64,000 nucleotides of DNA from Anadara kagoshimensis (Eukaryota > Mollusca > Bivalvia > Arcoida > Arcidae), in the NCBI GenBank assembly GCA_021292105.1, contig CM037864.1, forward strand, positions 38,998,486 to 39,062,485, written 5' to 3'. The translations under genes were made by a program, and so were the position numbers. Shown here in pieces: positions 1 to 64,000 of the stretch. A model generated the notes under the pieces. That model was not told where the DNA came from. It searched no databases and saw nothing but the letters and a program-made list of their open reading frames with translations. How positions within the stretch are numbered: position 1 is the stretch's first letter; each line of letters opens with the position of its first letter.

Positions 1-324
1 AGAATATACTGAAAAACTTAGGTGTGAAATTGAATGTGTGCAAATCGGATTACAAATTAACATAGAAATTGTGTTCCTATAAAAATAATTAGGGCCTGCA
101 TAGCTGTTCAAAGCTTTATTAAAATTTAAAATTTTATCAAAATCAAAAGTTTTGATTTAAATCACTTCTATGCAAAAAGAGCAATATTTCAAATGATTTT
201 TTTTTAATCTCACCTTTTACACAAGATACATATTGTCACTAACCACCTAGTTACCCTAACAATGCTTTAAACACCTAACCCCTACCCCAATTTACAGTAA
301 TTTATTTTTTTCTGTCCCACTTAC

Positions 325-432
325 TAATGAAGGAGCACTTTTACTTCTAGTTAAATCATCATTAACTTTAGATCTTAATAAAGCAACTTCATGTTCTATT
401 CTGTTATTTTCTGCTGTTGTTTCTTCTAATTC
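325..432 (-). CDS. PLEKHA5/6/7-like: PLEKHA-like exon 22: coiled coil and KSAPSL motif; gene continues to the left
   Basis: 108 bases between ATTTACAG and GTAAGTG encode ELEETTAENNRIEHEVALLR and end in LTRSKSAPSL. No stop is reached, so at least one further exon lies beyond position 1. Confidence 0.91.
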
Positions 433-3400
433 CTGTAAATATCAAAATTAAAAGTCAGAATTACTTAGCAGAATCACTTAAGTTTAAATCTGAATTGGAT
501 ACAATAAGATAATTTGATGAAGGCTTGACACTGCTGGAAACATCCAAATTTCACAGTTTGAAATTTGGTTAAATTTTTACTATCATCCTGAACAACTGTT
601 AAATTAAATGAATAAATAAAATTTACAGAAATGTGTGTCAACATTGAAAGAGTAATACTTTGTTAGATTACTTTACACTGCAAAATGATTTCAATATGAT
701 TGAAAGGAGACACTGATAAATGAAGTGGATTAATTGTGTTTTATGCCCAAGTAAATTTCATTTACAGATATATTGAGGCAGCCAGTTCCTGGATGGTGGA
801 TGAAACCAGAGTGCCCCCCTAGCTAATGGCCTTTGGCAAGTGAAATGACAAATTTCATACAAGGATCTTCCCAAAAGGGAATTGAATTGAAGAGTGTGAT
901 TCATAAAATCTGATTTAGACCATTAAGGGCCCACTCCCTCCGACAGCACAGGAGAGGTATGGTCACTGTACACAAATTGTAATTATTTCAAAGAACTTAC
1001 TTTAGAAGCTTCAGCTAACTCATGCATGACTTTGGAGAGTTCTTTCTCTATTGTTCTCTGTTGATATATAAGTCTATCTAATTCTCTAGGATTGTCTCTG
1101 TGCATGTCCTGTTGCCTCAGTATACCTTGTAAGGCCTTATCCAATAAGTCCTGAAAATAACAAAAGTAACACATTCTTGTACATTTCAAAACCTTTATGT
1201 TATACAAGCATGCCTTCAGGTCTTGGGTAAAAAAAGATGGGTTCATAAAACTAATATCAGTCTTGGGTTCAAAATCAAAGTGAAGAACATTTTTTAAAGC
1301 ACAACAACTAAAAGGGGCTTAAGAAGGACAATTAAGTTAAGACCTTGTAGCAGCATCATATACCATATATTCAGAGAAGTAATAAGCAATGGATAAAGTA
1401 TATTGTATAAGACAGTAATATGTCTCTATGTGATGTTCTGTTAGTTCCTCAGTAAATCCCATTATTATAGTTTAGGAAGAGGTCACTTCAGACTGTTAAC
1501 CTGCTTACTGTGCTACAGGCCCTGCAATTTTAGGTTTCATCTCAAAGGCCTTTCATTTTGTTTTTTATTGCTACACATCAAGCATATTTATTTTCAATTT
1601 ATATCAGAATAAACTCAGTACGATACTATTAGACTTTTACTGGGAAATCTCTTAACCAGCTAAACTACCTAAACTGCTTAATGTCACATATAAAAATATT
1701 CATTTTCCTCTCTGACAACATAAATCAAAGTCTTAAAAACTTATTGTTAATATAGTTAATATTTACCCTATCTTCCTGTAAACTCGTAACTCTAAATGAT
1801 TGTTCTTGTATCAATCTATCTAACTCATATAATCTCTCTAATTTATCCTGGAAATAAAGAAATGGATTAAAATACAACATCTGTGATATAAAGTAGGCTT
1901 TTTAGATAAAACAGACTTCCTAATTGACTTAGACAAACAACAGAGATGTTGATCTGAGGATTGGTGTTTTATGCCCCAGTCAAGATTCTTTTATTTCTAT
2001 TGAAACAGTTCTGGGATGGTGGATGAAACTGGAGTAACCAGAGAAAGCTATCAACCTTTAGCAGCTAAAGGACAAACTTTCCATACAAGTATCTACCCAT
2101 GTGGGATTCGAACCTAGGTGGTAAGAGGCACTGTGATCTGTGATTTTAGACCACTCTGCCACCAATGGCCCCAAAAGCAATATAGGATCATGAATGTTAA
2201 CATATACTCTGATTGTAATGGAATCATAAGTATTTATTTAAACAGATAGGGCATTCCTTGTTCTTACCCAACAAAAATGTAGCATAAATAAAAAATTAAC
2301 ACTTGTCTTGCATCTCTGCTTTGAGAAAAAGTATTTACCTCTAGATCGACTTCCTCTGATGTTAGCTGTCTTATATCTTCTTTGATTCCTTTAACAATTT
2401 GTTCTTCTTGATGTTTTCTAGAAAATTCCAACATTTTCTTTGGTGGCGTAATTTCATCAGGTGATAAAAGATGCTGTAGATAAATAAGAACAAGTATAAA
2501 ATTATAAAATCACTAACGCTTTTCAAATTCATGTATACAAAAATTTAGTTAAGATATCAAATTGTTTCTCCGTGTTCTTAATTGCATGTAGCTCAAAATT
2601 AACATTTGTTCTAAAAAGAAATGTTCACAGAATAGATATTTTATAAATAAATGTGTAAAACATGATAAGTTCTCAACTGTTTTTTTTTTTTCAGGTTTGA
2701 AAGCAAAAGGAAAATCAGAATGATTAGAAACTTTATTATTTGGTATAACCGATAGCAACATTTCTTCTTACATCAAATTGCATGATAACATTTATAATTC
2801 AAATTACCAGCTTCAAAATTCTAACCAAAACAACAGAACCTATTATGTACATATTTGCTATAATCAGTCTTATAGTGTGATCTACATTGACCTTTCTGTA
2901 CTCATATTGACCTTTTTGTACTAATACTGACCTTTCTGTACTGAGATGCTAACATAAAGTTATCTCCACCATATAGACTTCCCATATTAACCATATTATG
3001 TACCAGGTTTACTATAGGTCGAAATACTTCCAACTGTAAATACAATCAATATACAATATAACCATGACGAGCAAAAAAACATACATACAACATGTCTATC
3101 ATTACTTGTAAAAGAAATAGAGAAAACGCATTGGAGATCTAATATTTCTTGTTCAGAATGGACTTGCTGCATTCCAGATTAATAATTTTGAATGAGGTTT
3201 TGTCCTTTTTTTGTAAAACTTGGTACAAATATTCATGTAAATAATTCTTTATTTAACATAACAGTGAAAATAAATGAATAAACATTTTTGGCAGAAAATT
3301 TAACGCTTGCATAGGACATAAATTAGACACCCTCATATTCAGAATGCTCCTTCCAATTCCAAATGTTGACAAGGTTTCTATTAATCATAAAATTTGGTCT

Positions 3401-5410
3401 ATCATTTTTCACATGATCTTACCTTCTTTGAGACTTCTTCACATTGATATTTCAAATCTTTATATTGTCTATGTTCTATTTCTATTGCTTCAGAAAATGG
3501 ACCGTCTGATTCTTGTCTCCTAGAATTATATACATGGAAACAAATAAAACATTCTGCAATGTTGTATAAACTAGAAATGTCTCCGAGAGCCAAATACCAT
3601 CCTACCCCCTACTAAGATATGATTTGTGACCTTGAACTTTTATCTACACATCTAAATTTGGTACATGTATGTGACACATTGTCTCAAGTTGGTTTACATT
3701 TGTGCTATGTTTGATCATATCCATCCATAGATTGGGGGGTTAAACCTGGTGCTGAAAGTGGTTAAATCAAAAAGTTTGAAGAGAGGAATGTAGCAGTCTG
3801 GGTGATCTGGTGGGTGCAGCACTTGCTTATAGTTAGTAAGCAGGTGGGTCCTGGTTCAGTCCCCAGCCCAACCTTGCATTTTTCCCTTTTCTTGACACAC
3901 TACATTGTATGTCTATCAAAGCCATTTTGTGTTTTAAATAAGGAAAACATTTAAACAGGAAGTGCTTATTGTCAATTGTTTTCTTGGAAAAGTATTTGAA
4001 CTTAAACACAAAAAAAATAAATCCTAAAGAATAACATACATTCTCCTGTACTGGTGTTCATTAGGCCGTTTTTGTTCCAACTTTTCTCTATAAAAAAATA
4101 ATTCTTTTTCTAATGATGTGTACTCTCTTCTTAACTGGATCAGCATAAGTACTAATTCATCATGCTGAAATCAAAAATATTATATCAATTTAAATGGCAA
4201 ATTAGTCAGAATTTCAGGGGAAGATAAATATAGTTCTTGTTAGATTCTTATTCATTCAAGAATATCATTCATGTTATTGACATATTTAATAAAGTACATG
4301 TTATGAATTTCATTTGGTGCCATTTAAAAAAAAATTTGAATGGTATTTTAAACCCTAGTCAATACTAATTCACTTACATGGAGGCGGTCAGTTCAAGAAT
4401 GGTGGAGAAAACCGCAGTGCCTGTTTTAGGTGTCTATTACCTGGCATAATATCATTTCACTGGACATGAAAGTGGAAAAATGGAAGATCTTTGGTAATCT
4501 CACTCTGGAGCAAAGGGAACCAGTTTGGTAGGTCATATTATGGTATTATATGAACAAAAACAATTAATTCAAATAAAACTTACTGTTTTTCCGATGAGGT
4601 CACTAGCACAAATACTCATTCTTAACCTTTGACCACTTAAAGCAGGATATTTATTTCCTAGCTGAGGAATTTCTGTTTCCTAAAAACCAAAACAAAATTC
4701 TATTATGATACACCAATCTGTTTACAATTCTGAAACAAAACTTATCAGAAAAACATTATGCCCCACAATAAAAAGTTTCAACAATTAATACTAAAAGCAA
4801 GCCAAAATGTAAGGACGGTATGACATTACAAAAATTCAGAACCTTACAAGTTTACTATGTATAAAAGTATAACTTACAATTACATCAGAATCAGGCATGT
4901 TGGGATCTTCTTTTACTGTATGTATAGTTCCTAACCCTTTTGGCTTCCCTTTATCTCTCCTGTTATCACCTACATTCAGATACAAAATGTAAATCATTAA
5001 TAAAGTATCAATGTGGCAAGTAATCAAACCTTACATATTTAGTGGAAAGAAATCTCCAAAAAAGGTGGGACACTGAATAGATATTGTTTGTGAAATGAAG
5101 AAATGTTATCAAGTGAATTAAGATAATCTTGTGAAAGGAAAGATAAGCTTGTGAAAGGAATGACAAATCAAATACAGGAATAGATCCCCCTATACCAATC
5201 ATTCTGGTACAGGAATAGCTCCCCCTATACCAATCATTCTGATACATTGTATATGGATAAGAGTGTCTGAGATGAATGTAACATAAATATGTCACTTTAT
5301 AGAGCTGAGACAGTTTATTTGAATAATCAACAGAGATATGAATACATGAATTACTGGTACTCCCAAAACGAAAATTTGATACTTAATGATTGAATATGCT
5401 GTAATTTTGT

Positions 5411-5447
<37 letters not shown>

Positions 5448-8400
5448 AACACATACATTTATATAGATTAAAGCACTCCATTTTTGTTGAAATATAGGTG
5501 TGTTTCAAAATTTGTTCAAGAAAGAGTGTTATGGGTCTTTGTTTGGTAGTTTGTTTTTTGAGTTTTTTTTTAAATTGAACATTGATGCATTTACACAAAA
5601 TAATACTACTTTGACACATCAAAGCAACAAAGCTCTCACACCGCTGAACAAATATACCACATTCATCATTTTAATCACAGGTGGCTGTATTTCCCTTGAC
5701 TATAGAGTCAAATTTTCTAACTTGAACACATTTTACCCTAAACCATTCTAGATACAGAACTCATTCATTACATTGAGCAAAACCATTGGTGAAAAAGTGT
5801 TTTTCACCATAAATTTCTCTGAAATACACTAAAAATAAATGTAGATTTCAATTTTTTTTTCTTTATAAATATTCTAAAGCAATATATACAATTATATCAT
5901 TCTTTGACTACCTTTCCTTTGACCTTCATCACCAGATGTATGACCTTGACTGTGTGAACTTGCTGTAGAGAGCCTCTTTTTCGTGTCTGTTTGATCTTTG
6001 TCTCCCTTAGCAACTGGACCAGGAAAAGGAACATATCTGTATTCATTTGTACGGTCCTGTTGTCTTGTTGGTAAGTTCTCTCTAGACCTATTCTGTAAAG
6101 GTCTAAATGCTGACCTTCTTTCCTCAGAACTTTCAAATGACTGATTAGAGAGACCTAGACTGGCATTAGAACTCCTGTCTAAACCACTGTGAGAAAGTGG
6201 TCTTTTCTCTGCCTCAATTTTGTCACTAGGCACATTTTTCCCTTCAGTCATATTTCCATGTCCCTTTTCAGAACTTGGTATGGAGCTTCTTTCTGATGAA
6301 CGCTGACCAATACTGGAGTTACTAAGTCTTTTTGATTTATTATCAAGAGAACTTGAATATCCATCATTAGATAAAGACTTCGGAGGCTGAGTGGATGTGG
6401 TTAAAGATGACTTCGGAGGCTGAGTGGATGTGGCTGATGATGATTTCAGAGGCTGAGTTGATGTTTTTGGCGATGCCTTCAAGGGCTGACTGGATGAGGT
6501 GGAAGACGACTTTGGTGACGAAAGCTTAGAATCAGCTGACTTCACGAGGTCTTTGTTGCCATATGGTAATGTGTTTGATTTTCCAGTTTTATCAGTTTTA
6601 GGTTCAGAAATTTTATCATTAGAGGCATCTAAAAACAAGGACATATATATACAAACAATGATTACATTTAAATGATGGTAGTGCCTACAGACCTTGTTAC
6701 AGATGAAATATTTGGAGAGTAACAGTACCCAGAGAATCAAAATTTTGAGTTACAGCATATTTGTACTGAAATGAAGACTAATTTTTGTCAGTAAATTTTT
6801 TATTGTTTGTTTTGTTTCATTTTTTTATGTTGCATCAACATTCTAAGAACATTTTTTGTGTCTAATCAAACATTCTTTTCAGAACCTTTTCATTTTTATA
6901 TTTATTAATCTCAAACATTCATGAATATACACATCTGGCATGTTAGTTTGTACAAAGAGTAGAGTACTTAGGGCACTTGCAAACATTGTCATAAACCATT
7001 TAATCGACATAATGATATCTTATATAGCCGACCAGACAAGGCTCGCAGCATGGAAAATCATCTTTTATACATGTAGTTTACAGGGATGTATAAGACCACA
7101 TTGTCCGAGACAAATTCTTGAACAATTTAGCAATTTCAAACTGGTCAATTATTTAGACCATTTGGTTGTGGGCCAAAATTAGCAACTGTTCATTAGTCTT
7201 TATAGGCACTACCTCAATGAGCAATTAACAATTACAAATACATTTATATAAAATAAGTTATCTCTTTCTTTCTTATATACTGTTATAATGATGCATATAA
7301 CATAAAATATATATGAAACAGTACAGATCTAGTTATAATGGATTAATATTATTTTATAATTTTTTTAATTTTGAATTTTTGAAATCTCATGAAAATTAAA
7401 TTAATAAATGAATAATTTATCACATATTTCATATAAAATGATTACAAAAGTATTAAAAATAAACATATCAAGAGAAAATCATTATGTATATAAGTATTAA
7501 TATTAAATATTTAAATTATTAATAATTAACCTTAGCATAAAATAACTAATTTTAAACACTAATTTTTGAATTTTTTCCAAAAAATTAGATCATTAAATCT
7601 TTAATCTAAAATAACTTGTATTTACTATTATAAAGACATGCAGCAAAGCATCCTCAAAAATTGATAAATTACAAATCTGTTCAAGCTATTTCTTTGATAC
7701 AGAAAAATAACAGTTTCATGATGTCAGAAGAACATGACCAACTCTGTCAATTTAACAAACACTGGGAAAGTAGACTCTCTGTGTGAAGACAATATTTATT
7801 TATATATTTATAACTTCATGACTCGTCTCTCTCCAGAAGATTCTGTTGACTCGTCTCTCTCCAGAAGATTCTGTTGAGTCCAACAAATAATTTTCTGATT
7901 TGGAATTTATTTTCAAATAAGAAATTGCTTGACAGATAATATATAAGAATTAATTTCACAGTGAAAAGTTTTCTTTTTTTAGTAAAACTATTAATAATTT
8001 TTGTTGCAGTTAAATATAAGTAAACTAGCTTAAAACTGTACATTTATTTATACTACAGCCAACTTTTGTGATGACTTTTTAAAATAAAATTTATTAATCA
8101 TTAAAATAGCATGTTATAAGTGCTTCTCTGATTAAATATAAAAAAAAATAGCCATTCTCATCAAACAATGCAAAATACAAGCAAAGTAACACTAACATGA
8201 CAAAATATCAAAGTATTTGCTCTTTCAGCATACATTCAAAAGTTCAGCCACACAGCTGATAACAAAGCTTAGCAAAACAATTAGATGATGATAATGATGA
8301 CATGTAACTACCAATAGTAAAATATCAGTTTGAGGCAGCAAAACTGACAAAATATAGTAAAACCTCATTTTAATGCCCAAGGATGAGATTGATTAATATT

Positions 8401-8941
8401 AGTGTAACATTCTCGTTCCAGGACACTCTGTATATATTGTAAATGATTTTGTATACTGCCCTGTATTTTCAGAAATAAAATATTGTTTAAACTAATGCCC
8501 TGAGATAACTTTGCCAATTGGTTTATCGACATACTATTTTGGAAGTCCCAAATTCCATTTCTTTTTGGTGTTTTCCCATTATACTGACAAGTCTCTTTAG
8601 ATTTATTGCTAAACACCTTTCTAATGCCAACATTTTTGTGAATATATGGTGGCAATGAATTGAGGTTTTACTGAATAACAGACAAATGAAAAATATGATC
8701 ATGGCATAAAACGATGAAATGTGAAGAAATGATGATTGTTAATTGTAATCAATTTGCATAAAATAACATGCTGCTTCTTTACTTTAAGCAGTGACAACAA
8801 AATAACAAAATAGGAGTTTCTCCCACAAAGTGAAATGCTCTCTTTATTTTGCCGACTCTCTAACAAGTGGAATGCTCTCTCTCTCTTCTATCATCATAAC
8901 TTATCACCTTCATCTTACAATATGATGTGCAAAACGTGTGT

Positions 8942-8980
<39 letters not shown>

Positions 8981-11900
8981 ATTAGGATGGCATTACACTT
9001 TTGCATAGTATTTCCTCATTTCTTGTCAACATTTTACCACACACACCCCCATCCAAGCACTTAACCCCCTACCCCCAACCCCATACAAGCACTAATATAT
9101 GATGATATATATTATTATAATTAAGATTTCAACATCCGATATTTTAAACTTTACATTGTCCTATAACTTAATGTTTCACTGGCATCCTCATGCACTATAC
9201 ATGGAATATTAACAAGAATTAATGCATGCAGATATATATATTTCAACTGTAGATGCTGTCATAGTTAATTTACATTTTATATGTGTATAGTATACACCAT
9301 GCAAATTTTGTGCAATATTTAATTTTGTTATATCTCTTGCACTACACATGCATGTATCATGTGTATCAAATAACACACCCATTAACATGATAAATGTTGT
9401 AATTTTAAAGATTTTTATCAGAATTTGATTTAAAATACAAAATATTTTCTTTTGTCCCTTAAACATTAAATTACAACACAATATAGCATAAAGCTTATGT
9501 TGGAATGTTGATTTCATTGATTATCAGAAAATTTTTATGAATGTCAATATATGAAAATGTCAAATAATGTTAACCCATTTCCAATATGCAATAGTGAAGA
9601 AAATGAACAAATATGGGGTAATCGCATACATGCAATAGGAGAGCAAACTCCATCCTCCCATTGAAAACCTTATTCAAATTTGATAAAACGACAGCACCAA
9701 CTGAACATTGTTAATAGTTTAACAATTTAATTGATAGGCATGAAAAAATTAATTTAAAAATTCAAATGGTCTGGCAACAGGGAAATAGGAGATCAGGAAA
9801 AAGTAAGAAAGAAAGAAGGGAAAACAGAACAAGAAGTGAAAGTAAATGTATTCAGTTTCTGTCTCCTTATTTTTACTGAAAATACTTAAAATCAAAACAG
9901 ATGAACAGTTCATTTTTTCTTCAAATATTTAAGAGAAAAGAATGCCAGAACAACAATATATAGTTCATCCATAAAAAACTTTAACCATAGACTCTAACAC
10001 TTCCATTTATGTCTCTGGTATGATAACAGAAGCTCCTATGTATTAGGCAAGATGAAACATCAGCAGAGTCATATGGTCTAGATAAAAAAAATTACGCTTA
10101 AAATATATGATACTTTTCAGTTGATGGTGAATATTATATAAGTGCATGTTAAGATGATGTGAATAATGAATTATACTGGGTTATAAAATGATTATATCTC
10201 CTCTGCAAGAATGCTTTAATAAAGAAAAAATTGAGTCTATTTAGAATTGTTATTACGGGGGCAGTGTAAAACAAGCTCTTATGTCTACCTAATTATTTAG
10301 GCTATAGACATTTACACTTGCACAAAAAATTGTAGTGATCAGTGAAGCTATGCAGGGCTAAACTTTACGTCCAAATAATGTTAAGTTCATTAAAATTTAG
10401 TTTTGGGGTCTACTGGTACTTATATTCAGGTGTCATCAGCTCTTGAAGTCTACTAACATTTAGAAATCATCAGGCAGTGTTCCATCTAGAAGGGGCTGAT
10501 GGGAACACTGACCCTAAATTTTGCCAAAGGACTCCATTGTTAGGAGGTTAGTGAGCCATATTTAACAATTCATGAATCACAAAATGATTGATGTTGTGGT
10601 GTTATAGAAGAAAGATTTTGAAAATGGCTCCTTCAGAAAAGTCCTAGATTGAACTCTGATGGGGTCTGGATGTCAAACACGATTGGGTCTGGAGGTCTGC
10701 TTATATTCAGACTTGAAAGCTTTCTCTCTCTGTTGCAAATGTTATTGATGCATCAATGAATATTTCATCACTAGTGGAACACCAAAGGCTAAGAAATAAA
10801 TTCAAATAAACTCATAATACCAACATTGGAATTGATGTCAGAAAATTAATAGCATTCTTGCAGGGTGACATTACAGGAGAATTATGAATAGGGAAAGTTT
10901 TATAGATTTTCAAAAAAGGGTGCAGGAATTTTTAATTCAATTTGATTAAAGAAGTTAGATGATAATGTAGTAAACTTTAGGCTGAATGCATAAGCTGGGA
11001 AGCTGTTTATGTACATATTATTTGACATTTGTCATCAAGATGTCATTATTTACCATATCTTGGTCTTGAATCACCATAAGGATTCCTCTGACTTTCCCCG
11101 CCGTATCTATTTTGTTGTCTGTCCCCATATCTATCTCCCCTTCTATCAGAATATGGATCTTGTTGGTGGTCCATCATGTGTAAATCTCGGTCCACCTCAG
11201 AAGATGGAGGCTGTCCAAATAAAGAACGAGACACATTTTGTTCTTGGTAATTCTGCCTGCTGTCATGGTGACCACCTGTATCATTGTAACGGTCATCTCC
11301 ATATCGATATCCATGTTGGTCAGGTTGTTGTCCCTGATAAAATTTACAAAATTACAAATTTGTATTTGAAACGATAAATATTCCAGTTCTTCTCAAACAT
11401 TTATTCATTATCAATATTCAACAAGAACTGTCAGACTGAGTAAAGCTGAGTTATACCCTGCACAGCTTTTGTCATTGGGTTATGAAAATCTCATAACATC
11501 CATCATCAGGCACTTTCAAGATAAATCCACAAAATAAATCCAATCAAACTAATAATTACAGGTGCACAAATTCTTATCACAAGTAACATCTGTGAATAAT
11601 TACAGAAAACATGCACAACTGAATTAACATCCAGACAAAATATTGTCTGTGGACAGACAAGGTGATCACAGTATACCCTACCCCCTTCTTTGTTGCAAGG
11701 TGGGGGTATAATAACAGAATTTTATTCTATCTTCTTAATTCATACTCAAATAATTCATAATTTACTGAATCACAATAAATTATCACCCCTTCTTATATAC
11801 TTTAAAAAAAGCATTTTCCCATTCCTTTAATTTAAAAAAAAGCATTTTCCCATTCCTTTAATTTAAAACTTAAAGTGTATGAAATAAAATGCACATCAGG

Positions 11901-14900
11901 ACCAAGGTTGGATTTCATTTTAGTAAAAAACTTGTAAAATGTTTAACGGTAAGTTAAGGATATGAACATTTATTCCAACAGCTTACCTGTAAAAATGATT
12001 TATTTGGCTCTGATGGTGTTGGATATTCAAAGTAAGAAGGTTGCTGCATTCTTTTCTCCAAAGCCATTTCAGCATCTATTAACTCTTTTGAAGTATGTGG
12101 TGTTTTTGTTTGAGCTAGTTCTTCCACAATTTGTTGTCGTACTGCAGTCGGTAATGGCGGTCTGTTAGGAATTTCATTTCTACTCTCCTCATATGGATCT
12201 CTCGGAAAATTAACATACGTATGTCCCACATCTATCATTAAATCCGGATTTCGTTTAGGTGAACTAGAATCTGATCTCGATCTATTGTCTGACCTCGGCT
12301 GAGATGAATGAGATGGCTGGTTCTGAGGTCGGAGAGAATCTCGAGTCTGATATTTTGTTAGAGTGCTATAACCATCTTCAGGTTCATCTGAATGTAACTC
12401 TTTTTGAAAAGTTTCACTATTTCTTGAATCATTTAAATTATTTGATCGCTGCCTTTCCATTGCTTCTCTTTTTGGAGAATAATATCCATAGAATTCAGAG
12501 TTCTGACTTTGGTCGTTACTACGTGGAGTAACAATGTCTGATTTAGTTGGCATACCATACTTATGTCTTTCTAATTCCTGTCTCTGCCAATCCTGAAGTT
12601 TCTGTACTGAAGAACGTTTCTGATCATCTCTCTTTAAATCTCTACAATAAAAAGTTTATATTATTTTTTGAAGATAAATTCAAACAATATATAATTTTTT
12701 AACCCGTATGTCTTGTCAGACTAATACCATTTAGTTTTCTAGTTCACATGAAAAATTATATGTATTTGTTCATGTTAGTTGTATATTAAAATATTTGAAA
12801 ATACATTTGCGAAGGTGTCTTGTTTTTTTCGTCAATAGGTAACTACCATTTATTTTTATACAGATGTATTTACAAGTTGAGACGTTATGCAAGAAACATT
12901 AGCTTTAAAATGGAAAGAGTAAATAATGATACAGGTTTATTTTGAGAACTTTTTGAGCAGTCCATGCAGTCATGTCTTTCATGTGGAATTAATATCCCAA
13001 CTAAATTAACTTGTCCAGTCAGACCAGACCAAAATTTAGACTTGCCTCACAATAATTTTTGCTTGTATTTGGCACTCAGATTACCACTAATGTCAATTCC
13101 TAAAACATGCTCATTAATATCATTTTTGTAAATATTATTGACAAGAACATCAGTGTGTATAATAGCATGATGATGTGCTGTTTCTTTAAATGCTTCAATG
13201 CAAGTAAAAACAAATTCTTACAAAGAAGGTGAATCCTAAAAATTAATCAATAACTCAATTCATCAATATACATTAATGCTAATTATTTACCTATCAGTTG
13301 GTCTCATCTGAATGTATGGGTCATCATCTGAATGAGTCCTTCCTCGATTATCCGGTCCTCTCCTGTCATGTTCAGGGTATCTCTGGTCATTAGGTCTATC
13401 TGAGGGTACCTTCTATCTGACTGAGATTCACGATCTGGTCTAGAACTTCTTAATGTGGATTCTCTATCTAACCCTGGTATGTAACCATTTTCTTTCTGGT
13501 GATGTTGTCGAGGGTCATTGTTTGATTTGTGAGGTCTTGCATATGGAGGCTCAACCTCTGACTTCCTAGGATCTGACCTATTAGCCCTTGCATATGGCGG
13601 GTCCATCTCTGATCTTCTAGGATCATGAGATCCACTTTGTGGATTATATCTACTGTCCATTTCATCTGATCTACGAGATTCATTTGGATCGTATCTGTAT
13701 TGGTCATTTTCGACTGGCCTACCTTGTGGATCATGCCTGCTGCCTCGATGATAAGGGTCTTGTGGAGACTGGTCCCTATTTCTACCATCATGGTAACCAC
13801 TTGGATGTTGGTTTCTGGGATCAAACCCATCCTGTTCTCTGTAAGAAGTGTCATGATTTCTTGGATCAAATCCACTGGGATGCTGCTGTCTTGGATCAGA
13901 ATGGGTATGGCGTGGATCTCTACTATGTGGATCATGGACACTCGGTTGCCCTTGATCATAATAACGGTCGTTATGGCGTGGATCAGCTCTATCCTGAGGA
14001 TTATGACGTGGATCATATCCACTGGGGTGACGATACCTAGGATCTTGCTCAAAACTGGTATCAGGATTTTGACCATCATGAGGGTTCCTTGGTGGAGCTC
14101 TCATCGGGTCATTTTGAGGCAAATGTCTATCAGTATTCTCTGGATAACGACCTTGATATGGGTCAAATGCAGACTTAGGGTTTTGATTTATGTTCTGTGG
14201 AGGATAATGTGGCTGTCCCTGCCTTTGTGGATGAGGTGATGGAGTTTGACCTTGAACTTGATCCTGCTGCTGTTGTGCCCTTCCTACTTTAGCAAGGGCA
14301 TCTGTACCAACATCTTCCCACTCCATAAATGCTGATTTTGGAATTAATTTCGTTGTATTGTTATTCTTCTCTTTTTCTTTCCTGAAATATAAAATTTGAA
14401 TTATTATGTACATTAGACAGTGTAAATTCATGAACAGCTGAAAATTAACAAAATATCTTCATTAAGGGTCCTCAGTGAATGAGTTGTCTAAAGTGCTTAT
14501 TTACAGATCACAGGGCCTCTTACAGCCTAGGTTTGAATCCCACTCTGGGAAGATCCTATTGTGGGAAAATTTGTCAGTTCACTTGCTGAAGGTCAGTTGT
14601 CTCTTGGCACTACTGCTCCTATATCCCTGAATTGACCGTGGACTTCATTACACATCTACTCCAAAAGTTTTTTAACAATGAACCTGTATACCGATGTAGT
14701 AGTACTAGTCAAAACTGCTTTTAACATACCCAGAGTATCATGAGTATCAAGCAGAATTGTATATTTGGGTCCATTTGTTCAAAGCTCTATAAGTTTAACC
14801 AAATTGTTAGTGAAATTTCAAAATGATATAAAAAATACAGATATTCATTATCAACATAAAATTTTGACTTAATTTACTTCTAATTGATAATAGTAATTTG

Positions 14901-17900
14901 TATGCATTTATTTTTGAACAGAAGTTTTAAAAATAAAAACATTACCTTCTAAGCAAGATACAAAATTTCACTAACCAAAAGGGTTAGGCTAATGGAGCTT
15001 TGAATAATTCAGTCCTGCTCTATGATATATAGATGATAACTAATGTCACAGAAGCAAAATGTTTGAAACTACTATGTGACAATATACTACAGTCAACTGG
15101 CAACGACCAAATCTTTTCTCACATATATTCAAACCTGATCTTCCCTTCATAATTTGATAACTAGGTAAGTCAATCACAATATATCAATGAATTTCTTATA
15201 TTGTGGTATAACATATGTTGAAATCAGTACTTACTGCAAATTGTTAAAAAAAAAGTAGGCCATATCAAGAAGTCAACATAAATTAATATTTAATGTGCTA
15301 ATTATTATAACTTATAAAGTTATAATAAATTAATATTTTTAATGTGCTAATTATTATAAATTATAAAGTCATTATGTATTAAATTTAAGTGATAATTATT
15401 TTTCTCAATAGAGCATATTATGCATTATGAATATGTTTATATAATTTAAAATTGAATTCAAACATACAAAGGCGGTCCTTTTAACATGGCGGCTAACTTT
15501 AAAGCATTTATCCATCTATTCATGTCATCTTGATTGTCAGAGGCAAACAGACATGTTTTCATGTTATCATGCTCAGTCTTGAAGGCAAACTTCCTGTGTG
15601 TATCTGAAGCTGTACATTGGTGGATACGGTAACTAGGCAACAGTATTGAGCCAATGGAATTGTGTTCTTTGTCATCTGAAATACAAGTAATGAAAAAGGT
15701 TGAGATTCATACAAAAAAACAAAAAAAAACAACAACAAAAAACAAACTAATTTATGGTAAAATGGATGTTTAGGATGAAAAAAATTATACTCATCTCTTT
15801 CAAAAAGCCAGTGATAAATAAACAAAGTCAAAATTCTATTTCATGTTAAGTTATGCAATATAAATGGATGCTAAATAAGTAAAATAATTTCTTGAGACGT
15901 CAGTGGCCAAGTGATCTAAAAGTGCACACAAGTCAGTAAACAGGAAGTAGATGTCTGGCAGACTTGAATAAGGTACATGCGGCATGGAACCTGATACTAA
16001 ACTCCCATACAAAATTTCAAGTAGCTGTGTTTAGTAGTTTCTGAGAAAAAAGTTATGAAAATTTTTTGTTTTGGACAGATAGAAGGACAGAGGTAAACCA
16101 GTATACCCCTCAATATTCAAACCGAGGGTATAATGTTTCAGTTTCATGAAAGAGAAGGTGGAAAAAATGTGTTTTACACAAGTGTCAAGATTATTTCACT
16201 TGTACTGGGGTCAGTTCTGGAACATAAATTGAAATTTGTCTACCTTAAGTGTTGAACTGGCAAACTTTCTTACAACACACTAGGGTCTGCCTATAATGGT
16301 ATAAAACTTAAGTGGTGACAGACACTGCGATCCCTTAGCTGACTTCAGATCACTCAACCACTAGGATCAGTGTCTATTCTAGGACGCGCGATTGCGAGAT
16401 TCCCGCTAAGTTTTTGCAGATCACGCATACTTTTTGGACGAATGCGCGATCATCTCGCATAAAAATTATTAATATTAAATGTAAATTGCAATAAATGTGC
16501 CTATAAACGATCATGGTGTGTTGAATTATATCCCATTCCCAGTCAATAATCCGCCGGTTGTTTACTTTGTTACGTGCAGAAAATGAGTACTAGTTCCCTC
16601 CCTTTGATTGTTCCGATGAATCTAGAAACAGTTAAAGGGAGGTAACTAGTACAAAGTACGTATGCTAATACATGAATAATTCCGAGTGGTTTCCGAATAG
16701 AACTGTCAAACGAAAATGTCGGCTGCAAAAAAGAGAAGGATTTCAGACTATTTTAAGTCGTCAGGCTCTGCAAAAAAGAAAGAACTAGCGAGTGGTGATG
16801 ATGCCGTTCCATCTACATCTACTGATCATGAAAAGCAGTGTGATAACAAGGATGTTAACGAGGTGGCAGGTGATGAGACTGGCCGCGATGAAATGGATAA
16901 AAAATCGAAAGTCTGTAATTTTCAGACTAAATGGTTAAAAGATTGGCGATGGCTTAAATATGAAGACGGAGTTATGAAATGCATATACTGCATAGAAAAT
17001 AAGATGTCAAATTCCTTAACTACTGGTTCTACCAATTTTAGAACATCTACTCTGCAGAGACATGCAGACACAAGAGATCATAAACTGTCCGTTATAGCTA
17101 AAACTGAAAATAAAAATTTAGAAAAGTCGGTGAATGCCGTTATTTTGAAACAGGAGTCTGCAGTCTGTTCAGCAATAAACACTGTCTATTGGCTTGCAAA
17201 AGAAAATATAGCAACAGAAAAGTACCCTTCATTGTTACAGCTTTTAGAAAAACTGGATTGTGGGGAAGTAAAAAATTTGAATGTTGCACAAAATGCTTCT
17301 TACCGGTCCAGGACAATAGCAGAAGACCTACAGCAAACAATTGCTGACACTATAATGTCAGAAATAATTGAAAATTTAAAAAATGCTCTTTGTGTTGCAA
17401 TAATGACTGACGAGAGCACTGACATTTCTGTGACTGGTAAGCTTATTGTGTATATAAAATTTGTTGATAGCAATTTCAATGTCAAAACTCATTTTCTCGG
17501 CAATTTTAACATTGCAGAAAAAGATGCTACGACTATAACTGAAGCCCTTGTAAGAATTATGACAGAGAGGTATACCAATAAAGAAGATATTCTGTCTTGG
17601 CTCTGATGGGGCTAGTGTAATGACTGGGATCAAAAATGGAGTGGCTGCTCAGTTAAAACGACTTTCCCCTTATCTTATTAACATTCACTGTGTTGCACAT
17701 AGACTAGCACTCTGCACAAGCCAGGCTGCATCAAAACTTGAACATTTGCAGCAGTATAAATCTGTGTTAAACAGTCTTTACTATTACTTTAAAGCTTCGT
17801 CTGTAAGAAGCAGTAGGCTTTCAAAGATACAGGAAATGTTGCATTTCCCACAGATAAAAGTCAGAGAAATGCATGATATTAGATGGTTCTCTTTCTATAA

Positions 17901-19177
17901 TACACTTGAGAGCATCTACAAGTCATGGGACTCACTTGTAACCTACTTTGACTCAACTGAACTTTCTAAAGACCCCAAAGCCACTGGTCTGAGAAAGTCT
18001 CTCTTGCAGTTCAAGTTTGCATCTATAACTTGGATGCTCATGGATATTATTCCTGTAGTTACTGCACTTAATCTTATATTTCAAAAAGATGCTTTTAGTG
18101 TAGCAGTGATACAGCCTGCTGTGGAACATGCTATTTCAAAATTAGAATATATGAAAATTAATGATGGCCAGTACACCCAAGAATTTAAAAGCTTGCTTGG
18201 TGATGGAAAGCAACTGTATGGCCATGACCTGGAAAATGTGTCTCAGCAGCAAGAAATTCCTAAATCTATCATTATCAAATTCATAGACAATCTGATTCAA
18301 AACCTTAGAAAAAGATTTCCAAGTGACAGTTTGTCAGTAATTTGTGCATTTGACTGTTTAGCTATGAGAGATTTGTCTTTTGTTCCAAAATCAGAATTAG
18401 ATAAATATGGTACAGATAAACTCGACATTTTACTTAAGCATTATGGTGAAGTGCAAAAAGATAAAAGTGACATTGAGCTGTCACCACTGATTGATAAGCA
18501 GGATACAAAAGAAGAATATGGTCTACTGAAGCCACTGATATTGCAACAGATGTATGCAAGAGATCAAATGCCCATATTATGGAAAGTGATACATGAGTGT
18601 CATAAGGACCAGTTTCCAAATTTGATAAAACTTGCAACAGTGGCTTTGACAATTCCAGTGCAGACTGCAGTATGTGAAAGAGGTTTCTCCACACAAAATA
18701 TGATAAAAACTGCTCACAGAAACAGGATAGGAGACTCTACCTTGAGAACTCTAATGACCATTTCCATAGAAGGCCCCCCACTGCAGGACTTTGACCCCCA
18801 AAAATCTCTTCTAGAGTTCAGGACAAAAAAGCAAAGAAGAATCTTTCAGAAGCTTTCCCTTTGATGAGTAAAAAAAAAAAAATAAAGGTAATTAAACATC
18901 AACAGTGGCTTACTATTTTTGTTATTCCCCCCTATTTTTCAAAGCAAGGGGGGAAATTCCCCCTTGTTTTTCATATTCTGAAATGGACACTGTAGGATTG
19001 CAGTTTTATAAATGGTTTACCTTTATAGACAAAGAGACAAAAATCTGCTAACACACACCATCTCTTCTTCCATGGCTTTATTCCACTCTCCTAAAAATAA
19101 TGTAAAACAAAATTAATTTATCTCATGGTTATTTTGAGATGTAGCTTGCTTGCTTGCTTGCTTGATTGATTGATTGG

Positions 19178-19215
<38 letters not shown>

Positions 19216-22200
19216 TATTGATTTATTTATTTATGTTGTATTCATCATAAATTCATCATTTTATGATAAGCCATTTCTCAAGAGGTTCTGTATTTGAGAT
19301 GTCAATGTATATTACTTCTCCTAAGGAAGTCAAGAATATTCTCATAACTCATAATATTAGTGGCTGTACACAATGGAAAGAGGGATAAACAACACATAAG
19401 ACTTTAACATTAAAACTGTACAATATGTACATGATGATATTGAACACATACCTGTCTATATAACCATCCTCTCATTGTAACCATACTGCTATCATCCCTT
19501 GAAGCACTTGGTGCTTTTAAATGTCTGAAAATGAAATAAGAAAATATCAAACTGATATTCTTTTTTTTTTTTTACCTTTTTAATAAAACCTAACGAGAAA
19601 AACTGCAACCTAATTTTAACATTATATTGATACAACAATAATTCAAATATGTAAAGGTAATACTAATAACAATGGGGCTAGCCAGTGTGCTACACATTAC
19701 CCCATAACGTTTCTGCGGAACAAATATTTCCAATGGCAATGGAATCACTGCAGTTCATGTTTTCCCGTAAAAATAACAATATGCCAGAAAATTTTGATGC
19801 AAACATTTTCCAAAACGTTATGCACAAACATTACGGGGTACTGATCATGTGGTATGCTGGTGAACCCCATTTCTGTCTAATGTTTTTGTTGCAATTTACT
19901 TCTTAGCCTTTGATTACAGAAGAAGGCTGTGATCTAATTTTAATTCTACAGCTGAGAGAAGAAATTCAAGTGAATTATTCAAGTGAATCAATATTAATAT
20001 TAATTTGAGAAATCTAAAATAAAATTATCATAATTTCTGACAAATGTTTTCACTTGAATTTTCTTGTTACTCTTTGATTAAAGAATCCTGTGACCTAATT
20101 TTAATTCAACTAAAAATGTTATTTAAGTCAATCAAAACTAATATTAATGTGAGGAATCTAAAAAAAATATCATAATTTCTGACAAATCTTTTCACATTGA
20201 TTTTCTTATTAACTTTTGATTATTAACTCAACTTATTAATATTTATATATGAAAACCTTAGTCACTGAATATCTATATATATATAATTAATGTCCAATCA
20301 TATATATCTGTTACATGACAAGCAACGTGTGGTGTAAATGCAGTTTCTTTGAAAACAAATACCTAGATCTAATGCACAAAAATAATCATTTCATTTCTCC
20401 TCTATACTAACCTTTGCTTGTTTGGTGACTTCTTTGGTGTAGGCTGTAAGTAGAGGACAGACAACAAAATGAGAAAGACTTAGAATAAGGCTGAAAACAT
20501 TAACTTTTACCACTATATGACAATCCTAATCAGAGATCATGATAGAACCCCAGTCCGTGACAAGTTTCATTTATTAATGTATAAAAAAATACCTGGTGTT
20601 GATTTTTTTAAAAATCGAATTCAGAGATAAAAGTTAATTTGAGTTAATGCGACCTTTTCATCTATACATTAAATTTGTGTAAAAAGGTGACATACTTTAT
20701 AGAAGCCCTTTTAGTATGCCTTTTTAACATGTGACCTCTTTTTTGTACCAAAGTACCTATTAATAGGAAGCCTTTTAACAACAGCTCTAATGTAAACATG
20801 CGGCAAGAAATCAACTCTACATCACAAAAATATACATTATAAGTACATGTAAAACAATTCAGTTGCATCCAATTGTGTAAGTTATATTAGAAAATCTTTA
20901 AGTCTTGCTGAACAAATTATGTAACAGTAATTTGTAATTCATATTTTATAGCTTAGTAAATTACAGGGATTTATCAGGGTCTTTTGGGAAAAGGCCCTAA
21001 ACTAAAAATTGGGAAAAACTATCAACTTTTTGCTCATTTTGGGAAAACTTTGACATCATTTTTGGTGCCATTAATGATTAAATCTAATGCTTTTAGTGTA
21101 TTGAGTTGATTGTAGATTGAGAAAAGCAGCCACATTTATGACCAGACTTCAGCTATGTATCTGGTAAAATTTTCTAATTGGGAATTTTCTCAGCCCATTT
21201 TGGGAAAAATCAATGTTTTTCCATTGGGAATGGGGCCGAATTTCGGCCCTAAATAGGCCCTTGATAAATCCCTGAATTAAATTAACTGACCAATTTTGGT
21301 TGAATTAACCAACCAATCTTCATTTATATATTATTTTGATTAATTAGAACTTTAGTTAAATAAGTATGAATTGGAAAAAAAAACTCTTGGTGTCTCATAA
21401 ATTGTAAAGTACATGTAGCTGACTTTCCATAAGAATACTGTAAATACTTACACTTTGTACTGGGCTCTGTGGAGGTGATCTGAAAAATAAATCAAAGTAA
21501 AAATAAGTATCAATTGCATAAAAATTCAAATAGCACAGTAAAAGATAGATTTGACTGACAAATTAGGTAAAAATCTATGTTAAGAATATTTCTTGTATGG
21601 TATGTAGTAGATCTAAGACAGCCCTAAGCTATAGGTTAACTAGCAGGAATTCAGACCATTTAGACCCATGAGCAATCCCCCGATGACAACATCCTTCATC
21701 ATACTGATTTCGGCCATGTCACAAGACCTTGAATTTCAATATTAATATCTCAACTAAACTTGCATCATAATTAATTAACCCTCAATTTTGCATTACTCGG
21801 GTAATTACATTTTCACTATTTTAGGCACAACCATAAAACTCAAAGAAATATGTTTAACTTGTAATGACCTAATTTGAAATGCATTCGTTTTCCATATCTT
21901 TCTTCAATAGCTTTATTTATGGTAAGTCTTAAATTTTATAAAACAGTGCAAAATCGAGTGTACCCAGTATTCCCCTTAAAAAGGCAAATATAATTAGATC
22001 ATAATGGAAAATAATTGAAAACTCTATGTGGAAATGTAATAATGATATAATATTTTGTATCTGTATGTCATATGTGTTTGTTAATAGTATGGAAGGACAA
22101 TAAAAATATTTCCAAAAAAAGAATGTACCAAGTATGATAAATTTTGACCTTTTTTTTTAATTGACATGACTTCTACTAATAATTCTAACCAGTAGATAAA

Positions 22201-25200
22201 GAATAGTTACCAGGGATTTATCGGGGTCTTTTGGGAAAAGGCCCTAAACTAAAAATTGGGAAAAACTATCAACTTTTTGCTCATTTTGGGAAACCTTTGA
22301 CATCATTTTTGGTGTCATTAATGATTAAATCTAATGCTTTTAGTGTATTGAGTTGATTGAAGATTGAGAAAAGCAGCCACATTTATGACCAGACTTCAGC
22401 TATGTATCTGGTACAATTTTCTAATTGGGAATTTTCTCAGCCCATTTTGGGAAAAAATCAATGTTTTTCCATTGGGAATGGGGCCGAATTTCGGCCCTAA
22501 ATAGGTCCTTGATAAATCCCTGAGTTACTGTACTACACAAAGCAAGTCAAGGTTCAAACTTTGAATTTTACTTTTTACAACCTTTAAAGGGTTTTAAATT
22601 TCATAATGTCTGGAAGATTACCAAATATAAATTACTGTATTGCCAAGTTGAGAAAATTTTGCAGTTACACCAAAAACAACATGCATCATGCATAACCAGC
22701 TTGGATAAAATTCTAAAATGTGTATCATTTGTTTTGTTTTTTTTTTAGTTTCAAAACTCAAGCTGCTTAAATTTTATTTATTTACTATAGACTTGTTAAC
22801 TAAATATATAACTTGATTATGTAACAATTAAACTTACCCCTAGTTTGAACCTTCATGATAATATATATCAATATTTTGATTAAAAGTTACCAATTTATGA
22901 ATATCAAAAACACACAAATATTTCAATATCCTTGACAGAAAAATTTAAATGAATTTAATGTCTATATGAATTAAAATTCCTTCAGTCATTGAATTCCTAT
23001 ATACAGTATATAAATAGACAGTGTATGTATATATATAATTATATAGGTATTATAATAGGATTACTGATTGTAGTTTGATTAAGAATTTCTATGGGGTTAT
23101 TGTGTTTTTATCTTCAAGCGATTGATTTTTAAATACACAAAATAAGGGGAGCTCCCATAATTAAGTTGTAAACATATTCTTGTCATGTACTGGTGTGGGA
23201 TATATGGTTAACAGTGACATGGATATGTAAATTTATGACAATTGGTTCTACATAAGTTAACTTCATTTAAACCTTTTTACTTAATCCCGAGTCACATCTG
23301 ACTAATATTAACAGTACGTGTAAAGATATTGCAACACTCTGACTGAAAATGCATGGAGGATTCTTTTCCTAAATGTCAAAGTTTTAGCAAGAAAACTGAC
23401 CTTGATCTTACTTAGGTTTCTACATATCTAAAATTATAACTAGCCAAATTTCTAAAATCTGTAAAAATACAGTCCTGTTTAAAGTATTTATATTTGCTAA
23501 TATGCTAAATTAAGTTAGTTTTTGAAAGATTTTCTAGAAATAAGAAGCCAATGGCCAGTTTGTCTACCAAAAATGGAAACATAACCTAGTACTTTTTCTA
23601 ATACATCATCGTAACATGTATCCTGAGCATATATGCATCAAACATTTGATGAAAATGCCCATTTACACTCTGCTCTTACTGCAATTGATCCCATGGCCCC
23701 CTATCAGTATATTATGGAACTACTACGGTACTTTACAAACTGATATACTTTACCATGATTAAACAAGGTACATACAACATTCTTAAATTCACCTTACCAG
23801 GTACTTATATTTTCCATGTAATGCATTATTTATCCTACTTCAACCACTTAACTGTTGGTAGCTGTCATAATGTTAATATTACGATTCAGCTTTAAAAAGA
23901 ATATTTTCTCCTAACATGATCTACCATCTACCATGTATACCCTCAAAGTTTTTATAAAATAATGTGAGAATGTTTCCGCATGAATTGAACCATTTAAAAT
24001 CAAAGAATGATGAATTCAGTGAAATGTGAAAAATCACACAGAAAGAGTATCAGTGAATTACTATAATTTATCATGATCTGTCATAATTAAAAGATGAGCA
24101 ATCGATAACAGGGCCAATTTAACTACTCAGATATTAGTGTGATTGTATATGTAAACAAGACAGTGCTATTAAAATATAGTAAATTGATGAAGATTTCATA
24201 ATTCAATAAGAAATATGAAAATTGCATTTTGTCATGAATATAGCTAAAATACTGCTGAAACAAAATAAAACATCATGCAGTCATTTCAACCAATGTAATA
24301 GATTATACAGCGTGAATTGAAATAATGCAAAATTTTAAGAAAAACTTCAGCAATATTATTTTTATTACTTTTTTATTTGGGTATATATGAATTGAATTAA
24401 TAGTGTTTAACCCCAGTCAAGATTCTTTCAATTACCCGGTACACTGAGGTTGTCATTTCTGGGATTGTGGAGAAAAACTAGGGTGCCTGGAGAACATCCA
24501 CAGACCCCGGCAAGCAAATTGACAAACTTTCTTGCACTATTTTCTACCAGCAGAATTCAGACCTAGGGAATGAGAGGCACTGTGATGAAAAATTGTGCGG
24601 TTTAGACCAATTGGCCACGGGGGGCTTTTTAGTTTGGTTAAAACTGTTACCTAAACATAAGAAAGATATATATATATATATATTATATATATTAGATAAC
24701 AGATAAAATGGATTTTACTGTAAACTCTCTCAAAATAAACATTAAACAGAAATCAAACGCACAGGCTATGTTTTAAACATGCATAACTTTATCTAACTTT
24801 AACAAAAAAAAAATGCATATTTTACACTCTAAGGAGCATAATCTATGTCACAAACTTTCAGTCCTCCCTACTCTTTATAGGTACTGTGTCTTGTTTGAGC
24901 AGAGAACACAGTCTTGACAAGTTTATGTCTACTTAAACAGGATTCTTTATTTGTTCAGCAAACACTTATATTTTTTATTTTCCTTTTGTAATAGGAATTC
25001 TACTCTTTAATCAATGAACTTTTTATTTCCCAAAATGTTTAATAAAGAACCTTACCAGCAGGAAGAATGCTGGAAGTCTTGATCAACACTTAGAAATAAT
25101 GTCATTTTGATTTTCAGGTTAAATGTAATATTACATGCAGGGTTTTCTAAATGTGTCAAGCTGACTTAAATTTGACATTTTCACTACTTCAAACAAGAGC

Positions 25201-28200
25201 AATGATCAAGATAAAAAAATACCTCTTGGGGCTTGCTGAACTTGTTATGATAATAAATTCAGAAATATTCAATCAAGAACACTCCTAATTGAACAGGGGA
25301 AATCAGTGGATCATAGTATGCTTCTCACCACCACGGTACAATATCCACTCAGGCAGTTCATAGCGTAAGAGTTTGCTTGAAGAAAGTTGGTGGTTTTCTA
25401 TGGGTACTCCATTTGCCTCCACCAATTCCTAGAACTGACTGCATCAATATTAATTTAGGTTAACACTATTTATTACTTACCTTGTTGGTGGAGGGGGTAG
25501 TACATGATTTGCCGTCCGGCCTGTTACTGGGTGCTCAAATGTTGTCCCTTTACCATTATGACTGTAAAATACAAAATTAAGAATAATTCATTTAAGACTA
25601 CAATAAATTCAAGTTGCAACTGTGATAGCAAAATCTTGGAAAACCTGTAAAAACAAACATAACTTAGCAATGTAAATATATCTTAAAAAGTCAGACAGCT
25701 CTACAAAAGCCAAATATGGAAACCTGTAAAAGTGATTCTAAAAAGCAGGTGTCCTCTATTCAAATTAAAACCTTTATATAATGGAAACCAAATCATGTAA
25801 AATTCTCCTTTATAGCCATATATGTGATATATGATATATATATAAATTTATTCTGAAGGGCAGGTGCCCGTTACTCAAAATAAAACCTTTCTATAATGGG
25901 AATCAAATCCTTTATAACTGACCTCTATATATTTAGATGTAAAATCATAAGGGTAAAACAATGGACACAAAACCCTAGCTATGTAGTCTGTATAATGAGG
26001 AGGCTAGTTAATGTCAGGACACAAATGTCTCTATAACAGACAGAGAGTACATAGGACATCATATGTTGTATTACAAAGTAACCTGTAATATGATGGCCCT
26101 GGTGACATTAGGACATATCAGGTCAATGGCCAACATGGTCTAAAAACTTCATAAAAAACAATCAAATGAGTAAATAATATACAGGTAAAATTAAACTTAA
26201 AAATGTCCATCAATTTCCTCTAGCCATTATCTTATATGTATTTTATTTCTTTAAAAGGTTGAGAAATTCTATCTTTGATCTTAAATTAAATATCTTACAT
26301 GCTCAGAAAATAAACTTCTTGTTGCTAATAACTGTATTAAACAATAAAGGGGAAATGTAGTGGAATAATGAAGTTATACGCAGCAGTCAAGCGAACTGAC
26401 AAACTTTCTCAAACTAGTATGTGTCCTGAGTGGGATTCAAAGGTGCTGTGATCCATAAGAGCCAACTTTGGACCACCCAGCCATTGAAGCCCCAAAAATG
26501 TATGAAAAGAGTTGAGGTTGGAAATCTGACTTGATTTGATTATTTTGCATTAAAAGCCAAACTTTTTTAATAGGGAAAGTCAGAACTGAGCCTGAGAGCT
26601 CTAGATTTATTAGAAAGGAACATGATCATGTATTGAATGCCAAAAGTTCCACCACAGAAATGAGATTTCTTGCAGGTATAAGAACTCTTATTTCAAAATA
26701 CAGTTGTAGTCGATGTGGTTTATTATCTATCAAGACAACAATATGTACCAGTACAAACTTATTTACATGCAGCCATTAAGATCTAAATGGTATAAATCAA
26801 GTACTGGTAAACCTATCAAAACTAGCTTTTAAGTTTTAACTACCCAAATAAAGTAAATTATATCTATCTGATGTTAAAACCATACTATAACTTATTTTTG
26901 TCAAAAACCGTTAACATAACATTGGTTTTATAATGGACCCTGAGTTGAAATACGGTACATGCACAAACTGCTTACAGGGTAACTAAATTGCAATTTTAAG
27001 TGTACAATTGATTGAACTAAATAAAAACACATAATTCTGAGCCTCAAGCGTAGGTATACCACTGAACAAAGACAAAAAAGTATAAACTGCTTATAAGACA
27101 ACTATTGCATTTTAACCTAGCGTATGGCTCATTGAAGACACGTACATAAATAAATCTGAGCCTAGATTGGAGATATACCATTGAATAAAGACAAAAAAAA
27201 AGAAATTAAGTATATAACCCATATACAGGGTAACTATTGCAATTTTGGGTGTACAGCTGATTGAACTAAATAAAGACACATACATAAATAAATAAATCTG
27301 AGACTAAATCGGAGGTATACCACTGAACAAAAACAAAAACATAACTATGTCATTAAATATAATTGGTGCAGAGAATATAAATAAAATATTTCCATTACCA
27401 TATGTACCTGGACCGCTAGTCTAGATAAAGTTACACCTACACAAATACCTGTATATTTACCTTTAAATACAGGTATGACAATATGTGGTACATATAATAT
27501 ATATACCTATGAAATAGTTTTCTGGTAATGTCATCAAAGCACATGTACATACACACAAATGCACTAATCCATCCCTTAAACCTTTCATACAACTACGTTC
27601 TTAATTCAAATGCTAGCTCTTATCAAAAGTATTTATCATTTATATACATGTATATATTAATTTTAAATGAATCTTTATTTTCATTTATGATGTAATTCTA
27701 TAAGTAATGTCATATTCACTTGAGACACCATACATATGCAATTACATGCAAGTGCTCACTAATGAATAGGACATTGACCTACCAGTAAGAGTTCTTTTTG
27801 TATCCCCTACCTATTAAATTCTATGTAAAATTTTTGAATAATTATTTTTCACAGAAAAATAATTTTTTCACAGAAATGATCAAAATTGCTTGATTCTGTC
27901 ATTATAAGGCTTATTTTAGTCGAAATTAAAAATTTTAGTGGAGGGTACAAATGGAACTCTTTCCACAAGAATGCAAACTAAAATGAACTTCAATTACCAT
28001 GTGAAATAAGATTTCAAAGCTTTTTTAATGCATGAAAATTACACTTTTTTGGTCCAAGCACTACTGACGAGGAATTGTATTCTAAAATGGCTGTCTAGTG
28101 TTGTAAAATTAAAACTGGTACAATATGTAATATAACTTAGAACATCGAGAAGGCTACTAAGATCATATTCTGATCATAACAAAATGTGCCATGTGTGATT

Positions 28201-31200
28201 ACTGCCGTGTTCAAATGGCAATACTAAAATGCCTGTGTATTATTGCAGAAAAATAATACACATATATATATATATATACATATCAACTGGAGCCAGACAA
28301 GACTTAGAGGCAGCTACTACATCCTAGCAGCATTGAACACCCATTCACAAGTTACAGAAGTTGCTTTGATGACCAAGATTTGCATAATATTGTTTTTTTT
28401 CCAATACCATGATTAATGTGCATTTTTCCCATTACAGCAATTAGAAACAAAGGATTTTTAATTTGAAAAGCAGCTAATACCAGGTAATTCTTCATAGTGT
28501 TCTTTACAATCAATTCTTGAAATACTTCTCTTTTTGTAAACAATGTAAGCCTACTTCTTAAAATCAGCATCAATCTCAGTCCCAGCAAAGTAATACCACA
28601 TTTATGCAACAATAGAAAGGCAGTAAAACCTCAGACTATAGATATTATATGTACAAAATTGAAAGTAATGATTAATTACTCAGTATTGATTGTGGTTTTA
28701 TTTATAATTTACCATATAACCTTGTAAAACTTATATCGGTTATACTAGCAGGTTGATAAATACATGCTACATTATGAAAGCCAGAGTTCAAACAACACGC
28801 ATTTTATAGACATTGACAATGGTCATATAATAACTCTGTGACTGCCCATAAAAATAGGAGAAATCAATGAAAATTTTCAATTATATACAGAATGCTGAGT
28901 TTAGGGTGCATTTAAAATACTGAGTAGAACAATATACATTGTATATGTATATCTACACAATATATATATATACACCAAATAACCGATATTGTCAACATAC
29001 TTAGTGGTTATTTATATGTATTTAACTTATGACAAATTAAAAAAAAAATATCTCTAAATAATTGAATACAGAGATCAATTTTTGTAGGAAAATTGGTTAA
29101 AGAGGAAAATAAATTATTTAAACTTCCCATTCATAAATTTTCATATTGATTATATTTAATAGGCTTTAACAACGCATATAAAACACTCATTAAATCATTA
29201 TTAACTTTGTTCCCATTCTGAGTTTGAATTGGACTCGGGGAAAATCCTAGCGAGTGTGAGAAAGTTTGTCAATTACCAGTAACTTGTAGTAGGTTGGTGG
29301 TTTTCTCCCAAGAAGTCAGGCTTTCTCCCACAACCCAGGACTGAACATCTTGATAAAAGTGAAAGAATGGGAACAAAAACCATTACTCAAGTCCACTCTA
29401 TTTTAAGACTTCAAAGTCTTATGTCACTACAGAGAAAACTACAATACTGATTGTACTTCTACTTCTAAAACAATTGACGTATCGCTGGCCACGCCCACAA
29501 TGTTCCGTCAAATGGCCTGATGCTTGATTTACATGCAAAAAGAACGAAAACTCGACCTGAACAGCACCATTTAATGATGTCACTGACACTAGTATGTCAT
29601 TAGTTGCCGCGACGCTGCTTTGGTACCATGATGGCGGCCAGTGTGGGAACATTGTGGGCGTGGCCAGTGATACGTCAATTGGCATCCTTGGTCGAAACTC
29701 GAATCGTCATAATTAATAAACTGGGCAACTTTAGAGGTTGAGGGAAACATAAAATACTGGTATTCTTATTATAAAATGGCCGATGCAGATAATCTTGACT
29801 GTATTCAATCAGCCTCTGCAAACTTTACTCAACAAAGTTTGGCAATATATCGAGGGAGACTTATAAAGAAAACATAGAAAAAATGAATTTTTAGACTTCA
29901 AAACAGTGTGGGGATAACCTAGGTGACAAAACCATCAAGGGGCATTAAAATTGAGGTTTTACTGCATGAACCAAAACTATTTATTTGTCAATGTAATACT
30001 GAAGCTTCATATAAGCTGAGAATATGATGACACAATCTTGATACAGCATTCAGTTAATTGTGTAAATACCAACTTTACAGACTTAATAAATAAAATGTAA
30101 ATGTATGGTGTATACACTAACTAAATCAATGTAACTTTACACTGTCATTCTATGAGTGTCCTATACCTCATCATGGGTCACCTTGGAAAACTTGAATGAA
30201 ATAAAGATATATATATATACTGGTAATACACAAAAAATGATAATAAAGTTACTACATACCATCATAAGTCATTTAAACTATGTATGTATATAAAAATGAG
30301 ATTTATGACAGTTTATGATGGAATACCGGTACTATACATCACACTTAAGATGATACACCGCTTTGAGTTTTTTGTTGTTTTTTTTATCCTAGACTTACCG
30401 TTAATTAAAATTATTTGATTTTTACTTTTAGAAATCCTTCACAATTCTCTCATGTCCAAAATATTTTTCTTTTGTCTAATTATCATCAGCTCAGCATAAA
30501 TTTATGGTGTTAATTAAGAGGCCATTTTGAATATTAATGAGATATTTTAACAAGATATTTCTTGAACAGTTACTTTATTATTCGTGTGTACCTCTCATTA
30601 ATATATTTAAGGCATACAATTACAGTGCCATGAAAATTTATAAAACAATGTAAACGAAAAAAATAATGAAAACCTTCAAAGTATCAAGTTATAAATATGT
30701 TTCTCTTACCTGAAATTCTGGCGTTAAGTACTTGAACCTATAGGCCATTCATTCATAAGAAACAAGCACCTGTTTTTAAGAGATCCCAGTATACAATGTA
30801 TATATATACATAGACAAAAACTTGTCAAATGAACTTGAAGAACACCTTATTGTCCTAGTAGATATACAGACATATTCTTACAATGCCTGGCTGACTTAGC
30901 CAGTAAAGTTCAAATTTTTTATTTGTTATATTTAAAGCCAGGTACTTTTTAAATGCCTCCCAGTTAATTGTACATTCATATAATATCACCTCTAATCTAC
31001 GTTATGGATCATCTCTTGTTTGTATTCAAACCTCAATGCTCTGCCTAAACAAATTTTATTGAAATATAGTCAATATTTGACTATCGACTTTGCCCTGATC
31101 TTCCTTCCTGTTATAATGGGTGGAGACTACAAAAATTTATTTGCATTTATTGTTTCCAACTGCTTCAAGATAAGTTATTCATGACTGGTCAAATGGCAAG

Positions 31201-34200
31201 TATTTATATACCTTATCAATGGAATTTTATTTCTACTCTTTGTGGCTATAATCAAATATGAGGTCAAGATGGACCTCCTTGTTTGATTGACCTTACACAT
31301 TGACTTACTGGTAAACAAGCATACTCTATTGTCTAAAAATTAAGCTATGCTTGTGCAGTACTTGTGCTGGTAGCCAAAATACAAGCAGCCTCTGTTGTCT
31401 TACAATCAAACTATGCTTGTGCAGTGCTTGCACAGGTAGCCAAAATAAAGTTTCCAATTAAATTAAATGCAAATCTTTTAAAAAATATTTTTTTTATACA
31501 AAATAATGTTCAAATGACTTTATTCAGTCACCATTTGGATTTAAATCTAAGTGGTGAGATGTGCTGGAATCCATAAGCGTGGCTTCAGACCACTTGGCCA
31601 CCAAAGACGCAATTTGTCAAATGAGATCAGTATCTAATAATTATGACATACTTTATGTTGGTATTACTATAAACTGATTTGACAAACCGCAAACACTCAG
31701 GTGTTTCCAATGCCAAGGGGTTAATAACAACTTTTTTGCTTAGGTGATAATATTATTTTACTTTCAAGGCAAAAGTCTGAAAACTTGTTCCGCCAAGTGA
31801 TATTGAATAAATCTCAGGTAAGCTTTTAAGCTTGATCAATTTACCATTATATTTTGCTTTTGGCTCTCAATATGTGTGGAGGACATATCAGGTAATATAA
31901 GACAAAAATATATACTAATACTAGGTTTCCATAAATTTAAAATAATTAGTAGCCAAATTTCAAAAAATTGTGAAAATATAGTCCTTTTTAAAGTATTTTT
32001 CCACAAATTTGCTAAAAAAGGTTACTTTTTGAAAGAATTCCTCAGAAATAAAAACATAGCTAATAGATTTAATATCTCTAATGTGTAAATGGAGCCTTGA
32101 TGGCTGAGTGGTCTAAAGTACATGCTAACAGATCATAGCACCTTTCACCGACCAGGTTCAAATCCCACTTGGGAAAATCCTAGTATGAGAAAGTCTATCA
32201 GTTTGCTTGCTGATGATCTTTGATTTTCTGGGTGCTCTGATTTCCTCCACCATTCAAGAACTAACCATTTTGATAAAACTGAAAGAAATTTGACTGGGGC
32301 ATAAAAAACCATAACTCCACTCCATTCTGAGACCCCCTAGTTTTATGTCACTGTAGTGAAAACTGTCATAATATTATCACTGTACTCCTAAAATGATTGG
32401 CATGTTTGGTGCAAACCCTACTGGGTACTCCAGTTTCCGCCACCATCCGAGAACTGAAAACCTCCATACAAGAGTAAGAATCTTGACTGGGGCATAAAAA
32501 CCATTACTCCACTCAACACCACTCCTTTCTACAGTTTTAATGTTAGAATCAAAGTTAAATTCAATTTCTTATCATAATTGTGCCATGCAAATTTCACAAA
32601 TATGAAAATGTTGTGCATTTGAAGTATAAAATTTCCAGATACCATAATACAACATTAAAATCTATTTAATATGTCCAGTGTCAAGATAAAACCAACATTT
32701 AATTCTTCATAAGTTTTTAAAAATCGACTTATAATTAAACTGTACTTTGATCCCTTTGTGAGCCTCATTAACATGAATTACATGATGTTAAATGAAGGGA
32801 GAAGACCCATCTAAGTATTATCTTTTTGATTTGTTAAGAAACACCCTATAATAATCTTCATATTAATCACTTATACAATGGCAATTATTTTAAGTGTTGC
32901 CACATGGATGATAAGATCGGCAATATGGTGTAAGATTTATCTAACACTTCGACAGATTAATTGTACAGAATAGTTAAAATATCAGACTTAAAACTGATAA
33001 CATTACTGGAAAACAAAACACTGGGAAAAACAGACCACTATCAGACCTGATATCAGACAAAATTCACAATATCAGACAGAATTCATGGTAATTAAAATGT
33101 CTCCCCCTTGTTTAGATAATTTAAATATAAAGGTTTCAGTTTTTTTTTAAATATTAAAATGTACAATATTAAAGTCTATATTTTAAATTAATCCTATACA
33201 AGTATGCATGCTAAATGACAATAAGCAAAAGGTCAAATCAACTAAACTCTGGTGGCTACAGGTGGGTCAAATGTTATTTTATACCCATGGATTCAAAATT
33301 ATTTCAACAATGTTGATTGAAGAAAACAGACATTTTGTTAGATTGGTGGAAACCAGAGTTGTTGGGAAAAGCCACTAACAACTGGCAAGTTAAAGCTGCA
33401 ATACACTAGAATCTGTCCTGAATAGGATGTGAACACAACAGCATGAGAGGCATTCCATGTGATCGGTAAAATGTCACTTTTACACCACTATGCCATCAAT
33501 AAAACATCACCACTATACCGGTAATCAAACTTCATAATGTACACACACAGTATAACATACATTTACCATGCTATAGGTTTTTTCTTTATTGTGTGCTTTA
33601 TGCCTTTTGCGCTTAGCTTATTAGTTATAAAAACATGAAATATTACAGGAAATTACCCCTCCCAACTGCCAAAGGGGTCTACATATAAGCTTATTTATCT
33701 ACTATGACCTTGGGGGATAATAAATACCCCATTTGAGTCCAACAGATTGCTTTCAATGAGTGACCAGACAGTGTGCTGAACAAGTTATAAACATTCATAA
33801 AGTGGGATAAAAGATTTCATGAGAGTCCTTACCACATAAATAACCCTATTTACATGAACCTTAAAATGTGTAAAATACATGTAATTACTACCTGTGCAGT
33901 TTTTATCTATTATTAAAATGACCTACCACCAGGTCAATTAAAGATCTGAATAAATACCACTTCAATTATCCACAAAATTGGCTTTAGATATAGTACAGAC
34001 CTGTTGAAAATTTAAACACTTAACTTATAAAAAGTAGTTGAAGCTCGGCTGCCGAGTGACCAAGAACTGGATAGTTAGTGCCTGCTGAGAGATTGATAGC
34101 AGTTGCCTAATGGTCAAGAATCAAGGGACATAGTGGAACTGCGGAATCGGCACATATTTGTTAGCTCAGTGTTAGACTTTCAGCAGATTGGTACTGTATA

Positions 34201-37200
34201 CTACATGTAGTATATAATGTAGATTTCTACTGGAAGAGTACAAGGTTTATGCATTTACAGAGAAATAATCACCCACCGACAAACAAATCAGTCACTTTAC
34301 AGTCTGACATAAAACATGTGTCTGTAATACCTTTCAGGGCTATACACACATATCAAACATAAATGTAGTACCAGTAATTGCCTTATTGATTTATAGTGCA
34401 ATGATACTAATTGATAAAACAAATTCTTATCCACATGCACTTGAAAGATATATCTGTTTGATCTTTTCTATGTATAGTAAAACCTCATTATAATGACCCA
34501 CCATATCTTTCCTTTATCACAACACGGTTTTTGAAAGTCCCAAAAATTATTTCTTCTATGTCTCCTTCAATTTATCACCAAACCCCAAAATACGATTTAA
34601 CAAATGGTGTTTTTGTACCAGTGTTGGTTAAGGCTATTATTTTCCCCTCAAAAATAGTCATATAAATTGAAAAATTACATCGCTCTTGAGACGGTAATAC
34701 AGTTGCAGTAGAGAGTTGCCCGTAAACAAATCATTACTTAACAAATTAACAACCATGTCCAAGTTGCACAAAGCATTACCAAAGGCAAGGGTTTTCTAGC
34801 ATTGTCATGTTGAGAATATTGAATCATTTCCTAATTGAAGAGAAAGAGTTTTTCTCTTGTATGAGGCATGACTTGACATTTCCCACCATTGTATTCACCA
34901 AGGACAAAATAAATGGTTACTATGTTTTTTCCTCCCCAAAACTTTGTAAAATTATCACAATTTTCAACCAAAGTTACTAGACTTTGTTACATCAGGGATT
35001 TATCAGGGTCTTTTGGGAAAAGGCCCTAAACTAAAAGTTGGGAAAAACTATCAACTTTTTGCTCATTTTGGGAAAATTTTGACATCATTTTTATGCCATT
35101 AATAATTAAATCTAATGTTTTTAGTGTATTGAGTTGATTGAAGATTGAGAAAAGCAGCCACATTTATGACCAGACTTCAGCTATGTATCTGGTACAATTT
35201 TCTAATTGGGAATTTTCTCAGCCCATTTTGGGAAAAAATCAATGTTTTTTCATTGGGAATGGGACCGAATTTCGGCCCTAAACAGGCCCTTGATAAATCC
35301 CTGTACATACATGTATCTCAAAGGTTTCATCCAATTAAATTAATGCATCCAATAGATTTAATTTCAATTTAAATGCAAAAAACGTTTCCTGTAAAATGCT
35401 GCATTTAACAGCAGTCTCATTAAATACCAATTTATCAAGTAACAATTATAGTTTTTATAGACATTTATTTTAAATTTATCAAGTAACAATTATACTCTTC
35501 AGGTTTTTTTTAGACATTTAGAAATCATCAGATTAAATATCACAACATATTAAAATTGTTTTCCCATGTTGAACTCTAGCAATTATGTACAATCATTATA
35601 TAGACAAACAACATTAACCTGTCCGTTTAAACTTTTATTAAGAATATTCATATAGGAGAATCTACCCAATGCATGGGTAGTGTTAGGATCCACAGTTAAT
35701 ACATAAACAATGTATGTTCTCCCATGATGTAGACAGTCCCTATCCATAAATGTACCAGTCCATTATAAATATTTGAATTAAAGGTCAAGCTGACAGGTCA
35801 ATGTTGTTTGCTTATACCACTGTAACCTTGGAGTAACAATATAGAAATTTGAGGTAAAGTGTGCATGCAGTTATTTAATGTTTCGGTCTAGTTAAGTCAC
35901 AATACATGTGTGATGTGTATCTGGTTTAAAATGACTATATAAAAGTCTACATAACTCAATGATTTATTGTATCTTTTTTACCAAAAAAAAAAAAATGAAA
36001 ATACTGGTAGGACAACCATACAGTGCCACTGATGTTTGCAATTTGTCATTGCAATGTCTACAGATATTACACGCAGGTACATTCACATGAATGTAGACTA
36101 AGGACAAGTAAAATTCAACACGACTAATATCTATACATCAATTATGTAGACAAAACATAAAGACATCATCTTCCCTGATTGACTTCATAAAATTTCGGAT
36201 TTCCTCACATTCTAATGCACACACAAATTCTTGATACAAAATAGTTTTTAACTGAATACAACTCCTTCTACTAGTATTTGATAATATCAATTGACGTATC
36301 GCAGACCATGCCTTTTATGTTCCGACACTAGCCACCATCATGGTACCAAAAACAGTGTCACAGCAACTAATGACACCATTAAATGGCCTAGTTTTCATTC
36401 TTTTGGAATGTGTGTTTTTCAAGCATGTTGGGCCTTTGTCGGAACATCCTGGGCATAGTCGGCGATTGGTCAATTGTGTGCATTAACTTTTGAACAGAAA
36501 TTTAAGAAATATCACCTAAAACACAAAATACAAATTGTGACCAACTGGTTGTTCTATTGAAGCTTTGAATAACCAAGCACGGGTGGTGAATACGAGGAAA
36601 ACACAAACATCAACCTTCAAGAAACACAAACACCAGATTAAGATATCATTGATCAATGACCTTATGATCCACTGAAAAGAAACAAGTGAAGCAAAAGTAA
36701 CTGAATGATCTAATACATCTTAAACCAATCAAGCAGAAACAATGAAAAAAATATTGAAACATCACTAAATTAAGTCTGTATTCAACATTTTCTTGAAAAG
36801 GTAAATATGGTAATAAATATTGTATACTTACTCAATATAATAAACAGCGCCCTCAGGAGTTACAGCTTGTTCCCAGCCTATTGGAAGACCTACAACATTG
36901 AAATTTAATTTTTATTACATGGTTATATTAAATCTCAGTATAAAATACATCATACCACTTAACTATAGGGAGCACAAAATGAATTCATTACGGATACTTC
37001 ACTTTTTGTTTGTATCAAGATATAGTTTCAAAGTCATTCTGGAACACTTATAATGATATGCATGATATCTCCTTCTTCTAAATGCCCAAAAACAAGCTAG
37101 AGAGAAGAAAAAGTTTCACAAAGCAAATTTAAGATTAGATTCAAATATACTGGTACAGTCTTATTAGTTTTCAGCGTAAAATTGATAACTTTGTTTGAAG

Positions 37201-39518
37201 TTTTTATGCTTTCTGCATAATTGCATTTTGAAAGTATCTCTTAGAATGGTACCTCAAAAGATCCCAAAACAAGTTGAACATTTAAAAGTATTAAAAATAA
37301 CTTTTTAGGCATTTACATTAATCAATAATAAAACTTGACAAACAAGCTCCAAGGTTCAATCATAATGATTCTTTCCTGACTTAACACATGATTATTTAAA
37401 ATAATTTGGCAGGATTTCCTTTTGAAACCCCAATCCATTCAGTTTGTATTTATTTATTTATTTTTTTTTCCAAATGGCTTTAATCTATCACTTTAACATA
37501 TTCAGTCAAATATGAAATTTTAGCAAATTTAAAGTTGTTTTTTTTTTATAAAGAACCCACATACAGACATCATTAAAACAGAAAAGAGGTGTCCCCAAAA
37601 TAACTTACCTCTATATTTATATTATCATTAGGTACATTCATATTTATGAATGATTGTGAATCTGGGGCTTGAATCATAAATGAAATGATTCGTTATTTCA
37701 TTTAGCTGAACCATGTCACAGATACAATCTTGGTATGTCTCTTCAATACACCACTAATTTACTTCTCCCACAATAACACATTCATGAATAAAAGTTGTAT
37801 GATACACCCCATCACATTTGATAAATCCCTATAATAGATATATCATTACCGAAAACCAATATAGTTTCACTAACCTATGTGAGCAAATAGGTCAAGGCCA
37901 TGAGTGTTGTTATTTTTTTTTTTACATATGAAACTGGTTACTTTTTTCACACAACAAAACAAATATTAAAGGACACAAATCAGGGCAAGCAGTATGAACA
38001 GATTTCAAACAAATTGCTTATAAAGTCAAGGTTCCCACAATTTATAAGGTAGCCAAATTTCAAAATTTGAAAACATGTATTCTTCTTTAAAGTACTTTTT
38101 TCAAAAATTTGCTACAATAGTTAACCTTTTAAAACATTTCTCATAAATTAGTAGCCAATGGTGATTTTTGCTAATAGGAATGGAAACAGAAAATTTTACT
38201 AGGTCACAGTGCCCTGGTTACCATAAACAAACTACATGTATTAATTATTGGAGAAAAACATGAAATAATATTTTAATCCTTTTTTGCATCATAGAACAAA
38301 AATTGGCATCATGTAGAGTCTGGAAAAACTAAAGCAACTGATTTCAGAGTACAATAAACATGTACCACTCAGTGATAGTTACTGGTATCACCTCTTGGTG
38401 CTTTTCACATTGTGAATCAATAAGCATAAGCATTAAAGTTATACAAATCAGTAAAACTTCTAATAAAGCTCTATATTTTCCATTCATATAACATATACTG
38501 GTAATATTATTCATGTAATACATATTTGTTCAACCATTTGAAAAAATTGGTATTACAATTCTGGTCCAAGCACTACTGATAAAGATTTGTGTCCGAAACA
38601 GCCATCAAGTGCTATAAAATTAACACTGCTATAATATGCAATAATGATATATGGCACATTACAACAGAAATATATTGTATATATGTAATGTAACAACTTA
38701 CTTTTTGTCAAACTATAAACAAATCTTTTCAAATCTTCTAAATGTTTGAAGTTTAATTAAAATTTACACCCTTCTAAAACCAGTTTACAGTGGTTGTGTC
38801 TGGACTTCCAGTCTGTATTTATACTGGAGTTTAAAATTTTAATACTTAGCAGAGATTTCTATTGAAGTTTCTTATCCCTTTTTCCCTTTCAATACATAAA
38901 GGATGAACACTTCATAATCAGCTTTGAGGGTAACATTCACTTCAGATATATAGGTCATTTTTCAGGATTAAAATCAGATCAGAAGATTCCTTTTCTTATA
39001 TTAAAAATCAACTTTTTTGTGAATGAAAACATTAGTCATTTCAACCAGACATAATACACTATTGATGGAAAGATTAAATTTGAATCTGTATACAAATCTG
39101 AAGTATAATCCAAGAAAGGCCTTTATTGCTCACTTGGGCCATGACTTAATAGGTCAATATAATAACAGATAAATATGAAATAAGGGTCTCATCTCTTCTT
39201 GAAATATTTATTTTCCAATCCTGATTTATAGATACTGGTATATATGATACTTAAGTTAAGGAAATGGATTTTTAAAAGCCACACATGTTGATATCAGATA
39301 AAGTGGCTTTGGTGTCAAAAACTACAGGTGAAGTTGCAGATATTACAACCTATGAGATAAAGCAATAAGCCTCCAACACTGAGCAGTTTGTTGTTTTACG
39401 GTAATTATTAAACATCTAGACATCAACCAAGATCAGGACTAATACAAAACTAAACATCACTAAAAGCAACATTCTAGCATTACTATTGTATCGAACAGAA
39501 TCATAGAGGACTTCTAAT

Positions 39519-39573
<55 letters not shown>

Positions 39574-42500
39574 CCAAGACTTAATTTCTATGTTGGATCC
39601 TGTGAATCTTGTTATTGCAAACCAACTTGAACAAGGAATTCTATGACAGCTGAGGACAAACACCACAACTTTATCTCAAACAATCAAAAGAAAGAAATGG
39701 AAATGATGTGTTTGCAGAAAATAATCCATTCCAAGGGAAGCATTATGATTGACACTGTCCCACCAGGCAAAAGGAGATGCGGACAAAAAGAGACATGGAA
39801 AAGATCCACTGAAAGAGAACTACTGGTACATACAAGACAAAGGTTGGATATGGGGACAAGTACATGGCAGGTACTGGTATACTACAATACTTGGTAAACT
39901 GTATAAAACATCACCCACTGACAATGTTCAAGTTTTTGACAAACCTGACAGGTTCAAAACCAATAATGGTTACAACCTTCAGGGTTGTGTGCTTATTACA
40001 TTTGAGATTTCCTGACCATATAGTGGAAGGTCCTATGTTAATTCAAAGCTTTGCTCTTTATGACCAAGGACATGTCAGGACAATACCTGTACTAGTATGT
40101 GGTAAGTCACATTTGGTCTCAAAAGTGAATGTATCAAACCCAAACACAGTTAAATTTCTTAAAAGAATATATAGCAGAATTTGTTTCACAGAAGTGTTCT
40201 ATTTGGAAGTGAAAAACACAATAAAGTGCAGTTAAGAATCTGATTTCATTGATTTCGTATTTTATTTTTTTTAAATAATTTTATGCGCAGATTTAGGGGA
40301 CAATCATTTACAGGCTACCAGCCAATATTTTCACAAATCCTGTTTGACTATAATGAATTTTATTCAAAGTATCCGAATAAAAATTTGTCAAAATGGACAA
40401 GATGTTGATGAAGAATGCATCGATCAACCCTGTCAACATAACAAAAACAGGCTTTACTAAGTCAAACTTAAAATTACCCAGTAGTCTGTAATTTGAATTT
40501 CATTTTTAACACACCTTCGGAGGTCCAATAAAGTCTTTAGTATATATATATACGATATATATAATACTTACTTAAAGTAGCAAAAGTTTTTTCATTAAAA
40601 AATAAAGTAGACCAGAGACCTTTAAACCTGGTGAACTTTACATTAGAACAAGTTGACATGACAAAAGACATTTTGCAAGTCTTACTGTAATTTCTGCAAC
40701 TTAAGTAACTAATAAGATATTCTTCACTAGGACATTGGGGGATAAAATTAAATCCTTATCAATTAACTCAAAATCAAAATACTCATGTTTATTTATTCAA
40801 AGATTTGTTATTTAAAGATCTAAAATTCAATAAAATTTCGATTCCTTTTGAAAATAGCACAGATTTTAAAGCCAAACTAAAAAATTTAAAACATATTAAA
40901 ATACACAATATAATAGATTATTTTTTAAATCCAGATTACATCTTATACCTTTAATGTAGTTACAGTACCGTAAATATGATGGGTATTACTTTTCATGAAT
41001 GAAACAATTTTAAATGTAGCACTACTGGAAATTGGGAACTTTTCACATCAATTAATTTTCGTGAGAATCGTCATTTAAAGGTATTTTGATGGTCAGTGCA
41101 AATTGAAACTCAATAATATCAATAACAATATAGTTTTATTTTCAAATATTGTTACTTTTGCGAATTTCAATGAAAATAAAATGAACATTAAAAGTTCCCC
41201 AATTTATATTATTTACATAATCATGGTTACTGTGGTACCATTCTTGGCAATACACAATGTACTTAGGTATTGGTACTGCACTGTATATCAGTGGTTTCAA
41301 TAAAGCCAGCACAGCGACAAAAGTTGTCTGCTTCTTTTATATGTTATGGACTTGGATTAAGTCTGTCACATAGCTCCACATATTTCTTTAAGTTAAAATT
41401 TCCTGAATTTGTTTTGCAATACCTACTACTGGTACTCCATATTCCATTCCTACATTAAGAAACTTGTCTTCTACTTAAAAACTTTCTGAAAGGGCTGGTA
41501 TATACTGGTACATGACAGTTGTAAAATATAACTTGCTCATTCTTTTTTTTTCAATTTATTTTAAAATAATAATTTTGAGTTTTCAAAAGCTTCTCACCTC
41601 AAAATAAATTAATCTTTTATTAACATATTTTAATTGATATTGGTATTTTTTTTAAACATGAACATGGTTGAAATTGAAAATGCACTATAATATCAAACGA
41701 CACCACCGATGTTTTTAAAAATGTGTTTAGACATTTCAATCAAAATAAAACTTTAAGCAATGAAAACCTCTTAAACTTGGTGCAAAATAATAAATGTGTA
41801 TTATCTATAGGAAAACAAAACCTATCAAGTAATTAGATAATACTGCACTCATCTAGACGATAAACAGAAGCCAAAACCTGAGGGCGTAACAAACAAAGTT
41901 TTCTCGGTTATCAGTATATAACAGCAGCAAGATCAACAGAACACAAAAGAAGTGTTTTACTTGCAAGTAGGTTATCATCAAAATAAATGGTAGAGTTGTA
42001 ATGGAAATGTAAATACATGTGTTAAATTAAAGTTATAAGAAGCATGATTAATTAAAATGTTACATAACACTTTGGTAACTCATGATTTTCCTTTTACAAT
42101 ATGTTAAGAACAATCTAAAACATTTATGCCAATATAACTGTTAGAAATAACAGTCAGAAAGTGGTAACTTTTGGTAAAAAAACAGGCATGAGAGGAGCTA
42201 TATTCGGCAATAGAAAATGTTGAAATCATCAAGACAAGAACTTGTTAAAAAATTAATTAATCAAAGTCTGAAAAAGTCATTTAGCCACATTAAGCTTATT
42301 GACAAGTAGTGAAAAATACAATGGCATTTACAGTTGTCAAAAAGTTAAGAATATGCGAAAATTGAATGTGTTTGACGATGAAAATTTTTCTGTCATGCAC
42401 TTTTGGCTACTAATGAAAAAAAAAGTGTGAACCTAGATTAAGGAATAACAAATTAATTTTTATGGCAAAAAATACATTCTTAAAATCTTTTTTTTTCAAA

Positions 42501-44653
42501 GCAAATGTTCTTTGCATGGTCTTATATAAAATTAATGTGATCTGACATGTACTACAATGTATATACATTTGAAAATTATCTGAAAACTTAGACTAATAAG
42601 CAATTACCTGCTTTGTAACCGATATCTGCACCTCAAAAATATGACTAGATTCTGTCTAAAGTTAGCTTTGAAGACTTTGGACTAGAATATGTCTAAATAA
42701 TTATAACAAAAGGTGAATGTCCAAATAAATATTGGTAATATATTATTAGAAGACTTGTGAAATTGTACTAATGGGTAATCATAAATAAGCCAGGTATGAT
42801 TTATTTTGGTGTTTAGAACAAAGTGTGACTGCTGGCCTGAGGGTTACTTCTAGCATTTAGACAAAACACAGACATGAATCAGGATAGTTATTTATGTAAC
42901 ACCTCATAACCTTGATTATATCATTAACAGACAGGTATGTGATGACGGGATTTACTTAATGAACTTATAGTGGTACACATATGGCATGTCATTTGGACAA
43001 AAACAATGAGAGACATATTTTAGTAGTGTGTGTATTTATAGTTGAACAAATTTAAATTGTTTAAAATTATTAAATTATGATTAAAACTCAGCTTTAGCTC
43101 ATGACAATGGTTTCAATTTAAAACTTTTTAATGAAAGGGGTTTATTCAACATTTTTATATAGTTCAATCATGGTGCACATTCAGTGTCAAATCTAGGATT
43201 TTCAGGTCAGATCATTTTCAAAAACTTATTTTACTTGCATTTATGTAATGCATGTATGTTAAATATGGTCCACCAAGGCATTAACAATGGGAGTATTTGA
43301 CAAAATAGGGATCAATAGCCCCATTGCCCCTTCTAGATATGAACATTGCACATTGGTCAATTTCATATAAATTCTTCTCAATAGTTGAGGCTGTGGTGGC
43401 CTAATGGATAAGACAAATCCAGGGTCTCTCACTGCTGTGAGTTTGAGCCCTGCTCAGACCACAAGTGGGAAAGTGAATTTTCCTTTCCGTTGGCCTCTAC
43501 CGATATAAACATTGCACATTGGTCAATTTCATATAAATTCTTCTCAATAGTTGAGGCTGCTGTGGCCTAATGGATAAGACAAATCCAGGGTCTCTCACCG
43601 CTGTGAGTTTGAGCCCTGCTCAGACCACGTGGGAAAGTGAATTGCCTTTACTGGTTTACCTGGTATCAGTAGAATGCGACTGGGGGAGTGGTATGCTTGT
43701 ATGCAGTGTACTGACTCTGTGAGCTAGACGTTAAAGTGTCGCCCCAAGTGCACACAAGTACAAGGCAGACCATACAACACCCGCGCTTCAAATGCATACA
43801 CAAACTTGTTCATAGATTAATCCAGAGATTAATGAAAAAGTTCTCATCGGGACTAGCTGAAAAATTGCTGATGACACGTTGAAGCAACATTAAACCAACC
43901 AAACAACCTCCATACAACTTATCCCTGTCATACCCCAATCATGACTACCGGTAAATGATGATAAATATCTACATGTCGACCAATATGCAAACTGTTCATG
44001 ACCAAACAAATTTTTTTATAATAGTGTTATTCCACAGGACAGAAAATGTATCATTGGTAATTCTCTTGCATGATGTCAATATTACCTGTTAACAACCTGT
44101 CAAGCCTCGCTTACCTGTGTCCAGTAGTGTACAGGTAACTCACTAATGCCTCTCATCTGAGGGATAATTTGAATGATCAGGTAATTAGTAATTAATGACA
44201 GGTCAATGACGGATCCCCATGTGACACATTAAATACCATGAATTTGTTTATCAACAGAAATGAGAAATTATGACATTTGTTACTCACATGGCTGGTAATG
44301 AATATGTTGAATTTAATAATTTGGTTTCGTCTAAAATATTAACAAAATTAAAATAATATATTTACCTTGTACAGATTTATGTCCGGTTTGGATAGGTTTA
44401 CCAGTCAACGGATGAAGCCACGATGTTGCTTGAATTCGGTCACTGTCAAATAAAATGACGCACAGGTAAACAAGCGTGTACTCGCGATTATCATATGTAT
44501 TTGACGTAAATTACATAGCTTTATGCAAATGTTGATTTCTAAATAAAATTTTACTTACTCTATGAAAAATATCCTCCCATCTCTTGTCACACCGAAACTA
44601 AAATTCACAGGTAGATCTAGACGCTCCAGCTCCCGGGGGAGACTGGCCGCCAT
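325..44653 (-). CDS. PLEKHA5/6/7-like: WW-PH domain scaffold protein of the PLEKHA5/6/7 family, 22 exons seen, 3' end outside window
   Basis: Seen: 22 exons joined by GT-AG introns with consistent phase give about 1,484 residues, still open at the left edge. Order: WW1 (residues about 14-46), WW2 (59-91), PH (140-236), Asp/Pro/Arg/His-rich and Ser-rich disordered middle (about 245-1185), then a conserved GKTHDELVLMLIQLRREY segment and coiled coil (about 1186-1484). Known of the family: PLEKHA5/6/7 are peripheral membrane scaffolds; PH binds phosphoinositides, the tandem WW region binds PDZD11, and PLEKHA7 acts at adherens junctions with p120-catenin and microtubule-linked partners. The PH core RGWLYRQ...WKKRWCVLADFCLF and the C-terminal coiled coil resemble PLEKHA7 and PLEKHA5. 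Molluscs may have one pro-orthologue, so I do not choose a paralogue. One base is missing within exon 10. Introns run up to 11 kb and are loaded with mobile elements. The start is the ATG followed by AASLPRELERLDLP; an upstream untranslated exon is possible. Confidence 0.93.
725..955 (-). repeat. tRNA-derived SINE, degraded
   Basis: Shares TTTATGCCC...GGATGGTGGATGAAACCAGAGTGCC with the better copies, and ends in a tRNA-like head (ATTTAGACCATTAAGGGCCC, reverse strand). Confidence 0.6.
1001..1150 (-). CDS. PLEKHA5/6/7-like: PLEKHA-like exon 21: coiled-coil segment
   Basis: 150 bases encode DLLDKALQGILRQQDMHRDN and then PRELDRLIYQQRTIEKELSK. As recalled, this aligns with the PLEKHA7 coiled coil containing EKIAYQQKLLQEDL. 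Acceptor ATTTTCAG, donor GTAAGTT. Confidence 0.93.
1767..1847 (-). CDS. PLEKHA5/6/7-like: PLEKHA-like exon 20: coiled-coil segment
   Basis: 81 bases, whole codons, encode DKLERLYELDRLIQEQSFRV and then TSLQEDR. Leu/Ile heptad spacing supports a coiled coil. Acceptor TTTCCAG, donor GTAAAT. Confidence 0.9.
1960..2174 (-). repeat. tRNA-derived SINE, good copy
   Basis: On the minus strand the head reads GGCAGAGTGGTCTAAAA (A-box-like) and GGTTCGAATCCCAC (B box, 2,102-2,115). The body contains the CCACCATCCCAGAACTG and GACTGGGGCATAAAAC blocks shared by all copies. Confidence 0.85.
2339..2473 (-). CDS. PLEKHA5/6/7-like: PLEKHA-like exon 19: coiled-coil segment
   Basis: 135 bases, whole codons, between CTACAG and GTAAATA. 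It encodes HLLSPDEITPPKKMLEFSRK and then a Glu/Lys/Gln-rich helix ending SEEVDLE. Confidence 0.91.
2887..2946. repeat. Three tandem 20-bp units across the exon 18 donor
   Basis: Units ATTGACCTTTCTGTACTCAT, ATTGACCTTTTTGTACTAAT and ACTGACCTTTCTGTACTGAG. The last overlaps the end of exon 18. Confidence 0.85.
2932..3033 (-). CDS. PLEKHA5/6/7-like: PLEKHA-like exon 18, with a tandemly repeated donor region
   Basis: 102 bases encode LEVFRPIVNLVHNM...GSLYGGDNFMLASQYRK. The donor is GTCAGT rather than GTAAGT. The 20-bp block spanning the donor occurs three times in tandem (2,887-2,946), so two further donor-like AAAGGTCAAT sites follow in the intron. The exon is in frame with both neighbours. Confidence 0.85.
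3423..3519 (-). CDS. PLEKHA5/6/7-like: PLEKHA-like exon 17: coiled-coil segment
   Basis: 97 bases between ATTCTAG and GTAAGAT encode RQESDGPFSEAIEIEHRQYK and then DLKYQCEEVSKK. The phase matches the two bases left by exon 16. Confidence 0.9.
3770..3885 (+). repeat. tRNA-like repeat fragment
   Basis: GGGTGATCTGGTGGGT followed 50 bp later by GGTTCAGTCCCCAG resembles A and B boxes. It does not fold into a convincing tRNA. Confidence 0.35.
4040..4164 (-). CDS. PLEKHA5/6/7-like: PLEKHA-like exon 16: conserved LIQLRREY helix
   Basis: 125 bases encode HDELVLMLIQLRREYTSLEK and a further charged helix ending RPNEHQYRR. It starts the C-terminal coiled coil. Donor GTATGT, acceptor ATTTCAG. Confidence 0.93.
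4340..4545 (-). repeat. tRNA-derived SINE, degraded
   Basis: Contains AATGGTGGAGAAAACCGCAG and CCCTAGTCAATACT blocks of the same SINE family. The head is poorly preserved. Confidence 0.5.
4584..4679 (-). CDS. PLEKHA5/6/7-like: PLEKHA-like exon 15: RLRMSI motif before the coiled coil
   Basis: 96 bases encode ETEIPQLGNKYPAL and then GQRLRMSICASDLIGKT. The last residues begin the conserved GKT-EEL block found before the PLEKHA5/6/7 coiled coil. Confidence 0.92.
4878..4969 (-). CDS. PLEKHA5/6/7-like: PLEKHA-like exon 14
   Basis: 92 bases between ATGTAG and GTAAGTT encode DNRRDKGKPKGLGTIHTVKE followed by DPNMPDSDVI. The phase joins exon 13 and ends on a codon boundary. Confidence 0.88.
5155..5246. 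repeat. Two tandem copies of a 33-bp unit
   Basis: AGGAATAGATCCCCCTATAC and AGGAATAGCTCCCCCTATAC, both followed by CAATCATTCTG. Intronic. Confidence 0.8.
5414..5446. repeat. (CT)n microsatellite
   Basis: Uninterrupted CT dinucleotides, about 15 units, in the intron before exon 14. Confidence 0.95.
5912..6628 (-). CDS. PLEKHA5/6/7-like: PLEKHA-like exon 13: Ser/Thr/Lys/Pro-rich exon with internal repeat
   Basis: 717 bases from the TTTTTAG acceptor to an internal GTAGTC donor. The open frame runs past the donor into the intron, but only the splice at 5,912 joins exon 14 in frame. It contains four near-repeats of a TSTQPxKSS unit and then Ser-rich sequence. Confidence 0.87.
6365..6500 (-). repeat. 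Coding repeat in exon 13: four near-copies of a TSTQPxKSS unit
   Basis: Units of 33-39 bases (GACTTCGGAGGCTGAGTGGA on the plus strand) encode STQPPKS/STQPLKS blocks. The two inner units are almost identical in DNA, so the expansion is recent. Confidence 0.8.
7818..7880. repeat. Two tandem copies of a 28-bp unit
   Basis: GACTCGTCTCTCTCCAGAAG followed by ATTCTGTT, twice in succession without a mismatch. Confidence 0.85.
8355..8673. mobile_element. Inverted-repeat element with AGTAAAACCTCA ends (Tigger/pogo-like MITE)
   Basis: The left end AGTAAAACCTCATTTTAATG and the right end TGAATTGAGGTTTTACT are inverted. AGTAAAACCTC ends are typical of pogo/Tigger-type mariner derivatives (recalled). Similar single ends occur at 28,621, 29,964 and 34,474. 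Confidence 0.65.
8941..8979. repeat. (GT)n microsatellite
   Basis: About 18 GT units in the long intron between exons 12 and 13. Confidence 0.95.
11054..11333 (-). CDS. PLEKHA5/6/7-like: PLEKHA-like exon 12: Tyr/Gly/Arg/Asp-rich disordered segment
   Basis: 280 bases between TTTATCAG and GTAAAT. It encodes GQQPDQHGYRYGDD and repeated RYGD/RYGG units (DRRGDRYGDRQQNRYGG). Composition resembles exon 10. Phase fits exons 11 and 13. Confidence 0.88.
11987..12641 (-). CDS. PLEKHA5/6/7-like: PLEKHA-like exon 11: charged, disordered middle region
   Basis: The acceptor TATTGTAG and donor GTAAGC bound 655 bases. It encodes DLKRDDQKRSSVQKLQDWQR and then Ser/Asn/Arg-rich sequence ending in KSFLQ. It contains a short helical segment (RQQIVEELAQTK...DAEMALEKRM). 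Confidence 0.9.
13291..14381 (-). CDS. PLEKHA5/6/7-like: PLEKHA-like exon 10: long Asp/Pro/Arg/His-rich exon with a one-base frame break
   Basis: 1,091 bases. It opens with KEKEKNNNTTKLIPKSAF MEWEDVG, then long low-complexity sequence with repeated DPR, HPSG and PPYAR units (about residues 300-560). The reading frame from the acceptor runs to a stop at about 13,304, but exon 11 needs the next frame. In that frame the last 110 bases read PSDRPNDQRYPEHDRRGP, which fits the composition before it. The frame switch probably sits near 13,405-13,415. One missing base restores all phases across the exon, so this is either an assembly error or a damaged allele. Confidence 0.85.
14461..14665 (+). repeat. 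tRNA-derived SINE
   Basis: The head AGTGAATGAGTTGTCTAAAG and B box GGTTTGAATCCCAC are in order. They are followed by the shared body GGGAAGATCCTATTGTGGGA. Confidence 0.8.
15283..15375. repeat. Two tandem copies of a roughly 50-bp AT-rich unit
   Basis: TAAATTAATATTTAATGTGC and TAAATTAATATTTTTAATGT, both followed by TAATTATTATAA. Located just left of exon 9. Confidence 0.7.
15468..15675 (-). CDS. PLEKHA5/6/7-like: PLEKHA-like exon 9: rest of PH domain
   Basis: 208 bases between ATTTCAG and GTATGT. It encodes GSILLPSYRIHQC through DDMNRWINALKLAAML, including the C-terminal PH helix with its conserved tryptophan (W226). GSI-LPSY is a strong PLEKHA signature. Confidence 0.94.
15897..16135 (+). 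repeat. Interspersed repeat with GTATACCCC tail
   Basis: Contains CATACAAAATTTCAAGTAGC, a GGACAGATAGAAGGACAGAG stretch and the hairpin GTATACCCCTC...GAGGGTATAAT. A second tail-like copy (GTATACCCTACCCCC...GGGGGTATAAT) is at 11,673-11,712. I recall this tail as frequent in bivalves. Confidence 0.55.
16220..16367 (-). repeat. tRNA-derived SINE, head part, interrupted by the hAT element
   Basis: Read on the minus strand, the right end starts with TAGTGGTTGAGTGATCTGA (A-box-like) followed by a CAGTG...CACC stretch, as in the other SINE heads here. The hAT insertion cuts it at the TAGGAT repeat. Confidence 0.6.
16587..16652. repeat. Imperfect hairpin in the transposon leader with AGGGAGGTAACTAGT arm
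   Basis: Two 21-base arms (16,587-16,607 and 16,632-16,652) are inverted with two mismatches around a 24-base loop. The arm motif AGGGAGGTAACT is one I recall as common in molluscan genomes. It sits about 65 bp before the transposase ATG. Confidence 0.75.
16716..18864 (+). pseudogene. hAT transposase with BED/TTF-like zinc finger, one frameshift
   Basis: Two adjoining frames (16,716-17,606 and up to 18,864) form one transposase of about 715 residues. N-terminal part: a basic, disordered leader; a WLKDWRWLKYEDGVMKC block with a CxxC...H...H zinc finger (C89, C92, H116, H122); and MTDESTDIS with a probable catalytic aspartate. The second part starts in the SDGASVMTG block (second catalytic aspartate) and ends with the hAT dimerisation region IPVQTAVCERGFSTQN. 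The closest recalled relatives are KIAA1586/ZNF862-type domesticated proteins and their transposons. The frames are offset by one extra base near 17,594-17,599; otherwise no stop occurs. The break is young or a sequencing error. An AATAAA lies just after the stop. If the base is an error, the element could be autonomous. Confidence 0.9.
19021..19090 (-). CDS. PLEKHA5/6/7-like: PLEKHA-like exon 8: PH domain core with basic phosphoinositide-binding strand
   Basis: It encodes ESGIKPWKKRWCVLADFCLF. The basic KPWKKRW segment (about residues 153-159) is where PH domains of this family contact phosphoinositide headgroups. The right end of the hAT transposon (18,992) plus its target repeat stops 22 bp from this exon's donor. 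Confidence 0.94.
19147..19234. repeat. (TTGC)n/(GATT)n microsatellite
   Basis: TTGC units pass into GATT and then TTTA units. Adjacent to exon 8. Confidence 0.9.
19452..19524 (-). CDS. PLEKHA5/6/7-like: PLEKHA-like exon 7: linker and start of PH domain
   Basis: It encodes HLKAPSASRDDSS and then VTMRGWLYRQ, the first strand of the PH domain with the usual GWL motif (residues 143-145). Donor GTATGT, acceptor TTTTCAG. Confidence 0.93.
19699..19839. mobile_element. Small MITE-like inverted-repeat element (141 bp, ACCCC ends)
   Basis: The left end ACCCCATAACGTTTCTGC and the reversed right end ACCCCGTAATGTTTGTGC match at 15 of 18 positions. There is no gene inside. The target duplication is unclear. 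Confidence 0.65.
19903..20215. repeat. Two tandem copies of a 140-170-bp unit
   Basis: CTTTGATTACAGAAGAAGGC and CTTTGATTAAAGAATCCTGT both begin units that share CCTAATTTTAATTC and ATCATAATTTCTGACAAAT. Confidence 0.7.
20412..20443 (-). CDS. PLEKHA5/6/7-like: PLEKHA-like exon 6: 32-nt microexon
   Basis: The acceptor ACTTACAG and donor GTTAGT bound 32 bases encoding PTPKKSPNKQ, a basic linker between WW2 and PH. Its phase joins exon 5 to exon 7 exactly. Skipping exon 6 alone would break the frame; skipping exons 5 and 6 together (60 bases) would keep it. Confidence 0.8.
20964..21274. mobile_element. MITE family 1, copy 1 (311 bp, CAGGGATTTATC ends)
   Basis: The ends CAGGGATTTATC and GATAAATCCCTG are inverted repeats. 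It is flanked by AATTA on both sides. It shares nearly its whole sequence with the copies at 22,211 and 34,993. It has no coding capacity. Confidence 0.88.
21452..21479 (-). CDS. PLEKHA5/6/7-like: PLEKHA-like exon 5: 28-nt microexon
   Basis: A 28-base exon between TTTTTCAG and GTAAGT encodes SPPQSPVQS. It starts in the phase left by exon 4 and ends on a codon boundary. It is too short for an ORF scan; phase and splice sites support it. Confidence 0.8.
22211..22522. mobile_element. MITE family 1, copy 2
   Basis: Same orientation and about 97% alike to the copy at 20,964 by eye. AGTTAC flanks both ends, a likely 6-bp target duplication. Confidence 0.88.
23405..23585. repeat. Interspersed repeat R1, copy 1
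   Basis: AGCCAAATTTC...AAAATACAGTCCTGTTTAAA...TTTGCTAATATGC...TAGAAATAAGAAGCC recurs at 31,905 and 38,025. No gene is visible. Confidence 0.6.
24395..24625 (-). repeat. tRNA-derived SINE
   Basis: Reverse-strand copy with AACCCCAGTCAAGATTCTTT, the GGTTTAGACCAATTGGCCAC head and the GGTGTCAGTTCT-like body. The B box is degraded. Confidence 0.7.
25305..25445 (+). repeat. tRNA-derived SINE, 5'-truncated body
   Basis: The shared body GTTGGTGGTTTTCTATGGGT and TTGCCTCCACCAATTCC is present without a head. It lies just before exon 4 in the PLEKHA-like intron. Confidence 0.5.
25481..25561 (-). CDS. PLEKHA5/6/7-like: PLEKHA-like exon 4: second half of WW2 and proline stretch
   Basis: The acceptor TTTACAG and donor GTAAG are clear. 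The exon encodes DHNGKGTTFEHPVTGR, followed by a short PPPPT stretch. The second WW tryptophan is phenylalanine (F85); as I recall, vertebrate PLEKHA7 WW2 also has phenylalanine here, so this is probably ancestral. Confidence 0.92.
26375..26498 (-). repeat. tRNA-derived SINE, head only
   Basis: The reverse strand reads GGGGCTTCAATGGCTGGGTG then GGATCACAGCACC...TTTGAATCCCACTC. Body truncated. Confidence 0.65.
26960..27350. repeat. Three degenerate tandem copies of a 115-130-bp unit
   Basis: Each unit contains AGGGTAACTA-TTGCA, a TGATTGAACTAAATAAA block, CTGAGCCT and GGTATACCACTGAACAAA. Confidence 0.7.
28045..28135. repeat. Interspersed repeat R2, copy 1 (second copy 38,560-38,650)
   Basis: GGTCCAAGCACTACTGA followed by AATGGCTGTCTAGTGTTGTA. 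The copy at 38,560 reads GGTCCAAGCACTACTGA and CAGCCATCAAGTGCTATA. Confidence 0.6.
29200..29402 (+). repeat. tRNA-derived SINE, 5' part degraded
   Basis: GTTTGAATTGGACTCGGGGA (B-box remnant), then the shared body with GGTGGTTTTCTCCCAAGAAG and CATTACTCAAGTCCACTC. Confidence 0.65.
29471..29680. mobile_element. MITE family 2, copy 1 (210 bp, CAATTGACGTATC ends)
   Basis: The inverted ends of about 36 bp are almost perfect: CAATTGACGTATCgCTGGCC on the left matches the reverse of the right end. The interior has no gene. A diverged copy lies at 36,288. Confidence 0.85.
31325..31450. repeat. Two tandem copies of a roughly 62-bp unit
   Basis: CTATGCTTGTGCAGTACTTG and CTATGCTTGTGCAGTGCTTG, both followed by GTAGCCAAAATA. 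The small open frame here comes from the repeat. Confidence 0.75.
31530..31615 (-). repeat. tRNA-derived SINE, head fragment
   Basis: The reverse strand reads GGTGGCCAAGTGGTCTGAAG and GATTTAAATCCAAATGG. Body missing. Confidence 0.6.
31905..32080. repeat. Interspersed repeat R1, copy 2
   Basis: Shares TAGCCAAATTTCAAAAAATT, TAGTCCTTTTTAAAGTATTT and CAGAAATAAAAACATAGC with copies 1 and 3. Confidence 0.6.
32091..32345 (+). repeat. tRNA-derived SINE, most complete copy
   Basis: Head GGAGCCTTGATGGCTGAGTG with GGTCTAA, B box GGTTCAAATCCCAC (32,155-32,168). The full body runs through GGTGCTCTGATTTCCTCCAC and TTTGACTGGGGCATAAAAAA to the CCACTCCATTCTGAGAC tail. Confidence 0.87.
32398..32525 (+). repeat. 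tRNA-derived SINE, body fragment
   Basis: Starts in TGGGTACTCCAGTTTCCGCC and ends CATTACTCCACTCAAC, following the full copy closely. Confidence 0.65.
33265..33500 (-). repeat. tRNA-derived SINE, diverged
   Basis: Contains TTTATACCCATGGATTC, GGTGGAAACCAGAGTTG and a reversed tRNA-like head with CATGAGAGGCATT. Confidence 0.6.
34993..35303. mobile_element. MITE family 1, copy 3
   Basis: Same element and orientation. TACAT flanks both ends. It contains a few substitutions, such as AACAGGCCC near the right end. The short open frame inside it is an accident of the repeat. Confidence 0.88.
36288..36476. mobile_element. MITE family 2, copy 2, opposite orientation
   Basis: Starts CAATTGACGTATCG and ends GGTCAATTG. 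The interior (CACCATCATGGTACCA...) is the reverse complement of the interior at 29,471-29,680, so the copy sits the other way round. More degraded. Confidence 0.8.
36832..36889 (-). CDS. PLEKHA5/6/7-like: PLEKHA-like exon 3: first half of WW2
   Basis: The acceptor TTGTAG and donor GTAAGT frame 58 bases encoding GLPIGWEQAVTPEGAVYYI. This is the first part of WW2 with its tryptophan W63. It is flanked by the two longest introns of the gene (about 7.5 and 11.3 kb). Confidence 0.92.
38025..38205. repeat. Interspersed repeat R1, copy 3
   Basis: Shares GTAGCCAAATTTCAAAATTT, CTTTAAAGTACTTTTTTCA and TAAATTAGTAGCCAATGG. Confidence 0.6.
39519..39573. repeat. (ATC)n microsatellite
   Basis: About 18 uninterrupted ATC units in intron 2. 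Confidence 0.95.
43334..43905 (+). repeat. Second tRNA-derived SINE family with tandemly duplicated head
   Basis: The tRNA-Arg-like head (GTGGCCTAATGGATAAGAC, B box GAGTTTGAGCCC) occurs twice, near 43,387 and 43,553. Both lie inside a 166-bp direct duplication that begins AACATTGCACATTGG. A longer body follows, from about 43,640 (GGTTTACCTGGTATCAG) to a GCAACATTAAACCAACCAAA tail. Confidence 0.8.
44366..44442 (-). CDS. PLEKHA5/6/7-like: PLEKHA-like exon 2: second half of WW1
   Basis: The exon follows a TTTGACAG acceptor and ends before GTAAA. It encodes DDRIQATSWLHPLTGKP and completes WW1 with its second tryptophan (W40). SWLHPLTG is the family signature. One base carries over to exon 3. Only a 116-bp intron separates it from exon 1. 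Confidence 0.93.
44559..44653 (-). CDS. PLEKHA5/6/7-like: PLEKHA-like exon 1: start codon and first half of WW1
   Basis: The ATG lies at 44,651-44,653 and the exon ends before GTAAGT, leaving two bases of a split codon. It encodes MAASLPRELERLDLP and then the WW1 strand TRDGRIFFI. The usual first WW tryptophan is phenylalanine here (F18). The in-frame context and the WW match fix the start. Confidence 0.9.
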
Positions 44654-44850
44654 GTTTGAAAAGTTGGAAAATACCTTTGGCTGTTCTGTTTTCCGCCCAC
44701 CTGTTCACACAAACGCTTTAAATTTGGACAGGTGAGGTGCCAAACGGGGAATCGGTTTTGTGGGATTTAAATGCTATGTACTGGGAACACTGGGGAAGTG
44801 GAAAATATATTCATTTATGAAATAAAAAAATAAGTTTTTATATCATTGAC
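44654..44850 (-). promoter_or_regulatory. Likely 5' UTR and proximal promoter of the PLEKHA-like gene
   Basis: This is the GC-richer stretch directly upstream of the start codon. It holds a GGTGGGCGGAAAA motif (rc TTTTCCGCCC, GC-box/E2F-like). There is no TATA box at a sensible distance. The call rests on position and composition only. Confidence 0.4.
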
Positions 44851-45559
44851 TGCTATTTAATTATTATTTCACAATTATAATTATTTTTTTTATTATTTAT
44901 ATATTTTTAATAAGGTTTATGTAACACAAATTCTGAAAGATAAATGTAGATTGACCATAAAAATGATATGATAATGATAAAACTTGAAAAAAAAACCGAA
45001 AACTTTATACCGTGGAACAGCCTTCTTAATATTAATTAAATTACATTATTACAACATGGAACCATTTTTTTCTTTAAGTGCATAAGTTACTATGGAATGT
45101 ATTAAAGAATAAAGAACACTTCTCGACTTTATGATCAACTTCGGCAGGCAAGTTTATCATAATCACATTGTTTAATTGTATTTGGTTTTTTTCAAATGTC
45201 AAAAATAATAATGTGTGATTCCAGTGACATTTAATACTGGGAGAAACAAAAACCTGAAATCTGTATTAAATGTCGCTGATATTATCAAAAGTTAAGGAAA
45301 ATTATTGCGAATCTTAGGCCACGGTTTTTCTTCTTTCAATTTACAATATTTTTTCCTAAGCAGAAGACTACATACTGCCGAACAGCGAACACATGTTTTG
45401 AAAACAAGTATTTAGTTGCCACTATTCGTCATCCGAACTTTTGAGCCTCATCTGGGAGTGTCTTTTTCTGATTTGAATTTTTGGTTGTTCCCGGTTTAGG
45501 TCCGTTTTAGAACAAGTACCGATTTTTCTATTCTTTTACGACTCATTTCACCTTTATTA

Positions 45560-45735
45560 GTATTGGTTCGATTCCCATTCCATATCAAGTGTGAACAAGT
45601 GTGTCAATTCGTTGCCGAAGGTAGGCACTTTTCTCCAGGTACTCTGGTTTCCTCCACCATCCAATAACTGCCATGATCGCCTTGGTATAATTTTGAAGAA
45701 TCTTGACTTTACTCCAGTTAAGATCCATTTGAAAA
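45560..45735 (+). repeat. tRNA-derived SINE, diverged
   Basis: B box GGTTCGATTCCCATTC followed by AGGTACTCTGGTTTCCTCCA and a CTTGACTTTACTCCAG tail. Confidence 0.7.
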
Positions 45736-46982
45736 CTACTTACAACATAGAGAGACGATCCGTCTAAAATATTACCCCAAAAAATAAGTTATAGGTGTAA
45801 CTCCGTAAAAAAGCGTGAGGAAATTTTTGATTGGTCTGATGAAATAATCGGGACTGTGCGAACCATGTATCAAACCATATTTTAAAATTTTAATTTACAA
45901 ACAGAAAATGAAAATTGAGCAAATTTTACTTTTAAATTCAGTTTAAATGAAAATGAGATGTATTGTGATGTGCTAATTAGCAAATGAACACATTTCCATG
46001 TGGTGATTTTGAATATTTTATTACATAAAAATGACGGTGCGATTGTTGATTTCTATCAAGAATATGCCAATTCGGTGTTTGGTTGTTTGAAAATGATTTT
46101 ACATCACATGAGCAATTCTTTAAGTTTTCCATTCGTGACGAAACTTTTTTTTTTTCATTTTCCTTATTATTTGTAAGAATCATGTAAACACAAGTTAGTT
46201 TAGTATGCTAGTTTTGTATTAGTATTTTTGATCTGTTTTCAATTTGCACTAGTATTGCACTAACTGTGCATTTTAAGTGTGTTAGTATGATTGTACACAT
46301 TTCTTGTCGTAGATAAACAGTGCGCACTCAGTTCGTTAAACTGATACTGAGGCCTAAATAGTAGTCCCAGCCAACGACAAGGAATTTTTCCATTCTTTTT
46401 TCAAAATTACGATTTTTCTTTACTTGTATGCATATTTTTTATAATTAAATTGCTGAAAAGGTTGCTGTGTGATCAGACGGATGTACAAGGACTTCTATTC
46501 TTTTGTGCTCCTTGTAAAATTTCAAAATTCTGCACAAAAAACTGTATTCACCTCTATGATTTAGCTCATCCTTAAAATTTGATTTGAGTTTTGATTCCCA
46601 ATTAAAAGGATATAATACAGTTTATTTTAAATTTTAGACTTGAGTTATCTCTCTTTGACCATAACATAACAAAATGAAAAAAATGTATTGTAGATCAGAA
46701 CATCAATAGCTAATTCTTACATTAAAATTGTGTTTTTACCATAGTAGATGACATCTAGTCAGTTTCATTGACATTTTTGATAACATCTAGTGGATTTTTC
46801 ATTTTTTTTCCACACAACTCGTTGAACATCACTGAGAGCAGTCCAGATAATTTATATGTAAGAAAGTTTTTTTTATTAAAGTGACTTGTGCATAACATCT
46901 AATACAAGTGTCATAAACAATAATACATTATCTTACACCCGGCCCATTGGGCTTATAAGTCACTATTCATTCTATGGACATC

Positions 46983-46984
<2 letters not shown>

Positions 46985-47043
<59 letters not shown>
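46985..47043. repeat. (AAT)n microsatellite
   Basis: About 20 AAT units. A poly-isoleucine frame across it is not a gene. Confidence 0.95.
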
Positions 47044-47168
47044 TTTTATTTTAAAGTGCAACCCGGTTTAGCCTTTGTAAGCTTATGATGCACTATCAAT
47101 TATATGGCATTTTGAGACTGTCTATGGCACAGTAGTACTGTAGTGAATTTACACTGGTATAAGCTGTA

Positions 47169-47217
47169 GGCCTTGATAGCTCAGTGGTAGAGCATCTGAC
47201 TCCGGAGCAGAAGGTCC
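47169..47217 (+). pseudogene. 5' two-thirds of a tRNA-like sequence with CCG at the anticodon position
   Basis: GGCCTTGATAGCTCAGTGGT and AGAGCATCTGACTCCGGAGC match D-arm/A-box and anticodon-arm sequence. The T arm and acceptor 3' half are missing: after AGAAGGTCC the sequence turns into CCTCTCTCAG. It may be the head of a SINE or the promoter of the adjoining hairpin array. It is not a functional tRNA. Confidence 0.65.
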
Positions 47218-47275
47218 CCTCTCTCAGTTTATATACATGTTTTTAGCCAATAACTACTGGAATAATGCAAACCAA

Positions 47276-47556
47276 CAATACAGCTGGATGACGAAAGACC
47301 TCTCTCAGCTTATTGTTTAATCTGAACTGAAACTGGATCCGGTAATACAACTGGATGACATAAGGCCTCTCGCAGCTGTTATACCGAAATATAACTGGAT
47401 GACTTAAGGCCTCTCACAGTTATATATAAAACTGGATCAGGATCTCTGGATTTCTGCAATTCGGTGATGGAACTGGATGACGCAAGGCCTCTCACAGCCC
47501 ATCTGCCGATATAGAACTGGATGACGTAAGGCCTCTCACGGTCTATATCATTGCAG
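47276..47556 (+). repeat. Array of five hairpins with a conserved 19-nt loop and variable self-complementary stems
   Basis: Each unit is CTG + 19-nt loop + CAG (CGG in the last). The loop consensus is GATGACRYAAGGCCTCTCA. Units: 47,276-47,315; 47,340-47,386; 47,389-47,425; 47,461-47,509; 47,503-47,556. The outer stems differ in sequence (CAATA/TATTG; CGGTA/TACCG; ATATAA/TTATAT; TCGG+GATGG/CCATC+CCGA; GATATAGA/TCTATATC), yet each pairs with its own partner. A tRNA-like A-box sequence lies about 60-110 bp upstream on the same strand. I do not recognise the family. It could be a structured RNA, part of a SINE-like element, or nested palindromic insertions. Confidence 0.85.
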
Positions 47557-48604
47557 ACTGAATCTGGACTTCCAAGACATGGGATCCTTCGAGCCAAAAT
47601 CATATGCAGCAAAGAGATACTCGAAACCTGCTCTTTACGCAATTAGAAGTGACGAAAGCCAACTCCTAACGCCACTGGTACAGGTTTCTCCCGTTAGCTA
47701 CTGTTGTTTCCAAAATCTGCTTAACTGAAACATTACGAATTCTGGCCACGGATCTTTGGATTTCTGCATATGCATATATGTATTGACATATGTATATGGA
47801 AACTTCATATCTCACATAATTCTGCAAATCGTGTGTTATCATTCTATGGTTCAATGGAGTGTTTGAAAAGAAATGAATGAAATAAGTATAGGTCTACATA
47901 TTCCAAAAGACAAATGTTTCAGTCCATGAAAGGCAGGTGCGGTTTTATCAGGAGCTGTTTGTTATTGTCAAATATAATTTTAAAAATAACCTAGTATATG
48001 GTTGTCTGTCATGTGCTTCATTTTTTCACTATTATAATTATATCTAATCATAAGGTAGGAGGAATTACCTCCCCTTGGTTTTATATTCTATATAGACACT
48101 AACAATGAAATCATCTTGTGCTGCAAAGGGTTTGCTATTTCATTAAACTTTAAAAGAAGTAAATGCTTTATTATTACTGACTTTTGACTTGCAATAAAAT
48201 AGGACTAGAACATAGGGCCCAGATTTATTATTTATAAATTATGGTTCTCTCTTTGTATACTGTAGGTATTTTTTATTACTCATGATTAAAATTAATCTGG
48301 TCGCATGTGGATTAGAACATTTTTTAAAAGTCAGAAATCTGCATCAATACAGCGCACAAAGCGAGAGAATTTAATGGAAGACTTTAAAATTGAATATTTA
48401 AAGTCTCCTCATCGTGAACAACCTTCAGTTAAAAATCGCAAAAATGACAACGAAGATCGCAAATCGCTGAGTTTCAGTCCGTCGAATGAGATGCGTCTAT
48501 CTTACAAGAAAGTAGCTACTTCGGAAAATCATATCCACTTGCCATCGCATGGTGCATTATCTGTGAGACAATGGTACATAAAACTGAATGCAAGATATTA
48601 CCAA

Positions 48605-49790
48605 CAAAAACATTGGAATTGATTTAAAATGAGCTCGTGTTCTGAATAAAAACAAGCTTTCATTGAATGACACACTGACATACACACCACCAGCTGATAA
48701 GGCTTCCAACACCATTATTCTCGTTTGTAAGAGATTCTACCTTGAATGTCTTATTAAAAAGATTGGTTTAGATAATATCAAACTAAACACTGAGAAGAAC
48801 TTGACCTCCCTTACTTGTATTGGATTCCTAAAATTCATACAGGGAACGACAAATAGCAGATTCCTCTAAATGTACCACTAAACCATAATCAGTAATTCTA
48901 AGACAAATTTTGGCTGTAGTCAAAGATGACCTTCAATCTTATTCAGATAAAGTCTATTCTACATCTGGTATAAACCAAATGTTAATTCTAAAAAAATAAT
49001 CTAAAGAATTACTTGAACATCTTGCTTCTAATACTTTATTTCGTGTAAAAAGTATAAAACACCACTATCCCTCATTCAAAATAAAAAGAACGTCAGAAAC
49101 AAATTATTTACTTATCATTCTTTTACAAAAGTTATAAACCAATCCAAAATACATTGTACAAATGCGTGTATCTTGTGCTAAATAGGAAGTCTGGATTATT
49201 TGCCAAGCACCATACGGATTCCAAACATAAATATACTGTAGATTCCATCAACAAAATTTTAGGTTTTTTTATAGATAACATATTTGTTGTGTTTGGTAAT
49301 ATAATATTTCAACATACAATGGGTATACCAATGGGCGAAAACTGTGCACCATAGCTTGCTTATGTTTCTTTTTTCGTATTAAGCAGAATTTATACAGAAT
49401 CTTGTTGAATCTGGAGAGAAGACTGTCACGAAATCATTCAATTCCACACAGATACATAGTTGACGTTGTATCTATTATTAATCCCAAATTTGCCGATTAT
49501 GTGGATGTCATATCCCAGTGAGCATGGAATAAAAATACGACTGATACTTCAAGTCCTGCTTCATTTTTAGGCTTATGCATGTTCCTCAGTTAGGACGCCA
49601 ACGAAAGGCTACATTTTAATCTATGTGAAAAACGTGATTACTAGTACTTCAACTTTTCTATTGTCAACTTTCCATTTCTATGCAGCAATATGCCTGCTTC
49701 TCCTGCTTATGGTGTATTTGTTTATTTGTTTCCCAACTAATACGCTATGGTAGACCTTGTTACCACTACGGGAAATTTATACAGCGAAGC
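48605..49790 (+). pseudogene. Decayed reverse transcriptase of a retroelement
   Basis: Several frames in order carry pieces of one reverse transcriptase: PPADKASNTIILVCKRFY (from 48,663), a region reading AVVKDDLQSYSDKVYSTSGI (about 48,910), then INKILGFFIDNIFVVFG and GIPMGENCAP (49,235-49,350; the conserved palm motif before the catalytic block), and FNFSIVNFPFLCSN with MPASPAYGV near 49,650-49,715. Stops and frameshifts separate them, and the YxDD-type catalytic segment reads only as IVDVVSI at about 49,460. This type is frequent in bivalve genomes; I cannot decide between a Penelope-like element and a LINE. It is clearly dead. Confidence 0.8.
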
Positions 49791-50010
49791 TGAAACAGCT
49801 TACAAAAATATTGCCACAAGCAAGCCTAGGGTTATCAGGACCCTCAAAAAGTGTTATGGCCAATTTCACACGTGACAGGTATAGCTAGCTTAACATGATG
49901 TGCTTACCCTTCCGGAACATCCGGCCTCACTTCCTTGGTAGAAGTTCACGCGTTTTGCCTGATTTGCGAGTTTCAAAGTTCTTACTTTGCTTTGGGATTT
50001 TGGGATTTGA
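49791..50010 (+). repeat. 3' part of the same retroelement
   Basis: Contains CACACGTGACAGGTATAGCT, GATGTGCTTACCCTTCCGGA and GAGTTTCAAAGTTCTTACTT. Related copies stand at 55,143-55,235, 56,345-56,470 and 58,030-58,140. Confidence 0.65.
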
Positions 50011-50748
50011 CCATAGATTGGTATGTTTGTTTTTGATTTCGTTGCTTACGTGCATTTCACTTGTAATTTTGTTTAGAGTATTGTCAAGTGCAGAAGTTTA
50101 TATATTTTCTTTGTAAAAAAATTAAAATCCTACACATGACTGACCACGGAGCACGTGAGGTGTATAAAAAGTTTTTCATGATTCCTAAATAGCATTTCGT
50201 ACAGTTACAATAGTTATTTCGTAATTTCGTAATAGTATTTTGCATTTTCACAATCAGATCTATTTCTATTCGACATACTATTCGAATATTCGCAATACTT
50301 ATTTCGTTTATTCGCAATTGTTAATTCGTATTTTTGAAGTAATACCACCTAACGGGGTCCGAAAATGACAGTATACACAGTTCATAGCGTGATTAAATAT
50401 GTATAAAAGAATATTTCTACGTTTCCTGTTTTAACCTTTCGAAACGATTTAAATTAAAACAAGAATAATTCGGCTTTCGATATTGATTGTAACGTAAGCG
50501 GTGACATTTTTAGTTTTTTTCATCAGATACATTTTAATACAGACGGATTGTTTCCAGAAGCTGAAGTCGTGACATGTATGTTGGACATTTTAAAAAATAA
50601 AAATTTCCGCCATATCGAGGGAAATCCACTTCCTGGAGAAAACGACAATCATTCTGGAAATGCGCATATAAGTGCAACTTAGAAAATAAAACCTACTGGC
50701 GGAGGATCCTGAATAATTTAAATGTCTTGCTCAATAATTATATGTTTC

Positions 50749-50787
<39 letters not shown>

Positions 50788-51141
50788 GTAGCTCAAACAA
50801 TTCAATAACCTATCTGGTATCGAAGAGTGTATGACAGATAATGCCAAAAGCAATTTAATACCTAGATTTCTGATATGGCCATATTTATATCCATGAAACC
50901 AACAGCTGGCCAAAGGCAATCAAGAGGACACGATGCGATTTTCAATATTTGACGATAGATGGCGTTATATAGCCAGTTATTGATATGAGGAACCATATGG
51001 AATGAAAATTATTTTTAAGTATTTAAAAAAAATTAAAACGTTTTAAAAATAAATTCAAATAATTAATTTTAAAAAATGTCTAGGAATTAAAAAAAAATTA
51101 CTGTAATATTAGCTTCAATTCATTGTTCAAACCATATATCT
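50011..51141. other. Intergenic stretch before the SRP RNA gene
   Basis: AT-rich, with the TTTA microsatellite. Otherwise nothing recognised. Confidence 0.55.
50748..50787. repeat. (TTTA)n microsatellite
   Basis: Ten uninterrupted tetranucleotide units between the reverse transcriptase remnant and the SRP RNA gene. Confidence 0.95.
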
Positions 51142-51440
51142 CTCGACTGGGAGGTGTGGCGTGCTCCTGTAATCCAGCTACTTGGAGGTCGGAGTTGGGA
51201 GATGGTTTGAGGGTGGGAGTTCTGCCTTCCGACTGTCTGCGTAGAGCGGGCGTCCGCACTAAGCTCAGCATCAATATGGTCACATCGGGGGAGCCTAGTG
51301 TGACCAGGTTGTCTAGGGAGGAACGTACCGGCCCAGGGCGGAAACGCAACAGGCAAAAGTTCCCGTGTTGAGCAGTAGTGGGATCGCGCCTGTGAGTAGA
51401 CACCGGTTGGCAGCCTGTCCAATATAATCGGACCCAATTC
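51142..51440 (+). ncRNA. RN7SL: 7SL (signal recognition particle) RNA gene
   Basis: About 299 nt, the normal animal length. The 5' domain holds CTCCTGTAATCCAGCTACTT, matching the SRP9/14-binding UGUAAUCCAGCUAC fold. The S domain follows human 7SL closely: GTCCGCACTAAGCTCAGCAT, ATCAATATGGTCAC, ACCAGGTTGTCTAGGGAGGA, ACCGGCCCAGGGCGGAAAC (helix 8 with GGAAAC loop), CAGTAGTGGGATCGCGCCTG. The transcript would act with SRP54, SRP19, SRP68/72 and SRP9/14 in co-translational targeting to the endoplasmic reticulum. No truncation or A-tail is visible, so this looks like a real Pol III gene rather than a retrocopy. One point differs from human: the 3' side of the helix 8 loop reads AACAGG instead of AGCAGG. 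Open frames overlapping it are spurious. Confidence 0.95.
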
Positions 51441-51478
51441 TTTTCTTCTTTTTTTTTTTGTTTTCTTTTTTTTTTTTA
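51441..51478 (+). terminator. Pol III T-run terminator of the SRP RNA gene
   Basis: TTTT directly after the RNA, then longer T runs (TTCTTTTTTTTTTG, TTTTTTTTTTT). No poly-A tract marks a retroposed copy. Confidence 0.8.
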
Positions 51479-52516
51479 AATATATTAAAATATCACTATA
51501 CACATTTCAATTACATACTTATTCGGCAACATTTTATTTCACGTATTCATTATTTATTAACTTTTTCAACATTTAATAAGTGTCTAACTAGTGTTCTTTA
51601 TGGACTTGTCATATACCGTTTTTTAATTTAATCATAAATTTTTTTATAACTTTATATCTCGAACTCATCAGACTCGGAATTTCAGATTTGATTGCAATGC
51701 GCATGACAATGTGTATTGTCGGTGATTCCGGTGATTATTAATAACCAATACTACATGTGCTCTGTGTTTTATTGATGATAAAGTAAGTATATTTTATATC
51801 ATCAGCTGTTGTTAATAACTTTTACTTTCCACCAAAATTATTTAATTCAAACGAACTGTCGATATCGATAGATTTGCAGTTCGAAGTTCAACATTTTATT
51901 TTTAAGTTTAAAAAACTATGAGATATCATCATGAATTTAGTATTTTTTTAATGGACATTTAGTTTTCTATATATAACTGTTTTCAATTTTTAATCTTATT
52001 GCCTGTTAATTAAAACGGGAGCCTGAATTATGGTTTTAATGAAGATTGCCTATCAATGTTCAGTCGCTCGAAGTAATCAAATGTACTTCGAGCCATCGAG
52101 GTACTACTGTACATTCAAAAAATGGTATATGACTGAGTCTTTAATTAAAATTATCCTAGCATATCAAGCTAAAGCTAGTTATTCAACATTCCAAGCTTCA
52201 ATTTTATCAGACAAAATTATACAGCAAAGGAGCTGCATGTCCAAAATTGTAATTTGCCAGTAACAATTTCAATAAATAACTACCAGTAACATCGTGCGTT
52301 TTGAACAGCTTTAAAGTAGTTCACATTTAAAAAAAAAGAAGAAATTTTCGGCATATCCAGCAGGCATTTAAAAACGAAGAAAAATATTTCAAATATGCAG
52401 TTGGTACACGTGTGTGTGTGTGTGGGGGGGGGGGGGGGGTATGGCTAGTAAAAGAAAGTAATTACTCGCAAATAAACTGACAGACTCCAACATAACTGTT
52501 CGACAAACGCGACGAC
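51479..52516. other. Intergenic stretch between SRP RNA gene and retroelement fragment
   Basis: AT-rich. The open frame at 52,030-52,263 has no recognisable signature. The GT/G repeat lies near the right end. Confidence 0.5.
52408..52439. repeat. (GT)n followed by a G run
   Basis: Eight GT units run into 16 or more guanines. A G run of this length is also a common place for assembly length error. Confidence 0.9.
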
Positions 52517-52635
52517 TTCATTGTTTTTATTGTCAACTTTCCTTCTCTATGCAGCAATACGTACCCGCTTCTGCTCATGGTGTATTTGTTTCCCAATTTA
52601 TTATATATACGCTACGGTAAAGCGAGCTTGTTTAT
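52517..52635 (+). pseudogene. Reverse transcriptase fragment, left half, split by the fold-back element
   Basis: TATTGTCAACTTTCCTTCTC (reads IVNFPSLCSN) and GCTCATGGTGTATTTGTTTC match the copy at 49,655-49,730. It breaks off at 52,635 and appears to continue at 57,883. Confidence 0.75.
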
Positions 52636-53147
52636 TAGTCCAAGAGATCATGGCTAAAATCCGGGTGAACGAGGCCAAAAGGTTTGAAGGTTGATTCTTG
52701 TAGGGAAATGTCCCTAGTTACTGAAAACCCATTTCTTACGCGTCAAATCGTTTCCGATTTTTTAATCAGAAACAGTTTTTGAAGAAAAGCCTCTGCAAAT
52801 GTCAAATTTTGGTAAAAAATAAAAATTCCAGATTTTGAAGCATTTTGTGCCAAAAACAACACAAAAATGTTCATTTTATCTTTCATTGTGGACACATAAT
52901 AGATTAAAATGCAAAACATCCTGACAGTTTTCCGATTTTGTGTCAAAAATTTAAAATAAGCGATAAAATCTATGCTGTAAACTGCGTTTTTATCATATCT
53001 ACCGTCTTTCGATTCTTGTAAATCTGTTGTTTATGCATTAAATATGACAAACTGTATATTTTTTTAAAGTCTTGGTAGTGCTGTAGATAAAAATGTTACA
53101 AAACTTCGGAAATATGGAACCTTAATACCGTAGCAAATTATTATGTT

Positions 53148-54330
53148 TCCCCTACCCCAAAAATACGAAAATGTCAAAAATTCATTATTTTGGCCCATGC
53201 TTGCCGATAAGTGTTTAAAACAAATCATTATTGTTTGTTACATCTCCCGTCTGTTCCCGACATATTTATAAAACAATTATATGTAGAGTGCTTGGTGATT
53301 CTATATGAAAATTTGCACTTTTCATATAAGAGTAGTTTGGAAAATGAGTTTTCATTAAATCATTTGTACTCTACTTATGTAATTTTGTTATATAGGCATT
53401 GAATCTCGAGATTTATATATTTCTGTATTGCCATTGTACATTTGAGTCTGACAACATAAAAAACTATCGGAAATACCGAAGTTTATAGACGAAACGGATA
53501 AATTTATTTCCCCTACCCCAAAATTGAAAAACATGTGAAAATCCATTTTTATGCAATATATGCCGATTTGTGTTTCTAATGAAGATTTCGAGCAAAAGTA
53601 CCCGCAACAATGATAAAACAAGCTTCGAGGATTTTAAATATTTGTGAAATGCTTTAGCTTAAGGACAGATAGGACTAACTAATATAATAAAATTGCCTAT
53701 TTTATTCACTTATATGTAAAATGCCATAAGAAAAAAGGAGCTTTGCCTCTTGTATTTTTGTTATTTAGGCATTGAATCTCGACTGTTATCTATTGACGTA
53801 ATTCCTTGACATATAACAGTCTAATTACACCAAAAACTGTCGGAAATAGCAAAGCTTGTAGATGAGGCGAATAAATTTATTTCCCCTACCTCAAAATTGC
53901 AAAAAAAAATGTGAAAACCCTGTTTTAGCCAATATGTAACAATTAGTATTTCTAATGGAAGTTTCAAGCAAATGTGCATGTAAGAATGGAAAAAGAAGAT
54001 TGAAGTATACAAAATAATTTACAAAATGCATCATTTCAATGGCAGATTGGTCTAATTATTCATAGAAAAATGCCTACTTCTTTCATTTTCAATTCAATGT
54101 GCTATGGCAAAAAAGAATCTTCGCTTTTTGTATTTTTGTTATATAGGCATTGACTTTCAAATATCAGATATTGATTCAATGCGCTTACACTAAAATCATT
54201 AAAAACATGAAAATATTTCGGAAATGTCATTTTTTGTAGCTGTCATGAATCAATTGATTTCCCCGTCTCCAAAATATGAAAACATAGAAACCCTCTCCAG
54301 GCTAAGAAGTCATAGGTTACCTTTTTGCAT
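53148..54330. repeat. Left-arm tandem repeat, about 365-bp units
   Basis: Four units with landmark TTTCCCCTACCCCAAAA at 53,148, 53,508 and 53,880, and degenerate at 54,257. Spacings are 360, 372 and 377. Identity falls toward the centre of the element. Confidence 0.8.
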
Positions 54331-56604
54331 TAGAAGAAAAAATATAAAAAAAATTGTCATATGAATTCACAAAAGGGTATACTAGTATTTGAGGCATGTA
54401 TGCAAATAATAGTACAAATGTAAGTGAACGGATATGTTTTCAGATTGGTAAAAAAGCAATGTCATGAACCATATGCATGCGTTTAAATTCTACTCTGTAT
54501 TCATAGAATGACAAGAAGAACACTAGCAATTCGGTAAATTACTATACTTGAAAATTTACAGTATGAATGCCGCATTTAAGTTAAGAAACATACTAGATCA
54601 CAACTACAAATATAGAATACAGGGTCAATGATGGAAAGTGAGGGTGAAAGGCATTGAATTTTATGTTGAACCACATTTGAATAAAACAAATCGTAACTAT
54701 TAAAACAACGACTGGACCCTCTGGCAAAAGACTAAAAGTCAACTGATAGAAATCCAAAATATTTGCAAATAAGACAATGCGCAAAAATAATTGTGTAAGT
54801 GTTACGCACTCTAAACATTTAAAATAATCAACACTTTGTCATTTGGAAGGCAGTGTCAGTCAGTCTTTGGACAAATCCTTAAAATCATCTTCAAAATTAC
54901 AAACCATTTACTTGGACATGCATATAAATCTACATCCTTCCTCTTAAAATGATTAAAGACACATTAAGGTGACACAGGTCTGTTTGTCGAACAGTACCTG
55001 ATGGGATGGCAGAGAGTGGTTACTATGATCAGCTCTTCTATGTTTTTTGTTAATCTCTAACAATAAATTGGTTTGTTCAATTTCCTTCCAAACGGTCCGA
55101 GTTGAAATGACTTTTCTTGTTACTACTTTCACTCTCAATTTTGATTTCACATGTGGTGACAGGAGGCGGTTACCCTTCCAAGCACCCGGATTTGTCCCCT
55201 GTCAATGTTTACGTGTTTAACTTTGCCAGTTGTTTAACTTCGTTTTTGTTATTGTGATATAATAATTATGTTTGTGTTTATGTTTACTGATTTACACAGC
55301 GCATTTAATCAGTTCTCTATTGCCTCAATTCAAAAATGTTTTTTTTTATAACATTGATCTCTTTCTATTTGTCAGTTGAACACTTTACTCATATCATCAT
55401 ACCCATTGTTCCATTGATCTTTGCAACTCCGGTAATGTTAGCAATTCACTTTTTTAATCCGTCCTTTGCTGTCCATATCTACTTATTTTAGCTAAAACAT
55501 ATGTATCTACGGGGTTTATATTCTCAATCCGAAAGCATTTCTTATATCCGTGATTCTCCTTTTTTCTGGTTTTCGATGACCTCGGCTATATTATGTAGTA
55601 GTGTTTACCTATTATTCGTGATTATATGGCAAAAGAAGTTTACTAAACCATATTTGTTATTACTAAAACCCCGTTTATCAAGATTGCAGCCACATTTTAC
55701 ATAACTTTGCAACTTTTTTCTGGTGCCATCATTTTATTAAGAATTGACCTAATGTACAATTTCAGTCTCTGCTCAAAAACTTGTATTCTTAAAAGAACGT
55801 GGCACTGGGCACCTGGTAACAGGCTTAAGGTTGAAAGGTGTCCAATACCACTTTGTTTTATCATTATAATATGGCCAGGCAATTTGTGATGTGATAGCTA
55901 TTAATAATTCCTTTAAAAGATACAAAGATGGAGTTATTGGACATAGAAATTTTGTCAGTTTGAAGTGAAATTGAAAATTTTACGGAGTGTGCAGACTTTT
56001 TAAAATAAGATTTAATGGAGACCGACAATGTACATTAGGTCACTTCAAAATTAAATGATTCCACAAGAATAAATTGCAAAGTTTTGTAAAATGTGGCTAC
56101 AATCTTTGATAGACGGGTTTTGGTAATAATGAATATGGTTTAGAAAGCTCATGGATCTGATTGAACTTTATCGAATGGAGATATGTCTTATAAAACCCAA
56201 TAGCTTATATAAAACCATAACCAGAAATGCCTTACACTAAGTTTTACCATATTTTAATATTATGTTTCACTAGAGATGACATTATTTGCAATTATTATTT
56301 TATAGTATTAGGTTGTTCGAAAAGATATGTGTATTCTTAATTTTTCACACGTGGCGGGTGTAATTGCTAAACAGGAGGTGCTTAAGGAGCACCCCGCCAA
56401 ATTTGCTATTTTGGAAGATTTTACTTTTGTGGGGATTGTGATCTTGACAAGGATTGGTATGTTTGTTTTTGATTTTCAAGTTTAAATATGAATATTTCAT
56501 AATTTCTTTCCTTAATTTAAAAAAAATCATTTTGCTATGACTTTGAATCATTAAAACATAATTGTTGCATGGACACTTGCTTAAAACCTTCACCAAAAGC
56601 ATAC

Positions 56605-57882
56605 ATGGCCTAAAAATTTTTTTCACACTTTTGGGGTAGGGGAAATAAATTTATTGGCCTTATTTACAAGCTTTGCTATTTCCGACAGATTTTGGTGTTA
56701 TTAGACTGTTATATGTCAAGGAATTACGTCAATAGATAACAGTCGAGATTCAATGCCTAAATAACAAAAATACAAGAGGCAAAGCTCCTTTTTTCTTATG
56801 GCATTTTACATATAAATGAATAAAATAAGCAATTTTATTATATTAGTTAGTCCTATCTGTCCTTAAGCTAAAGCATTTCACAAATATTTAAAATCCTCGA
56901 AGCTTGTTTTATCATTGTTGCGGGTACTTTTGCTCGAAATCTTCATTAGAAACACAAATCGGCATATATTGCATAAAAATGGATTTTCACATGTTTTTCA
57001 ATTTTGGGGTAGGGGAAATAAATTTATCCGTTTCGTCTATAAACTTCGGTATTTCCGATAGTTTTTTATGTTGTCAGACTCAAATGTACCATGGCAATAC
57101 AGAAATATAAATCTCGAGATTCAATGCCTATATAACAAAATTACAAGAAGTAGAGTACAAATGATTTAATGAAAACTCATTTTCCAAACTACTGTTACAT
57201 GAAAAGTGCAAATTTTCATATAAATCACCAAGCACTCTACATATAATTGTTTTATAAATATGTCGGGAACAGACGGGAGATGTAACAAACAATAATGATT
57301 TGTTTTAAACACTTATCGGCAAGCATGGGCCAAAATAATGAATTTTTGACATTTTCGTATTTTTGGGGTAGGGGAAACATAATAATTTGCTACGGTATTA
57401 AGGTTCCATATTTCCGAAGTTTTGTAACATTTTTATCTACAGCACTACCAAGGCTTTATAAAAAATATAGTTTGTCATATTTAATGCATAAACAACAGAT
57501 TTACAAGAATCGAAAGACGGTAGATATGATAAAAACGCAGTTTACAGCATCGATTTATCGCTTATTTTAAATTTTGACACAAAATCGGAAAACTGTCAGG
57601 ATGTTTTGCATTTAATCTATCATGTGTCCACAATGAAAGATAGAATGAACATTTTTGTGTTGTTTTTGCCACAAAATGCTTCAAAATCTGGAATTTTTAT
57701 TTTTTACCAAAATTTAACATTTGCAGAGGCTTTTCTTCAAAAACTGTTTCTGATTAAAAAATCGGAAACGATTTGACGCGTAAGAAATGGGTTTTCAGTA
57801 ACTAGGGACATTTCCTACAAGAATCAACCTTCAAACCTTTTGGCCTCGTTCACCCGGATTTTAGCCATGATCTCTTGGACTA
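56605..57882. repeat. Right inverted arm of the fold-back element
   Basis: Reverse complement of the left arm with three landmark sites (TTTTGGGGTAGGGGAAA). Small peptides beginning MFYHCCGYFCSKS appear in both arms (53,388-53,621 minus, 56,904-57,110 plus) only because the arms are inverted copies. Confidence 0.82.
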
Positions 57883-58140
57883 TATCCAATAAGCAAGCTG
57901 CTTACAAATAAATTATTGACGCAGGGATATTGCAAGCCAAGACTTATCAATGCCCTCAAAAAGTTTCATAGTCGTCATTACATTGTGTGCAGGATTACTC
58001 TGGATATAGATCTGTGCTCCTTTCATTCTCATGTTTGATTACACGTGTGGCGGATGTAGCTAGATAAACAGGAGGTGCTTATCCTTCAGGAGCATTCGAC
58101 CTCACGTCAACGTGTTAACTTATTTTGCCAGCTTCAAAGT
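57883..58140 (+). pseudogene. Reverse transcriptase C-terminal fragment, right half, plus its 3' repeat
   Basis: GACGCAGGGATATTGCAAGC and the following bases read TQGYCKPRLINALKKFHSRH, a reverse transcriptase C-terminal segment. Then comes the shared CAGGAGGTGCTTATCCTTCA tail. It continues the fragment that ends at 52,635. Confidence 0.7.
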
Positions 58141-58142
58141 TT

Positions 58143-60828
58143 TTACTTTGTTTTTAGATTGTGGTTTGGAATAGATTTACTATTACAGGTTTGTTCGTCA
58201 CTCAGCACACGGATAATACCCCGATATGTTTCTGCAGCCTGCATAACATACGAAATGAAACCACCATCATCTGCAGTTTCCATTTTACAATTTTCACCTA
58301 GATCAAATGTACTCAACACACTAGCCAGCATTCTTTTGTTGTTTTTACTTTTCCTTTTGGCTTCTCTATTGGGTAGATTTCTTGTCAGCGAGAACTCGTT
58401 ATCAATAACGAATTCACCGGAGCGTCTCAGTCTCTCATGGTCCTTAGCAGATATTTGATGGTACTTGTCGAATACTAGTATAACAATTCTCTTTGAATTA
58501 TCTGGGTTCTGATACAACCTGTTTTATATAGATGCGAATCTGATGGGTTGCCACCATGTGGCCAAACGATATGGTAGAAAAGTTGTGAAACATCAATTAT
58601 GACTGTGTTAGGGAGTTTTGGGGAAAGTTCAACTACACCAAGCTGTTTTACTAGAGCTGACTTTGAGCATTTCCGGAGACATCAATTTCTATCCACCAGC
58701 GAAGAAGGAACAGAACATAATTCATATACAAATAGAGGTGCAAGCTCAATCTGTCGTTGCTGTCCAAACATCAGTAACCGAAGAAAAATGCTTCCAAGGT
58801 CAATGACTGACTTTGCTTTTGCATCTTGACTGCGCCGCCTAGATACGCTCATTGTCTTTATATAACCACTGATGACATTATAAAATCCATCAGGTAGGCT
58901 CGATATGTATTTGTACTCCATCTTCTTGCCCCTTACAAGTGAATCTGCCACATTGACATCATTTGAAGCAATTTGGCCAGTGGCTGAGTTATACAAATAT
59001 GGCCTATTATCATCTAGAGGATATGTGTATATGTTTACTGCAACAGCAATAAGATTCCGGTCATGTGCATCCATGGAACGTCGAGACTTGGACTCTTCTT
59101 TGTGTTTTTGTACAGAGTTATGGTCTGGATCACACTCGGAATATATGCATTTCAATCGATCTGAGATATACACTGTAATTGGAAACGCACCAATCCACTC
59201 ACTAACAAGATCATCTCTTTGAATTATCTGGGTTCTGATACAACCTGTTTTATATAGATGCGAATCTGATGGGTTGCCACCATGTGGCCAGGCGAAAGAG
59301 TCATGCCTTTGAGAGCTCCTTTTCCAATTTTGATACCAGTTTGTTTTCCAAAGTGGTCAACTGAGGCAGCATTCCAACAACCATCATGCTGTCTACAGGC
59401 AAGATCCTCTACAGGACAAACATTCATTTCTAGCCAATACTGTGTAAGATAACATGCCCAGCAAGAAAGAAATATTTCATCATGCGTTTCATAGCAAGAA
59501 CTTTTAACTGGATATCACCTTTTCTTTCGGCACGTTCAAACTGATGGACAAGAAGCTTTGGAAATAGAAAATCGTCAACCCAATGCCGTACAGTGGGATG
59601 TACACGGACACTGTCAAGATACTCTCCTATTTCTGCAAACGTCTTTGCTCCAGTTGACAAAAATGACTTTAGAAGTGCAGCTGCTACACCACGAAAAGCT
59701 CGCATAGCTTTTACCCATGACTTCCCATTAAAGATTCCAGTCACACCACCGTATGCTGCAGCAACATAGCTTTCCAGTCCGGATCCATTCATAAGTTTCC
59801 CTATACAGCTAAGAAAGGACTGTATAATATGCATACAACCAGGATGAACAATTACATTACCAAACTGCATAGGCTGATACCAACACACTTGTTTTGTCAC
59901 AGCATAAAGCTGCATGTCCATACAGAGATGTACTTTCTCCATGCCTATATCCACCAGTGATTGCTGCATATAAGTTAGAGTTGGAAGGATTGTGTCAGGG
60001 TGTGATGGTGGTGCATCAATCAACGGACCAAACATATAAAGTACAAGCACGTTTCAAATTTCCCTAATTCCGAGCACATAGGTTATTAAAGCCATTCCAT
60101 TCCATTGCATCTTTCTCCTGACTTAGACTATTGAGCCATTGTGTGTTCCTTTCTTGAGCAGGCAATAAACTTATTTGCTGGTTGTGCAAATCAGAATACC
60201 TTTTGCCAATAGTCGTGATGGTAGGCACTGCTGGAGGTATAACTTTCTTCGGACCAGTATAATGTATAAGTGCAACAGTAGTTTCAGTTTCTTGCTTAAT
60301 CTGCTTAATAGTAAGGCGAGGAAAAGTTAGTGAGCCAAACCTAGACTGTACACTGCCGGTTTCAATTATACCAGCTGGATGGACCTGGAACTCTGTAGCC
60401 ATAGCATGTGTCTCACGACGACTGTTTGGAATAGAAACTAGTAGATCGAAATTATCATACCACCCAAAAATAAGTCCTACTGTTCGACTTAAACCATCAA
60501 TTTGTGGAATGTTGTAGCATTATCATGTACAGATTTTGCTGCAGATTTTCGAAACCGTAAAACTTCATCATATGAGGCAATGTATCCATGTTCAAGTAAA
60601 ATAGTATCAATTCACTGATGCCAAACCTATGTTGTAGTTTAATACCAAGTCCAAGTGTAGTTTGGTTTCCATTCGTGGTTATATGTGACTGAATTGACTG
60701 TGATGGTGAAAATGAGGCTTTATATATTTGTCATCCATCTCAGGTGTCTGCTCTTTGTAAGCTGGCATTTTTCTGAAGTCGTCGTAACATCGATGATGAC
60801 GCTGAGCTTCAGCAGCTGATAAATCATT
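58143..60828 (-). pseudogene. Uncharacterised multicopy gene, copy A (middle and C-terminal part), broken
   Basis: Conserved pieces in several frames, reading minus: GIIETGSVQSRFGSLTFPRL (about 60,350), LYMFGPLIDAPPSHPDTI, YAVTKQVCWYQPMQF, HWVDDFLFPKLLVHQFER, MNVCPVEDLACRQHDGCWNA, LKGMTLS, DRLKCIYSECDPDHN, then VELSPKLPNTVIIDVSQLF and DKYHQISAKDHERLRRSGE. I recognise a large family of uncharacterised proteins that is repeated many times in bivalve, cnidarian and fish genomes, with a probable C-terminal nuclease-like (PIN-like) region; the function is unknown. This copy has a nonsense codon (CARN-stop, about 60,064), frameshifts, and a 77-bp insertion at 59,214. It stops at RVLSDEQ, before the expected acidic motif, where retroelement sequence begins. 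Confidence 0.75.
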
Positions 60829-62820
60829 GTCGTTGCTGTCCAAACATCAGTAACCGAAGAAAAATGCTTCCAAGGTCAATGACTGACTTTGCTTTTGCAT
60901 CTTGACTGCGCCGCCTAGATACGCTCATTGTCTTTATATAACCACTGATGACATTATAAAATCCATCAGGTAGGCTCGATATGTATTTGTACTCCATCTT
61001 CTTGCCCCTTACAAGTGAATCTGCCACATTGACATCATTTGAAGCAATTTGGCCAGTGGCTGGGTTATACAAATATGACCTATTATCATCTAGAGGATAT
61101 GTGTATATGTTTACTGCAACAGCAATAAGATTCCGGTCATGTGCATCCATGGAACGTCGAGACTTGGACTCTTCTTTGTGTTTTTGTACAGAGTTATGGT
61201 CTGGATCACACTCGGAATATATGCATTTCAATCGATCTGAGATATACACTGTAATTGGAAACGCACCAATCCACTCACTAACAAGATCAGGCGAAAGAGT
61301 CATGCCTTTGAGAGCTCCTTTTCCAATTTTGATACCAGTTTGTTTTCCAAACTGGTCAGCTGAGGCAGCATTCCAACAACCATCATGCTGTCTACAGGCA
61401 AGATCCTCTACAGGACAAACATTCATTTCTAGCCAATACTGTGTAAGATAACATGCCCAGCAAGAAAGAAATATTTCATCATGCGTTTCATAGCAAGAAC
61501 TTTTAACTGGATATCACCTTCTCTTTTGGCACGTTCAAACTGATGGACAAGAAGCTTTGGAAATAGAAAATTGTCAACCCAATGTCGTCCAGTGGGATGT
61601 ACACGGACAATTTCAAGATACTCTCCTATTTCTGCAAACGTCTTTGCTCCAGTTGTCAAAAATGACTTTAGAAGCGCAGCTGCTAAACTACGAAAAGCTC
61701 GCATAGCTTTTACCCATGACTTCCCATTAAAGATCCCAGTCAAACCACCGTATGCTGCAGCAACATAGCTTTCCAGTCCGGATCCATTAATTAGTTTCCC
61801 AATACAACTAACAAAGGACTGTATAATATGCATACCACCAGGATGAACAAACTGCATAGACTGATACCAACACACTTCTTTCGTCACAGCATAAAGTTGC
61901 ATGTCCATACAGAGATGTACTTTCTCCATGCCCATATCCACTAGTGATTGCTACATATAAGTTAAGTTGTAATGATTGTGTCAGGGTGTGATGGTGATGC
62001 ATCAATCAACGGACCAAACATAATTATAAAGTACAAGCACGTTTCAAATTTCCCTCATTCCGAGCACATAGGTTATTGAAGCCATTCCATTCCATTGGAT
62101 CTTCCTCCTGACTTAGAATATTGAGCCATTGTGTGTCCTTTTCTTGAGCAGCTAATAAACTTATTTGCTGATTGTGCAAATCAGAATACCTTTTGCCAAT
62201 AGTCTTGGTGGTAGGCACTGCTGGAGCTGGAGGTATAACTTTCTTCGGACCGGTATAATGTATAAGTGGAACAATAGTTTCAGTTTCTTGCTTAGTCTGC
62301 TTAATGGTAAGGCGAGGAAAAGTTAGTGAGCCAAACCTAGACTGTACACTGCCGGTTTCAATAATACCAGCTGGATAGACCTGGAACTCTGTAGCCATAG
62401 CATGTGTCTCACGGCGACCGTTTGGAGTAGAAACTAGAAGATCGAAATGATCATACCACTCAAAAATAAGTCCTACTGTTCGACTTAAACCCATCAATTT
62501 GTGGAATGCTGTAGCATTATTATGTACAGATTTTGCTGCAGATTTTCGAAACCGTAAAACTTCATCATTTGAGGCAATGTATCCATGTTCATGACATGTA
62601 AAATAGTATCAATTCACTGATGCCAAACCTATGTTGTAGTTTAATACCAAGTCCAAGTGTAGTTTGGTTTCCATTCGTGGTTATATGTGAAAGAATTGAC
62701 TGTCACAATGAGGCTTTATTTGTTTGTCATCCATCACAGGTGTCTGCTCTTTGTGAGCTGGCATTTTTCTGAAGTCGTCATAGCATCGATGATGACACTG
62801 AGCTTCAGCAGCTGATAAAT
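58752..62820. repeat. Tandem duplication, two units of about 2.0-2.1 kb
   Basis: TCGTTGCTGTCCAAACATCA at 58,753 and 60,832; GGCGAAAGAGTCATGCCTTT at 59,291 and 61,290. The units run in the same direction and are only a few percent diverged. The junction sits at about 60,828 after CAGCAGCTGATAAATCA. Confidence 0.9.
59214..59290. repeat. 77-bp templated insertion in copy A
   Basis: Identical at all 77 positions to 58,488-58,564 and in the same orientation. Absent from copy B, which reads straight through AGATCAGGCGAAAG. It ends the reading frame of copy A. Confidence 0.92.
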
Positions 62821-63322
62821 CATGGACTCAATGACAGCGGAGGGCAACTTCCCTGCTCCAAGTGTCAGCAAGATCTGCACAATATCGAAGTACAATGTCT
62901 TTTAAAGGTGTTGTATCTTCGATACCTATTCGCTCACAGTGTATTACTCTGTCCCATCTATCAGGATGCTTTGGATCTTTTGGTTTGCACATTTCAGCAC
63001 AAAACAAACACTGGTTTTTGAAATTAATATCAATTACTTGTGACCGTCTCACTCTTACCGCCGGGACTTCATAAATTTCACCTTCTTTTCGTTTTTTTCG
63101 CCAAGTGTTTCCTAATATGGTCTTTTGAAGTGAAATTACAGTAAAAAGTTTTATGAATGTCCACTGCAGCTTGTTCTCCTTGAGATGTCAAAACAGGTTG
63201 TATTTGTATACAGATTTCATCATCATGGCGTTCACACTCATGGATTTTTTCACAGCTTGAACTTTGACCGTTTGTACTGGACCAGGTTTACTGCAGGTTG
63301 AAATAATACACTTACCATCCAT
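60829..63322 (-). pseudogene. Uncharacterised multicopy gene, copy B (N-terminal and middle part), broken
   Basis: The possible start at 63,320-63,322 reads MDGKCIISTCSKPGPVQTVK. Further on are QVIDINFKNQCLFCAEMCKP and PDRWDRVIHCERIG (62,828-63,052; a Cys-pair motif), then the same middle blocks as copy A down to LLMFGQQRQ. There the sequence passes directly into the start of copy A at about 60,828. Stops and frameshifts occur near 63,185, 62,826 and 62,024. Compared with copy A this copy lacks the 77-bp insertion and keeps CARNEGNLK where copy A has a stop. The middle 2 kb of the gene has been duplicated in tandem. Confidence 0.75.
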
Positions 63323-64000
63323 GTCCGTTATTTTTTAAAGCCTGGAAATAAATAAAATGCATTTATATTAATGATTAAGTTACACAGCATTAAATGTGAT
63401 AAACTGAGTTACATCTAATACCAGTTCACTCTAATAAAATACAAAATCCTGAACATTACGTCTTCCTTTGTCCGGCTAAAATGGTCAAACAATCTTTAAA
63501 TGGCCACAAATGTTAAAATCAACATCAGAAATGAGTTCCTCGTCCCTGAAAACATATAAAAGTATATATTACTGGCTGTTGTAGAACAATTCTTACAAAT
63601 GTGAGATTTACAAGATGGCCTCAGGCAGCCATCTTGGATTTATGCAAATTATGCAATTTGCCCAATGTTGCCTGCAGGGCAACTAATCTAATTTTACTCT
63701 AGGAACCCTAAGTAATACGAAACGGGAATAAAACTTCATAGGAAAAAACCTTTCTAGGTTAAAGTATTGAACCTATGGGAGCGTCAACTCGACTAATATA
63801 CCTGCTTCTCCTGCTTATGGTGTATTAAATTTGTTTTACAATTAATACGGAAAATGTCCCGTCTATAGGTAACACGTATGACGTCATAGAAAAATTGCAT
63901 AGACCATACGTCCAATTCATTTGACGCATCGCGTGCACCACTTTTCTCAAGGTCATTGAAGCGGTCAAATCGACAGGAAGTGAGCTCCATATGGGGGGGG
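63323..64000. other. Right-end stretch, no gene recognised
   Basis: Contains the palindrome-like CAAGATGGCCTCAGGCAGCCATCTTGG core at about 63,613-63,636 and a short reverse transcriptase remnant (TACCTGCTTCTCCTGCTTAT at 63,800). The final G run touches the window edge. Confidence 0.5.

Follow-up and report, generated by a model that had tools for sequence, protein, structure and literature searches.

A small tandem array of hairpins with a conserved core and differing, self-paired arms

The window analysed here, which is the whole stretch of 64,000 nucleotides (64 kb), carries between positions 47284 and 47541 five neighbouring copies of a 25-nt core of the form CTG-N19-CAG, the fifth of which ends in CGG. 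On the plus strand the core can be written as CTG-GATGACNNAAGRCCTCTCN-CRG (n = 5), and the core-to-core steps along the array are 67, 44, 78, and 44 bp. The features at the locus, with hairpin cores given as read on the plus strand, are the following:

47170–47216, plus strand: tRNA-Arg-like fragment comprising the acceptor 5′ side, the D arm, and the anticodon arm (Rfam, blastn)
47218–47232, plus strand: probable remnant of the right half of a hairpin (core and arm), matching 47299–47313 (end of the unit 1 core plus arm) at 14 of 15 places
47240–47244, plus strand: TTTTT run, before unit 1
47274–47317: unit 1, core 47284–47308, arms 47274–47283 and 47309–47317, stem AACAATA..TATTGTT, three loop mismatches (pattern search and fold)
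47340–47386: unit 2, core 47351–47375, stem with an internal loop (pattern search and fold)
47389–47425: unit 3, core 47395–47419, outer stem purely A/T (pattern search and fold)
47461–47509: unit 4, core 47473–47497, stem TCGG+GATGG / CCATC+CCGA, diverged copy of unit 2
47508–47549: unit 5, core 47517–47541, stem GATATAGA / TCTATATC, diverged copy of unit 3
47337–47425: block of units 2 and 3, duplicated as 47459–47548 (81.1% identity over 90 columns, BLAST)
47459–47548: block of units 4 and 5, copy of 47337–47425

The loop pattern, searched with up to three mismatches, gave five matches in the 64-kb window, all on the plus strand and all within 47287–47538, and 100 shuffles gave a mean of 0.01 matches and a maximum of one; a pattern search for a sixth core within three mismatches found none in the window. 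These results bear out the claim of five tandem hairpins with one common loop, which had been made before any search was run, and the stems quoted with that claim are found in the sequence. The loop consensus then proposed is exact in units 4 and 5 and departs from the sequence by one mismatch in units 2 and 3 and by three in unit 1; similarly, the closing CAG holds for units 1 to 4 and fails in unit 5. In the five-unit register, 20 of the 25 core columns are invariant, variation being confined to the central two letters and to one column each of G/A, N, and A/G. The left flank keeps C(–11), A(–6), T(–5), and A(–2) in all five units, and among the 20 columns inspected after the core on the right flank none is invariant.

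Every unit folds into a hairpin using its own arms. The dependence of this pairing on the right combination of arms was assessed by a permutation test in which one consensus core was kept fixed, every 5′ arm was combined with every 3′ arm, and the total energies of the 120 permutations were compared. On the plus strand, the true combination gave the lowest of the 120 totals at arm lengths of 8, 10, 12, and 14 nt and ranked second at 6 nt, where one other permutation was better; on the minus strand (12-nt arms) it was first of 120. When the 3′ arm was slid by 4 to 20 nt, the total energy went from –67.8 to values between –42.0 and –27.3. Moreover, the own arms of units 2 and 4 summed to –30.0 versus –19.4 when exchanged between these sisters, and those of units 3 and 5 to –24.4 versus –15.3, so that the exchange costs more than one third of the folding energy in both pairs. 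The proposal that the unlike stems each pair within their own unit is therefore confirmed, own arms being the best of 120 and sister swaps spoiling the pairing. Bulges or mismatches persist in the stems of units 1, 2, 4, and 5.

Folding against dinucleotide-shuffled controls, a check suggested by the sequence-only reading, likewise revealed pairing beyond chance. The 441-nt region 47160–47600 had a z of –2.40, with 3 of 100 shuffles folding as well, and for units 1 to 5 the z values were –3.43, –1.34, –2.30, –2.03, and –2.12, equally good folds being reached by 1, 22, 8, 5, and 7 of 200 shuffles, respectively. Base-shuffled arms matched the five units in 0, 33, 0, 82, and 18 of 2,000 trials. 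A further null used 4,000 pairs of real flanks taken from the 64-kb window, with the array region excluded: the summed pairing of the five units was reached in none of 100,000 draws and that of units 1, 2, and 4 in 3 of 100,000, and single units 1 to 5 were matched by 2.1, 2.0, 10.4, 0.5, and 1.5% of the window places, unit 3 thus providing the weakest evidence against real flanks. A chance origin of the array is ruled out by the pattern shuffles together with the arm permutations.

The units are not independent of one another, since units 4 and 5 are a diverged copy of the block formed by units 2 and 3, at an offset of 122 bp. Therefore, the argument that unlike stems exclude tandem duplication does not hold, and duplication built at least that part of the array. 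According to the alignment of the blocks, copying of a two-hairpin unit accounts for at least some of the growth of the array, and the arms diverged afterwards. In the ungapped register, the blocks differ at 5 of 50 core places versus 16 of 39 places elsewhere (Fisher p 0.0009); with the BLAST gap, the non-core differences come to about 12 of 40, as derived from the 17 of 90 differing columns, and the p value applies to the ungapped count.

Between the sister units (2/4 and 3/5), the arms show many differences at adjacent positions. Comparison by hand revealed that, from unit 2 to unit 4, core-adjacent pairs were replaced by other pairs with the register shifted by one base, and a similar register slip was found between units 3 and 5. 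Pairing is thus kept in slipped registers rather than column by column, and column-wise covariation is weak because of this one-base slip. The covariation test that had been advised gave a weak signal with RNAalifold: only 2 of 10 pairs were changed on both sides, and the covariation term was slightly unfavourable (+0.24). In a random-change test, one sister was mutated to the observed distance in 5,000 runs, and the frequency with which the stability of the other sister was reached was recorded for the directions 2→4, 4→2, 3→5, and 5→3. In the ungapped setting, these frequencies were 1.5, 14, 3.1, and 23% on the plus strand and 1.8, 1.5, 4.6, and 29% on the minus strand; in the setting with fewer changes, they were 3.5, 20, 1.1, and 16% (plus) and 6.5, 3.4, 1.9, and 25% (minus). 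With rates from 1 to 29%, drift alone is therefore unlikely in some directions and possible in others.

As to the strand, the minus strand folds better in four of the five units, with sums of –81.1 versus –65.1 on the plus strand, and at the two pair positions directly flanking CTG/CAG, all 10 pairs of the five units are possible on the minus strand (G-U included) versus 6 of 10 on the plus strand; in unit 5, one CTG/CAG pair is broken on the minus strand. The core alone also folds better on the minus strand (–4.2 versus –2.2), and because of this, random flanks favour that strand equally: the strand difference summed over all units (–11.6) is unremarkable beside random flanks, whose mean is –1.54 each with a standard deviation of 2.61. 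The attempt to name the transcribed strand from stability was consequently dropped. The core-adjacent pairing counts lean towards the minus strand, and the energies match the controls.

Searches for relatives of the array covered the window, curated families, and large collections. A covariance model built from the array and run with filters off over the 64-kb window gave 27 matches up to an E value of 10, five of which were the units themselves; the other 22 had E values from 0.038 to 9.8, and the core was absent from the three of these shown as alignments, among them the minus strand of unit 2. Rfam gave five matches below gathering score between 46500 and 48500, none of them over the hairpins, and assignment of the hairpins to a known RNA family was dropped accordingly. 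No match to the array was found in a viral contig collection, and in a genome contig collection of 257 billion bases the 19-base pattern had two bacterial matches, about the number expected by chance from simple arithmetic. Literal stretches of the array sequence were not found in open-licence papers. Two stretches further upstream, 46873–46981 and 47046–47110, each hold one hairpin (AGTGACTT/AAGTCACT and AGTGCA/TGCACT), have similar outer letters, and seemed akin by eye, and 8 and 84 of 200 shuffles, respectively, fold equally well; their kinship was rejected, as unrelated window stretches surpassed their alignment score of 38 (up to 44 among 489 and up to 45 among 459 compared, array surroundings excluded).

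Other parts of the window hold features of their own. At gathering score, the only Rfam match in the whole 64-kb window was an SRP RNA on the plus strand (51146–51443), a full-length metazoan match of 255.9 bits against a gathering score of 70 that is followed by T runs and may be a gene or a pseudogene. This match speaks for an animal as the source of the DNA. A tRNA-like, SINE-like unit with stretches resembling A and B boxes by eye occurs in two tandem copies at 43321–43643, with a period of about 166 bp (92% identity by BLAST, 95% by TRF). A hAT-type transposase lies in two overlapping frames of the plus strand at 16701–18861, with the zinc finger zf-C17orf113 and a hAT dimerisation domain above the cut-off and DUF4371 below it. 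An inverted duplication of about 1.27 kb (52636–53908 and 56617–57882, 97.5% identity) contains weaker repeats, and a tandem duplication of about 2 kb (58752–62823, pieces 93.2 and 99.6% identical) has open frames on the minus strand, four of which were scanned with Pfam and gave no match.

The tRNA-like stretch directly upstream of the array is incomplete. The Rfam tRNA model scored 25.8 bits over 47170–47249, against a gathering score of 29, and accommodated the T-arm part solely as 27 unaligned nt; ARAGORN called no tRNA in the stretch, and neither a B box nor a T arm was seen there by eye. By blastn, 47170–47216 resembles one annotated phage tRNA-Arg and, in part, four unannotated plasmid places, these phage and plasmid matches concerning the tRNA-like part only, and the likeness to tRNA-Arg stops at 47216, inside the variable loop; by our own reading, the anticodon would be CCG. 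Complete A and B boxes, as in the head of a Pol III-transcribed SINE, were not found in the stretch. The likeness of the adjoining 47218–47232 to the array was equalled once among 595 other stretches of the window and never among 300 shuffles (array surroundings excluded), which suggests a junction between the tRNA-like piece and a broken hairpin unit, perhaps at an AAGGYC common to both. A Pol III transcript running over the array, once considered conceivable from an A-box-like sequence, is not supported, given where the tRNA likeness ends and the TTTTT run that precedes unit 1. If the tRNA-like fragment were transcribed, such a run would act as a Pol III terminator, and the polymerase would halt ahead of unit 1.

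The reading preferred here, tentatively and with somewhat less than even confidence, is that of a stem-loop motif repeated in a small tandem array, most likely within an untranslated region or a structured non-coding RNA, its core being kept for its sequence and its arms for their pairing. The array would then be transcribed, and the 25-nt core would be retained through contact with a protein or an RNA, as a putative binding site, and the arms for their ability to pair, and several hairpins would jointly offer repeated docking sites. After duplication of the two-hairpin block, the arms diverged with each unit's own arms still pairing best. The array may thus perhaps be a protein-binding RNA module. 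The sequence-only reading had likewise proposed a selected structure of RNA or single-stranded DNA, and the conserved core with differing, self-paired arms agrees with it; selection is, however, not separated from template-switch repair of the arms. The main rival, a strong one if on the unlikely side, is a diverging minisatellite in which template switching in the course of DNA replication made the arms match again, leaving structure without selected function. Both hairpin stems and multibase compensatory changes have been reported to arise and be maintained through template switching (PMC8794818), and the clustered arm differences of 2/4 and 3/5 with their one-base slip are, in our reading, what copying of the opposite arm could yield. 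By itself, however, this process leaves the retention of the core amid changing arms unexplained, fresh copying would erase the bulges and mismatches that persist in four of the units, and the cases in the relevant portions of PMC8794818 are RNA genes, on which selection also acts.

The array might instead belong to the body of a mobile element, either SINE-like with a tRNA head or Helentron-type with a short repeat array, its hairpins being recognised by a mobility enzyme. The tRNA-Arg-like fragment directly upstream and the part of a hairpin unit behind it point in this direction, tRNA heads are present in curated bivalve SINEs as far as the pertinent text of PMC10294476 goes, and corresponding portions of PMC7492417 describe the tandem arrays of oyster Helentron-type elements as mostly short, two or three monomers being commonest among all screened arrays. 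This explanation is nevertheless unlikely: the 64 kb yielded no second copy, the B box was not seen by eye, a search for target-site duplication among exact 8–12-mers common to 47120–47175 and 47541–47960 found one 8-mer, and, of the 70 inverted pairs surrounding the array, the 25 longest showed no clear terminal repeats. More unlikely still would be an undescribed class of tandem stem-loops in an animal genome, in which a dedicated partner reads the 25-nt core, the arms are free to vary if paired, growth proceeds by two-hairpin blocks, and a truncated tRNA-Arg was captured or did the capturing. An improbable alternative places the function in the DNA itself, with clustered protein-binding sites in palindromic, cruciform-prone sequence, the core containing TGACNNAA; it would fit the first rank of own-arm pairing on both strands and the ordinary strand energy difference. 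The central two letters of TGACNNAA, however, differ among all five units (GA, AT, TT, GC, GT), a change that a bZIP-like site would hardly tolerate, and the conserved core exceeds the length of one such site. Finally, a remnant of a protein repeat is very improbable: the plus strand read from CTG translates as LDDxRPL[TSA][AV] in all five units, but the units stand in different frames (start modulo 3 of 1, 2, 1, 1, and 0), stops occur in all six frames across the array, and the letters vary most at the first and second positions of a codon with an invariant third base; on these grounds a coding repeat was rejected. If the array is transcribed, it would offer, at a single locus, a compact natural example of stems that change yet stay paired around a conserved core, in which sister units that diverged within one genome, and that are comparable with orthologous loci, would allow selection on structure to be tested against template-switch repair.

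Several known systems share single traits with the array. Mollusc tRNA-derived SINEs (V, Deu, and Meta types) likewise have a tRNA-like stretch upstream, whereas that of the array is truncated in the variable loop and target-site duplication was not found. Bivalve Helentron-type and pearl elements, among whose described parts are palindromes and microsatellites according to excerpts of PMC7492417 and PMC5139131, resemble it by their satellite-like arrays of few-copy tandem units; however, the oyster monomers of the 13 clusters studied are mostly 140–180 bp, against array steps of 44–78 bp (PMC7492417, in the part concerned), and in the hairpin array only the core is alike across units and element ends were not found. 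Short hairpins multiplied within one genome are also described, in the section concerned of PMC7813641, for the mitochondria of sponges, Allomyces, and placozoans as repetitive or double hairpin elements, whereas the present array is non-mitochondrial, tandem, and found at one place. The roX RNAs are built of repeated stem-loops with a short conserved box, and for Drosophila roX2, passages of PMC6301720 report that a 72-bp stem-loop region repeated six times in tandem suffices for binding of the MSL complex to the X. As a DNA pattern, the array shows the same repeated stem-loops with paired variable stems, differing in that conservation falls on the core together with the apical loop and that the array is known from DNA alone; the roX type may therefore be regarded as a functional parallel of the array, without any claim of kinship.
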